The notes beneath the pieces were generated by a model. It was not told the DNA's origin. It made no database searches and was given only the letters and a program-made list of their open reading frames with translations. 64,000 nt of DNA from Lineus longissimus (taxonomy: Eukaryota > Nemertea > Pilidiophora > Heteronemertea > Lineidae). The position numbers were made by a program, and so were the translations under genes. Shown piece after piece: positions 1 through 64,000 of this stretch; within the stretch, counting starts at the first letter, position 1, and each line of letters opens with the position of its first letter. Location of the stretch: positions 10,008,953 through 10,072,952 of the forward strand of contig NC_088324.1 in NCBI RefSeq assembly GCF_910592395.1. Direction: 5' to 3'.

Positions 1-40
1 ATTCATTGGCAAATATTTTCTGAGTTATGCATTGCAGCAG

Positions 41-3000
41 TATGAAGTTTTGATGCTTGTATCTTCAGAGCCAATCCTGCAATGGGATATTGGTGATCCT
101 GTCGTGGATCTCCCCCCAGAGTCCAAAGCTAACATAGAGACATCCATCATTGTGACTTCTCCTTGTGCTGCTGATGTGGCCATCATCTTTCCTGTTATCA
201 AGTCCAACAATAGTAAGTTTTGCACCAATAGGTGGTTGAATGCAAGCTGTCATTCCAAATCATTTTGGGTATTTTCATGTTTATTTTAGGTATCATGCAA
301 CATTGTTTTACTTCATATTTTTGTACCAGATAACTATTTTTCAAATGTTTGGAATCGCAGTGACTAGGTTAGGGTGCTCCAGACAATAGGCAACATTTAA
401 TGTTTCAATCTGAATATGCAAAAAGGTCCTGACCTGTTATTTCCAAACTTTTTCAGATGATGTGAAGACTCTGTTTGCGGGAGTCAGTTACCAAGCTTTA
501 GCCCTTGGCACCATCGAGTGGTTTGAACCAGAAATACATGATGCACCTAACGGTAACCAAAGAAAGATTTTCTACTTTCAGCTCCGGTGTCATATTCTCA
601 TCTGTCACAAAAATGAATGTTTTCCATACAGATTTTAGTCGAATGGTGTTCAACCTTCACCTAGTTTGAGCAAATCTAACATTTTCTACTTACACTCCTC
701 ATGGTGTTTGGTTAGACAAACAATACGTCTAGTGAGGTATCAATTTCTTAATCCTCAATGTAAGATCTGTAATATAAAGTGGCATAAAGATCATTGTGGA
801 GAACATCTTGTGTTTTGGTGTTTACCTGAGAGCTATACCCTTGATAGCATCCAGTTAAGTGCGGTTTCCCTCATGTTCTTGAATTCCTTACCCTAGGATC
901 GTATGTGGTTGATGCAGCCCTGACCAACCAACATCTTCTGGTTCTGTTGGACTCTGGCTTGTACGTGAGTAACAACCTGGTGGATAAAGAGGAAGATGAC
1001 CACCACGAAGAGGAAGAAGAAGATCATGAGGAGGAGGAAGAAGAAGAAGAAGAAGAAGAAGAAGAAGAAGAAGATGGCCATGGTCATAAGCGGCGGCGGA
1101 AATCGGAGTATGGGCAAGGTCATGGGAGGCGACGGAGAGAGGAGGAGGAACATGAAGGGAGCGAGATCACATTCAGTGAAGTCCACGGACCTTGGCATGA
1201 GGAAGACGTAAGGAGCATTCATTTCTCCTCGTCCTAATACAAAAAACCTATGTGCTAAGAAGACCTCTTTTAATCCAAAACAAAAGCTGATGCAACAAAC
1301 AAAAGTACATGAGACATCACTATTTGTGTCTGACATCATTTGTACTTATATTTCCGCTATTACTTATTGCACAGCCAGTCTCTCAATGAATGGAAAGCAG
1401 TTTATTTGAGTTTTGCAAACTATTGAAATACTGTTCTTTCAGCATGCTGATTTGTGCCTGACTTATACAAGTGTTTGCTTGTGCAGGGAAGGAGATGATA
1501 TGCAGAGTGAGTGCCACCTTGGTTGTTCTTGTTCAAGGAAAGTCTTTAAACAGTTAGTAGTGATAATGATGGTATGGCACTGTATCACTGACTGCGGTCT
1601 ATCTCAAAGTGCTTTACAACAACTGTCATTATTATTGCTCTCTCTCAGAGCAGCTTACATAGCGCTGATTTGAACCCAATCAGAAGGGCGTCAAGTCAAA
1701 GTATTCCAACTGGAGTTGCTATTGCAAAGGTTTTCATTTCCAAATCAAGATGGGGCCTGAGCAAGAAACCTTTCTCGGGATACAAAGGAGAGCACATACT
1801 GCACTTCACATGGCCATTTCAGGCAAATTGAAAATACTGAATGGCACTGATTGAGCCTTGAACCCATGGCCTTCGGATCACATGTCAGGCACTCTTCTAC
1901 TGCACCACCATGCTTCCTGTGGATAAACAGATTGTGTGTTTTTTCTCATCTTTAGGTGAAATTGTCGTCATTGGACCTCGGAACCAGACGAGGGAGAGTT
2001 GGTGTTATATGCAGCCTCCTTACACAGAGCTGCACTGCTTCGACAGCTTTGCAGCTGAGGCGGGCCTATCGCATGTCATATCCTTGGCCTACAATGTGCA
2101 CATGAATGGATTAACGATGGCTTTTGAAACTAAGGTAAAGATTGGGAAAGAATCTTCGTGTTTAAGTGGCACTGTGGCACGCAATCTAACCGTCCCTGCC
2201 TTGAACCACAAAGCCATCGTGAGACTCCAAACATGTCTCTTTGTCTGACTTTCCTTACTCCACTCCACTTGTATATAAAGGGTTCTGGTCCGAAATGCTC
2301 AACATGTAGCATTGATGGAGCAGCTTGTCTGAGTTCTACTGAAAGGTCAAGAATTGAAATTAACACAGTTGTGTTAGTTAAGACTGTGATGGAGGTTAGA
2401 TTAGAAAACCCAGAGGTTGCAAGTCCTTAAAAACTTCCCCAGTCTCATGGTATGTCATAAGTATAATACGTTTCTTTTTCAACATTAATATGTTCTCTTC
2501 CTCTCCAGGATGGTGATGTTGCAGTGCAAGCATGGCTGATGAACGACCACTACGAACTGCAAGAGCACTCACTTCATCCTCCGTTCATCTTCCCCCCATC
2601 CTTCAGGCTTAACAAGATGGAGTTCCACCCAAAAACGAACGATCTTGTTGCCTATGGGAACGAGGTAAACACAATATCGAGATATACCAGGCCCAAGAGG
2701 ATTTGCTTAGTCAGTAATTTTGGTTGTAAAACTATCGCTCATACCTAGTGACTGCCAACATCAACTGGGATGCCCCTACATCCCTTGGATGATGAGACTG
2801 CTGTTGTATCCAGCAGACCACAATTCTCCACGTTCATTTTGTTGAATTTTCCTTTGCAGGTTTGGAATTCAGTTGACGGTGGGAACTTCTTCCGGCAGCT
2901 GATGGTGTTAGAGAATGGTGACAGTGTTGTTAGGATGAGTGTGGGTAAACAGTCTGGGGATGTTTTGTTGATGTCGGAGCAAGGATACATTCTGTATGGC

Positions 3001-6000
3001 AAGAGTGGTAAGAAGAGTTTGAATCAAATTATTGAGCCTTTGGAGGTGGGGACTACCCTCCATGGTGAGAATCGATTCCGTGCAGATGACTGCATCACAG
3101 GAAACAAATCAGACTTCCCAAAGTCCAATCTCCATCGGGCATCAGTACAAGAGCATCACTCGATATTTTAGACTTTATCTCATGAGCTGGTGGTGTACCT
3201 GAGGCACTCCTTCCTGTTCCTTTGTCTCTATAGTATTCAAGCAAGTCTGTTATGACCTGAAACAGGTTAATTTGAACAACCACCATAAAGAGTTGGAAGC
3301 CTTCACCACTTGGCGAATTTCAATTTTATTAGATGTTCCATTTGTCACTTCAGGAATACTTCGCCTCGCCTACGTGTCGCCTGACCTGATGCTGACATGT
3401 CTAGACACGTACGTCCCACTGATTGACCACATCAACAACGTCCATTTGGTTGGATGGTGCAATGCTTCAGGTGGCGAGACAAAGCTTTGGAGAGAGACGC
3501 TGAATGTCACAGAGACTCTGGAGGTAGGTGCAGTGGACACTTCCTTAGGAGACACCTCTGTAATAAGGACACCCTCTTGTATACATAAACGGGATGGTGT
3601 CTTGTGATGAATGCCTGCCAGTCATGAATGTTAATGTAGTCAGTCTGTTTGATTCATCCTTTCAGTCTTTGGATCAGGCGTTTCCCCGCATTCTCGTGCC
3701 GCTCATTCTGAGTGAGAGGAGCCTCTTTCTGTTTGAATACTCGCCCTCGGATACCAAGTCTAAATTTCACCAAGGGAACATTGGACAACTGATTGTTCTT
3801 AAGTAAGTATTCTTGCCTATAGGCTGTTTAAGAAGTCAAACGTCCACGTCCTTTATGGCCTTTGTGCGAAAACTATTAGACTGATTTCTTCAAAGTTTGG
3901 GACCCAAGGGTGATTTCACATTTCTGCAACAATGGTTTCAAAATGAAACTTTTTGTTAAGTATCCATGGACATTGATATGGTGCATGGGCTGTTTACACT
4001 TTGGAAATGTTGTTATTTTTCTATCAACAGAAAAGGAGGATCCGCCCAGATAAAAGAGAGATATCTCCGGACGTCCGACACAAGATTTGTATCTCTCCTG
4101 CAGGCATATATCCATGATCCATTACACTTTGAAAATATCAATGATAGTCCTGCCCAGGAGTTTGATGTTGGTGAGTTTAGTCGAGTTTGGGAAACATGAC
4201 AGGACTTTGGTATGTGAGGTTCCCGTCAAGGAGTTAGTCTCTGTGTTTTAGCTCACCTGTGGTGTGGTGCATGAGATTAGAACAGCAACTATTTGGGTCG
4301 CATAAAAACTTAAAAGTCGATGATCGCTGTCAATATCTGATAATGAAAAAACTATTTCTAACTTCTTATACAATGCTCTCATTTCTTGCTGAGAGCCTTG
4401 TCAGAGTGACTTTGACTTAGAATGACGTCGCTTGTTGGGAGTGTTCATGACGCAAGGATCTTGTCCCTTATACTATCATATTTTCTATTTTTTCATTTTC
4501 AGAAATCTCGCCTATTGATGTAAATCACCTGACCAATGTTGCCCTCAAAATCACAAGTAAGACTATAAAGAATCCTCCATCTCATGTGATCTCCATTATT
4601 GTGGCTGCCAGGTACTACATCGTGTTGCTACTATAGTGGAGATAAGTTTTTTGGAATTAAGGTTTCACAAAGTATTTCACATGGTCAATCTCGCCAGCTA
4701 CGTCATGAACACAAAACTCATATAGTTTATATATATATATATATATAACGAGTCTTGTATAGCGCAGTATCCGATCCATTAGGATCGCTCAAAGCGCTGC
4801 ATCACTGCTAATGAAGGCTTCAGAAAAGAGGAAATGTTTCAAGGAACGTTTGAAAGGAACAATGTCTTGGATGTTTCTGATAGTTGCTGGAAGTTTATTC
4901 CACATTTTTGGTACACCAATAGAAAAAGCTCTAGTTCCTATTGATTGCACCTTTGCTCTGGGAGGTTGAAGGAGAGTTTCAGCTGAGGAGCGAAGGGGAC
5001 GGTTAGGTGTGTAGATTGATATAAGCTCGGAGAGATAGGATGGGGCCAGACCATGGAGACATTTGAAAGTAAGCATCTCATGTGCATGTGGTCCTTGTAC
5101 CATTATTTCTTTTAAAGATCCTGATAACAAACCTGGTTGGTTGGCAACAGACGTAGGAAAGACTGTCTGGATCGCTGGTAGCGGTTCGTTCCTCATCACC
5201 GCCGTCGTCGATAACCTCAACGCTGATGGCATCTCCGTGCTTCCTCTCAAGGAGAACGTCAATGAAAAGAAGGGCTACTGGTATATGTATGATTTTGGTC
5301 TTAACGGGGTAAGTTATCGTAATTGAGTTAGTCGACGCAGTGTGCTAATGCAAGGATAAAAGTGAGAGCAAGCATCACCACTTTTCACTTGTTGACTACT
5401 TACTTCATGATTGGTTAGTGAATCTTTTATGATTGGTTAATGAATTATGATTTGATGGAAATTTTTTATCATTGATAATAATTTTTGTATCATTGAATCC
5501 TACCATTTCTTGCAGGGAGTGCCCCAGTGGAAACTGCAAGAGGACGCATGTCACCAGACAATAATAGCTACGGTGAACTACACCTACATCTCTTACGTTG
5601 AGTTGGACTTGAAACAGAAGTTTGAGATAACCATGGTGTCATCACTGCAGCAGGGTATGTCTAGTTCTGAACACACCCTCAGGAGTGAATTTCCCAGCTT
5701 GCCGAGAAACAGGCAGGTTTCCCAGTTTACTGAGCTGGTCTTATTACAACTAAGGTATTGGCCATTTTGATTTCAATGCGCACATTCTCCCAGGTCTGAC
5801 AGCTTGGTGTAAGTTCATGGGAGGCTGTTTCTCCAGGGTGGCAAACACAAAATTCATCCCACATGTGAAGTCTTAAGTCTTGTTTTTAAAAAGATCACCT
5901 GGAAATTTGTACTCTTTGGAAGAAAAAGCAGTTTTTTTAAATTTCAGGTGGCATACCCTTCAGCCAAGAGCTCCACGCGTCTTTGAGTAACCCATGGCAT

Positions 6001-9000
6001 TTTAACATCAAACCGACTTACCACATTCAAGGCAATGGGTATCACAGTCTCACAATCAGCCTTGATGCCTATGTCAATAGAAAGGTATGATAGATTATGC
6101 CTTGATTTCTGCTGTGGGGACAGCAAGTTTCTAATTAGTGCTAAAGTGGAAACGGGCCTGAGTTTCTGCCTTATTTTGATAATCAATGAAAGATGCTCGA
6201 CCTCCTGATAACGCGTTTTCTATTCTCATACACGATGTGCATCCTTTCTTAATGAACTGACTCCATTACTGCTTTCAGGGAAAAACGGCGATAAATTTCA
6301 AGATGTCTAAATCATCTCTGTTGTGCAAGAAGACTTCTCACACCATAACCATAGCCTCTGCGTGCCCATACGGAACCCACCTGAAATTCCACCATGAAGT
6401 CGACATTGCAAATGATGTGTTCCTCCATGGTGAGCAGTATAATGAGAAGGGCATTCCATTGCTGTTTGACCTGCCGGTGAGTACATTGACCAGGTATTGA
6501 AAAAGATATTATCATAAATTGACAGGGGATACCCATCTTAGGTCAACTCATTCAAACCAAACCGGTACATGGACCTTGGCTTTGATGAACAATTTGATAA
6601 CAATTCTTTAACATTTTGGCAGTGTGGCCAGAAGTACAGGATGTTGGAACCCGGTTCAGTCTGAGGGTGGCAACGGAAAAGTTAGATGAGGATTGGTGAG
6701 AGTTATCGCTGGGCCAGCATCGGTAATGGTCACAAAGTTCACAGGCGCAGTGGACACCAAATTGCCACGTCAACATCAAAGTTCACTGTAGAGGGCTGTG
6801 TTGTTATATATTGGAAGTGGGGATACAACTATTGTTAACATTTTAAAGTTGAGCCTGGTGGCAAAACATATTCCAGCTTAGATGACAGCACCACCTGTTG
6901 GTGTGGCTGAACTCGCCATAACTATACACTGATGATATAAGGTGAGAGTCTATCTAGGAAAAAATGACATTTCAGTTTGAAATTACCGATCAGTTTTCCT
7001 TCAGGGGGTTCCTTTATTCACAAATTCAAATTTCAGGTGAACTACCGACCACCGTCAGCATTAGGTGTTGAGATCCCCATTTCTGATAATATCTACAACG
7101 CGGACCCCAGCCAGCCACTCTTTAATAGTCAACACCTTAGATCCAAGGTAAGCAGTTTATCATACCTTACATGACTTAAAGCACATTAGGGAGTTAAAAT
7201 CATGCTAAATATAGCATCGGTTTGGAGATGACATCAGAAAGTCACTATAGTCTTTTCGTATAAGTTATGTCCGCATCGTTTGGGCCTCTGGTTGGTGAAC
7301 TACTGGTTGCATTTCTTTGAAGTTTGGTTTTTAATGATCTGAGCTTCGAAACCGAATAAGTTTTTAGGGAAGCTTTTTGGAAACTGTTTGTGATCATTTG
7401 GGGTTGCGGCGTTGCAGTGGAGTCAATAGTGGTTCGGGACATGGGTAACAAAGGATTTAATGTTCTCCTTCTGGTCTAAGGGCTGATTTCCTTTTGCTGA
7501 AACTCTGAAGTGAATAAAGATATATGATTTGTATTTGATGCAATAATAATCATCGACCCTCACATTTTTCAGGTGACAGGTACTTACAAGCAATGTAATG
7601 GTAAGACGAGCAAGGCAAAATGCGGCTGCACTGAAGCGATGAAGTTGTCTTCTCAAACGTCTATGTCGGACTGTATTGAGCGTGTATGTATGCTTGATAT
7701 TCGGTGGCAGCGATTTAGTGCATTGACAAGTTCCCCTCCCCCTTTCATATGCAATAGATCCTGAATCGGACCAGTGTATATAAACACTATGTAAACCATG
7801 TTTCAGCTGAGTTGAATGCATGATAACTGCACTATGGCATTGTGTATAACCATACTGCACTTCTATTTTTCTGGACCACCAGTAATTACAAACGGCGTAA
7901 CCCTTTAATTCCTCTTCTCCAGGTTTATGCGGTTGAACATTCTGCCAAAGTGGTGCTGGAGTTCACGTTGGATCAACCTGGGAAGTACCCGCTCTCCCTC
8001 TCGAGCGTGTACGTGTTGGCCATCGAGGAGTTGAACAACAGGACAAACTATGACTGCATCAGTAAGTTGTTCAATTCCATTTCTCATGATTCAGAGAAAA
8101 GGGGCCAATCCACACTACTTCATCCATTAAGATGAATGTGGGTTCTCCTAGAATTGAAACGGGTCCTTAATCAAGTGGTAGCAAGCAGGGTTAACCACTA
8201 GCCTATGAGGCTCCTTCATTGATATTAATACACGGATCTTGAAAATGAAGCCCCAAGCTTATATGAGGTAAAACTCCATCTGTTTTGAATTTCCATTTCA
8301 TCTCCCATACGGTAATGCTCTTTGTGTTAATGTTTCAGGTGACATTTCCTCCAAGCGTATGTCAAGACAGACGAGCGATTCAAATCCAAATGAAAGGTAC
8401 CTCAATCCCGAACATGTCACCCTCAATATGATGGTAAGTAGCAAGCACTCTTGGACTTCAGAAGTGAATTTTTGAAACGAAAAGAGAATAAACGTTTTAC
8501 CACAGGAAGGGGAAAATATTCCAAGGGTCATGTCACCTCCTTTCCCAAAAAGGCTTCACCCATTAAATAAACCATGATCAGTTGAAAACTCTAAGCATCC
8601 CTCCATGTTCAAAAATCATCTTAGGGTAGAATTAGCACTGTGAAGCCAGAGTTTCCCAAACGCAAAACCTGCAGTTACCGGTAGTTACCTGCAGTTAGGC
8701 TTGTACTTGGATGTGTTCAAAAAATGAAATAATCCAATCTTTCCTACAGGGTTCAGGGCTGTACCACTTCAAAGTTCGTGTTTTGGATGGCTATTCTTAT
8801 TGTAAACTAGAGACTCAGTTCATGGTGAGTAAAGAACAAGCATGGCAGTCTCTTTAGACCTGGTTAATCCTTTGCACTCAAAGTCCTAGTTTTTCTAAAC
8901 AGAATCTTCTGATCAATATACATGTATAATACAGCCACTTTTTCTGGATGATATTCCCTGCATTCTAAAAAATATTAACTCAGGCCATATTGTTATATTC

Positions 9001-9817
9001 TGAATCCTCCGTGGCCTAGTTGAAACTACTTATTTGCCTCCCGAAGTATTTGACAAACGTCCTGCATCCTTCTATGGAATAAACCACGGTAAAACGAATG
9101 TCCCGAGTATTTGATCATGAATTTATTGACAAACTTCGACTTGACAAAACGTGCTTATCGTCAGCCAGTCTCCTCGTGCACACGCGAGAGAGATCTGGTA
9201 AAACTAAGAAGGAGAGAGAGAGACTGCGCAGAAGCGCGTGCGGGTTTTTATACCCTGACGAGACGTAGCGAAACTGACCAATCAGGATAAAGCATTATAC
9301 AAGATGTGGCCTTGAGTTTGGCGGGAAAACTGTAACACTACAGTACTGTTTGAAAGTAACCTTATTAATATTATATAACAATATTTTCCTGAAATATAAA
9401 CTGGCTTCGAGGGCCTCGGACGCTCATATGAGCTGATAAGAACACTGACATGCCAACTGGAAGATACTTGTATGTCGTTTCAGTGAATGAACATGCTTGT
9501 TATAAACCCCAGCATTCAACCACAGTCCTGCATGATAATCCTCCTTGTAGCCACAGAACGCATTATGCACTCACTTTTAATTTTGTGCCAAATTCGTTGA
9601 ATGATTTTCTCTTTTTGCTTTTCTTCAGTTCTACGTCACAAATACCCCAATCGTGCACCACCTCGACATGCTCATCCTATTCTCTGTAGCTGTGTTATTC
9701 GGTGGGGGGCTCTTCATCCTCTACCTGAAGTACTTGTCGCTACCAAACAGGACACACGATCGCGTCGCAGAGAGGAAACGTTTCCAAAATATGCTCGCGA
9801 AAAAAGAATCTGAATAA
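41..9817 (+). CDS. CATSPERB: CatSper channel auxiliary subunit beta (5' partial)
   Basis: This encodes the beta auxiliary subunit of the sperm-specific CatSper calcium channel, a large ectodomain with one C-terminal membrane span. Exons with matching phases: 41-212, 457-552, 897-1207, 1443-1506, 1956-2134, 2509-2664, 2860-3007, 3354-3523, 3666-3802, 4031-4170, 4503-4556, 5118-5308, 5516-5654, 5948-6084, 6279-6476, 7037-7147, 7573-7683, 7923-8061, 8339-8433, 8750-8824 and 9629-9817 (stop TAA). About 1000 residues are present, and roughly the first 130 of the family lie upstream of the window. Family hallmarks are EPILQW near the start, VNYRPPS followed by a NADPSQP block, and the cysteine segment YKQC..CGCTE..SDC. 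The last exon carries a hydrophobic span (FSVAVLFGGGLFILYLKYL) and a short basic tail. The third exon holds a long acidic/basic insert. The choice of 4503-4556 over a longer exon rests on phase. The gene is convergent with METTL13. Confidence 0.92.
987..1074 (+). repeat. GAA/GAG trinucleotide repeat inside a CATSPERB exon
   Basis: A purine-only run of GAA and GAG codons, with a near-pure GAA stretch at about 1035-1073, lies in frame in the third visible CATSPERB exon and encodes a long poly-glutamate tract. A histidine- and arginine-rich segment follows up to about 1190. No splice site removes it, because the exon frame continues through to the donor at 1208. Confidence 0.85.
1855..1915 (-). 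repeat. tRNA-derived SINE fragment (weak)
   Basis: On the minus strand this CATSPERB intron segment reads like a decayed tRNA. It has a D-arm-like GTGGTGCAGTAG, an anticodon-arm-like block and a B-box-like GGGTTCAAG. It does not fold into a full cloverleaf and the acceptor stem is missing. It is best read as a tRNA-derived SINE head or pseudogene. Confidence 0.35.
4725..5080 (-). mobile_element. 5'-truncated non-LTR retrotransposon fragment (reverse transcriptase C-terminus)
   Basis: Minus-strand translation from about 5076 to 4789 reads MLTFKCLHGLAPSYLSELI, then a segment with RAFSIGVPKMWNKLP, then FKRSLKHFLF. This is the conserved C-terminal tail of non-LTR retrotransposon polyproteins of the CR1/L2/Jockey type. 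The 3' side has the hairpin-like GATCGCTCAAAGCGCTG and ends in a (TA)n run at about 4726-4747, as in elements that end in a short microsatellite. Only the extreme 3' end of the element remains. It lies antisense in a CATSPERB intron and stops about 40 bp before the acceptor of the exon at 5118. Confidence 0.8.
8990..9449 (-). mobile_element. Probable solo LTR in the last CATSPERB intron
   Basis: Read on the minus strand, this block has the order expected of an LTR. It starts TGTCAGTGTTCT near 9449, has a CCAAT-type ATTGG at 9282-9278, a TATA box (GGGTATAAAAA) near 9252, GC-rich sequence with pyrimidine runs, and AATAAA at 9127-9122. No gag/pol coding lies beside it. The low-coordinate end and the target-site duplication could not be fixed, so the boundaries are approximate. 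A CpG-rich promoter of a lost gene is the alternative. Confidence 0.45.
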
Positions 9818-10146
9818 CTGGCACATTTTGGGTACATAAGTTCACGTTGACCGATGCAACCTGTATTAAGGAAGTTCTTGTTGATACCTTATCCTGTAAT
9901 GTTTTCTTTTTTATCGCAAAAGTTGTTATTTCCGGTGGTTTCTTTATTTCGAAATCTTTGAAACAATAATGGTCAAGAAATATTTGAGTTCTTCTACATT
10001 CTTTTAATCATGCATATTTATTTACATCAATTCATTTTGTAAAAAAACCTGTTAGAGTGAGTTTGTATATTTTACGTTCTGTTATGTTTTTGGTGTTTGG
10101 TCACTACGTTTTCATAGTTATTGTTAAAACATTTTGTTGAATTTAT

Positions 10147-10152
10147 AATAAA
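10147..10152 (+). terminator. CATSPERB poly(A) signal
   Basis: AATAAA lies about 330 bp after the CATSPERB stop codon, in AT-rich sequence and followed by T/GT-rich sequence. Cleavage is expected at about 10165-10180. No closer canonical signal was seen. Confidence 0.75.
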
Positions 10153-10179
10153 ATTATTTCAGATCATTATATTAGTGTC

Positions 10180-11467
10180 TTGTCTGCTTTCTAGATGTAA
10201 TTTAAACATACACGACCTAAGACGAGGATAAAACTGAGAGTCCTTGCAGGTACTGTAGCATACTCTATGCACACTACTATATGGTCACCTTTCACACAAG
10301 TGCTTGCTTTCACACCATCACCAGCAATTCCCCCTTCCCCAACAGCCTGCCTTGATAGCGCTGACCTGTATCAATCTTATTCACTCTAGTCCACTTCACA
10401 AGAAAATGGCACTGCAGGCAAAAAAGTGCCAACTGACTGGGGAGCATATAAATTTGTTTTGAAGCTCGAGAGCCAAAGGCACTTAGTCTGGGAGGTAGAG
10501 GGTTTATGGTTTCACCATCTCCATTCCTTCTTGACCCTCGGTGTATCAACATTGCTCGGCTTCCAGACAACATGCGTCAAGACGGGGCAATGGAAGTTCA
10601 GTTTGTCTCAATTCAGCCTTTCAAGAGCCAATAACACTATCAAACTGACTGATGCCAGATATGACTTGATAGGAGGGATCCAACTTCAGTCTCTGGCTTC
10701 GAAATACTTTTGATATGCTGAAGCAGTCATAGAGATTGGAGACTTGCTTCAAGATACTTTCGATGCTGTCCCTACATGCTATCATAAATAGAGACGATGT
10801 CACAATGAAGTCGAGTCAAAAGTTTCAATTTCAATAAAAGACGGCCCACATATCATGAATTCCTCATGAGATTATATATTCCTTGAGATGTCAAACAAAT
10901 AGAGAGAGAAACATAATTTTAATAAAAATAATTTTTTATTTTCATTATACCTTTAACCACCTCTTAAACAGAATTAGTGCAGCGTTCAGATCAAAAACAG
11001 ACAAACGTCGTGTTCAACTTTTTTGAGTTTGGGGAACCAGAGTATTGGCCCAACAAAGAAAAGGCTATCTGCCAATTTCTACACTTATTGAACTAAGCAC
11101 TTTTATTTCACAGTTGATATTGTAAACAAATTCAAATGCATGAAATCATTCAATAAATTTCCCTCCTGTAAGATTTTGAACACGTAGGAAAGAAAGCGTT
11201 AGTCCAACATACCTGATAGATCTAAATATTTCATCAACTTTATTATCCAAGGGTGAGCAGTTTGAAATAAATAGCACCATAAATGTACTTCAATAGTCCA
11301 GATACAACAAGCACAAAATATTATACAGACGTGTACCATAATATGTATGCCGAGGATAATTTGTAGGAAAATAACTTTTGCCATACTGCCAAAAGTCCGA
11401 CTTATGAGACACTACTGTCGCGAAGTACTGTCCCTTAACTACACTCTTCCTTTAGGAGTTGCCATGG
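10180..11467. other. Intergenic space between convergent CATSPERB and METTL13
   Basis: AT-rich sequence with no ORF of coding character on either strand. The right part must hold the METTL13 3' UTR; a minus-strand AATAAA lies near 11239, about 230 bp after the METTL13 stop. No clear repeat was recognised. Confidence 0.6.
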
Positions 11468-14400
11468 TTACACAATAACCAAATCTTCCAACATGGCCAC
11501 CAATCCAGCTGATCCATCCTTCTTACTCGCGGCACGAGACTTCATCAAATCTTGCAAAATCCCCGCCGTTCGCCGGAGATTGTAACCGAGCAGCTGCGCG
11601 TCCTTCAGATCCTGAGAATGTGACCTCGAACTTGGCAAGGCGTAAACAAGTTTATTGACATCATCTTGGACTTGTTTACTAAACATTCCACGGAAGACGG
11701 TCTTCATTTCGTCCAACACTTCTTTCTCGATGTCTTTGTTACGACATGAAAGATTTAGGATAAAAACTCCTGAAACGAAAAACTGAAGATGAAAGCTTTT
11801 TGAAGATGAAGACGTAGAAAATTCATTTGTTTGTCTTAAACTTTTTTCAAAGACCTCTGAACTTGTTTCATATTAAGCACAGTGCAGCGACTGCAGAAAC
11901 TGACCAGGAGTGGTGGAGAGTTTAGCTGTTTTCCTTACCTTCAGGATGTAAGATTTTATCGACCTTCTCCAGCACCTCTTTCTCAACAAACGCTCTTGGT
12001 GGACACGACATCCCAAGACTCATGTCTTTACAGTCCACGTCGAACATGATCACATGTTTCTTGAGACCTGGAGTTAGATGATAAGAAATTAACTCATTGA
12101 GAAATCACAAATCTAGATATCAAAACAATGTCATTGTGATCAGAGACGGCACAGTTTTGTTTAATCTGTCACTGAGTACTGATGTCACGTGTTGTTTTTG
12201 GTTCCTACACACAAGTCTGCCTCAGTGTCTGAACCTTTACTTCACTTGATATCAGACAGACACCAAAAACTTCAACTCTGACCAGTGATCACTGATGAAA
12301 GTCCATGTACCTTGTTTTGCTAACTTGTCGATGTAAGCTAACCCATCACAGATGAACACGCGCAGATGATCGTCTGCTTGAAAGTCGAACCAGTCAGTGG
12401 CGATCTGCAGGGTATCGGGATCGATGTCAATGGCATCAAGGTAGATCTGAAAAGTATCAGGAACAGTCCACAATGTGATATCCAAAATCAATAACAGATC
12501 GGGCCCCAATGTTGTCAGGGCACCTTTCCCACTCCACCCCATCAGTCACAGAAAATTGAAGTCCAACACCAGACTCACTCTACAGTTACAGTTTGGAAGG
12601 TGAAATACAAGGCGCCCACCTGGCAACCATATCTGATACTGCTTCAGGCCGAAAATAGACAAGGCACCTCCCCCACCCCACCTAGCCCCACCATCCATAA
12701 AAAATTGAAGCCCATCGGGTAACTTGTTCTGCAGTTAGAGCCTAGAATGTGAAATCCAAGATGGTTGCCTCACACCGACAAAAATTGTTTGTTTATGAGA
12801 TACTTGAAGAGAAAGCTAAGCTATACATGCTCTCACGGAAAACTACTCACATTTGGATAGGCATCGTGTAAATACATGGCAAGGCTACCTCCACCTAGAC
12901 CAATCAGGGCGATGTCAATTCTTGACTCTGAAAACAATAACATACTCTGAGATTTTTTCTTCACTGGGGTATGATGGTTTTGTGTTTTCACGCTTGAAAC
13001 ATGCAAAGATTGTTGAGTCAGATGTCACCCTACTCAAATACGACATCAGTTTTTAGAGCTGATCATCAATTTCTCAAACCTTACCTGATAATTTTTGAAA
13101 GTCCTCCACAAAAGCTAGACCAGCCACCATTCCAACATGGAACTGACACGCCAAGTGGCTAGTGTCCACTACCATCTTAGTGGTCTTGTTCTTCCCACCC
13201 TTTTTCTTGATTTGTACTGTAAGAGAAATAAGAATAGAGACGACGATTCTCGAAATACATGTCCCTCTTAATTTAGTAACATCTGATAATCATGATTGTT
13301 CAATGGCTACAAAGGTCAGTGAGGCCTTATACTGCAAAGGAATCTTGAAATAGGCATGGCGTCTTCCTAATGCCAACCATGATGGTTTGCCATTTAATAG
13401 AACAAACTCTGATATAGTCACCTTTTGTCATCCTGGCTTCTGACTGAACAACCATCGGATTATTCAGGAAGATGAGACGTCGCATGATGTCACCTTCTGT
13501 AATGACGTCTTCTATGACATAATCTCCAGTCATTTTATTGGTTCCCCGATGTTTGATGGAGCGCTGTCCAATCTCATCTCCAATTGACAGAAACGGAACC
13601 TATGGAAACAAGATCGTAAGGAAAAGAAATGCATGTACATCAATTTATAAAATACTCTAAACTGTGATATTTTTGCGAAATATCTTTCACAGAGGATTTA
13701 ACAGCTCTCTTCTGGAGACGTAGTCATGAAATTGTAACAGATGCTCAAATAATGAATACACTTATCGCAGAACGCAGCGATGTTCAATTCTTGTTGCAGG
13801 CACACGAGATGGCCCTGCAAACGAGATATTTCTGTCGCATATATATCATGCGAAGTGCTTTTCCAAAAGGTGGCTACCATAGAGGATCCAAATAAAAATT
13901 TTTAAAATCAAACACACACCTTGATATCCCCTAGATTAGGAGGAGCCAGCTCCATTACTTTACTTGATAATTCCGCTTGGATTGCATCGAGGCTGTCATA
14001 CTTCTGGTCGCGATGGAGCGCCACCACTATCAGACGTTTAAACCCAGCGGATTGTGCCAGTTGCACCCGTCCCTGGTCTGTTGAAAACAGCCACTCTACT
14101 TCTCTGTAGAATGAAGAGAAACTTGATAGCAGCATTTTCAACAAATGAATAGTTTAAGGAATTAAAGCCAAGTCAGAGTGTCTTTTTATTGAAGCATGAA
14201 ACTTGGCCCATGACCCTTTATTTCGAAATTGTTAACTTAAAAACTTTTGCAGGACTCCTGTGATTTTGTCAAACATTGATTAAACTGCCTGTCAAGAAAG
14301 TCTAGCTTCAGCCTTGATTCCTCCAAGCCAGACTGAAACTTACTTACCTTCCCTGAGGCACAATGAATATAGCAAACTTCCTATTTTTAGAAACTCTAAC

Positions 14401-16313
14401 ATCGCGGTCCACAACATTCATGGTGTAGCGGGGGCTGGAGGATGCTGGACTGAACAGCTCGATGTTTATTTGACCATCATTTGCATCTAAGGACCTATAA
14501 AAAATTTATATATTTGCTACAGTGATTTAGCTTGCCATCATTTGCAGCTTGACTTCCAACGAGCTGAGCTGTCCTGTACTGGCACTGTCGGGAAAGGGGA
14601 AAGACAATGTTTATTCAACAATGTCCCACTGACTTGATCCCTTCTGCATATTATGTGCCAGAGACTGAAAATCCATATCAAGCCACCAATACACTTTATA
14701 AATCTAGCTCTGAATTGCCAAGCCCACAGCTTATTGTACAGACTGCTAACCTTTTATTTAGCTGCTGTCTGGCCAGTGCGTAATGCTGCATGGACTCCAC
14801 TACAGCTACCACCTCATCTGTTGAGCTCACTCGCTCAATCTTATCTTCATTGTAACACACTTCAAGAATCTGAAATACAGAGAAAAATATAGAAACAAAC
14901 GATAATGTGGTGAATATCGAAGTCCGAGAAGGGTATTATCATCATCGTTATTTTTCTGGGCCTGGTTGGTCAGGCATTAACACAGCTACACATGACAACC
15001 ATAAAGATTGGACAAGAAAATATTCGACAAAAGTTTGGTTTACCTTGATAGGATTCGGCATCGGCATAAACTTGGTCATGACAAACACGAACACAGGCAT
15101 GTGGAATTCCTTCTCTAATTCCTTGTCAGGATCCTCGACAACTCGATGTAGCCGAACTGGCCATCCTCTAAAATCAGAATAAATAATGACAAACATGAAT
15201 TGAAAATTTTTCAGATTTTTAAAACTTGTTGACCGAACTTATTAAAGGGAGACTATAGGTAGGAGGTTGGTCAGATCAAGTTACAAAAAGTTGTGTATTT
15301 CTACTTACATGCCAACAAAATAGTCCATTATCTTATCAAGTATATGTCTCTGAGCCAACGAGACGCAGATATAGCGGCCACCAACTCGTAAAACTCTACC
15401 GATTTCAGCGAACATTTTCTCAACTGTTTTCACAACATCGTCACTTTTGTCTGTGAACAATGCATCCAGTGTTCCCTTGTCTATCACTGTTGAAAAGGAT
15501 CCAGCCTCAAAGTCCATCTGAAAGTGAATCAAATGCAAATTAGTGAAGGTATATTCCCATTTTGGTTTAGAAGTACTCCGGTATTGCATTATGAAAGAAA
15601 ACTACTAGAAATGCACACGCAACATGTAACCAAGGAATTAAAATAAACAACGAATTTCTAATTGCTTGTATTTTATTGTCCTTATACATGTACTCTAAAC
15701 ATTGAAATAATTACAGCTGTATATAGTATGCGGTTTTTTTGGGCGAAATTGCATCTCTGACGTAGTCTAGATGTTACATTTTGACAACACTCTTACCTTT
15801 GTTACATCCATTTTAACAAAGCTCATTTCTGTCCTGTCTTTATTTTTCTCCTTCATCTGTTTGATGACCACGTCACTGATGTCGACATTTGTGATCGCCT
15901 GGAGGCCAATGTCGTACATGTCTGCACTAAGTTGCGAGTTGCCGCAGCCGACCATGAGGATCTTGTCGGATGTTTTGACATATTTGTGGAGGATACCACA
16001 GATATCGGCATATTCTCCATACCTTGAATGAAAGAGAAAGGTAAAGGCTTTGTAATCTCTTTACTAAGATAGACATGATTTCTAAGCAAAAACAGGGCCT
16101 ACAACACGACGTCTCCTGATGCATGTAGTGAATGAGTATGTATTGAGTGAAAGGGCCTAATATTGTCAGGATGATTCGCTATAAAACCAAGGTCTGATAG
16201 TAATTAGTATCAGGCACTTACCATTCAAAGGATTTCTTTCCTCGTTTCTTAAAGAACTCCTCCCAGTAGCCAGCAGACCGAAACTGGTCTCGATGCCTTG
16301 GCAACAAGTCCAT
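11468..16313 (-). CDS. METTL13: eEF1A lysine and N-terminal methyltransferase (METTL13)
   Basis: A dual methyltransferase that, in the known family, methylates the N-terminus and Lys55 of translation elongation factor eEF1A. Exons in transcript order (minus): 16313-16222, 16022-15797, 15517-15309, 15167-15044, 14869-14751, 14494-14348, 14103-13920, 13599-13422, 13216-13085, 12927-12851, 12446-12311, 12067-11939 and 11769-11468. All phases agree and give 684 residues; human METTL13 has about 699. The N-terminus [20 protein letters not shown] matches the family. SAM motif I is VGCGNS at residues 55-60 and DKGTLDAL starts near 119. The second, spermidine-synthase-like domain has [15 protein letters not shown] near residue 477. 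The fifth exon uses a weaker GTTAGC donor. No break was found. It is divergent from the Polycomb-like gene and convergent with CATSPERB. Confidence 0.95.
12510..12770. repeat. Tandem duplication in a METTL13 intron
   Basis: Two diverged copies of a ~105-bp block lie about 145 bp apart (about 12516-12620 and 12660-12769). Both contain GGCACCT, a C-rich run ending in CCACCC, AAAATTGAAG, CAGTTA and GTGAAAT. No coding role is visible. Confidence 0.6.
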
Positions 16314-16379
16314 AGTTCTGAAACAAAAAAGTATCATAAAACAGAAGTATTGGGTGACATTAGAGTTTTTGATACTTAC

Positions 16380-16580
16380 CTCTCAACGATACTAGGTGAA
16401 AGGGGTGCAGATGGTGGCTTCTCGTGGGCAGCGCCTGCCCTTCTTTGGGAGTGACCTCCCCAGGCATGATACAGCCCCGTACATGCACCTATACCCTATG
16501 GGATCATCGCTGTTCTTTAATTTGCCCCCAGATCAAAAGGAATCTAGTGAGTGATGATCAGAAGAAGAGGGGCTAGTGTA
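16380..16580 (-). other. Probable 5' noncoding exon of METTL13
   Basis: A perfect donor on the minus strand (GAGAG then GTAAGTATC at 16380/16379) precedes the acceptor TTTCAG just upstream of the METTL13 start exon, which carries only 4 nt of leader. This implies a spliced 5' UTR exon ending at 16380. Its start is unknown and the upper bound given is arbitrary. It contains two adjacent perfect hairpins, GGGCAG/CTGCCC and GGGAG/CTCCC. Confidence 0.5.
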
Positions 16581-16599
16581 GTAAGCAGTGCCAGAGTCA

Positions 16600-17409
16600 T
16601 GAGCAGTCTTTTTCGAGATAGGGATGGACGCATTTGCAGAAAGATACTATTTCCCCCTGCGTGCTGAGTGGTGGATTACATTGGGAATTGGCTGCAATAG
16701 CTTATTATTGGGAAACGGGACTGGTCTTGGGCTTTGCTGGATGTAGCTAGAGAAAATCTGGCAATAGGTTTTTCCAATGAACTGATCTATATTCGGACAA
16801 CATGGCACACATGCCTCTAATCACTCTTTCAGCAATATAACATGTACTTTACAGATACCTGTGACGTGTAGATATCTTTTCTCTATCGGATCACTGTTGA
16901 ATAGTGGACGTCTGAATATTCAAACCACTAAAAACTTAGAAAAAGAAAATGTTTTCATCAAAATATTTTGTTGTTGACGTTGCTGGTATAAACTAATCAA
17001 CCTGTTCGTTCGTTCGGGCCGTTCGTTCGTTCGTCCGGGCAGTTCGTTCGTTCGTTCGAATACCCGAGTCAAGATGGCGGGAGTTCAATTTTCTACAGTG
17101 ATTTCCGCTTCCAAATAACGCCTATTAGGCCCCAAATACGTTCATAATCGTCTCATTATATCAGGTGTGTGAAAAGTTAATTACTTACACTACTAATATA
17201 TCGGGTTGTTATTTGTTACAAATAGTTAGGAAGTATAAATATCTGATATTTCGTATGGGCATCATACTGATACGATTACCGGATGATGATGGTAGGCCTA
17301 TGTCGTAACCTGTTATCGGACAGTGTCTTCGTTGACCATTCGCCAACCTTCGAGATGTTTTATACCTGTTTTGTTTTTTTTTTGCTAATAAATCTACGGC
17401 GGCGGCATC
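16600..17409. promoter_or_regulatory. Divergent promoter region between METTL13 and the Polycomb-like gene
   Basis: About 1.1 kb separates the two divergent start codons. The region holds a GTTC/TTCG tandem tract at about 17002-17059. Just after it, AAGATGGCGG at 17071-17080 matches the core of the vertebrate YY1 motif, which is common near TATA-less start sites. No TATA box in an obvious position was seen. A bidirectional promoter is an inference from gene layout. Confidence 0.45.
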
Positions 17410-17466
17410 ATGGCTGATGATTACATGGGCAGGGTTGCACTGCCTTTGCCTGTGCCTCTATATATA
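17410..17466 (+). other. Possible alternative first coding exon of the Polycomb-like gene
   Basis: ATG 17410 opens MADDYMGRVALPLPVPLYI and runs to a good donor (GTAAGTATAG) in phase 0. Splicing to the AG at 17508-17509 keeps frame with the main protein through [10 protein letters not shown]. Splicing to the AG at 17501-17502 meets a stop and would leave this as a short upstream ORF instead. Confidence 0.4.
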
Positions 17467-17536
17467 GTAAGTATAGTAAATAATTCCTTTTGTTATTTGC
17501 AGTGTTCAGTTTGATATAAATGTGGACTGCCTAACA

Positions 17537-20500
17537 ATGACGGAAGTAGCGTCAAATGCAGCTTTGGGGAAGGCTCCCAAGACTCGATTTGGAGAAAGGT
17601 TCATTATGGGCCAGGAGGTCCTGGCAAGGTGGTCTGATGGACTCTTTTATCTTGGAAACATTCTGACGGTAGGTGTGTCTGAAAGTAATGGACTTCTGAT
17701 TGAATGGCCATTGGTCTGAATCTCTTCCAACAAGCCACTTTGTTCATTCCTGTGTACTTAGTAGCTTTTTAATGTAAAAACTTTGTCGATTATCTGGTAA
17801 TATACTTTCAGGTTGATGATGCAAAGGAACGTTGTTGTATCCGATTTGAGGATGATTCTGAATACTGGTCATTGTTTAAGGACATTCAGAGAGGTAAGCT
17901 AGTAATAGTACTTACAGGAGATGTTCTCATTACAACCAGCTTCTTCTCACAGGCTTCCATCAGTTAGAAGTGAATCATTTTCAAAAGTTCTTCTGCATCA
18001 GATTTCAAAGTACCTAGTAAGTCCCAAGCTGAGACATGTTTTTTAAGGTACATACATATAAGATCCCTCAACAGGCCTTTGTCATTAGAAAAGAGGAGTG
18101 TCTTGAGGCCGAGTGGTTATGTCCACCCGATGCGATAAATTTAGTTACAACGCAATGAAATTAACGACATCATCTTCCATTTAAGGTATTGTGCAGATCG
18201 ACCCAACCTCTGATATCTACTGCCGCATGTGTCATACGGGAAAGTCAGACAGCCCTAATGAAATCGTTCTCTGTGATGGCTGTGGTATAGGTAAGCTTGA
18301 ATTACTTTTGTGATGATTTGAAGTCAGGTGCATGAAAATTGAAGCTGAATTGATGGCATGGGAAAGCTGTCTTTGGGAGCTGATTGAATCAATTGCAAAG
18401 TCGTTGAGCCCACTCCAACAGTGGGCTGCTTATTACCGGTGGTAGGATTAGTAGTTGGTAAGCCCTTAGTGTGTCTAGAATGGTAACTTTATTAGAACCT
18501 CATTTGAACTTTTTATTTGCTCGCAGGTTATCACCAGCAATGTCACAAACCAGTCATCCAGTCAAGTATCTTAAAGCCAGATGTTAGCTGGGTCTGTAGG
18601 AATTGTGTGTTTGCAACCACTGCCAAGGTAAGTCTATGAATAGATGATAAAAACATTTTAAAAAGCAGGAGACCTTGGGGAGATAGGTTTTTGCACTTAC
18701 TCACTCCATTTCACTGGAGTAAATATTATAAAAGTACCGGGTAACAGATTGTATAACTTTGCAAAAACATGGTATTTTTTAAGTAGTGCAGACCAGATAG
18801 GTACAAACAACATTTGTTTGCATGCACTTCAATAACAAAATCATTGTGTGTTCCATGATTGCGTGTTCAAAATTTTTAAAAAAACTTACTTGATTTAAAA
18901 GTCAGCGCTGAATAGGGTGAATTCTTTCCAATTCTGTAATTCTTTCTTTCCATTTCTCAGCGAGGTGGTGCTGATAAAGAGGGACCGAATTCGGAAGCAC
19001 TGCTCGAAATGAAAAAGTCACTGCCATATAATGTAAGTTCTGAAATAAACCAAATTTGAATGCATTTATTTGTAGTGATTTGCCCAAGAAAATAGGGTCT
19101 TCATTGTTGATATCAGTGGTCCCATCAACTTCAAATAAATTGGCACACCTCTTTAACGATTTTTTTCTATTTTCCTCATTACAGGCCAAAGAGTTAAAAT
19201 GGGATAATCAACACAAAACAAACAATCAGCAGATATACTGTTATTGCGGTGGCCCTGGAGAGTAAGTATTGGCTCACAAACGAGTGATCCCTGCTACCTG
19301 CACAGACCATCAACCATAACCACAACTGGCGTCAAACATTCTGTACGATTTGTTACGTTCAGTTTATTCATAGCCTTGGTTAGGTTCCTTCTGTGTGCAT
19401 CATGGCAGGACATCTTTCAATTTGAAATACATGTACATCATTACATTTCATCAGGACCACTTGCAAATTTACATTACATCACTACATTACGTTTCTTTCT
19501 AACTTTTAGCTGGTACCTGAAGATGTTGCAATGTTGCCGATGTAACCAGTGGTTCCACGAGGCATGTATCCAGTGTCTCGACATGCCCATCATCTACGGC
19601 GACAGGTTCTACATATTTGTCTGCTCCTGTTGTAACGCTGGACCGGAGTACATCAAGAGGCTGGATTTGAAGATGTGAGTATCGTTGTTAAGGATGCTGA
19701 CAATAGGCCACCAGCGTAATTACAACCGTCGCCACCTGATGCTGACTGGTTGGTGCGATAGTTTGTCAAACAAAACGACTAGCTCTGGTGTGTGTTCGGC
19801 TGTCATTCTGGGCTGCACTTACAAATCAGAGATATATAGGTCAGCTTATGAACCTGTAATTTAACAAAGAATGATAGCAAAACCCAAAGACATAGCCACT
19901 TTCAACAATGCTAATATCATCATGTATACCTTCAGGTTAAGTTTCAGTTAGGGCATTGGTGATCAGATAGCCGTCCTTAATTCATATAGGTTTTATTCCA
20001 CTTTCAGGGTAGACATTCTGCATCTGGCCCTATTCGACTTGACAATCCGCTACAACAAGAAATATTATGATTTTGATGAAACAATCTTACCGTGGATTAC
20101 AAACCATGTTGAGTACTTCAAATCATCCAAGGTAAGTGCAGTGCGTGTATCACTGTTTTGTCTTTCTTGCTCCAATTGTTGTCCCAGTGATGACAGCTGG
20201 TTTTGTGACTAAAACTCCAGAATGAAAAAATGGAACTTGAAGAATATAAATAAGAATACAGCCAAGCGGATGTTTAAGTCTGATTTATCATTTAGATGGA
20301 GTGGTGTCCTTAAACCCCCAACTCTCAAACCCTAAGTTCAAGTGACGATTCATCCAGGTAGCTTCTAGTGCATAGGTCATAATGTTTGACATAATTATGT
20401 ACTGTGAGAACCTCTCACTGTGGTGCTCAAACAACACGAGTTCAATTATTCTTTCTTTTCAGATTGTAAACATGGCGATATGTGAGAGAAAAGAGGAGAT

Positions 20501-23500
20501 GACGAGAGAGTTGATAAACCATCGCACCAAGTAAGCATATGCGTTTTGATTGTCGTTTTGCCGCCAATCGGTCAATGTTTTAAGAAGCTTTGCATCAACA
20601 CAGCGACCAGCCTGCCAAAATAACAGGGACCTGTCTTTTCAAAAATCATAAACATGATACAAAATACTGAACGCCATAGATGTTTGGCACTCTGTCCTTA
20701 CTCAGTTACATTGAGAAATATGTTACTCTTTGCAGGCCTGAAAGTTGACATGTATATTTTCAGATTTGATAGCTCTCAGACCATGTTGGTTAAGAAGCGC
20801 CGTGTGTAAGTCGGTCTGTTGTGCTCTTATGCCTGCATCTTCATCCTTGCATAACCCGAACGGGGCTGAGGGTATTTTGAGAAAAACGTTTTCGCCAGAA
20901 CACATTCCTATCAGGAGAAGAATTTGGACAAATTGAAACGTTGTTGAAAATTACTTCAAAAAGACAAATAACAATCAGTGTTCTGGAATTGGCATGATTC
21001 ATTGCCAATGACGTCCACACGCCTCTATCTTGTAAAATGGTTTGGTCCATTTGCACTGAAACTGCCCTCAGTCTTTTGAAAGGGTTAAAGGAGTGTAGGT
21101 GATGTCTAGTTGCAAATTCATAGCATTAGACTGGACATTCTTCACAACATGGACAAGCCTGACATTCAATATGATTATTTTCGTGCTTCATTTTTTTTTT
21201 AGTTTGAAGTTTCCCCTCTTAATCACATTTTCTCAAAATTACCTCAGTCCATGGCAAGTGGTACCTTCTAAAAGGTTTCAGACACTTTACTATTCAATCA
21301 GTCCACGGTTTCTCTATTTGTTAATTGTTTTTTATTATATTGTAATGATTTGTAAATGCACAATGTTACTTTACATTAATTTATCAATTGCGACTACAGT
21401 ACCTTGTCTGTCACTCACCCAAACATATTGACTCATAATTCTGCTCTGTGCAGTCGAATTACAGCATGAAAACTGGCTAAATTATGAGTCCGTATAATGC
21501 TGCATATCTCTGTAAATCATCCTCCAATAGCAGGCCTTTAGACCGCTCTTAAAATACACACTAACTCTGAGTGTATTTCCTATAATACACACAAACTGAG
21601 TGTATTTTAGAAGAGGTCCAAAGGTCTGTTATGGAAGGATGCTGTAAATATACCTTCACCTACTCTATATCCTTGGACATGTTGCTATTTCTTATCCTGG
21701 CTTGTTTTAGATGTAGTGGAGTTTTGATTATAAACGAATGACCATCATCAGCAAGTCTGTTCATTTGCTGTTCAAGAAGGTGAATTAGACTTCTATCTTA
21801 AAACATTTATGTGAGTCTGCAAATCTGTCTGCAATATCATTTGGAATGAAACGTAGACTTCATGAGTCATGCATGCTAGTATTTGGGAGAATTTCAAATA
21901 GATCCTTAGTTGAAGATGTTACTTGAGAAAGAGTTGCTTTAAATCAACCTGTAATAAAAATTTTTTCAAAGTCACTGCATGCAGGTAGGTAAACTTAAAA
22001 GGGAAAATGCAGATAAGGTTTTTTGCGTCCAAAGGGTTCTTGGTAGATTTCCATGCAAACTTGGTCTCCACTGGGATTTGAACCCAGATTTCCACCACTA
22101 AGTGGTGGTGTGCTAACCATTACACTATAGAGACAGGTGTTTGCATTTCCTTTCTACCCAAAAAAATGGAAAGTAGTCTACAGTTAATATACAGTAGAAC
22201 CTCTCTATTAAGGACACTCTCGGGACTGACAAATGCTGTCCTTAATAGAGAGGTGTCCTGATTAGAGAGGTCAGACTGAATGGAAAACCAATTTGGGACC
22301 AAAACTAGTGCCCTTGATAGAGAGGTTGTCCCTAATAGAGAGGTGTCCGCTAACAGATGTTCCACTGTACAGCAAATTACTTAACACACTCAGAAATTCT
22401 CAAAATACATATATAGACAACTTGAACTCACTCGGGTAAAAACTGTTTTGTCCCAATGGGAACAAAGCTAGCAACTGATTCCTGGGATGATGTGAACTTC
22501 CTTCTTCTCAGTCAAGTTTGCAAGAATGTTCATCTCTCTTGTAACATTTCATGCTGCTGGTCCATGAACCGTTGGCTTCTTAGGAAACATAAGCATAAGC
22601 TAAGGTAACTTAAACTTTGATGAGTTTGGTGTCGTTTTGTGAGTGTAGAAGTTCTGTGAAAATACGATGACAGGGTTTTGCACAAAATTCTTTTGACTGT
22701 GATGTGTTGAATGCAGAGAATATTGGGATGCGAGTGCCTGGTTGCCTTGATCCTTCATAATGGACGACTGGGTAGCTCAAAGTTTGACTAGTTTTCTGTT
22801 GTTCTGTGAATGTAATAGTTCTTTGAAAATACAACGAAATGGTTTTGTCCAGAATTCTTTTGACTCTGACATGGTAAATGCAGAGAATACCGGGATGAGA
22901 CCAACAGTCTCTCAATTGACAGGGGTCTCTTAAGTCTCCCATTTGAGAGACCGTCTGTCAAATGAGAGTCTGTCCCCACTGTCATTTCCTCCGTCAACAC
23001 AATATAGGGAAAATGTTTCATGTTGGTTGGATTTCTTTATGTTTCAACTGACTCTGCTTAAGAAAAGATGTACCCTCTTCATTAAAGCGCAAATCTCCCT
23101 TCTCTTCCTAGATTCCAGAGTGGTAGAGAGATCAAGAAGAAGGCAACGTTATTCGGTCTCCGTGTACGAGCTCCTCCGCAGCCTCCAGTCATCCAGCTGC
23201 CGGCCAACGGACAGATCACAGACGATGTCATGAATAATCTTAAGATGAAGGGGAAGAAAGTGAAAACATTTGTTCCAGTGACGAGGTTGGTTTTCTTCTT
23301 CAATAACTGTGAACCTTGAAATATTTGTGGCCACTGGAAATGCAACTTCAGCCCATTTTAGGGTGAAATGTCCTTTTCATAGGTGTTCCCCACTAATGTT
23401 CATCAAAACCTGCCACATGTTTATCTCAGTCTGGAGCAGTGAATGGCAGGCATGTTGGAAGACCTAGGGCCTTGTCGGGGGCCAGAGTGGGGAGTAAACT

Positions 23501-24724
23501 GCCCTAGCCTTGAGTAACCTGCGGTTTCTTTTCAGTACGTCACCTGTTCCCCTGAAGTGGCAGGGCACTCATCTCAAGCGTAGAGCCTCTACAGATGCAT
23601 CTAGTCTGTACATGTACAACCCAGCCAAGAAAAGATTGGTGTCAGAATGCTCCGAGGTGAGAGAGGTTTGTTTTTGTCGGTCAGCCGTAGCTGGTGTCAC
23701 TCAAATCAGTGTCCCTGTTCCGTCCTTTTGTTCAATGACTTATTTGGCGATGTTGCATACTCTTGGACTACCTGTAGGATAACCCGACTTGGTTTTCCCA
23801 TCGTCGAAAATGAGAGGAAGAATTTTCATTTGGAGAATGGTCAGATACTCCTGGAGATAATCCAGTAGTCAGTGTAAATCCTGTACTCTTAGAATCAAGG
23901 TTTGTATGTGTGTAATAACGACCCTTTCCTATTAGTCTTCAGAAGCCGCCTCCAATAGCGACAGTGCCATCAGCTTCAACCAAAACTACCTCGGATACAC
24001 CGGACACAGCTCGGCGTACTTGTCAATGGACGACAGTGACATGGACGTTCACATGCGTGACGAGGACACCTTACCATTATGCCCACCTCCATTGCGCACC
24101 AATCAGGGGACTAATCTCTTAGATACGCTCATACCCGTACCGAAAAGTTTTGAGGGGATGGACCATCCCTTTAAAACGATATTAGAGAAAAATCAGGACT
24201 TGGAGAACTTTCACGCCAAGGTTCGCCTATTGGGCATGTGTAGGGTTGAATACGATTTCGACGACTGTTCAAGTTTGGCGGGGAGCGATTATGGGTCTAC
24301 GATATCCATGGCGATGAGCGGAGATAGTTTAGGCAAAGATAGCCAGGTGGCGTCGGTAGGGGATACAAATGTTTTGGAGCATGTCCCAAAAAAACGTGGT
24401 CGCAAATCGAAGCGTGAAAAGCAGCTATTAAGTGGCATGGCAAACGGAAGTGATATTGTCGCGAGTACGAGCGCCGGTCGGAGGAAAAGACGTCGTAAAC
24501 AATCTTCTGTGCCAGACCTCGGTCTTGTGGACAGCAGCAGTTTCGCTGATAGTGGCTCGGTAGTGTCAGTTAGCAGTGCAGACTCTATGATTCAATTGGC
24601 AATGAACTGTTCATGTGGTGTCAATCCCTCGCCGACTATTGAGAGTTTTCAAGTGAGGGCGCGGCGGGCGTTGCCCGATGGTAAGGTCCAGTATCTGCTC
24701 GAGTGGGAGAAAGGTGCTCCGTAA
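17537..24724 (+). CDS. Pcl: Polycomb-like PRC2 accessory protein (PHF1/MTF2/PHF19 family)
   Basis: The single-copy Polycomb-like protein recruits PRC2 to chromatin. Exons: 17537-17668, 17812-17893, 18186-18290, 18527-18627, 18961-19032, 19185-19261, 19510-19674, 20008-20131, 20463-20530, 23112-23285, 23536-23656 and 23936-24724, giving 669 residues. Domains in order: Tudor with aromatic-cage candidates W32, Y38 and F56 ([13 protein letters not shown]); PHD1 (CRMC..CDGCG..YHQQCH); PHD2 ([16 protein letters not shown]); an extended-homology winged helix ending in [14 protein letters not shown], whose lysines in the family contact CpG DNA; a long acidic/serine region with an AT-hook-like KKRGRKSKR; and a C-terminal chromo-like domain ([15 protein letters not shown]). 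ATG 17537 lies in the Tudor exon. A leader exon ending at 17466 with ATG 17410 could add an in-frame N-terminus through the acceptor at 17509. Confidence 0.94.
21518..21641. mobile_element. 124-bp inverted-repeat MITE with 8-bp target duplication
   Basis: Two ~58-bp arms are imperfect reverse complements around a short loop. The ends read CATCCTCCAATAG and CTGTTATGGAAGGATG. The octamer CTGTAAAT occurs immediately before (21510-21517) and immediately after (21642-21649). An exact 8-bp direct repeat flanking an inverted repeat is the signature of DNA-transposon insertion, hAT-like by duplication length. Confidence 0.75.
22063..22134 (-). tRNA. tRNA-Gln-like sequence with UUA anticodon (probably a pseudogene)
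   Basis: The minus strand folds as a 72-nt cloverleaf: acceptor GTCTCTA/TGGAGAC, D arm GTGTAATGGTTAGCAC as in eukaryotic tRNA-Gln, anticodon arm CCACC-ACTTAGT-GGTGG, and T arm CTGGG-TTCAAAT-CCCAG. The anticodon position reads TTA, which would pair with the stop codon UAA. Residue 33 is C where a U is almost universal. The anticodon stem and loop form an extended perfect palindrome. Internal promoter boxes look intact, but function as a tRNA is doubtful. Confidence 0.6.
22189..22369. repeat. CTCTCTATTAAGGACAC-family inverted-repeat element
   Basis: The ends are inverted repeats (TACAGTAGAAC... and ...GTTCCACTGTA) and the interior repeats AGAGAGGTGTCC and its complement. Related pieces occur near 28400, 29500, 30590-30740, 30908-30990, 42595, 50950-51020 and 60577. 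It is a dispersed short nonautonomous element. Confidence 0.7.
22613..22893. repeat. Tandem duplication (~168-bp period)
   Basis: Blocks at about 22613-22725 and 22781-22893 align along their length, for example TTCTTTTGACT, AATGCAGAGAATA and GGGATG in the same order. They lie in the large Pcl intron. Confidence 0.65.
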
Positions 24725-26440
24725 TGTGCCGTGGTCTGTATACTGCTGATTGTAAGATTTGGACAGCTTGGATGCAAAATGCTGTAACTTTATATTGATA
24801 TTTCCCACGTTGAAGAGAGAAAAACAGAAAGTCGGAAGTTCTGTTTTTTCCGTTTTTTCCAATAACCTCCTTTGCTCATCAGTGCTTTATGATTAGCTCT
24901 GTAACCTTCATGGTCCTATTCAGCATTTTGCATCAGAGTCCCTGGCTTGTATGACGTCTGAGTTTATCTTTTAAAAGAGCGTTTTTAAAGATGTAAAAAA
25001 TGTGTATGACGAGTAAAATATTTGCCAATTCCTGAAAATAGCACTACGTAGTCCTGGTTTGTGGGCTTTGCCTGGTCAATGGCATTTTCTGATGGTTTTA
25101 GTATACTCAAGAGTCTTCAGCTTTTGGTCCGAATGTAGTTGGTTCAGTTCTTCTATTTTGACGGACTGGTGCTTTTCAAATTATTTGCATTTATTATTAA
25201 CTATTGAAATTATCAGTTATAACGTTAAACTTATCAGTTGTATTGTTAAAATTATCAGTTATAACGTTATAAATGTACATACTGATTTTAATCTGCCAAG
25301 GCCATAGGCAATATATTTTGCCTCTGGACTCTTAAAAACATCCGATGTTGGGGAAAGAGTGGCTTATTTTAATGTGTACGGGTGTATTGGAATCCAGTAA
25401 AATTGTCCTATTTGTAATGAAGGGAGACTATAGGCAGGAGCCAGGTGGGCCAGATTAAGTTATGAGAAGTCACCAATAGGTGTCTCCACTATTTCACAGT
25501 ACACTGATACTATTCAGGCTCGTACAAGGAATATTTTAACACCTTGTGAAGCTAGACCAAGTTTTCCAACTGTGGACATTGGTCAGCTGGACACCACCAT
25601 AGTCCCTCTAGCTTCTACCTACAGTCTCCTTTCAAAATTCAAGCATGCTGTAATATTACAATTCTGGGCGATGATGCCTAAATGATGATGATGATGATGA
25701 TGATGATGAATATTATGTTTTGTGGCATGATGTTGTCACTTTGGAGAAAAAAATGTAAAATAAGGTGAGATTATGAGAAAAGGTAATGTAAATCTAGTGA
25801 CCTATAGATGTAATTATGTCATCACATAAATGGCCAGCATTGATCAATCTGCGATAATGAAACTGAAGGTCCTCTACTGGTATATTGTCCTTGTTGTATG
25901 ACTCTGCATGTACCTGTCAGAATATTACATGTATATGTATACTATGATACTAAAATCATTGATGAATGGGACCATCTCTTTAATTGTTGTTTACTGTAAA
26001 ATAACCAAGCCAGAGATGGGACATGTACGTGTAGGAATCTTTTAATATTTTGCAGTTTTATGTGAAAAAAAGTCAATTTGAAGCCATTGATGAATTTGTG
26101 TTGAAAATGTTGGGGCGGGTCAGCAGGGTTGGTTAGGTTACGGTATAAATGTATATAACCAGGCCTTTCCATTACTTAAGTTGACAGTGTTATACAACAT
26201 AACGGACGCGACCTCCCGAGATAGTTCTCGACCTTTTCGCTGCCAATTTGATTGAACTTGTATTCATAAGTATGGCACATGAGCCAAAAATGTACGTGAA
26301 AATGACTCTTCTAGTAATCATTGTTGCCTGGGATATGCTTCTCCCACTACAAATGTATCTATTGTAAAAAAAGGATAAAGTTGATATCCATTTGAAATTT
26401 ATTCTACATTTATGAATTGAATAAAATTTATTTTCAAAGA
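24725..26440 (+). other. 3' UTR of the Polycomb-like gene, with poly(A) signal
   Basis: A long AT-rich tail follows the stop codon and is free of coding ORFs. AATAAA at 26420-26425 is a good end signal. The tail contains the inverted-repeat element at 25419-25633 and a pure GAT microsatellite at about 25682-25709. An earlier end is possible, because no transcript data are available. Confidence 0.6.
25419..25633. mobile_element. MITE with GGGAGACTATAGG-type terminal inverted repeats
   Basis: The left end GAAGGGAGACTATAGGCAGG and the complement of the right end GAAAGGAGACTGTAGGTAGA match over about 23 bp with four mismatches. Truncated copies of the left end lie at about 15244-15290 (METTL13 intron) and 55249-55300 (STAT intron), each followed by a GGCCAGATTAAGTTA-like block. 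Confidence 0.6.
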
Positions 26441-26457
26441 TACTGTAAATTTCTGTT

Positions 26458-26664
26458 TTGTCAACTTTGTCTCTGGAAGAATTGAAACGAAAAGTGAACT
26501 TGGAAATGGAGAAAGTCTTTTATTCTGTAGATGCTCCAGTGACACAGATGAAGGAATCATGCTTTCTTATCAGCATCAAGGACTTCTGTTTAAAGGAGGA
26601 GGCAAAAATAAGGCGTCAACAAATGGACACTGTCCTTCAAAGACAAAAGAACAACCTACACTAG
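26458..26664 (+). other. Coding-like orphan ORF
   Basis: An open frame of about 67 codons contains LSLEELKRKVNLEMEKVFY and KEEAKIRRQQMDTVLQRQK, a composition typical of a helical coding segment. No partner exon, start context or family match was recognised. It could be a retrocopied or transposon-derived exon fragment just after the Pcl poly(A) signal. Confidence 0.25.
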
Positions 26665-26909
26665 ACACCACAACCTGTTTTACTGAAGGAGTCAAAGATT
26701 TCAATCTTATATTGATAATATTTGGACACACAAGACCTTTTTGGTACACCCTATCTACCCCTTCTACAGAACCTGGATTTTAGTGCTGCCCTCTTTTTTT
26801 GAAACTAGAAACTAGATTTTATCGGCGGCCGAATGAAAAAAAAAGGCGCCATCGTAATTGTGGGGATGAAAGAAGGCTGCACGACAAAATTCAGCCTGAT
26901 ACTACCACC

Positions 26910-27290
26910 GGAACATGGTTTTCTAGACCCCCATCAAAATTTGACTCATTTTTACCTGAGAAGTCTTAAAAAGGGTTAAAAATGGCCATCTAGCCTTGGT
27001 TCCAGGTTTCAAAATGTTCTACATGTACACTCAATGCATTAGTCTTAACACATCTAAGACCTAGGGTCCAGGCTGTTTTGCCTGTTTTTAACATGGTCAG
27101 CATTCGCAAACGATACATGATATCACGATGAAAATGTACGACAGCCATGATTGAAACATGCTATTGATCATGTCCAAGCGAAATTTTGATATCATGGCTA
27201 GTTTTATGATAATTCACAAAATAGCGTGAAACGATAATGTGGCATATCATAAAAAATATCAGCATTTTCTGAATATTTCATAATCCTTAT
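26910..27290 (+). repeat. Diverged copy of the palindrome-array unit
   Basis: This block aligns in order with part of the 5' arm and loop of the array units (CCTTGGTTCCAGGTTT, CACATCTAAG, GTGGTCAGCAT-like, CAGCATTTTCTGAATATTT) but with many substitutions. No matching 3' arm follows. It looks like an older copy at the array edge. Confidence 0.6.
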
Positions 27291-27479
27291 AAAAGAAGTG
27301 GTTATCATAAGATGTGTACCAAGATTGGAGGTCAAAATCTTATTAACCCATTAAATGGTAAGTGCTTAAAAGTTCAAAATATCACGAGTTAGAAAAACAC
27401 TTTCCGATAAAAATTTTCAACCAAAACCTGTTCCATATGAGGAATAAAAAGGTAATATGCCAAAATCAATTTGAAACCG

Positions 27480-30400
27480 CAGAAATTTCTCACACAGGGA
27501 AAAGAAAATCACATTTGTGGCAAAATATCATCAAATTTGATAATATCAAGTCCGAGATATCGCGGGATTGGAACGAAAATACCGGCATCGTATTTGTTTA
27601 CGTCCAAAGACATACTATGTCAAAATTCACGTAAAAATTCCCATGGCTTCACAGTTTTCCAGACATATGGTCAAAATGGCAAAAAAAGGACCAGAAAAGT
27701 TGAAATGTGGCCTTGGATCCAGGTTTAGAAAAAATGTTGATGTACACATTTGTATATGGGTTAAGCACATCTAAGGCCTGGTATGAGGTATTTTTAAAGT
27801 GGTCAGCATCTGCTAATGGTACAAGATATCGCGCTGAAAATTTATGACAGCTGAGATTGGGGCAAAAACTGATTTGTGTCAAAGTGATATTTTGATATCT
27901 TTGCTCGTTTAGCGATATATCGCCAAATGATATATTGGCCCTCTCATGAAAATTACGAGCATTTTCAAAATATTTTCAAATACCATCAGTCAGTTTTAGT
28001 CCCAATCTTAGCTGTCCTGAAATTTCAGCCTGATATCTTGAATCATAAGCGGATGCTGACCACTTTAAAAATACCTCATACCAGGCCTTAGATGTACTTA
28101 ACCCATATACACATGTGTACATCAACATTTTTCTAAACCTGGAACCAAGGCCACATTTCAAATTCTCTGGTTCTTTTTTGCCATTTTTGACCATATGTCT
28201 AGAAAACTGTGAAGCCATTGGAATTTTTACATGAATTTTGGCATAGTATGTCTTTGGACGTAGACAAATATGATGCTAGTACTTTCGTTCCAATTCCGCA
28301 ATATCTTGGACTTGATATTATCAAATTTGATGATATTTTGCCACAAAAGTGATTTTCTTTACCCTGTGTGAGAAATTCTTCCAAAAGGAACATGTACAAT
28401 AAACCTCCCTTAGCGGGTGCCTCTCTAATAAGGACACCCTGGCTATTGAGAACACTAGTTTTGGTCTAAAATTGGTTATTGCCATAGAGAAGTTTCTCAC
28501 TGTACCCCTTAAACAAAGTATTTTGGCCTCAGCATGGACCAAAAGTCTACTTGGCGGTGATGAAAATTGAAACCCCAGAAATTTCTCACACTGGGTAAAG
28601 AAAATCCCATTTTTGGCAGAATATCATCAAATTTGATAATATCAAGTCCAAGATATCGCGGGATTGGAACGAAAGTCCTGGCATCCTATTTGTTAACGTC
28701 CAAAGACATACTATACCAAAATTCACGTAAAAATTCCCATGGCTTCACAGTTTTCCAGACATATGGTCAAAATGGCAAAAAAAGGACCAGAAAAGTTGAA
28801 ATGTGGCCTTGGATCCAGGTTTAGAAAAAATGTTACTGTACACATTTGTATATGGGTTAAGCACATCTAAGGCCTGGTATGAGGTATTTTTAAAGTGGTC
28901 AGCATCTGCTAATGGTACAAGATATCGCGCTGAAAATTTATGACAGCTGAGATTGGGGCAAAAACTGATTTGTGTCAAAGTGATATTTTGATATCTTTGC
29001 TCGTTTAGCGATATATCGCCAAATGATATATTGGCCCTCTCATGAAAATTACGAGCATTTTCAAAATATTTTCAAATACCATCAATCAGTTTTAGTCCCA
29101 ATCTTAGCTGTCCTGAAATTTCAGCGTGATATCTTGAATCGTAAGCGGATGCTGACCACTTTAAAAATACCTCATACCAGGCCTTAGATGTACTTAACCC
29201 ATATACACATGTGTACATCAACATTTTCCTAAACCTGGAACCAAGGCCACATTTCAAATTCTCTGGTTCTTTTTTGCCATTTTTGACCATATGTCTAGAA
29301 AACTGTGAAGCCATGGGAATTTTTACGTGAATTTTGGCATAGTATGTCTTTGGACGTAAACAAATTTGATGCTAGTACTTGTTCCAATCCCGCGATATCT
29401 TGGACTTGATATTATCAAACTTGATGATATTTTTCCACAAAAGTGATTTTCTTTACCCTGTGTGAGAAATTCTTCCAAAAGGAACATGTACAATAAACCT
29501 CCCTTAGCGGGTGCCTCTCTAATAAGGACACCCTGGCTATTGAGAACACTAGTTTTGGTCTAAAATTGGTTATTGCCATAGAGAGGTTTCTCACTGTACC
29601 CCTTAAACAAAGTATTTTGGCCTCAGCATGGACCAAAAGTCTACTTGGCGACGATGAAAATTGAAACACCAGAAATTTCTCACACTGGGTAAAGGAAATC
29701 CCATTTTTGGCAAAATATCATCAAATTTGATAATATCAAGTCCAAGATATCGCGGGATTGGAACGAAAGTCCTGGCATTCTATTTGTTTACGTCCAAAGA
29801 CATACTATGCCAAAATTCACGTGAAAATTTCCATGGCTTCACAGTTTTCCATACATATGGTCAAAATGGCAAAAAAAGGACCAGAAAAGTTGAAATGTGG
29901 CCTTGGATCCAGGTTTAGAAAAAATGTTACTGTACACATTTGTATATGGGTTAAGCACATCTAAGGCCTGGTATGAGGTATTTTTAAAGTGGTCAGCATC
30001 TGCTAATGGTACAAGATATCGCGCTGAAAATATATGACAGCTGAGATTTGGGCAAAAACTGATTTGTGTCAAAGTGATATTTTGATATCTTTGCTCGTTT
30101 AGCGATATATCGCCAAATGATATATTGGCCCTCTCATGAAAATTACAAGCATTTTCAAAATATTTTCAAATACCATCAATCACTTTTAGTCCCAATCTTA
30201 GCTGTCCTGAAATTTCAGCGTGATATCTTGAATCATAAGCGGATGCTGACCACTTTAAAAATACCTCATACCAGGCCTTAGATGTACTTAACCCATATAC
30301 AAATGTGTACATCAACATTTTTCTAAACCTGGAACCAAGGCCACATTTCAAATTCTCTGGTTCTTTTTTGCCATTTTTGACCATATGTCTAGAAAACTGT

Positions 30401-30571
30401 GAAGCCATGGGAATTTTTACATGAATTTTGGCATAGTATATCTTTGGACGTAGACAAATATGATGCTAGTACTTTCGTTCCAATTCCGCGATATCTTGGA
30501 CTTGATATTATCAAATTTGATGATATTTTGCCACAAAAGTGATTTTCTTTACCCTGTGTGAGAAATTCCTC
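27480..30571. repeat. Tandem array of three ~1.09-kb giant palindromes
   Basis: Three units start near 27480, 28576 and 29670 (periods ~1096 and ~1094 bp). Each has a ~395-bp 5' arm, a ~115-bp loop and a ~390-bp 3' arm that is its reverse complement. Unit 1 has arm 27480-27875, loop 27876-27989 and arm 27990-28380. Units 2 and 3 end near 29475 and 30570. The arms share GATATCGCGGGATTGG, AGACATATGGTCAAAATGG and TTAAAGTGGTCAGCAT with their complements. Spacers of ~195 bp (28381-28575 and 29476-29669) hold CTCTCTAATAAGGACAC sequence. Open frames in both arms mirror one another and look noncoding. Confidence 0.93.
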
Positions 30572-33500
30572 CACAAGGAACATGTACAATAAACCTCCCT
30601 TAGCAGATGCCTCTCTAATAAGGACACCCTCTCTATTAAGAACATTAATTTGGTCCATAACTGGTTATTGCCATTTATCCTCTTCTCTATTAAGGACAGT
30701 GCTTGTCAGTCCCAAGGGTGTACTTAATAGAGAGGGTCAGACTTGTCTTGATTCAAAGCATATCAACTTTGTTCCTATGAATAATCACTTGTACTTGTAT
30801 AGATTTCCCCTCTGGGCGTGTTGTCAAGTTACCCCACCCCATCACCGCCAAGTAGATCATCATCACAGGAGAACATGGATCTCACAGGACATACACAGAC
30901 TTCGAATATACAGTAGAATCTCTCTATTAAAGATAACCTCGGGACTGACAATTGCTGTTCTTTAATAGAGAGGTGTCCACTAAGGGAGTTGCAATTGTAG
31001 TTGTAATCCTTTTGACAATTAACAAGTCTCCTATTTCATGAAAACAGGTCACAACAGGGCGTAGCGAGCCCGAGTCTATACCCAAAGTAGGTCCACAATC
31101 ATTCAGGTCTGAAGCACAACACACTAGTTGGATCTTGCAGCCAATAGTTTACTGGTTGTAGAATATGATTACACGGAATGTAATCTTTTTGCGATCCGAC
31201 CAGCAGTTTGCACAAAAACACCCCAAAGCAATGACAACCTTAAAGCTGGGCTTACTCGGGAAAGTCTTTTTTACCCGTCAGCTTTAACTTTCAGGTTACA
31301 CAATGGCAGTGATGAATTTGTCAGGAATCAAGAAGAAGCCAAATATGAAGGAGATTTCTTTTATTTTCTCTAATATACGTCTAGAAGTTGAAAGACAACC
31401 TAACATACACCAATACACAATTTACATCGTTGAAGATTCTCTGTGTCTTCATAGAATTTTTTAGGAAGTGTTTTCTGATAGTTTACTATATTGAGGGTCA
31501 TGAAAATGTCAGAAGCCAAGAGAACGGATCTTGATCATCCATCCCTGACAAATTCATCAGGCCACATGCTGCAGTCTCATGATGTATTTACTTGACCTTC
31601 TCTGGTCTAATTTGGTTTCAACATCACCAACCAGGCAGAAGTGTTCGCCTAAATCCAACTTTGTTCTTGTCCCTCAGTCTAGAAAGGGTGTAACTGAAAT
31701 ATATGTACATGTACACACTGTGTCACAGGTTATTCTCCTGTATTAACCTCACCCCAAGGCCCTTTAACATACACATACATGCTAAGTACATATGTACATG
31801 TATGATGACCGATTCCCTGGGATCCAGCTAATAGAGCAGAGAAACTTAGACACTGGCTTCGAACTCTTAACATTTACACACCTGTATTGCATTCCATATT
31901 TGTTTACTTAGCCTATACAGCGGCGAGGACAGAGACATTACAATGGGAAGGAGGCCAAAATCTGTGACATACAGGGAGCATACAGCTTCCGTGGAAGGCA
32001 TTTCAAATACTTTCATTTTCAAAATGTAAATTTTGAATTCATAACATCTGCGCTTAAGTAAAACCCATGCTATCAACAGAATCATGGTCGACTCGCACAT
32101 TTCTTCCGCATGCAGTACATTTCACACTTTATGTTTGACCTACATGTACATGTATGACGACGAAATCATTCCACGACATTAGAACCATTCACAGAATATA
32201 AAATTCAATCTTAAATAGAAATCATGATAAATGTGGTCATAAAAATATACAAATATAGTATCCTTCACCAATGAGTACATTTCCACTACATTTTACTTGA
32301 AGCACATGTATATTTGTGTACAGTTTACTGCATTGGATGTACATGAAACTCAAGTAAACTTTGGGTGACATGAAAGTTATATTCATACATTGAATGATAT
32401 AAAGTTGACACCACAATTTTACAAAAGCAAGCGCTGCAGATGTACATTTCAACATAACTTGATCAGAGTGATATGTGCATTTAATACAGATCACTGCATA
32501 TGAATGCACAGGTAAAACTTTGCAAGTTATCATGAACAGTTTAAATGAGACTAGTCTGGAAGCGTAACAAAGCGATTTTTGAACCAGTTTGAGAAATGTT
32601 GTGCTTTTTCCCTCTAAATTCTTTAGCAGGTGTTGGTTGTTCTGAATTGAGTAAAATTCTGCAGCCCTCGAACCATAAAGAATATCAAAGATTGATACCT
32701 CATAACTGGGGCACATTTTCACCTCAAGCTGACACCAAGTCACCTGTACATTTCACCCCAACAGACGATCAAAATGCACAGTACCAGTTGTCAATTTGAG
32801 ATCACACCTAAGTGAGCTCTCCTTCCAACTCATAACTAAAGAGAAAGTACAAACAATGATAATAAATATAAATCATATAAAATATCTTAAAATACAAATC
32901 AAGAAAGTACATCTTACTTCCCCGTACGATGTGCAACAAGTCAGAAACAAGCAAAGAATCAGTCAATTATGTCCTTCACTCATTAACAAAACTAGAAATG
33001 TCCGGCAACAAAGGATGAGTTTAGTAAACTGGGGATCATTTTCTAAGTATTTAAGTAAGCCTATGCCACAAATCTCTTCATTTGAAAACAGGTTAACAGA
33101 CACGCATGACATGTTTATGTATTTTTCCCTAAGGAACTTGAAGGAAATGAAGGACAAATTTTTCCCTAGCCCTGAATCCAATTATTCTGTGGGAAAAGCC
33201 ATAAACACCATATGAAGGTCTTTTGATTTTGAACAGCATGTTATTCCCCTCTTTCCAGATCAGTGTACCAAGCGATGGAATGGTCGAACTTCACCAAGTG
33301 ATGGGCTCAGACACTGTTGAAAATGACGTCATGCCACAGAAACTGCAGCATGACATCATTTTTAACAGTGTCTGATCCCACAAGTTGACGAAGTTCAGCC
33401 ACTTCACTGTCATGTTTGATGATCTAGCAACAGGCGAATTCTCAGGAAAGTGTGCAGGAATGAAAATGAATACTATAACTGATAATGTTGCTGCATCAGT

Positions 33501-34702
33501 CGACAGACAAGGCATTATTTACATTACGCTATATTGCATTAGGCAAGCACACCCAATTGCAGCCATAATGAACTCGTCCGTTAATACAGTAACACTCAAA
33601 GTTGGATATTCCATTCTGGCTGCCAAGGGATGACTAGGTTTGAGCTAAGACTGCAACAAATAGACAAACTGGGATATTCTAGGGTTATTACGGAGGTATC
33701 ACATGAAAAAATGCTGACAATTTGAACACACTAACCATTGATTCTATATTCTATTTACAAAGATTCTTTTATTGTAGGTCCATATGAAGAGTTGGGTCCA
33801 GCAAAATGCAATGAACACCACATCTGAAATATCACATTATTTCTGATGCACTTCTATGTTAATAGAATTCTAGACTCAAAATGCATCTCAGATCTGCAAC
33901 AGATTTATGGCATTTCTGAACCGAATTCATCATATAGCTCAAGAGATAGAGTCAGAATCTGAGCCAGCAATCATTTGCACAGAATTGATTTGCATGTTTT
34001 AAAACCATCCCCGGAAGAGGCATTTTTCTTTTCTCCTTTAAAACATGTGGTACAGTAAAGGGGTTTCAGACAGAGTTCTCGGATCAGAAAATCATACTTG
34101 CTCCCCACATCTGTCATTGTAATCATTGCCAAATCCCTCTTCTGGCGAAAGATTGATCGGTACATGTACCTGTAACATGGTTTTTAAAACAATATCTTTA
34201 TAAAGTGTGTTTCTGGGCAAGATGCTGACAAATTTCTGACCAATTCAATACATCATTTTACATCAAATACACCAAATTTCATTCTTTTACACAAATACAT
34301 GCAGTCACACATTTCAAGATGAGAAAATATCATGATTCACGGAATACCCCGGAATCTTGGGATTATGATTTTGGATTTATATCAAAATCACTATTTCAAA
34401 ACTTTTAAGGTTCCTTAAACTACAACTACTTTCCATCATTGCCTGAGTAATTTTTCAATTTTCAATTTTTTGGACTTTTTCAAACATATCTTTAATATAT
34501 TTCATTAACAAAAATGTGTACAATTCAAGGAACCTTAAGCTAAGGGAACATTAATATACCTTTGGTTATATGACAGTTGTTTACAATTAAGATAATGGTA
34601 ACCAGGAAGTCCAGTTTCCATGATAACAAGTCGGATAGCCAACTAAGTGATTTGTCTATTGGTTGCGTTGCATCGAAAGCTCATCTACCGGTTACGATCT
34701 CT
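30572..34702. other. Noncoding region downstream of FLOT1, including its 3' UTR
   Basis: It contains CTCTCTATTAAGGACAC-family fragments at 30590-30740 and 30908-30990, many ACATGTACATG motifs, and a hairpin at 33286-33395. Part is the FLOT1 3' UTR (minus strand), but several TTTATT complements make the end ambiguous. Open frames here lack coding character. Confidence 0.55.
33286..33395. other. Imperfect ~46-bp-arm hairpin
   Basis: CTTCACCAAGTG...TCAGACACTGTTGAAAATG and the downstream CATTTTTAACAGTGTCTGA...GACGAAG are reverse complements over ~46 bp with several mismatches, separated by a ~14-nt loop. It could be a tiny MITE or a transcribed hairpin in the FLOT1 3' region. Confidence 0.6.
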
Positions 34703-37700
34703 TCATGAACGGCGCATGGCTGTCTTCATACTCTGGAAAAGACGAAACAGAAGTTTGAGGATTCAAAAAAACAAACATTTCTATTAAACTCCTGAACTAG
34801 GCAGATTAAATATCGATGCAAGAACCCCATGATTATAGCTGGCAGCTTATGTGCAACTGTAAATGAATTTTCGACGATGGGGCACCAGGCTTCAACTTTT
34901 GTTTAATCAATTCCAACGACTCTATGACATCCTATGTTGGACAGTTATTTGGGTAAGACTAGAACAAAAATTGGTCATGTTCTGGTTCGTTAACGAGCAT
35001 GCGCAGAAAGCCAGAGCAATGAACGAACTGAATATGTATGCACCGAACAATGTTATTGATTAGAAGTTTGAATGATATTACAGGAGAATGATTTCTCACC
35101 TTGGAAATATCCACGCCGGTCATGGCCTGAACAACTTTAGGCATCCTCTCAATAATGTCCATCACTTCACCAGTAAGCTTGGATGCTCCAACTGAGCCGC
35201 TACCGTTGGATACCATGGTCACCTTCTTGCACTCGGCCAATGGCGCAGAAACTTCTGCGGCAATCTGAAGGAGGAAGGAGGTTCAAATTTACAAAATACT
35301 CAATCCTAATTTTGAAAAGCAATTGGGTAGCAGACATTTGATAAATATCTGTAGACGGAGCAGCGAGGCATGTACCTGTTCAGGGCCCATGCATGCGCTG
35401 ACAACGCCTACTGCTGATGACGTCAATGATGTTACCCGTACAAAATCACACAGCCAGCAAATTGACAAGTCTGCATCATTGGTTAGGTTTTTTTATGTTT
35501 GAATATCCGAACTTATGGGGTCTACAGATACGCTCACTTTAAATCCTTGGATAGGAACCCAACGTATACATGGAAGAGCTCATCTTCACTCACCTTGGGT
35601 AGGGTTTCCAGAATCATGTCGACCATGGCAGCGTCCTGGTAGTCCTTCCAGGCATCAGCCTTCTTGGCCATCTGTTCAGCTTCAGCCTTGGCTTTCTGTG
35701 TGATGGCAAACGCCTCTGCATCTCCCTTCACCTGCAGGATTGAAATACGTCATTACAACATTACACAATAACATCTAACTTTGTTAGTGTATACCAAGCC
35801 AAATTTATCGCTAGCAGGCCAAGGGTGCTAAATTCATTAAGCCTCATGTCCTCAACTTTATCTTTCATGTTTCCAAACAAGGCCTCATTCTTCTCAAGTC
35901 ACCCTTCTCTACGGACTCTAGACACTCTTGTAATCACTCTTCTTAAGTCACTCTTCTCTAGTCACTCTTCACTAGTCACTCTTCTCTAGTCACTCTTCTC
36001 TAGTCACTCTTCTCTAGTCACTCTTCTCTAGTCACTCTTCTCTAGTCACTCTTCTCTAGTCACTCTTCTCTCATCAATCTTTTCCAGTCATTCTTCACAA
36101 GTCAGTCTTCTCCACTTCTTCTATAAAACTTTTTAAAGCCATATGCGTACTGAAATGATCGCCGGTACAGGGATAACAGAATTAGGATATATGGCCCATT
36201 TTTAACATACCTTGACAGCTTCAGCATCTGCCTCCGCCTCTAGAATGATACGATTCCTGGAATAGGACAGAGAGGATTACATTTCGAATCAGATTTTTTT
36301 TAAAAACACAGAAATGAACTTGCCAGCTTCCTGCATTAAACATTTCAGGGAATTCAGAATTAGGTTCCTCTGTTTGATAATATGTATTGAAAAGTTGAAA
36401 CTTTTTTTCTCAACATTTTATGAATGCTACGACATCCACACCACCTACCTGTCGGCCTCAGCCAATTTTTCCAGCTTGTATTTTTCAGCCTCGGCTGGTT
36501 TCTTGATCATGGCGTCTAATTCACGATCCTTTCGTGTGATCTCCTGCTCCTGGACCAGAATTTGTTGCGAACGCTCGACGACCTTAATCTGCATCTGTTC
36601 CTCTTTGATCTTCTGTTTGGTCTTGGCGGCCTGGACGAGGAAAATAATAATAATTTACCACTGTGGGGAGATGAAACTAATCAAGAAGGTGACGCCATTA
36701 TATTCTTCTTATGTTCGTGTTTGATGTATGCAGGATTGTTTTTGTCATGATGTTCATACCTGTGTGGTACCTCGTGTGTGACTTTTGAGCACACAACCTT
36801 TTGCCTAGGTTGCATAGATGATTGACCACGAGCTGTGTAACCTAACGTAGCTTGTGCGGCACCAGAGTTTAGGTTGTGCGCTTATCAACAGAGAGTGAGA
36901 CCGTACCATTCTGAGCAGAAGACATGAAGCAAATCATGATGGGAAGCTCTACTTTATAGACTTTGATAAAAATTTGCCACAAAGCTAGAGATTGGTAATG
37001 TTTTTACCTGTAAATCATAAGAAAGCTCAGACTTTGCCTTCTCTGTCTGTACTTCCATGTCGTAAGCTGCCTTCTTCAGTTCAAAGTCTCTCTGGGCCTT
37101 TGCGATCTGGATATCGTTGGAGAATCTAGAGGCCATGCGCTGCTCTTCTGCAATTGCTTCCTGAAAATTTCAAGGAAACATAAGCCTGGGTATTCAACCA
37201 TTAAACTTTTTTAACGATAGAGAATCAAAACACCAGATTGTTGGCCAGGCTCCCCTGCCACCACAATAGTGACACCTACCTTGATTCCAGCATCCCTCCT
37301 CGCCTCCGCCTCACCAATCCTGGCATCCCTCTTCACCTGGGCTGTACGGGCCATACCGAGGGACTTGAGGTAACCTTCGTCGTCACGGATGTCCTTCAGC
37401 GTGTAACTGACTACGCTGATGCCCATGTTCACCAAGTCGGAGGAAGCGACTTCGAACACCGCCTTGGAGAATTTCTTCCTGTCTTTGTAGATTTCCTGAA
37501 ATCACAGGTAAACATGTTGTAACTTTGCGTTAGCACCAACTGACATCATTTACGAGGAAGCAGACTTTTGATAAAAGAGAACTATGCTCAAACATAACCA
37601 GATTGATAAATTTTTCTAGTCTTCACCAAAACATGTTTCCAATGATTGCCCTCTTGTGCAAGCCTTCTGATCTCCCTCTCCCCGGCCTCCCAGAATTGCC

Positions 37701-40700
37701 CAGAACTACTGACAGGCTGTGGCCAACACAGTTCTGACCCTGGCGATAGGCCCAGGTCAGTTTAAAATACTGATCATTCTCATAACCTAACAGTAATAAG
37801 TCATTACCTCTACAGTCATGTTCCCCATGATAGCCCTCTGGTGACCCTCGAGTGTCTCTTGGGCGATCTTCCTGATCTCACCCTCAGACTTGCCAAGGAA
37901 CTGCTGGCAGGCTGTCGCTAACATCTCTTGGTTCTGACCCTGAATCTTCACCTAGGATGAAAAGTTGTACATCAGAAACCATGACACTATCAAAGAGGAG
38001 CAAGAGATCATAACCAGATTCTTAGAAACTTTGGATTTTTGAAAAATCATCGGATTTCATTTTGTGATGCGATGGCATTCATAGTCATATTACTTCAAGT
38101 TTAGAAACAGCAAATAAACCACAATCCAGGAAGACTTTATGCATCTGGTTTTTATATCACACAATTCGAAGTCAAATCTAAGCAAAATGCTAAGGCAAAC
38201 GTAAGCATTATATTACACCATGATGCAATGTTTTCATCATAATGCTATTAAGATCAGACAATCGGAAGAACATAAAATATATGATTAAGAAGCGAGACAG
38301 AAACATAACCAAGCTTTTACCAGGGTGTGCTTTAGTGACAGTGATATTTCAGTTTGAGAGTAGGAGCTGGCCCATTGGACAAGCAATTTTTTCATTTGCA
38401 ATCAAGATAGCACTTCGCTTGATAAAATCACTTCTCTGTGGTACACTCTTATACTGAACAGAAAATGTCTTTTTCTTCTCGACACCAGACCTTGGGCCTC
38501 CTATTGTTCACTTCAGTAATATTACAAAAATCACTGTCAGGAGAAGCAACATCTGGTTGAGAACTCAAATCGTCATTTCAATAAGTGCCACCACATCATA
38601 ATTCACTATTGCCAAAGCCCCTGGGTCCTAGACAGTGAAACGTGAACAGTACACTGCCAAATCTACGCAATGCTTTTTCAAAAGTTAAGGGATTTGCACT
38701 CAATTGAAAGATGTTTTTCACTATTAGCACAAGGAATTTTCAACATCAAGTTTTGAAAAATACCAAAAAGAGGGTTCGTTTGGACCCTGACTCCCCCTTG
38801 GCCTATGTGTCTTAATTGTTTTTGATTTCCAATAAAATCTATTTTCCAATCAAAAATGTTTCACAAACCAAGGTTTTTAGCGAAAATATAACACCCTGCG
38901 AAAATTTGGCAGTTCTAAGCATCGGACAAAGTATAATGGTGACATGCAGACGACAACAGGTGCCAGGGACCAGGATCTGGAAAAGCACAACAGATATTAT
39001 TCTACTTGAACAGCTACACTACCAACAACCAGCGACCACTGGTGTCCACCAGCTTCTAGTGAGGTTTAAACATCAAAAAAACATCCAATTGTCATTAAAC
39101 AAAATAGGCAGGCCGTTGGACAAATTTCATGACAAATGCGTCCCCCAGCCCATCTTTGATTCAACTTGGAAGAGATGAGAAAGCTGCCCAAGCTTCTGAA
39201 CACTTTGAGATTTTAGAACAACCCATCTTCCGCCCAAATGTCGTGACATTTTCATTTTCGTTTGTTACTGCTAAATTTTCTTTTGATGACCTTAAACCTG
39301 ACTGAATGCTATTGGAAGCCAGAAGACGCTGTTTAGGATGACCATCTAGAAGAGAAAGTACAAGAGAGACAGAGAGAATGTGTGTGAATATGCTGTGGTA
39401 AGAATACTTTTAAAGACGTGGTTCATTTGTCCACATTTTAGAATTTTAGTCAGGCAAGATACTTAAAATACACACAAAATCTCAATCCCTCAGTTTTCAA
39501 GCAACAAAAGAAAACACTGTGGAAACTAACAAATTTTTGTGGCCGTTTTTTTATTTTTCGCGGATTTCTCAGATAACTGAGAAAAGTAAAAATTGCGAAA
39601 AATATATTTGATAGGAAAAAACTAGTAATTTCGTAATCCGCCAAAATAGAAATAGCAAAATTTTTACTTTTTTTCAGAAAATTTCGCGAATCACAAAAAT
39701 AAAAGGTGTGAAAACTTTGTGGTTTACTGTAGTTGGCAAACTAAAGTGGCATGAAAGTAAAACACATTTGTACAAAAAACTAAGTGAAACTAAACAAGAG
39801 AGCAATGATAAACCAGCCGCCACTCTCATCAGGGATATTGGGGGCAATCAGCAAGCAATGACAGGGCAAGAGCTAGGATATATGGCCTGAACCAGACCCT
39901 TGAATAGAGAGATTGATTGTTGTCCTTGAGACACAAACTTCTTCCAACATAAAACAAACGCCTTCAGGACTGCCAGGATGATCAACCACTGGGCGGTTAG
40001 CCAGTTGCCGTTAAAGCCGATATATGAAATATCAATTCTTATATTCTACCTTAGTAGCAATATCGGTTTTTAAGAAATAGGGAATGGAGCAAAAGGTTGC
40101 ATCGCTATATCAATGAACCGACTGAACCAATAGATAAAGAACGACCTCCGTGACCAATTACTGAGTCAACACCTATCGAACCTCAACTTTCACAAGATGA
40201 ATACCACCAAGCAGTCCTCTTGGGCCAAGAGACTTCATGGTTGACAGGCCCAAGAACCGCAAGAAGACTCTATCTCCAAATCTCGCTTCACAATTGAAGA
40301 ATCAAACAAACAGACATCAACTTTACAAGCACACAGACAACTACAAATATACCATGAAACTTTGCTGATCATTCATACTAACAATAATGGGGGAGGGGTG
40401 TCTTAAAACAGGAGGAACCATGAAAAGCTATACGAACTGAGGGAACACACCACTTGCCATTTTCGTGCAAAGCTGAATATCAGTGCCACACAGAACCAAA
40501 ATATTGGTTGCGATGCAACACTCGATTTTTTTCATCCCAGAATCGTGATATTTTGGCAACATGTGGTGCGGCTGTTTTTAAAAACCCAGCAAAAATGGCA
40601 AGCTGTGCATTTTTCAGGAGGGATGCTTGCAGCAACCTTGCATAATTCCTGCGACCTAAAAACAATGTGCACAGTGTTTCAGACTATTCTCTGAGTAGAA

Positions 40701-43700
40701 AGAGACTTGTCTGTACAGGGAATTAGGGCAGAGATGTAATTATGGCGTTGAATAGGGACTCACCGGTGACAAGCAAGGCCAGACATCAATCCTCACAACG
40801 GAAAGAAATTTGCAGTGGGATTCTCAAACAAAGGAGCATTCATGAAATGACCTCCCCTCGCAGGATTTGACCCGTCACCGAAGCTGAACTGTATTGCAAA
40901 CACACAGAGATGTCTTTGGAAATGTCTAAATTTGCATACTGCTGGAGTGACCTATATTCAAATGCGGCACAATACCGAACAGGGATTGCATTCCAGCAGA
41001 ACAAGAATATAAGCTGCATGAGAACTAGCATCGCCCTACACACCATTGCGAGTTCTTCTTGTGACATTCACTCCTTGAGCACCGCAGTTGGTTCTCACAG
41101 TGCATCAGCTAAATCTAGTGTTATGGTAATCTTCATTAGTTAGCAACCTGGATGAGTCATACATGAACACTGCCACGGTCCCTGCCTTTAAAAAAACTCA
41201 CATCTCCAAAGGATCAGCAATTGCATAGAATAAAGGTTAGCTTCACCAGACCTCAGATAGCCCATCACAGACTCACTCAAATGCAACCAATTTGCACCAC
41301 ATTTGTTCCAGCAATCACGAACATCGGTCAAATCCTGCAGGTTCTGAGTCAACTGAAATCTGACATACACCACAATGCATTCTACACAACAGCAGCTCTC
41401 CAACAGTTAAAGTATCAAGGGATTGGGTTCTCAAGAATTTGCCAGCTTTTTTATTGAGCATCAACCTTACCATCAACAGCGGCATCCTGACCCATGCATG
41501 CCAGGACCCATCTTTTCCATAAACCACTTGTGTGACATATTCAATTCATCATGCTTTTAAAGAAATACATCAATTTCTTAGCAACCAAAATTAAGAACAC
41601 CGCCATTCAAAATACAGGTTGTTTTGAGATCTCTACAACCCGAGGGATGGACTCATTGGACATTTGGAGAGTCAGACTGCAAGTGAATCAAATACCCAAC
41701 AGCCAAGACACTTTCAGTTTCAAGCTCTACTTGTCTGTTTGATGAAATAAATAAATACACACAAACTAGACTAAAACTCAAAATATTTTGTCCAGAAGTT
41801 GGAGAGCCACAGATACAACCAATTGTTGCTAGGCAACCACAACTTGTTGTCACTAGGCAACAGACAGAAAGCCTAGTAACTAGATAGTTTATGCTAGTCA
41901 CCAGGCGACATTACCTAGCAACCCGAGTGATTTGCCTAACAACCAAGCACTCTTACCTGAGCGACCCCAATAACAGAAATGGGGACACCAAGTTGTGTAG
42001 TCACATGAAAACTTTCAATTGTCAAAGTCATGGTGTTCAGTTCTATCCTAGAAATACATAGAATATCAAGAATTGAACACCATCCCTACTTTCAGACCTC
42101 ATATCTCGTATCATTCAATTCCACCCACTCTTCAGCTGGAATATCATACATTCTCACCTCAATATGCAACAACTGAGGAAGACGTCACATAGCTTTTATT
42201 AAGTATCATCTCCAAGGTGCAGTGATTGCTCAAATAAATGGTGGGTATCAGAAATAAACATTGGGACAGAGACCAATGACCTGAGAGCCTCAGCCACTGA
42301 CCTATTGGACACATGATACTGCCACATACCCTAAAATTGCCCGACAAATTGAAGGCTAAAGACACCACCATTTAACAGAGCACACGCAGTAATCCTTTCT
42401 CATTATGTACCATGCAATTATCATGATTATTTATAAAGTAAAAGAAAGATCTGTTGTCCACCATCATCACTTGAGTCCACATAGTCAAGATGGTCAAGCT
42501 GAAATTCAAAGAAACTTGTCAGATATGGTTTCAGATGGCTCAGTTACCTTTTCAGACACTGTCTGTTAATACGTCATGCAATCAGCTATACTTTAAAAGG
42601 GAGGTGTCCTGATTACAGAGGTCAAATTGCATGAAAATAACTAATTTGAGATCAGCGTTCTGAAGAGTGTGGGTGTACTACTTACAAAAGGGAGGCTCTA
42701 GTCATAGACACCTTTTGGTAACTAGAACTCTGGTACAGCACCAGAGACAGATAATAAAGGGGGGAATAGTTTTATGGAGGGGGCATCCCGCAAAAGACCA
42801 TACCCCCTCATTAGTCAGTGAGGATGTTACTTCATTAGCAAGAGGGGAAAGATGTGCACAGTGTTCTTCACAAAGAGGAAATTATATCCCTGATTATTTT
42901 TATTAATCGTTCACACTCCCAGTCTTACCTGAGCAACCCCTTGGACAGTAATGGCAACACCATGACACGTATTCACATTTTCACTCACGATATTCAATGT
43001 CAGAACATTTAGAGTAAGCCTGAAGACAGATTCAATAGCATGAGATATATGGGGGAGAGGCTATTTCAAATCCGTTGAGGGACATCAATGGACATTGTAT
43101 AAGGTTACTAGCGTAGCAATGCCAGGTAAGTCAGTGTACTGAGCAGAGACGTTTTAAAATCTGAAATAAAGTAAGAATGTCTTAAGTTAAAATCATGCTC
43201 AAAGTCAGATCTGAATGACTTAACAGCAGTCGCTCAGCAGTAATGAACTTGAGACCTGTTGCTGCAAATTCACTTGATAACTTCAAATGTCTTTTCTGCA
43301 ATACACTAAGTACTGAAACCGCCAAAATTTCACACCATTTTAGAAATGAAATGAAAAAATGAAAATGAAAGAAAAGAAGAAATGAAATGAATAAATTCGC
43401 TATTTTTATTTCTGGTGGAGAGCAAATTGCTTTCGACCAATTACTTTTGTTTTTTCTCAATCAACATTGTTTTTTTGTTGTTGCAATTTTCGATCATTTA
43501 ATCCGCAAACATTTGGCAGTTTCCAGTAGCGAACCTGCAATACTAGAAAGCCAATTGGTTATTACTATTTTGCACAACGAAACTCAACTGTAAGGTGTGG
43601 CCGTGGGTTAAAGGAGGTGAAGGACTGGTACACTTCCTCTACCTGGCACAGTAAACAAGGCACACAAGACTCAAATTGAACAAAGACCTTCCAAGGCCAG

Positions 43701-46700
43701 AGTGGCTCTGAAATGGGTGCCCTGATATTTCTCAATTCAAGGTCTCAGGGTGGTCCTTTAGGATACAGGTTGCCAAAAATGAGACTGATTTTGGGATGAA
43801 GGAGATAAGTCAGATGCGGGATGAAAACAGTTTGCCATTAGGCCACAGACCACAAGGCGGCAGACCAAGGGAGGAGCAAGGTCCAGTAAGTGAGGACGAG
43901 CAGTTACCAGACCTTCCCCTCATTTCAAACCTTTCCAAATGTCCGTCGAGAGCAAAAATGTCACGGAATTTTCAGGACTGACCCTCAACTGAGGGTACCC
44001 CTGGGTCGAGTGGCTCGGCTAAATGCACCTGGAAAGCATTACTTTACCCTTACCTGTGCTACCCCCTGGACGGATATTGCCACGCCATGCGAGGTATTCA
44101 CATTTACACTTTCAATTGCCAGTGTCATTACATTAAGGGAGAGCCTGCAGATGAGAAAAAACGGGAATTGAATATCGAAACGACAGCCTGAAACAAATTG
44201 ACTTGAAGTAAGGAAAAGAACTGTATTATTAGTTATGGGGAAAAGAGGTAATTACCAATTAGTACAGGCTCACAAACGCATGCCTTTAATTTGCTTTCAG
44301 TCACGTCTCATGAACTGGACAACAATCTCAGTCACAGCTTATGATACCAAGTCCAAGACTCAGAAGCACCTCCAGAATACATCTCGACACACAAGATGAC
44401 TGATGACACCAACATCTCTCCAACCTCTCAGCAAAGCACTGCCTATCAGCGTGGGGTATGAACTTATTGGGGCAGGATGTCAAAATATCAAGGCAATACC
44501 ATCATGTCACAACCAAAACACAGAATTTACAAATAAGAAACCACCCAAATACCACTCGTTCTCAAAAAACGTGTTAACGTTGAAAGCATTTTTGCTATAT
44601 TTTCAACTTACGGTAAAATTGCATGGCTACATGTAGGGGTGACTACGCACAACATCAACCAGCAACTTTCTGTTGGTGTTTATTAACTATTTCAGAGTAA
44701 CATTTTAAGACTAACTAGGACCTAACTAACCAAGGGCTACCGTAGCGCAAAGTAAAACAGTTTGTCATTGTTACCCACATAAGTTTGGACACTAATGACA
44801 GAGCCTTTCCCATTTTTATTGCAAGCCATCGTTAAATCAAATATCCAGTGACTAGACGAAACAAATCTCGAGGGGAGTAAGCCGAGACAAAAAGCATTAG
44901 TGCTCAGAATGTGGGGACAACCACTATTACACAGATTCCTCAAATAAGTGCCACAGAGAAAATGAAAACACGCTAAGGACAGATGCAACCAAAAACTAGT
45001 GAAATGTGGATCCATTGACCTTACCTGTGCTGTACCACGGACGGAGATGGCAACGCCGCGTGCTGAGTATACATTGGGCGTTTCAATGGGCAAAGTGAAT
45101 GTGTTCAAAGTTAGCCTAAATAAAAAGTGCCGGCTGGATTTTAGTATCAAGTCAATTAAAAATATTAAGAATTAAGCCTGAATTCTTCAAAAAAGAAACA
45201 TTTTGATATTTGTCTGTGAAGCTTTTTCTCTGAAAGAACTGATAGGCTGGTAGTTGTTAGCAAAATGGAAAGCACTGGATCACTGCAAAATATCATTTCA
45301 AGATTTGGAACATTGAGGGGTTCAAAATCACCCTTATACTCTCAGAATAATAGACATGTAATGTTCTTCCACAGAAACAAGGCATGCACCCCAGGGAAAA
45401 AATGCATCCAGCTCCAGAGCTCGACATCATTCTTTTGCACTCCATGCTTCAAACCTGCGAATGATAAATGTCAACGTTATTTACATGAAATGGAACGGTC
45501 AAGCATGTCGCAAAGGAGAGATTATGATCACCGCAATCTGACATAGATAGCTTATCTGTGGCTAAAACCGGTCATCGCTGGGGTTGCAACAATTCATGAT
45601 GGATTCTTGTCGCAAGCACCTGCAATGATCACCCCAAACGAGAGACTTTGTCACACGCGGTTGCTGCAGCAAAACCTCTCCTGTTCAAACAGCAATAATT
45701 ATTGCAATAGCCAAACCAATAAAAAGTTATATCATAATTCTGTTCAGTGGCTGAGGCTCTTACCTGTGCGACTCCCAAAACACTAATGGCGACTCCGAGG
45801 GCGGTTGTGACATTAACACTGTCAATATTCAGGGTCATAACATTCAGCGTTAGCCTAGATAAAGAGAACATTACAGCCATGAACCGTGAACCAAAACCGT
45901 GGTGGGGAAGGGCGGCCTGATACCAGCAAGGGGAGAACCTGGGGCACCTTGTCTGGAAATGTAGCGGCTGGTACGCTTGGTGTGATTCACTGCTTGCCAT
46001 CACTGGTGAAAGAGGCCTTGTAGCAACATGAAAAGTACAATCGATCGTTCACATTTTTATTCGGAGTAGCTTTTTTTCGACTATGCAAAAAATCAGAAGA
46101 GTCCATTTGAAAAATAGCAGCAGCCAGTATTTCTCAAAATACTTTAATCAAGAATCAATCATGGTAGAGGACTTTTGATATACATGTTTCCATGTCACAT
46201 TGGATCTTGAGAGACATGATTGGTTCACCATGATTGATTAACATTAAAACTGACCTCTTCATGAGCCCTGAAAGGTTCATGTACGTGAGTGACTGCGCCC
46301 CCTATAGGACTGGACACTACCTCACTGAGAAAACACTGCTTAACTATAATAACCAAGTGGAGAGAAAACAATGAACCACACCATCAAAATGCATGACAAA
46401 GTTGACAAGAAATAAACACTAGGAACACCTAGAATTACATTGAATGTGGAAGGTTTCTTGAAGCCAATTTTGAAGGGAAAACTTAAATTACCCTGAATTT
46501 AACGATCACCCCATAACGGAGACATTTATCTATTTATACCTTTTCACTTTTGAATATAATACATGTATGAATTGCATATTTCAGGAGAAAAACAGTATTA
46601 TTTTTGTCACTTCCATTTCTATATTGTATGAGTTGATTTCACAGAAGACTGACACCAATGATGATGTTGAGAATGTTTTGCTTACTATATATAAAATCAA

Positions 46701-48475
46701 AAGCCTCCCTTCCGTGTTCAACTTTTCTAGATGTTCCAGAATTAGTTAATGCACTACTACTGTTCAAGCATAGTAATGTGAACGATGCAACCAGCAACAA
46801 TGCTACCATCTTCTTACCTGTGCCACTCCGTGAACGGAGATTGCTACACCGAGTTGGGTGTAAACATTGAGACTCTCTATCGTCAATGTTAAAGTATTGA
46901 GAGATATCCTAAACAAAAACATGACCATGAGATTTAGAAACTTTTATGTAAAATAATAGGTTTGCCTGAAGTAATGAAATGTACATTGCATGACATTTGG
47001 TACACGTAGTCAACTAGGATCCCGCCATCTGCCTGGATGCGACCAGCTGGAGACATTATTATCAGGACAAACAACGTAAGAGGCAGGGCTCTTTTAAAGT
47101 GTAAAACTTGGCCCAGGCCGCCCAATTTCGCAAAAAACTGTTACAGGACTCTTGAGAATTCTACATGTAGCTCATGCCCTGAAGAGACAAGGGTCATGCC
47201 AAGCACTGTACACTTTCAAAATTGAATGTCAACCCGAGTAGAGTCGACCAGCCTGATGAGTGTACCGGGGTATGTTAATTACATGAGTGCGGGTAAGTTT
47301 AGATCCATCTATTTGCTTTGGCTACACTCGCAACATCAGCCAAGTGATTATTGTACAGTCACTTCTTCCTCCTAGAAAACGAAGCTGAAAAATATTGCTC
47401 TGGAAAGAAAAGTTACAACAAACAAGAAGTTCATCATCTGATAAATCAAATGAATTTCAAAAGCTCTAAGACAGGCATTGTTTTTATCTTAATCAGTGAG
47501 ACTGCTGACAATCTAATAAGATTACACCATACCAGGTAATAATGTATCAACTTGATGTCATTTTGTTTTTAGGACAAGTGACTTGCTTCACATCCAAAAG
47601 TGCTGAAGATAACATCAACATTTATCTGAATGTACTCGACTAAACTCACCTCTGTAGTTTCTGTATTCCAGGCCAGACAAACACTCGTCCACCAGGCACA
47701 AGTAACGGCTTATTGTGACAACAACCTAGACAGAAAAGATTTAACATCAATGTGATAACTAATACATGTACATCATCCAGTTAATCAAAACTGTTTTTGT
47801 TGATCTTTCCTCAGTCTGCTTAGTTAGTACTTACAGACACCTTTGTCAATTCTTTTTCCAGTCCCAACTCTGATCCAAGTTCGATAAGGAAACAGCCTGC
47901 AACGAACTGCAACAACGCTGTCTTCCCGGGAAATGGCATGAAATTGAAAGGGGCGGGGCACTAGAATTTACGTAACATTACGTGTATATTGTATTGCCAC
48001 GTCGTGAGAAGACTGTGCGTTATATCACCACTTTTAATGAAAGAGATTTAACGTCATGATGTAAATGGTGATCGCAGAAGAAGAGAAGTTGCGCCTCTGA
48101 TCAAGGTGGATCATGGACATGGTTTGGCCTAGGACGGACTAGGTTATGGAATTTGACTGGCCAGGCCCTGCGGCCCAGTATTTTGCCAGGTCCATAAAAC
48201 TCTCACAGTATAACAATTTTCCAGAACTTTCTCCTCAAACCACTCTCCGCCATCAGGAGTAAGTACGCCTGGGTGTGCAAATGTACAGGGAAGTTGTATG
48301 CATGCGCATAATGCATGATATGTGGTGTGTCAACAAACATCTAACAACGAAAATATACCCCCAGATCACTTTGATCGAAGTATTGTATTCGATGAAGTTG
48401 CATCATATAGATTCTTAAATACTAACCCGACACAACCATGGCTTCATTAGGGCCACAGGTTTCGAAAAACACCAT
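34703..48475 (-). CDS. FLOT1: Flotillin-1, with a six-fold alternative exon cluster
   Basis: Flotillin-1 is a membrane-microdomain scaffold that hetero-oligomerises with flotillin-2. Constant exons (minus): 48475-48427, 47725-47650, then one of six alternative exons, then 37951-37808, 37495-37280, 37160-37008, 36630-36449, 36256-36211, 35731-35594, 35264-35100 and 34732-34703. With any one alternative exon the product is 429 residues; human has 427. The start [17 protein letters not shown] is diagnostic and fixes ATG 48475. The SPFH domain includes [20 protein letters not shown]. The C-terminal half is the alanine/glutamate-rich coiled coil ([32 protein letters not shown]), followed by [16 protein letters not shown]. 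The first donor is GTTAGT. The position of the palmitoylated Cys34 of mammals is glycine here (VFVWPGIQ), but two adjacent cysteines sit at 18-19. Confidence 0.96.
35892..36115. repeat. 14-bp minisatellite in a FLOT1 intron
   Basis: About a dozen copies of CTAGTCACTCTTCT or close variants run in tandem, perfect in the centre (about 35960-36070) and degenerate at both ends. The array lies between two FLOT1 exons, 36211-36256 and 35594-35731. Confidence 0.85.
37632..37750 (-). pseudogene. Decayed duplicate of the FLOT1 exon that follows the cassettes
   Basis: Minus-strand sequence matches the active exon 37951-37808 in order: the GGGTCAGAAC block, TTGGCCACAGCCTGTCAG, AGATCAGAAGGCTTGCACAAGAG and AAACATG. 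The frame contains an in-line TAG after the ACQ-equivalent position and several indels, and clean splice sites are not kept. It is a nonfunctional tandem copy. Confidence 0.75.
37952..41956 (-). other. 4-kb FLOT1 intron between the cassettes and the constant exon
   Basis: Scanned on the minus strand for further cassette copies (CTNAAT...GTNGCNCAG then GTAAG) and none was seen. No ORF here has coding character. It is the natural place for RNA elements controlling cassette choice, but none was identified. Confidence 0.55.
41957..42047 (-). other. FLOT1 alternative exon, cassette 6 (most 3')
   Basis: A 91-nt exon between TTTCTAG and GTAAGAG. It encodes [14 protein letters not shown] followed by [16 protein letters not shown]. 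It is one of only two cassettes starting with Ile and the only one with Pro in GVPIS, as in human flotillin-1. The frame is intact. Confidence 0.92.
42929..43019 (-). other. FLOT1 alternative exon, cassette 5
   Basis: A 91-nt exon between CTTCAG and GTAAGAC. It encodes [14 protein letters not shown] followed by [16 protein letters not shown]. It is most like cassette 4 in its second half and carries a unique cysteine. The frame is intact. Confidence 0.92.
44054..44144 (-). other. FLOT1 alternative exon, cassette 4
   Basis: A 91-nt exon between CTGCAG and GTAAGG. It encodes [14 protein letters not shown] followed by [16 protein letters not shown]. The frame and both splice sites are intact. 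Confidence 0.92.
45025..45115 (-). other. FLOT1 alternative exon, cassette 3
   Basis: A 91-nt exon between TTTAG and GTAAGG. It encodes [14 protein letters not shown] followed by [16 protein letters not shown]. It is the most divergent cassette, with two prolines and two arginines not seen in the others. The frame is intact. Confidence 0.92.
45764..45854 (-). other. FLOT1 alternative exon, cassette 2
   Basis: A 91-nt exon between ATCTAG and GTAAGAG. It encodes [14 protein letters not shown] followed by [16 protein letters not shown]. The frame and both splice sites are intact. Confidence 0.92.
46818..46908 (-). other. FLOT1 alternative exon, cassette 1 (most 5')
   Basis: A 91-nt exon between TGTTTAG and GTAAGAAG. 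It encodes [14 protein letters not shown] followed by [16 protein letters not shown]. Its first eight residues are the same as in human flotillin-1. It lies closest to the upstream constant exon 47725-47650. The frame is intact. Confidence 0.92.
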
Positions 48476-50464
48476 CTTTGCGGTCGAAAATTAGGCCCAA
48501 CCCAAGAAATAATATCCTGCCAATGTAAAAGATGGCCGATGCAATACACATAAATAGCTCCGAACCCAGGAGGCTTCTCGTGTAGAATGCTAGTGTACTT
48601 GAGTGCACATTGCAAGCGTTGGGAAAAGGTCTGATTGATCCAATTGATATTCGTGACGTCATGAACATTTTAGTTGAAAGAAATTCCGCCGTGTGGCGAT
48701 AAATAAACTGGGGATTCCCCAATAATTTCTAGGAAACAAAACTCAGAAATGTCAACAATAAGTTTCAAGTTAGCTTGGAATGGATTCGCTGAATCCTTGG
48801 CAGATTCGGATAAACTTCTGCCATTTCGATTTTTGCCATTTCTGCAACGCAGTTCTCATCTACCAGCTGAAGTTTTGAGTGTGGTAAAGTAATATTTTAC
48901 AATCAATATTTTAATTTTTAGTGGCAAAGGCCAGTCCTTTGTTATTTTCATTTGTCATTTTCCTTTGATGAATATTCTTCATCAATCATGCTTTCTGTTC
49001 CCGTGCATTTTCAGATTTTGATTTTCAGACTGAGCCAACTATCATTCAGCAATCTCTCTAGGCCTACTATCAGCTCATAAGGTATCTTGTTCAATATCAA
49101 ACCAAGCCATATAATCCGATCAAGACTGCAACTCAACCAGACCACATCAGAGACGGCATCTCAACCAGACCACATCAGAGAGACCACATTAGAGACGACA
49201 TCTCAACCAGACCACATCAGAGACGGCAACTCAACCAGACCACATCAGAGACGACATCTCAACCAGAACACATCAGAGACGACATCTCAACCAGAACACA
49301 TCAGAGACAGCATCTCAACCAGACCACATCAGAGACGACGTCTCAACCAGAACAAATCAGAGGCGGCAACTCAACCAGACCACATCAGAGACGACGTCTC
49401 AACAAGAACAAATCAGAGACGACAGCTCAACCAGACCACATCAGAGACGACATCTCAACCTGAACATATCAGAGACAGCATCTCAACCAGACAACATCAG
49501 AGACGGCAACTCAACCAGACCACATCAGAGACAGCATCTCAACCAGACCACATCAGAGACGACATCTCAACCAGACAACATCAGAGACGACAGCTCAACC
49601 AGACAACATCAGAGACGACATCTCAACCAGACCACATCAGAGACGACAGCTCAACCAGACAACATCAGAGACGGCAACTCAACCAGACCACATCAGAGAC
49701 GACATCTCAACCAGAACACATCAGAGACGGCATCTTAACTAGACTACATCAGAGACAGCATCTAAACTAGACCACATCAGAGACAGCATCTCAACCAGTC
49801 CACATCAGAGGCAGCATCTAAACTAGACCACATCAGAGACAGCATCTCAACCAGTCCACATCAGAGACAGCATCTCAACCAGACCACATCAGAGACAGCA
49901 TCTCATCTAGACCACATCAAGGACAGTATCTCAACCAGTCAACATCAGATGCAGCATCTAAACTAGACCACATCAGAGAGGGTGTCTCAGCGCGACCACA
50001 CGAGAGGCAGCTTATATGATCAGCCATATCAATTATCATACCAGAGCCAGCATCTTAACCAGATCACATCAAAGACAATATCACATCCAGTCCACATCCC
50101 AGATTTAAGGCTCTATATGCACTACTGTCTGTTTTGCTTAAACTTTTCTATTTTCAGGCTTAGCTTATGGTTACTGAATTACTGCCACTAGTGGCAAGAC
50201 CACGCCAACTCATCATATTTTACGGTTGACAGTATTCTGTCAAAAGTAAAAAATAGTGTATACTGCTCTACAGGTTACATGCTCTGGGGATGTCATTTTC
50301 TGCCCCTCTCTGCAGGTCGACGGTAGTGAAAGGGTTAAAAACACACAGCATATCAATCAAGAGTGAGCTTTGCTGTTCTCAAAATCTCTCTTTTGCCATT
50401 TCAGTACCACGAGTTCCACTCATTTGTATAACCACACAAACAGTGTTGCTAAAATAGTCGAGAA
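48476..50464. promoter_or_regulatory. Divergent region between FLOT1 and STAT start codons
   Basis: The two genes are head to head, about 2 kb apart. The FLOT1 promoter should lie in the non-repetitive part at about 48480-49080. The rest is largely occupied by the 28-bp minisatellite. A probable STAT 5' UTR exon starts after TTTCAG at about 50403. No TATA box was identified with confidence. Confidence 0.4.
49128..50100 (+). repeat. 28-bp minisatellite (~34 copies)
   Basis: Tandem copies of a 28-bp unit (CTCAACCAGACCACATCAGA plus GACGGCAT or variants) run for almost 1 kb, degenerating after about 49900. Because 28 is not a multiple of three, an open frame through it has an 84-bp (28-residue) super-period. 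The apparent 227-residue ORF at 49087-49770 is a by-product of the repeat and is not a gene. Confidence 0.93.
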
Positions 50465-53400
50465 ATGGCTGAGGTGGTGTCAGGAGCTGAAGAAAGCAGA
50501 CTTCAGAAGATATGCATGATCATTAAATTCAACCCGGAGGCTGATGTTCAGTTAAGGAATGTCTATTCAGAATGCAAGATTCCCCTTTGGACCAGAAACA
50601 CACTGTCTTTATTTATAGAAAGCATTGACTGGTATGTAGGTTAGCTGATTATTCAACTGCAGATTGGACCTAGGATTGTTGGTCCAAATCAGTCCCAATA
50701 AAATCTCTATAACTCTTTCCATTCCATTCGATAAAGAATTTACTTTCTGATTGTTTCCAAAATCTTTTTGATTGCACCCTATATGCATGTAATGTAATAT
50801 TTTGAATTTCCTTCTCTCCCCAGGCCAGGTGATGCAGATGCTCAGACAAGTCTACACCTGTATACTACTTTCATTGAACAGGCAAACTTAAAAGTTAGGC
50901 TTGGAGAAACGGAAGAATTGAAAGAATTTCAGGTGTGTCTTTCTTGTATAGTTCTTGCTCCTCTCTATTAAGGACAGCACTAGTCATCCTGCGGATGTCC
51001 TTAAAAGAGAGGTTCTACAGTAGGCGGCAAATTAAGACCCCTGACAATGCCCGTGTTGGGCACAATCTACATGTCGGAAATATACCTGAGACAGAGCACC
51101 CATTTAACGCTGTCATTAAACAGGCCAAAGAGTCTACTACAAATTTGAAACTTATCAAAGATGATTACTTCTTTAATTCCAGCATTTCTATCCTGAAAGT
51201 CGTGCAGCTGACTTTGTCAAGGCAATGAGAAAGTGCATGATTACAGAGCTGACCATCATTGGAACCAAACTAGAACCAGAGGAACCAGAAAAGGTAAGTG
51301 GTAATTCATGAGGAATTGAATTCGGTTAAAGCTCAAATAAAATGCTAACCTTAAAGGGGAGCTCTGGGCAGGAACAGGGGTTAAATTGGCCATTTTCAGA
51401 TAACTAATTGGCACTACGGAGTCACTTTAACACTGTTAAAAAACCACAATCAATCGATTGGTGACAACGTGCCGTTTGGGGATGATTGCCTGACAGAGTG
51501 CTTGTCGTGTCAATACCTCAGGGTTGTGAGTTTGAGTCCTGTTAGGACCTAGGTGTTCTCCCATGTTACTGTAAATTGATTAATCTCTGTAGGTGTCCAG
51601 TTTATTTGTTTGAGTATTTTGTTGATGATAATTCCCATCTTGATTCTCATACATCTGCATTTGAGTGACTTAGGCGTTCTCAAAGCCTTGGGGTCAAGAT
51701 GGGTATTCACGTTCACATCGTAATTGACATTTTCAATTGACTGATATATTTCACAGTTGCTTTCATTTTCTTTCATCTTCAGGTATTGACTGAGGCATGG
51801 CAGTCTCTTAAAAACACTGTTAACAGTCATTTGGCTCAGAGCGGTAGGTATCATTGATGAGGCATGGCAGTCTCTTAAAAACACTGTTAGCAGTCATTAA
51901 GTGCTTAAGCGAAAAGAACACCTCATATCTTTAGCATCGATTGAACGACATTGAAATTGTTATGTCACATCACCCTCTGTTGAGTGGGCATTAGGTTCCC
52001 AGATACAGACGGCAAAAACTGTACGTGACGTAAGAATGACTTCATTTTGAAAACAAAGATATATATTTTTTGCTCTTAGGTAAGGTATTCATAATAGTCC
52101 CAAGGATAGATGGTCCTTGAGTTTCAAAGAGTTGATATTTCTTTCAGAGAAACGGGACGGGCTGAGAAAGAGAAAAGTGAATCAGGTCGACAACACATAC
52201 AGCTTATCTGTGAGTAAATAGTGGAAGTGGTGGTGTCCATGGGGTCATGTTGTCGGTTTCAGTGCCGGCATCACATTTTGGGTTATACCCGCTATTCGGT
52301 ACTCAAATGTCACTTGTGACTTGGATAGCAAGCAGGTGACTGACACCACGACTGGGTGTAATGTAAAAAACTGTTTCTGTACCTGGCACAAGTCCAGGGC
52401 AGTAAAATGACCCATTTATTTTTTTATCTGCAAGTGAGAAACATGAGTTCTAACTGTGATTGACCTTCACCCTGGCAGATCCTAAGGCAATGGGACAAGA
52501 CTCTTGGAGATGATTGCCGGTGAAAGGTAAACATTTCATGGATATTTTTCATGAAGAGCATCCCATTGTCTTTTATAGGTGTCCGTTTCAAATGCGGTGA
52601 ATAATATCCAGACCGCTGGTGGCTGGGTTGTTAATAACCTGACCTCATGCAGTAAGACTTGTTATGACGAGCTCAGCCGATGGTACAAGGAGAAGAATGT
52701 GATCAAGTACAAGAAGATAGAGGGAGCTGATCAAAAATTGATGCATCTGGAACATATACAACTAAGGTATGCAACTGAGGGCACATCACTCTGAAAGGCC
52801 TGCGCCGTTTGTTAAGAAATCCAGAGTCTGTTGGATGAGACTAAAAGCCATGGTCCCTAGTACCTGCTGAGGGTCTGTGCCTGAGGGCAAATAAAAGATC
52901 CCAGATAGGTGGACAGTAGCCTAGAATGGACTTCACACCTCCGGCAAGAATCCAATAGGGTTACGACGCCGGTAATGACATGATGTAATATGATATGATA
53001 TTTGTTCCCCAGGTTTTGTGATACCCACAAGAAATGCAAAGAGATGGTTGAAGTGGTTTCGGCCGCAACAAAGTTGATACAGGGACTTATTGACAAGAAA
53101 AATATAGCAGACATGCCCGAGGAAATTTGCAGCATGGAGAAGATTCACGGAGAGATGCATGCGATTCAAACTGAACTTGAAGAAAGGTAAGATATTTCAA
53201 TGTTCAGAATCAGAAGGTATTCTTTGCAATAGGAATTTCGACCTTGCATCATGTTGTGGTAATGTATGGCTTTTTCTCCACCTGTGACTCAAGAATTTGA
53301 TTCAGCGAAGCCAAAATTTACCGTATAGTAAAAAGTTTTAATATTGCTTTTTTGTAGACAGATATAAAAATACTATAAATACCAATTTTAAGCAAAATTT

Positions 53401-56400
53401 TAGCAAATTTGCATGATAACTGCTCTGCTAGATTTTATATGGCTGCATTATTTTCCTATTTACTCACTAATAAAAACAAATGGTGTACCCCTTTAAAAGT
53501 TCAAGTGAATAAATTTCAGGTCCATTGTGATTGAAGAACAACCAGACCAGATCATTGAGATCAAGGACCACAGCACGAAAAATAAAGAAACCTTCAAGAT
53601 AAAACTAAGGTATACACTTGGTCAATATGACCTTTTTAGTTATTGTCATTTTCCTGGTAACAGGTGAGCACAAAGGCTCCAGATAATTTTAGTTTTATTA
53701 GCATAGATTAAGGTCATATAACGTGTTTTACCAAATTTGTGCGACCTCTACAGGGAACATTGTAATGAACCTGTAAGGTTGTGAAAATGCTCGCAGCTGT
53801 TGCATGGTCACACACAGAGTGTCAACGTTTGCATCACCTGAGCACCCAATTCCTCATTGATTGGATTTCTGTAGCTGGATTCTTGTTGTCCGTTTAGGTC
53901 AATGCTGAATCTGAGGATAGAAAAGGCAAAGGTGGAACTCGTCAACGAGGATGACCTTGATTCCCAACGTACTTCGAAAGCAGAAGTCTCACACAAACCT
54001 CCCATCAGGAACGGCGATAGGACGATATTGAGCGAGATCAAGATTAAAAACTTTGTTCGTCCAATCAATCAGAACGTCCTGTTTGTGCCATACGCTTTCC
54101 AGTTGATGGTTAAGATAGCAAATCATGAGAAAATGCTACAGGTAAGATGTGTTCTGTTGTTGAGCAGTCAAGAAAACAGACTTCTATAAATCACATAAAT
54201 TTGTGATTGTATCAATGGGGCACATGCTGGTACCATGATGTCTTGGGTGCATAGATCGCAGGGTTGGTGCGGTCTATGATAAATTGTTTCACTCAGTGTT
54301 AATCTGCTTGTTATTTCAGATGTACAGTCATGAGTGCATCCTTGGTAGCCACACCCAAATCTCCAAGGCTCAAGGCTACCAACTGTGGTCATCGGCATTC
54401 TCAACACAAGTAAGGGCCTACCCAGAAGGGGGGGATGCTCTACACAAAGTCTAGCCCTATGTGCATTCCAATTTTTGCAATATAAGGCTTCTTGTGTCTG
54501 CTACAAGTGGTTGAAATGGACCGATAGAGTACTTTGAAGTAATGTGTTTTTGAATATATCTATATTGGTATATCTACCAGCAATGTTTAATTCATAATAC
54601 GTGTGATCTAATAATTGAAAAATCACAAATTCAGTTTCACAAATGTTTTATTTCGAGTGAATGGATGGGTTCAAATATACACTTTGTTCTCTTTGATACC
54701 AGAAATCTGATGTTGATGAACCATTTCAAGTGCGGGAAGAAGTGCCTTGGAAAGAGTTCTACCCGATCCTCAGCGATTACTTCTATAAGGAGGCGAATTA
54801 CAGATTCACAGTGGACAACATCAACTGTTTGTCAGAAATGTTTGAACATCTTACAGTTCCTTGGAAAAAGCTGGTTATCGTGAGTATTTATATAGCAGTG
54901 TTTACTACCTGCAGTTTTCTGTTTAAAGACTCCAGTTGCCAATAAAAAGGTGGCTGGACACAGATATGATTTAATGCAGAAGGATTAGGATGAAGAAGGA
55001 TCGTCGTCAGTCGTATACTCGAAAATTATTAAAAATCTTCATTAATAACTTGATAATTCTGTTTTTCCTTGCAGGAACCAAGTCCCAATTGTCCCAAGAG
55101 GCAGAAAGAGAAGAACTTCACTATCTGGGACTGGTTGTGCGGAGCAAAGAATATCCTGAAGGAATACCCAGGGCTGTGTAGGGAAGGGTAGGTTGAAGAA
55201 CCCCGAGTTCGTTTTTAATTTATCCCAGATGAATCCAGGATTGATTTGAAGGGAGACTTAAAGGCAGGAGCCGGGTAGGGAAAATAAAGTTACTCAAAGT
55301 TGCCGAAAGTGATCAATTTAATACTAAATGAGAGGAATATCAGCTTTCTATTTGTTTTCATTGCAGTTTGATTCATGGGTTTTTAACCAAGGATCGAGCA
55401 GACGAACTCCTGAAGCAGGAACAAGAGGGATCATTCCTCTTGCGATTTTCACATACGTTCCTTGATGGCAAAACCACCCCGACAGGGGGCCTGTCGGTAG
55501 TGGTCAACACCTACAATAAAAGAAAGGGTGCGTTTTTAAAAAGAATTACCCAGGGTTTCCGTATCCTTTGCCTGATGTCCCTAAGACAGTATATGTGATG
55601 GTGTGTCATGAAAACAGGCAACTCACTGCTGACCAAATTGTGGGGAATGCCTTTTGATATTGAGGGTTGATTATTTTAAATATCCGATGATATCAACATG
55701 TATTTCCATTAGATTTCCTTGGTTTTTATCCCGACAGGTAAGGTCGAGGTCCTTCATAGTGCACCATTCAGCCTGAAGTCGGACAAGGTTGACCGCCTAC
55801 CGAAGCAGGACACGTTTGGCATGTGGCTGGGGCAATTCATCACCAAGTCAAATGAAAATACGGAGGTCACCTTGAAGCAGTTATGTGGAACGTGCCGGCC
55901 TCTAGAGGAGACCTTCAAGTCCTTCATGTTACGTAAGTATCCAAGGTAGTGGTTTGTTACAAATGCTGTAAACCCCTCCTTTTCGAGGCCTATAGGTTTG
56001 TGAAAGCATTCTTTCAGATTTTGTGGCCATTTATTTCTAAGAATTGGTGCGTTTTCCAGTGAGAATTTTAAGCCATTAATACATTTGGTTCACCCTTTTT
56101 GAAGAAACCCTTAAAAGTAATGATATGGAGGACTGCTCAAGTCTTTGTTCCAGCTGAAAGCTAATCAACAGTTTTTCATCTTATTTGATCCATCGTGGGT
56201 CAGTTTAGCCATCGTAGTCACTTCACAATGACAAGGAACCGAATCAAAATTTGCTTAATGCGACTTATAAGAGATCTGTGCGACTGATGGTTAGTCTGCA
56301 TGAAATGAAAAGTAATGTAGGTTGATTCCATTTTCAGACTCGCCAACTCCTACTTGGAAGGACTACCATGTTGTCAACAAAAAATTAGTTATGGGTAATG

Positions 56401-57180
56401 GAAGGTGAGTAAATTAATGTCAGGAATTAGTTTGATTACTGATGAATATTATCAACATTTGATAAAGACTCTTGATAATTCTCAATATCATTATTATGTG
56501 TACTTTAATTACCTACATGTAGTTACAGATATACTCACTTAGTTACTTAAATGCAGCATGATACTTTTTTGATCTAATATGTGGTGGTCAATATTTTAAC
56601 CCCTCCTTGAAATTTCAGTAACAACGCAGTTGTGAATATGGAAACTGAACAAGGGAACATCCTCCAAGAGAGGATTGAAGAACTTGTCAAAATTGCTGAC
56701 ATCCGACCTGGTTTGAATGTTGTACTCATTGCACCAACCCCTGATGAGCCAATATGGAAAATGATGTATGATACTGCAAATATAATGCCATCACCAGCTG
56801 TGTCGACTGACTATGACAACAACCAGAGTCCTGCTTCAAGCCTGATGAGCCCTAGTTCGGCGTCAGAGTATCACAGTGCAACGGAAGACCAGATGGATAT
56901 TGAATTGGACTTGCCAGAAGAATGTGTTGGGGAGCCAACTTTGACGGTTCTTTGCAGATCCCTTGGCATGCTTCAGCCGGGTGGGGAAGGCCCAGTCAGA
57001 ACTGAACCCAACACTGATAGTCTAGAATTACAAGCTTATTTAAACCTGCCTCAAGCAAACAGCGTGTGTGAGCGTCTGCCACAAATAGGGGACCCTTTTG
57101 AATCAGGGTTCGGTCATTCATTCACGCAAGAGCTCAATACACCAACCATACCCGAGTCAGTTGAGAACATGTTTCAGTAA
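50465..57180 (+). CDS. Divergent STAT transcription factor
   Basis: A signal transducer and activator of transcription, normally activated by JAK phosphorylation and SH2-mediated dimerisation. Exons: 50465-50631, 50824-50932, 51183-51293, 51783-51843, 52148-52209, 52579-52766, 53013-53186, 53520-53609, 53898-54141, 54320-54409, 54703-54879, 55075-55187, 55367-55527, 55738-55932, 56338-56404 and 56619-57180, giving 856 residues. In order: a STAT-type N-domain (LFIESIDWPGDADAQTSLHL), a helical coiled-coil part (about 150-320), a divergent DNA-binding region, a linker (VPWKEFYPILSDYF, FTIWDWLCGAKNILKEYP) and an SH2 domain with GSFLLRFS, pTyr-binding Arg near 555. The tail has SLMSPSS, reminiscent of the serine-phosphorylation motif of vertebrate STATs, but no clear GYxK tyrosine site. 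A divergent SH2 protein of STAT architecture is the safest wording. Confidence 0.8.
51485..51550 (+). repeat. tRNA-derived SINE fragment
   Basis: GATTGCCTGACAGAGTGC and GTGAGTTTGAGTCCTG resemble the D/anticodon part and B box of a tRNA, in a STAT intron. No complete cloverleaf can be drawn. Confidence 0.4.
51855..51900 (+). repeat. Partial duplicate of STAT exon 4 in the following intron
   Basis: TGAGGCATGGCAGTCTCTTA and the next ~20 bases recur about 65 bp downstream of the same sequence in exon 51783-51843, with one or two changes. The copy lacks the exon's acceptor and its end, so it is not a usable alternative exon. Confidence 0.8.
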
Positions 57181-58340
57181 AGGAGAGATGCTATACTAAA
57201 TGATAGCGATACATCAGCTTCTATCCATCGAGGCATCTTTTGAATGTTTCTGAGGCAACAAGGTTGGTGTTATGGACACAACGTTCATATGTGAACTTTC
57301 CGTGCTTGATTTACGTTAGGGAACTTTGTCTATTGTGGTTATAGCAGGCGTTTTGAAATTTTGTTTTAGATTTACTTATGATTACATACATGAGTGTTTT
57401 ATTGTTATATTGTTGTACATGTATCACCAGAAAAGTTTTTTGTTTTGATTAGAAATCATGTCTTGAGCACTCTGTAGTTGCACACATAACTATCAAATTG
57501 ACCTTGCTCCCGCTAGTTTCTGCTTGGCCATTCATATTGGTAGCGTATTACAATGAGGTTGTCTTTTTGAATTTACGATATAAGAAATTCAATTAAAAAT
57601 TTCAAATTTTTAATGAATGGCGTAGGCCCTGAGCTGGTGATTATTGGTTTATTTGTTAGTTGAACTTGGATGAAGAAGACATGATCGTAGACGGTGTAAA
57701 TTGTATCTTTGATATATAACTATATAATTTCATGATGGATATGATTTGTGAAAGATACCATATACAATGTAAGGTATAGAAGAATTGGTATGATCGAAGC
57801 CTTGGGCTAAAATGGCATTTGCTGTTGGTAACAACAAAGATAATAAAATAATTTAACAGTTATCATATTTATGTCATATATATCATGTATTTGGTACAAT
57901 TACTTGTATCTCTGACCTATGTTCACTGCTTGAACTATTAATTGGCATATTTGAAGCCACTTATCATATATCCTACGTAAACTTATGTTTAAATTTGTAC
58001 TGTATTCTTCATGTACTTTAGTCTGGAGGTTGGCCATATATAAACACCGTGTCGGCGCTACAGTTTTGCCAATTTAGAAAAACATTTAGCTCTCAATATT
58101 CAACAGTATAAAAAATTGAATCTATTTCATATTTTTCTCCAGAACGTTTTGATTCGGCTAATCATTTCAAAGCAAGGAAACCCCGAAACATGTACATTGA
58201 TTCATGAATGAGGTGTTTTTGAAATACATGTGCTGCAGACAATTTACCCGATACTTACTTGTAAGTGCTCCCAACATTGGAGAGTTTTAAATGTGTTTGT
58301 CAATTTTGTTGTAAATAAACTCTCTGCATCAATATTATAT
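57181..58340 (+). other. STAT 3' UTR with poly(A) signals
   Basis: An AT-rich tail without coding ORFs. AATAAA occurs at 57842-57847 and at 58314-58319; the latter is followed by a T-rich stretch and is a good distal end. Confidence 0.6.
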
Positions 58341-59178
58341 TTTTTTATTGCTTTAAGACATGATTAGTCCATCCTTGGAAACAATTCTGTCTTGACACAT
58401 ACAAAGGATAGTTCATTGTTCACTTTGTGTTCTAGAAAACCTTTAATGGACTTACATAAATAGCAAAGTTACAAAGCTCACTAAGACCGAGAGAAACCCT
58501 TCACAAACTGTCACAGCATCACGAACAGTGCTCCATTCGATTCCAGAAGCCAGCCCCCTCCCCCACTCTCCACTCAGACCCCCGCTCTACGCCTTCATTC
58601 TATAGAGACAAAGACTACTGGAGCAGAAAAATCTCAATGACTGACAAATAACAAAGTGGTTACAAACCAAATTTGGAGGCACTCGGACTCTTGGATCAAA
58701 GGGAGGCCACAATTGTTATCAACACAAGATACACCTGCAAGGTACACCTGCAAGGTACACCTGCAAGGTACACCTTCAAGGATGCAAAGAAATCATGGAC
58801 AAGGCACTACACGGTGTCCGTGCAGGGATGGAGGGGGAGGGTGCTAACGTCAAAATGCCAAGCCAGGAAAATTCTTAACCAGTCCAGAATATCTCATTGT
58901 TGGCCAAGTGTAGCAGAGATAAACGACACTTGTATTGAATTTGATTCCGATTTATTCAAACTATAGCATAAAAATACTCTTTAATTTGGAGGCACAGATT
59001 CTTAATTTGCAGAAAATTATACACTTGAGATGTTGATATCAATGTGTACATGTAGCATAAGTCTATACCCAAGGAACCAAAATTGTTGGCCAACTTTATG
59101 ACTTGCTGTTGAAATGCTTCAGAGAAATTGCATTTGAGCAGAGCAGAAATAGAACAGAATGTCTGGAAATATCACTCT
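58341..59178 (-). other. SKIC2 3' UTR and intergenic sequence
   Basis: The minus-strand AATAAA at 58956-58951 lies about 225 bp after the SKIC2 stop. Further left there is a short 13-bp tandem repeat, ACACCTGCAAGGT, about four copies at 58729-58780. No gene was seen. Confidence 0.6.
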
Positions 59179-62100
59179 TTATGTCTGGGTGTAAAGACTA
59201 GCTGCAAACACAATGTCTCGTTTTATTAATGTGGACGCCTCCTCCATCTTGGATTGTAGAACCGGATCGCCGATTATTTTGGCAGCTTTCCTGACGTCCC
59301 GCAGCATTTCATCGAGCCGTTGGATACACCGGACAATAATACCCTCTTGTACGTCGGGGACGAGGTTGGTGATGTCCGAAAATGGCTGAAAATACGATGA
59401 CGATGATAGAACTGTGATGTAAATATGTTTGGCATTCATGTTTTGCTTTGTTTTATTTTGTCAGACTTTCAATTGAACTGTGTTATTCACTACAGTCAAT
59501 CAGTAGCTTGTTCCCATCTCTGAGGCACTCCAAGGAGTGTCACATGAAATTTGACCAATAGACAAGTCCCATTACAGCTCAGTTCAAGACCGGGAGGATG
59601 GAACTTAACTGTAGGCCAACACCAGAGATGCTTCAGTTGAAGCCTTGGGGCAGAATTTGAGCCTCGCCTGACGGTTTCAATTCAGAACAGAGATCCAAAA
59701 TTTCGGTGTGCCTAATATTTAGGGAGTTGTCCACACGAAACACACCCAAAACTCTGCGGTCATGGCTTTGCTCCACTGAATCCAACAAAGCACGTGCTAC
59801 GTGATCACACTGTCTATACCTCAATCGAAAAATTGAGACCGCTGGCATGAAAACAAGGGTGTGTGTATTATTCATGCAACAGTGCAATCGAATGACTTAC
59901 CATTCCTCTTGACCACTCAAAAACAGCCTCTGTCAACCCAAACTTGAGCTGATCAACATATTCCCTCACCGGGATCTTCAGACCAGCATCCCTTTGGGCT
60001 ACACCGATATTCTCGGCTTGGGCGCATATCCGTTCTTTACCCTGAAGTTGAAAAATTAATATGGTCACCCTCAACTGACTTGACCTCAAAAATATATTGA
60101 AGAGGATCAGATTTCGAATCGTGAAGGAGAATGAGGTGGCATTTTGACAATGGATGTCGTGTTGCCTGTTGTAAAAAATGGATTGAAACTATGTGACTTT
60201 AATGTCAGGAATGCCCAGGAACAATTATACGAAACGATCAACTTAAATTGATGACATCATTTTCAAAGATTTCAGGGGAACGACTCATGAAAGTCCTTTC
60301 GTACCTTTTGCAAAGCGTCGGATAACTCTGGTTTCCCGCAGTTCTTCTGCTCAAACACCGTACATGATAATATTCCAGCTATTTCTGCGGGCTGTAGCCC
60401 ATTAAATGCATCATGGAAGAGTGATTCGGTTATCAAGAGTTCATGACTGTTGATCTCGCAGGCAACGCGACCTTTCAAGGTCACCGTGTTAGTGTCGTCA
60501 ATGTAGTTTAGGTCTCGTAGAACCTGAAGGGAGAAGATGATTTAAGTCAGCAAATGTTGAAAGCTCAAGTACATCATACAGTGGAACCTCGGTTGGAGAC
60601 CATCCTCGACGCATGAGGCAAATCCCACTGAATGAAATGGGAAAGAAAAATGGTGTAACAATTAACAGTTATGGTATCCAGTTTAACTTCTGCTGTTCTA
60701 ATATCTACCTGAATTCGTTGTTCGTATTCTGGTAGTAGCTGCAGACTATCATCCGATAGGAGATGTTTTATCAGCTTGTATTCCTCCTGGACCTGCATGT
60801 TATTTTTCATGTGATTGAACTGGAATAGATTAAGGAACAGGCAGTCAATATCAGCATTTGGGTCAATAAGGGAAATAAGGAAAGGTTAGGTAAGTGAGAT
60901 GAAACAGAACCCTTTGGGGACTCTTGACCCTCCCCACCCTGAGAAGGTAAACCATGTCAAGTGTTGACTTGACACAGGTGTCACTCTTGTACGAAACCAT
61001 CCTGATATGCAGTAGGCCAGTAGGTCTATAGTGCTTGTGGCCTAAACGAAACGGTGCAACTATTTTTCTGTTACCCAACTGCTCATCTAACAACGGTCAT
61101 GTAAACTGTGACTGTATACATGTCACAAACACAAGATAAATAGGAAAACTCTGATGTCTATCCCGGGGAGTATATGTGCGTAAAAGACCACCAAAGTTGG
61201 CAGGGTCCAGCCCTTGTGGCATGGCTAAAAATCAGGGCCTTACGCACCTACAACGAAAGGGTTGAGCGAAACAATTTCACAAGTAAGTACTCACATGTTC
61301 TGAAAATTTAGCACACTTGATACAGTTGAAGTTCTCAAAGAGGCCTTCTAGCACCTGTAGTTGTCTGAACTGTTCAACGAGTTCTATATCACGGATGCGC
61401 AGATCGTCGACAGCATCAAGACCTGGGAGACCAGTGGGATTGGACTCGGTCAGTTGTAGCAATTCCTGCGTGGCTGAACTTGTGGACGAGCCAGGTGGAT
61501 TGTCACTAAAAATATCCGCACAAAATTAAATTATTACTAGCAACATAAAAATGTTCAAATTACATACTTTTTTTATGTCATAGGTCCAGCAATATCGTTT
61601 TTTCTCTCTGGAGAATACATTTCTAGGAATGAATTGCCTTTTTTGTGAGTCATGATAAAGCTTTTCGAAGAGCAAAACCCCCCAACAACCAAGAAAACTT
61701 AGTTTGGATCTTGAACAAAATAATCCAGATGATCCATCTAAATGCTTATATAGTTCAATTAATACAACCATCAGCACTCACCGAAACCTAGGCAACTCTC
61801 TCTTCCGGACGTCATCAATTATCTTTTCAGCATTAATCTTGATCTGTTTTTTTGTTATCACACTGATATCATCTGCCCGGAGAATCTCAATCATTTGACC
61901 ACAAGCACAATCTTTGGGCAAGAAGAGTTCTGTAGATCCGAAGGGCTCCAGGCCATCCAGGTTTTTCTTGGTTTGTTTTGTGAAATTCGTAGCACCTCTC
62001 TCGCATAACACTGAAGGAGAGTACATGAAAACAAAATTACTATTTTAAAAATCAAAAGCCAAAAAACAAATGTTCCGTCTGATAACACATGACCTCTGGC

Positions 62101-63770
62101 AGGAAAAGCATCATCCTGGGTATCAATGATGCAGAAAAAACACAACTCACCTAAAGTTGCATAAGAGCGTTCATTGTTTGACCCTTGGCTGACCTTCAAA
62201 ATGACCCCAACGGCATTCTTGTGACTGTGGTTCTTGACGACTACAACCCTGCCAGCAGTCATGGCTTTCGTTGCCAAGGGATGTGAGAAGACAACTTTCT
62301 GAAAAGAATGAGGCAAGATTATTTCATAAGCATTATTGCCAGCAGTTCTGTGCCAATTGCATTTTAGCGGTTATTTTTTTGTAATATTTGGAGCAATAAG
62401 CATTCAAAATACCAACTAAACTTTATGTTGTGTTTGATTATCAAACAGCCCCTAGACTCGGCTGGAACACTAAAAAGGCTAGGATCCCTTGGAAAAAGCC
62501 TACTACTCCAAATCAGATCATATTGTCAACTACGTCCGAGTTTCAATTCAATTCAAATAATAATCTGTAATCTCTGTCTTGCAGTTACATGTATATTTAC
62601 CTGAAGTTTCTTCTTCAGCTTGTCATACTCGAAACAAGTACTGTAATAATTTTCTATATCTTCTGAACAAGTGAAACACTCCACTGGCTCCAACCTCGCC
62701 AATTTGCCCTTGAGTTCTTCCAATCGCTTTTTGTTTGTTTCAACATTTTGCTGCGCGGTTGTCTCGGAGAAACTCCTCTTCATCATGTCCTGTACCCGGA
62801 GTTTCTCAACTCGTAGCAGGTTCAGAATCATGGAGTAGGTCAGACGAAATTGTGATTCCAGCTTCGTCGGTTTGCCCTGAAAAACAATGCAATGCAATGA
62901 AATTGGAACAAAGCAGTGTATGGCTGGTTATTGGTTACCTGTTAAGGTCAACGGTGTCAGCCTGTTGGCCGAGGAGTATAGAAGTAAGAGTCCACTATGG
63001 GATACCGCTAAACATAACAGTTAGGACGGCCCACAGCCTATCATGATGACAAAAGCAAAATCTTGTCTTCTTGTTTTCATCATAGTGAGAGGACACCGCT
63101 ATCATTGTATGCAATACTGCAGTATTGATGATGAAAAGTACCAATTTTCAGATGAGTTAGAGCCTTTCCAACAAACAAAATATTTAGCAGTATTACTGTA
63201 GTAGTATTTCTTACCAACATCATGATGTGCAGCTCTGCGGTCTCAGGCACATCTCCCTTACACATGACAATAACTGTACCAGTCGTATCCAGTCCTCGCC
63301 GTCCAGCTCTCCCGGCCATCTGGATGTACTCGCCCGGCAGTAGGTTCCGGAAGCATGTGCCATCATGTTTCCGTATTGAGTCGAAGACCACTGTCCTTGC
63401 CGGCATGTTTACGCCGATGGCGAATGTTTCTGTGGCAAAGAGGACCTGAATAATAAAAGATAGTCAAAGTTTCATCCGAATCGCTGGATTTCAATACTCA
63501 TTGAAACTGGCTTTATGACTATGACTGAGATTGAAGAGCACACTGCTTAGCCTTGTGGTACCTACACGGTGACTTGCAAATTAAGGGATTTCCATAAGCA
63601 GAATTTGGAGACCTTTCCAATTACATTGACCACGTGAAAATGACAGTCGTTTTATTTACCTTGACGAGACCTTTCTGGAACAGCATTTCCACCATTTCTT
63701 TCATGATCGGTAAGATACCGCTGTGATGTTTCCCAATTCCTCGCTTTAACATACTCGTCATCTCAAGAAC
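59179..63770 (-). CDS. SKIC2: Ski2-type RNA helicase, SKI complex (N-terminal part outside the window)
   Basis: SKIC2 (SKIV2L) is the DExH helicase of the cytoplasmic SKI complex that feeds mRNA to the exosome. Exons (minus): 63770-63660, 63445-63215, 62876-62601, 62298-62151, 62010-61782, 61505-61295, 60819-60709, 60523-60305, 60041-59901 and 59385-59179, giving 627 C-terminal residues plus stop. Motif V is [19 protein letters not shown] and motif VI is [12 protein letters not shown]. They are followed by [16 protein letters not shown], the arch/KOW-type region with AGRVVVVKN, and the helical C-terminus ending in [14 protein letters not shown], the expected end of the family. [15 protein letters not shown] and the C-terminus favour Ski2 over Mtr4. 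The first RecA domain lies beyond 64000. No break was seen. Confidence 0.94.
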
Positions 63771-64000
63771 CTACAATAAAATCACTGTTACATATTTGCA
63801 GAACCAACATCATAAACATTTTTCAGAGTGTCAAATGCCATTTCACTTTATAAACATCTCCTTTGGAGATTTCGCGCCATTACTGCGCGAGGTGAGCTTT
63901 CCTAAGAAGATGACACCATTTGAAATTCTAGGTACATGGACATACATGTTGATGGCTAACATCTCCACGGGCCTTAACCTGTTCATGCAGTAAATCCATG
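63771..64000 (-). other. SKIC2 intron, window edge
   Basis: The exon preceding 63770-63660 should encode the helicase stretch before the VLEM segment. No match was found here, so this is taken as intron. Confidence 0.5.

Follow-up and report, generated by a model that had tools for sequence, protein, structure and literature searches.

The window analyzed here is a 64,000-nucleotide stretch of the genome of the nemertean Lineus longissimus, and the flotillin-1 gene was modeled on its minus strand with a coding portion running from 48475 to 34703. Six similar exons of 91 nt, here called cassettes C1 to C6, lie between constitutive exons 2 and 4, as follows:

48427..48475, minus strand: exon 1, coding part, with the start codon at 48475
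47650..47725, minus strand: exon 2, constitutive, ending in phase 2 (AG/G), with the upstream donor common to all cassettes
46818..46908, minus strand: cassette C1, candidate alternative exon of flotillin-1
45764..45854, minus strand: cassette C2, present in annotated L. longissimus isoform X2
45025..45115, minus strand: cassette C3, candidate alternative exon of flotillin-1
44054..44144, minus strand: cassette C4, candidate alternative exon of flotillin-1
42929..43019, minus strand: cassette C5, candidate alternative exon of flotillin-1
41957..42047, minus strand: cassette C6, candidate alternative exon of flotillin-1
37808..37951, minus strand: exon 4, constitutive, with the downstream acceptor common to all cassettes, phase 0
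37280..37495, minus strand: exon 5, constitutive, single copy in Lineus
37008..37160, minus strand: exon 6, constitutive
36449..36630, minus strand: exon 7, constitutive
36211..36256, minus strand: exon 8, constitutive
35594..35731, minus strand: exon 9, constitutive
35100..35264, minus strand: exon 10, constitutive
34703..34732, minus strand: exon 11, coding part, carrying the stop codon

The cassettes were located to the base, and the coordinates given in a preliminary description of this DNA were found to be exact, as were the shared donor at 47650 and the shared acceptor at 37951. Each cassette is preceded by an AG acceptor and followed by a GTAAG donor (6/6), has no stop in the reading frame carried over from exon 2, and encodes the same 30-residue segment, flotillin-1 residues 43-72. 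That the cassettes are versions of one flotillin-1 piece, as first described, was borne out by (i) pairwise identities of 53-77% at the amino acid level and 54-71% at the nucleotide level; and (ii) tblastn searches of each cassette against the window, in which the other five were recovered at E values no higher than 6e-5. Beyond the six, these searches detected nothing below E 0.04 and no seventh cassette. The introns between cassettes are 648-1034 nt in length, and the cassette junctions are all of the GTAAG and AG type. The six exons are adjacent, belong to one gene, and are alike in length, phase, and sequence, as is characteristic of tandem exons; a Pfam scan of a single cassette on its own matched 0 families. 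When further or decayed cassettes and copies of other exons were sought in the window, only a broken copy of exon 4 was found:

37632..37742, minus strand: decayed duplicate of exon 4, in tandem with it, within the exon 4/exon 5 intron

This copy aligned locally with a score of 43.5, compared with 15.5 for the highest of 300 shuffles, and carries several gaps and an in-frame stop.

The reading frame was examined across all 64 subsets of the cassettes. A full-length frame was retained in each of the six single-cassette subsets and in none of the other 58, as a cassette of 91 nt between phase-2 and phase-0 junctions dictates that skipping all cassettes or joining two to six gives an early stop. 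Any single cassette yields a 429-residue protein that is identical outside the cassette segment.

The identity of the gene was assessed from the C1 product, which scored 593.6 bits against human flotillin-1 (9l3g_A) versus 363.3 bits against flotillin-2 (9l3g_a), in agreement with the assignment made at the outset. The protein annotated as "flotillin-1-like isoform X2 [Lineus longissimus]" (P0001) was found to match the C2 product letter for letter. It scored above the Pfam cut-offs both for Band_7, at 83 bits, and for Flot, at 30.8 bits, with SPFH/Band 7 lying N-terminal to Flot, the arrangement expected of flotillin-1. By these sequence comparisons, the gene is flotillin-1 and the cassettes are tandem copies of one exon. 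RefSeq isoforms labeled X are computed models; the 90% identity cluster of P0001 holds 6 member sequences from 1 contig, a number that fits six isoforms. In the AlphaFold2 model of P0001, strands are predicted at residues 48-58 and 64-75 with a turn in between, and on this model the cassette segment forms a single beta-hairpin in SPFH1, the domain that contacts the membrane.

We also considered whether cassettes from different flotillin genes or haplotypes had been wrongly joined during assembly, including the case of collapsed copies of separate genes raised in the preliminary description. No support for this reading was found, and it is extremely improbable on several grounds. When C1 with its flanks was searched as protein against the 391-Mb assembly, all 7 candidates were scored: six matches, all at this locus, and flotillin-2 at E 0.99; no seventh cassette was detected elsewhere in the genome by this search. 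The assembly contains one set of the remaining flotillin-1 exons, on contig C17, where the window lies, and a separate flotillin-2-like locus with one set on contig C2, in which the segment is present once. Leftover similarity between the array introns, sought as a means to date the duplications, was confined to matches of 14-24 nt at E values up to 0.1, one being direct (14 nt, E 0.08) and the rest inverted. In addition, the published L. longissimus assembly is described as combining PacBio, 10X, and Hi-C data (PMC8593623).

The same segment was found to be swapped in gene models of other lophotrochozoans. Among the annotated products within Lingula, Mytilus, Sinanodonta, Haliotis, and Bradybaena, residues 43-72 differ while other segments are identical, the exceptions being the exon-2 and exon-5 segments, which are swapped as well. 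At least five versions of residues 43-72 were detected in Haliotis rufescens (X1-X6 and X8 among the matches listed); at least three each in Lingula anatina (isoforms X1-X6), Mytilus californianus, Sinanodonta, and H. cracherodii; and at least two each in M. trossulus and Bradybaena. Since the protein collection was clustered at 90% identity and these figures derive from the matches listed, 120 at most per search, isoforms can be hidden. In molluscs, the second variable segment is near the hinge tyrosine and corresponds to the end of exon 5 (residues 161-189), while in Lingula the preceding exon-2 segment is swapped too, giving 2 x 3 combinations. Products were grouped by isoform label or a single locus tag in six species and by consecutive gene numbers in Bradybaena, whose three proteins bear such numbers and no isoform labels; we read these three as one gene. 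Position-by-position comparison was applied to 14 named sets. Variation was limited to the exon-5 segment in the Biomphalaria, Littorina, and Mytilus coruscus sets. The Babylonia and Acanthaster pairs differed along the whole protein, indicative of separate genes or models; the Centruroides set varied near the C-terminus only; and the Ostrea set differed in length but at no aligned position. The swap test turned up no pair from arthropods, cnidarians, or deuterostomes among the matches listed from the 90%-clustered collection, which is weak evidence of absence. As judged from these predicted products, the segment swap is not peculiar to Lineus.

Substitution patterns were used to evaluate the age of the cassettes and the constraint upon them. 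The dN/dS ratio was 0.05-0.39 in the seven of 15 cassette pairs with unsaturated dS; in the other eight, dS was saturated and dN was at most 0.42. These values point to ancient copies constrained by purifying selection. A tree of 37 cassettes (36 different) over 30 columns was well supported in only 3 of 33 inner branches, so it does not fix the order of duplication. C2, C4, and C5 clustered at 93/97, and a group uniting all six Lineus cassettes had 0% support from 200 bootstrap replicates, although no well-marked branch contradicts one origin. At two positions the Lineus cassettes depart from the 157 other proteins among the matches listed: (i) residue 58, a tyrosine in 157/157, is T or N in four of the six cassettes; and (ii) residue 68, a threonine in 151/157, is T in 0/6. 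Loss of otherwise constant residues could reflect relaxed constraint in some copies instead of new function. The absence of the constant tyrosine from four cassettes, together with the exon-4 copy at 37742-37632 as a case of tandem exon decay within the gene, would speak for the view that only one or two cassettes are truly used, with the others being old duplicates that survived by chance or poison exons reducing the amount of flotillin-1. We nonetheless consider this view improbable, as all six cassettes keep their length, frame, and both splice sites despite synonymous sites near or at saturation, the computable dN/dS ratios are low, C2 is in an annotated isoform, and other phyla swap the same segment.

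Possible control of cassette choice was explored through predicted RNA pairing. The longest perfect inverted match in the region, at 17 nt compared with 15 nt for the longest in 60 dinucleotide shuffles, joins the following stretches:

45744..45760, minus strand: 17-nt stretch after C2, intron positions +4 to +20, complementary to 42284-42300
42284..42300, minus strand: 17-nt stretch upstream of C6, complementary at every position to the stretch at the C2 donor

Such pairing would cover the C2 donor and is a lead, not a proof. Across 14 splice-site windows, pairing was stronger than in 25/25 shuffles at the C2 donor and at the C3 acceptor, and stronger than in 24/25 at the C6 donor, while pairing in the remaining 11 was unremarkable. 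Competing RNA structures, in the manner of the docking/selector pairing of insect Dscam, might be the main cause of exclusivity, with the frame as a back-up. This mechanism is compatible with exclusive use of all six cassettes, and the 17-nt complement and the three windows above speak for it; we regard it as possible but doubtful, given the 11 unremarkable windows and a docking-site scan of 546 windows against six upstream and six downstream flanks in which no clear site common to the six cassettes was found. The best z of that scan (-5.1 at 40230) is the extreme of 1,092 tests and was calibrated on 12 mononucleotide shuffles. Steric hindrance and U2/U12 incompatibility were ruled against as causes by the intron lengths and the uniform junctions, when compared with the minimal intron length and the U12 consensus.

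Overall, the locus very probably represents six functional, mutually exclusive exons arrayed in the single flotillin-1 gene of L. longissimus. Mutual exclusivity, which the preliminary description gave as apparent, is supported because single-cassette subsets alone keep the frame (6/64), and further by the segment swaps in the gene models of other species. Exon 2 would be spliced to one of C1-C6 and that cassette to exon 4, with all six presumably used in Lineus; mRNAs with no cassette or several would give no full protein and would probably undergo nonsense-mediated decay. Each choice would swap one SPFH1 beta-hairpin (residues 43-72), part of the domain through which the flotillin cage of 44 subunits is held on the membrane; the swap probably adjusts contact with lipids, partners, or other subunits. 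Our guess is that the choice depends on pairing that masks particular splice sites, such as that of C2, together with tissue factors.

The Lingula anatina and Haliotis rufescens isoforms share with Lineus the gene, the 30-residue segment, and its borders, but differ in number (at least three and at least five versions, respectively, compared with six in Lineus) and in that Lingula swaps the exon-2 segment and Haliotis a near-hinge segment, whereas both are single copy in Lineus. Human flotillin-1 aligns without gaps over Lineus residues 43-72 (human 41-70), and in both solved structures, 9l3g and 9bq2, the segment occurs in one version. As described for Drosophila Dscam1, the array is made up of tandem duplicates of an exon, of which each mRNA would contain one, yet the versions are far fewer (PMC9013439, PMC5740500); Dscam1 is combinatorial, as is flotillin-1 in Lingula and some molluscs, but is a recognition receptor, while flotillin-1 is a membrane scaffold. 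Arthropod muscle myosin heavy chain, a different protein, is likewise reported as one gene diversified by mutually exclusive small structural elements (PMC2257972). The terms "flotillin" and "FLOT1" are absent from the main text of PMC5740500, and among the papers listed by searches of the openly accessible literature, no title or opening part of an abstract dealt with exon arrays or exon-swap diversity in flotillin. The suggestion that a multi-cassette flotillin is unreported stands at that level, but the array is not unique to Lineus, and the isoform models of RefSeq already imply it.

A broader scenario, which we advance as speculative and rather unlikely, is that lophotrochozoan flotillin-1 is a combinatorial scaffold with arrays located at the hairpin of SPFH1 in nemerteans, brachiopods, and molluscs, at the preceding exon in Lingula, and beside the hinge tyrosine in molluscs. 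Cell-type-specific splicing mixtures, with 22 flotillin-1 subunits per cage, might then generate mixed cages and many membrane-patch identities, a membrane-domain counterpart of Dscam diversity that the last ancestor shared by these phyla would already have had. Flotillins are generally used as raft markers and assumed to be invariant. The flotillin-1 exon array looks like an old, largely unstudied source of scaffold diversity. If all six are made, the cassettes would be ready-made hairpin swaps, tolerated by evolution, in a membrane-contacting domain; and if this worm, brachiopods, and molluscs all swap the hairpin, such natural variants could be used to test cargo or lipid sorting by flotillin cages.

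The flotillin-1 gene was modeled in the window with the following features, where C1 to C6 are the six versions (cassettes) of the exon encoding residues 43-72:

48475-48427, minus strand, coding part of exon 1
47725-47650, minus strand, exon 2
46908-46818, minus strand, C1
45854-45764, minus strand, C2
45115-45025, minus strand, C3
44144-44054, minus strand, C4
43019-42929, minus strand, C5
42047-41957, minus strand, C6
37951-37808, minus strand, exon 4, followed by seven more exons
34703, minus strand, stop codon of flotillin-1, end of the modeled coding gene

The six exons proposed in the preliminary description were recovered at exactly these coordinates, each 91 nt long, with AG on the 5′ side, GTAAG on the 3′ side, and a reading frame open in continuation of exon 2. 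Each comprises 30 codons plus 1 nt between phase-2 and phase-0 junctions, and the product is 429 residues with any single cassette. The proposed flotillin-1 identity was also upheld, as the C1 product aligned with human flotillin-1 across residues 4-422 and scored 594 bits against it vs 363 bits against flotillin-2. The top database protein, P0001 (‘flotillin-1-like isoform X2 [Lineus longissimus]’), was found to match the C2 product at every residue, with Band_7 and Flot domains above the Pfam cut-offs. P0001 represents a cluster of 6 sequences on 1 contig, as many as six isoforms would give. When all 64 cassette subsets were translated in genomic order, the full protein was obtained from all six singles and from none of the 58 others; without any cassette the first stop is codon 43, and with two to six it falls within codons 76-85. 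Therefore, mis-spliced forms would be dead ends and would presumably be degraded by nonsense-mediated decay. Intron length and type argue against simple steric and U2/U12 explanations of exclusivity.

The possibility that the six cassettes are collapsed copies of separate genes, raised in the preliminary description, was examined in the 391,118,348-base assembly in which the window lies (C17:10008953-10072952). The published L. longissimus assembly is 391 Mb and derived from PacBio, 10X, and Hi-C data (PMC8593623). Searching the genome (i) with P0001 revealed one flotillin-1 exon set on C17 and a single flotillin-2-like set on assembly sequence C2, distinct from cassette C2; and (ii) with C1 and its flanks, exactly six cassettes plus the flotillin-2-like locus at E 0.99, where the exon matching the cassette is present once within 9.9 kb around it. 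The introns between cassettes span 648-1034 nt, and array introns have only 14-24 nt matches in common. With one locus and introns this dissimilar, collapsed gene copies and recent assembly duplications were thus both ruled out.

An AlphaFold2 model of P0001 (mean pLDDT 75, pTM 0.37; block pLDDT 82, 89, and 88 for residues 41-50, 51-60, and 61-70) places the cassette segment at the end of strand 38-44 and in a predicted hairpin of strands 48-58 and 64-75. A cryo-EM study describes the flotillin cage as 22 pairs of flotillin-1 and flotillin-2, with the SPFH1 domains inserted into one leaflet of the membrane (PMC11260169). At residues 51, 55, 60, and 68, four or five amino acids are represented among the six cassettes. 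All 157 other listed proteins have Y at residue 58, where C2, C4, C5, and C6 have T or N, while residue 68 is T in 151/157 and H, L, R, Q, Q, and I in C1 to C6, respectively; Mytilus cassettes are likewise variable at residue 68 (T, L, K). We read this variation as possibly tuning one face of the hairpin, the alternative being that loss of constraint explains the residue changes. Cassette pairs were 54-71% identical in nucleotides, and by simple counting over 90 sites, hence roughly, dN/dS was 0.05-0.39 in the 7 of 15 pairs with estimable dS; in the other eight, dS was saturated and dN was ≤0.42. Without use of all or almost all of the cassettes, it would be hard to account for six old copies that keep length, frame, and splice sites. 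A broken exon-4 copy was detected directly after exon 4 in the next intron (37742-37632, minus strand; alignment score 43.5, with 300 shuffles reaching at most 15.5); therefore, tandem exon duplication struck the neighboring exon too and failed there.

From exon 2 to exon 4 (9.7 kb), no perfect inverted match exceeded 17 nt (at most 15 in 60 dinucleotide shuffles); the 17-nt match pairs intron positions +4 to +20 after C2 with a segment whose end lies 237 nt upstream of C6. Among 14 splice-site windows, pairing was stronger than in 25/25 shuffles at the C2 donor and at the C3 acceptor, and than in 24/25 at the C6 donor, while the remaining 11 did not stand out. When 546 windows were scanned against the six upstream and the six downstream flanks for a common docking site, no clear candidate emerged; some z-scores reached -4 to -5, each based on just 12 shuffles and drawn from 1,092 tests. 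RNA structure may thus mask single splice sites, with no clear counterpart of a Dscam-like system.

Several other features were observed in the window. A 28-bp minisatellite (~29 copies, 49119-50000) lies just upstream of flotillin-1 and carries long open frames in at least two phases, and a 14-bp minisatellite (~14 copies, 35916-36112) lies in the flotillin-1 intron between exons 8 and 9. A ~1.1-kb unit in roughly three tandem copies (27649-30465, minus strand) carries near-identical open frames of 99-108 aa. Also detected were pieces matching the Polycomb-like MTF2 C-terminus (23936-24724, plus strand), a methyltransferase domain piece (15767-16060, minus strand), and a weak, below-cut-off CATSPER beta match (2752-3171, plus strand). 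MTR4/SKI2-like RNA helicase pieces occur near flotillin-1 (61891-63463, minus strand). Human FLOT1 and SKIV2L are both in the MHC region, so an old linkage is possible.

Segment swapping was examined in 158 different proteins (the best 120 of 4,582 matches, 32/32, and the best 120 of 5,743) by comparing every pair, plus 14 named sets. Among the matches listed, residues 43-72 occurred in three versions in Lingula, Mytilus californianus, Sinanodonta, and Haliotis cracherodii, two in M. trossulus and Bradybaena, and five in H. rufescens. Same-species proteins in these seven species agreed outside this segment, save for two further swapping segments. One is the exon-2 segment of Lingula, whose two versions (database proteins P0002 and P0003) combine with three cassette-segment versions in all six ways (X1-X6). 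The other lies inside exon 5 in Mytilus (californianus, trossulus, and coruscus), two Haliotis species, Biomphalaria, Littorina, and Bradybaena, falling in residues 161-189 in six mollusc protein pairs (P0015/P0032, P0043/P0065, P0042/P0052, P0050/P0084, P0070/P0090, and P0068/P0110). K169 and E173 recur in one version in 6/6 of these pairs, which hints at one origin of the exon-5 variants within molluscs. This segment is beside the hinge tyrosine; Lineus residue 162 aligns with human Tyr160, the hinge tyrosine whose phosphorylation is discussed in the structure paper (PMC11260169). The named Lingula, Mytilus, and Haliotis proteins carry isoform labels (except M. coruscus, unlabeled), the Sinanodonta proteins a common locus tag, and the Bradybaena proteins consecutive gene numbers. 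No arthropod, cnidarian, or deuterostome pair among the matches listed showed the swap, in a clustered collection that can hide such isoforms. The identical segment borders in three phyla suggest from sequence comparison that the array is old; a cassette tree had 30 columns, too few to separate shared from repeated duplication.

Among the literature matches listed, no published account of a flotillin with mutually exclusive or duplicated exons, or of the mollusc variants, was found, consistent with the earlier statement that no report of a multi-cassette flotillin was known; thus, as far as could be seen, flotillin-1 isoforms are present in databases and undescribed in print. Overall, the six-exon array in flotillin-1 is real and well supported, with an unexpected host gene and a wide, hidden distribution.
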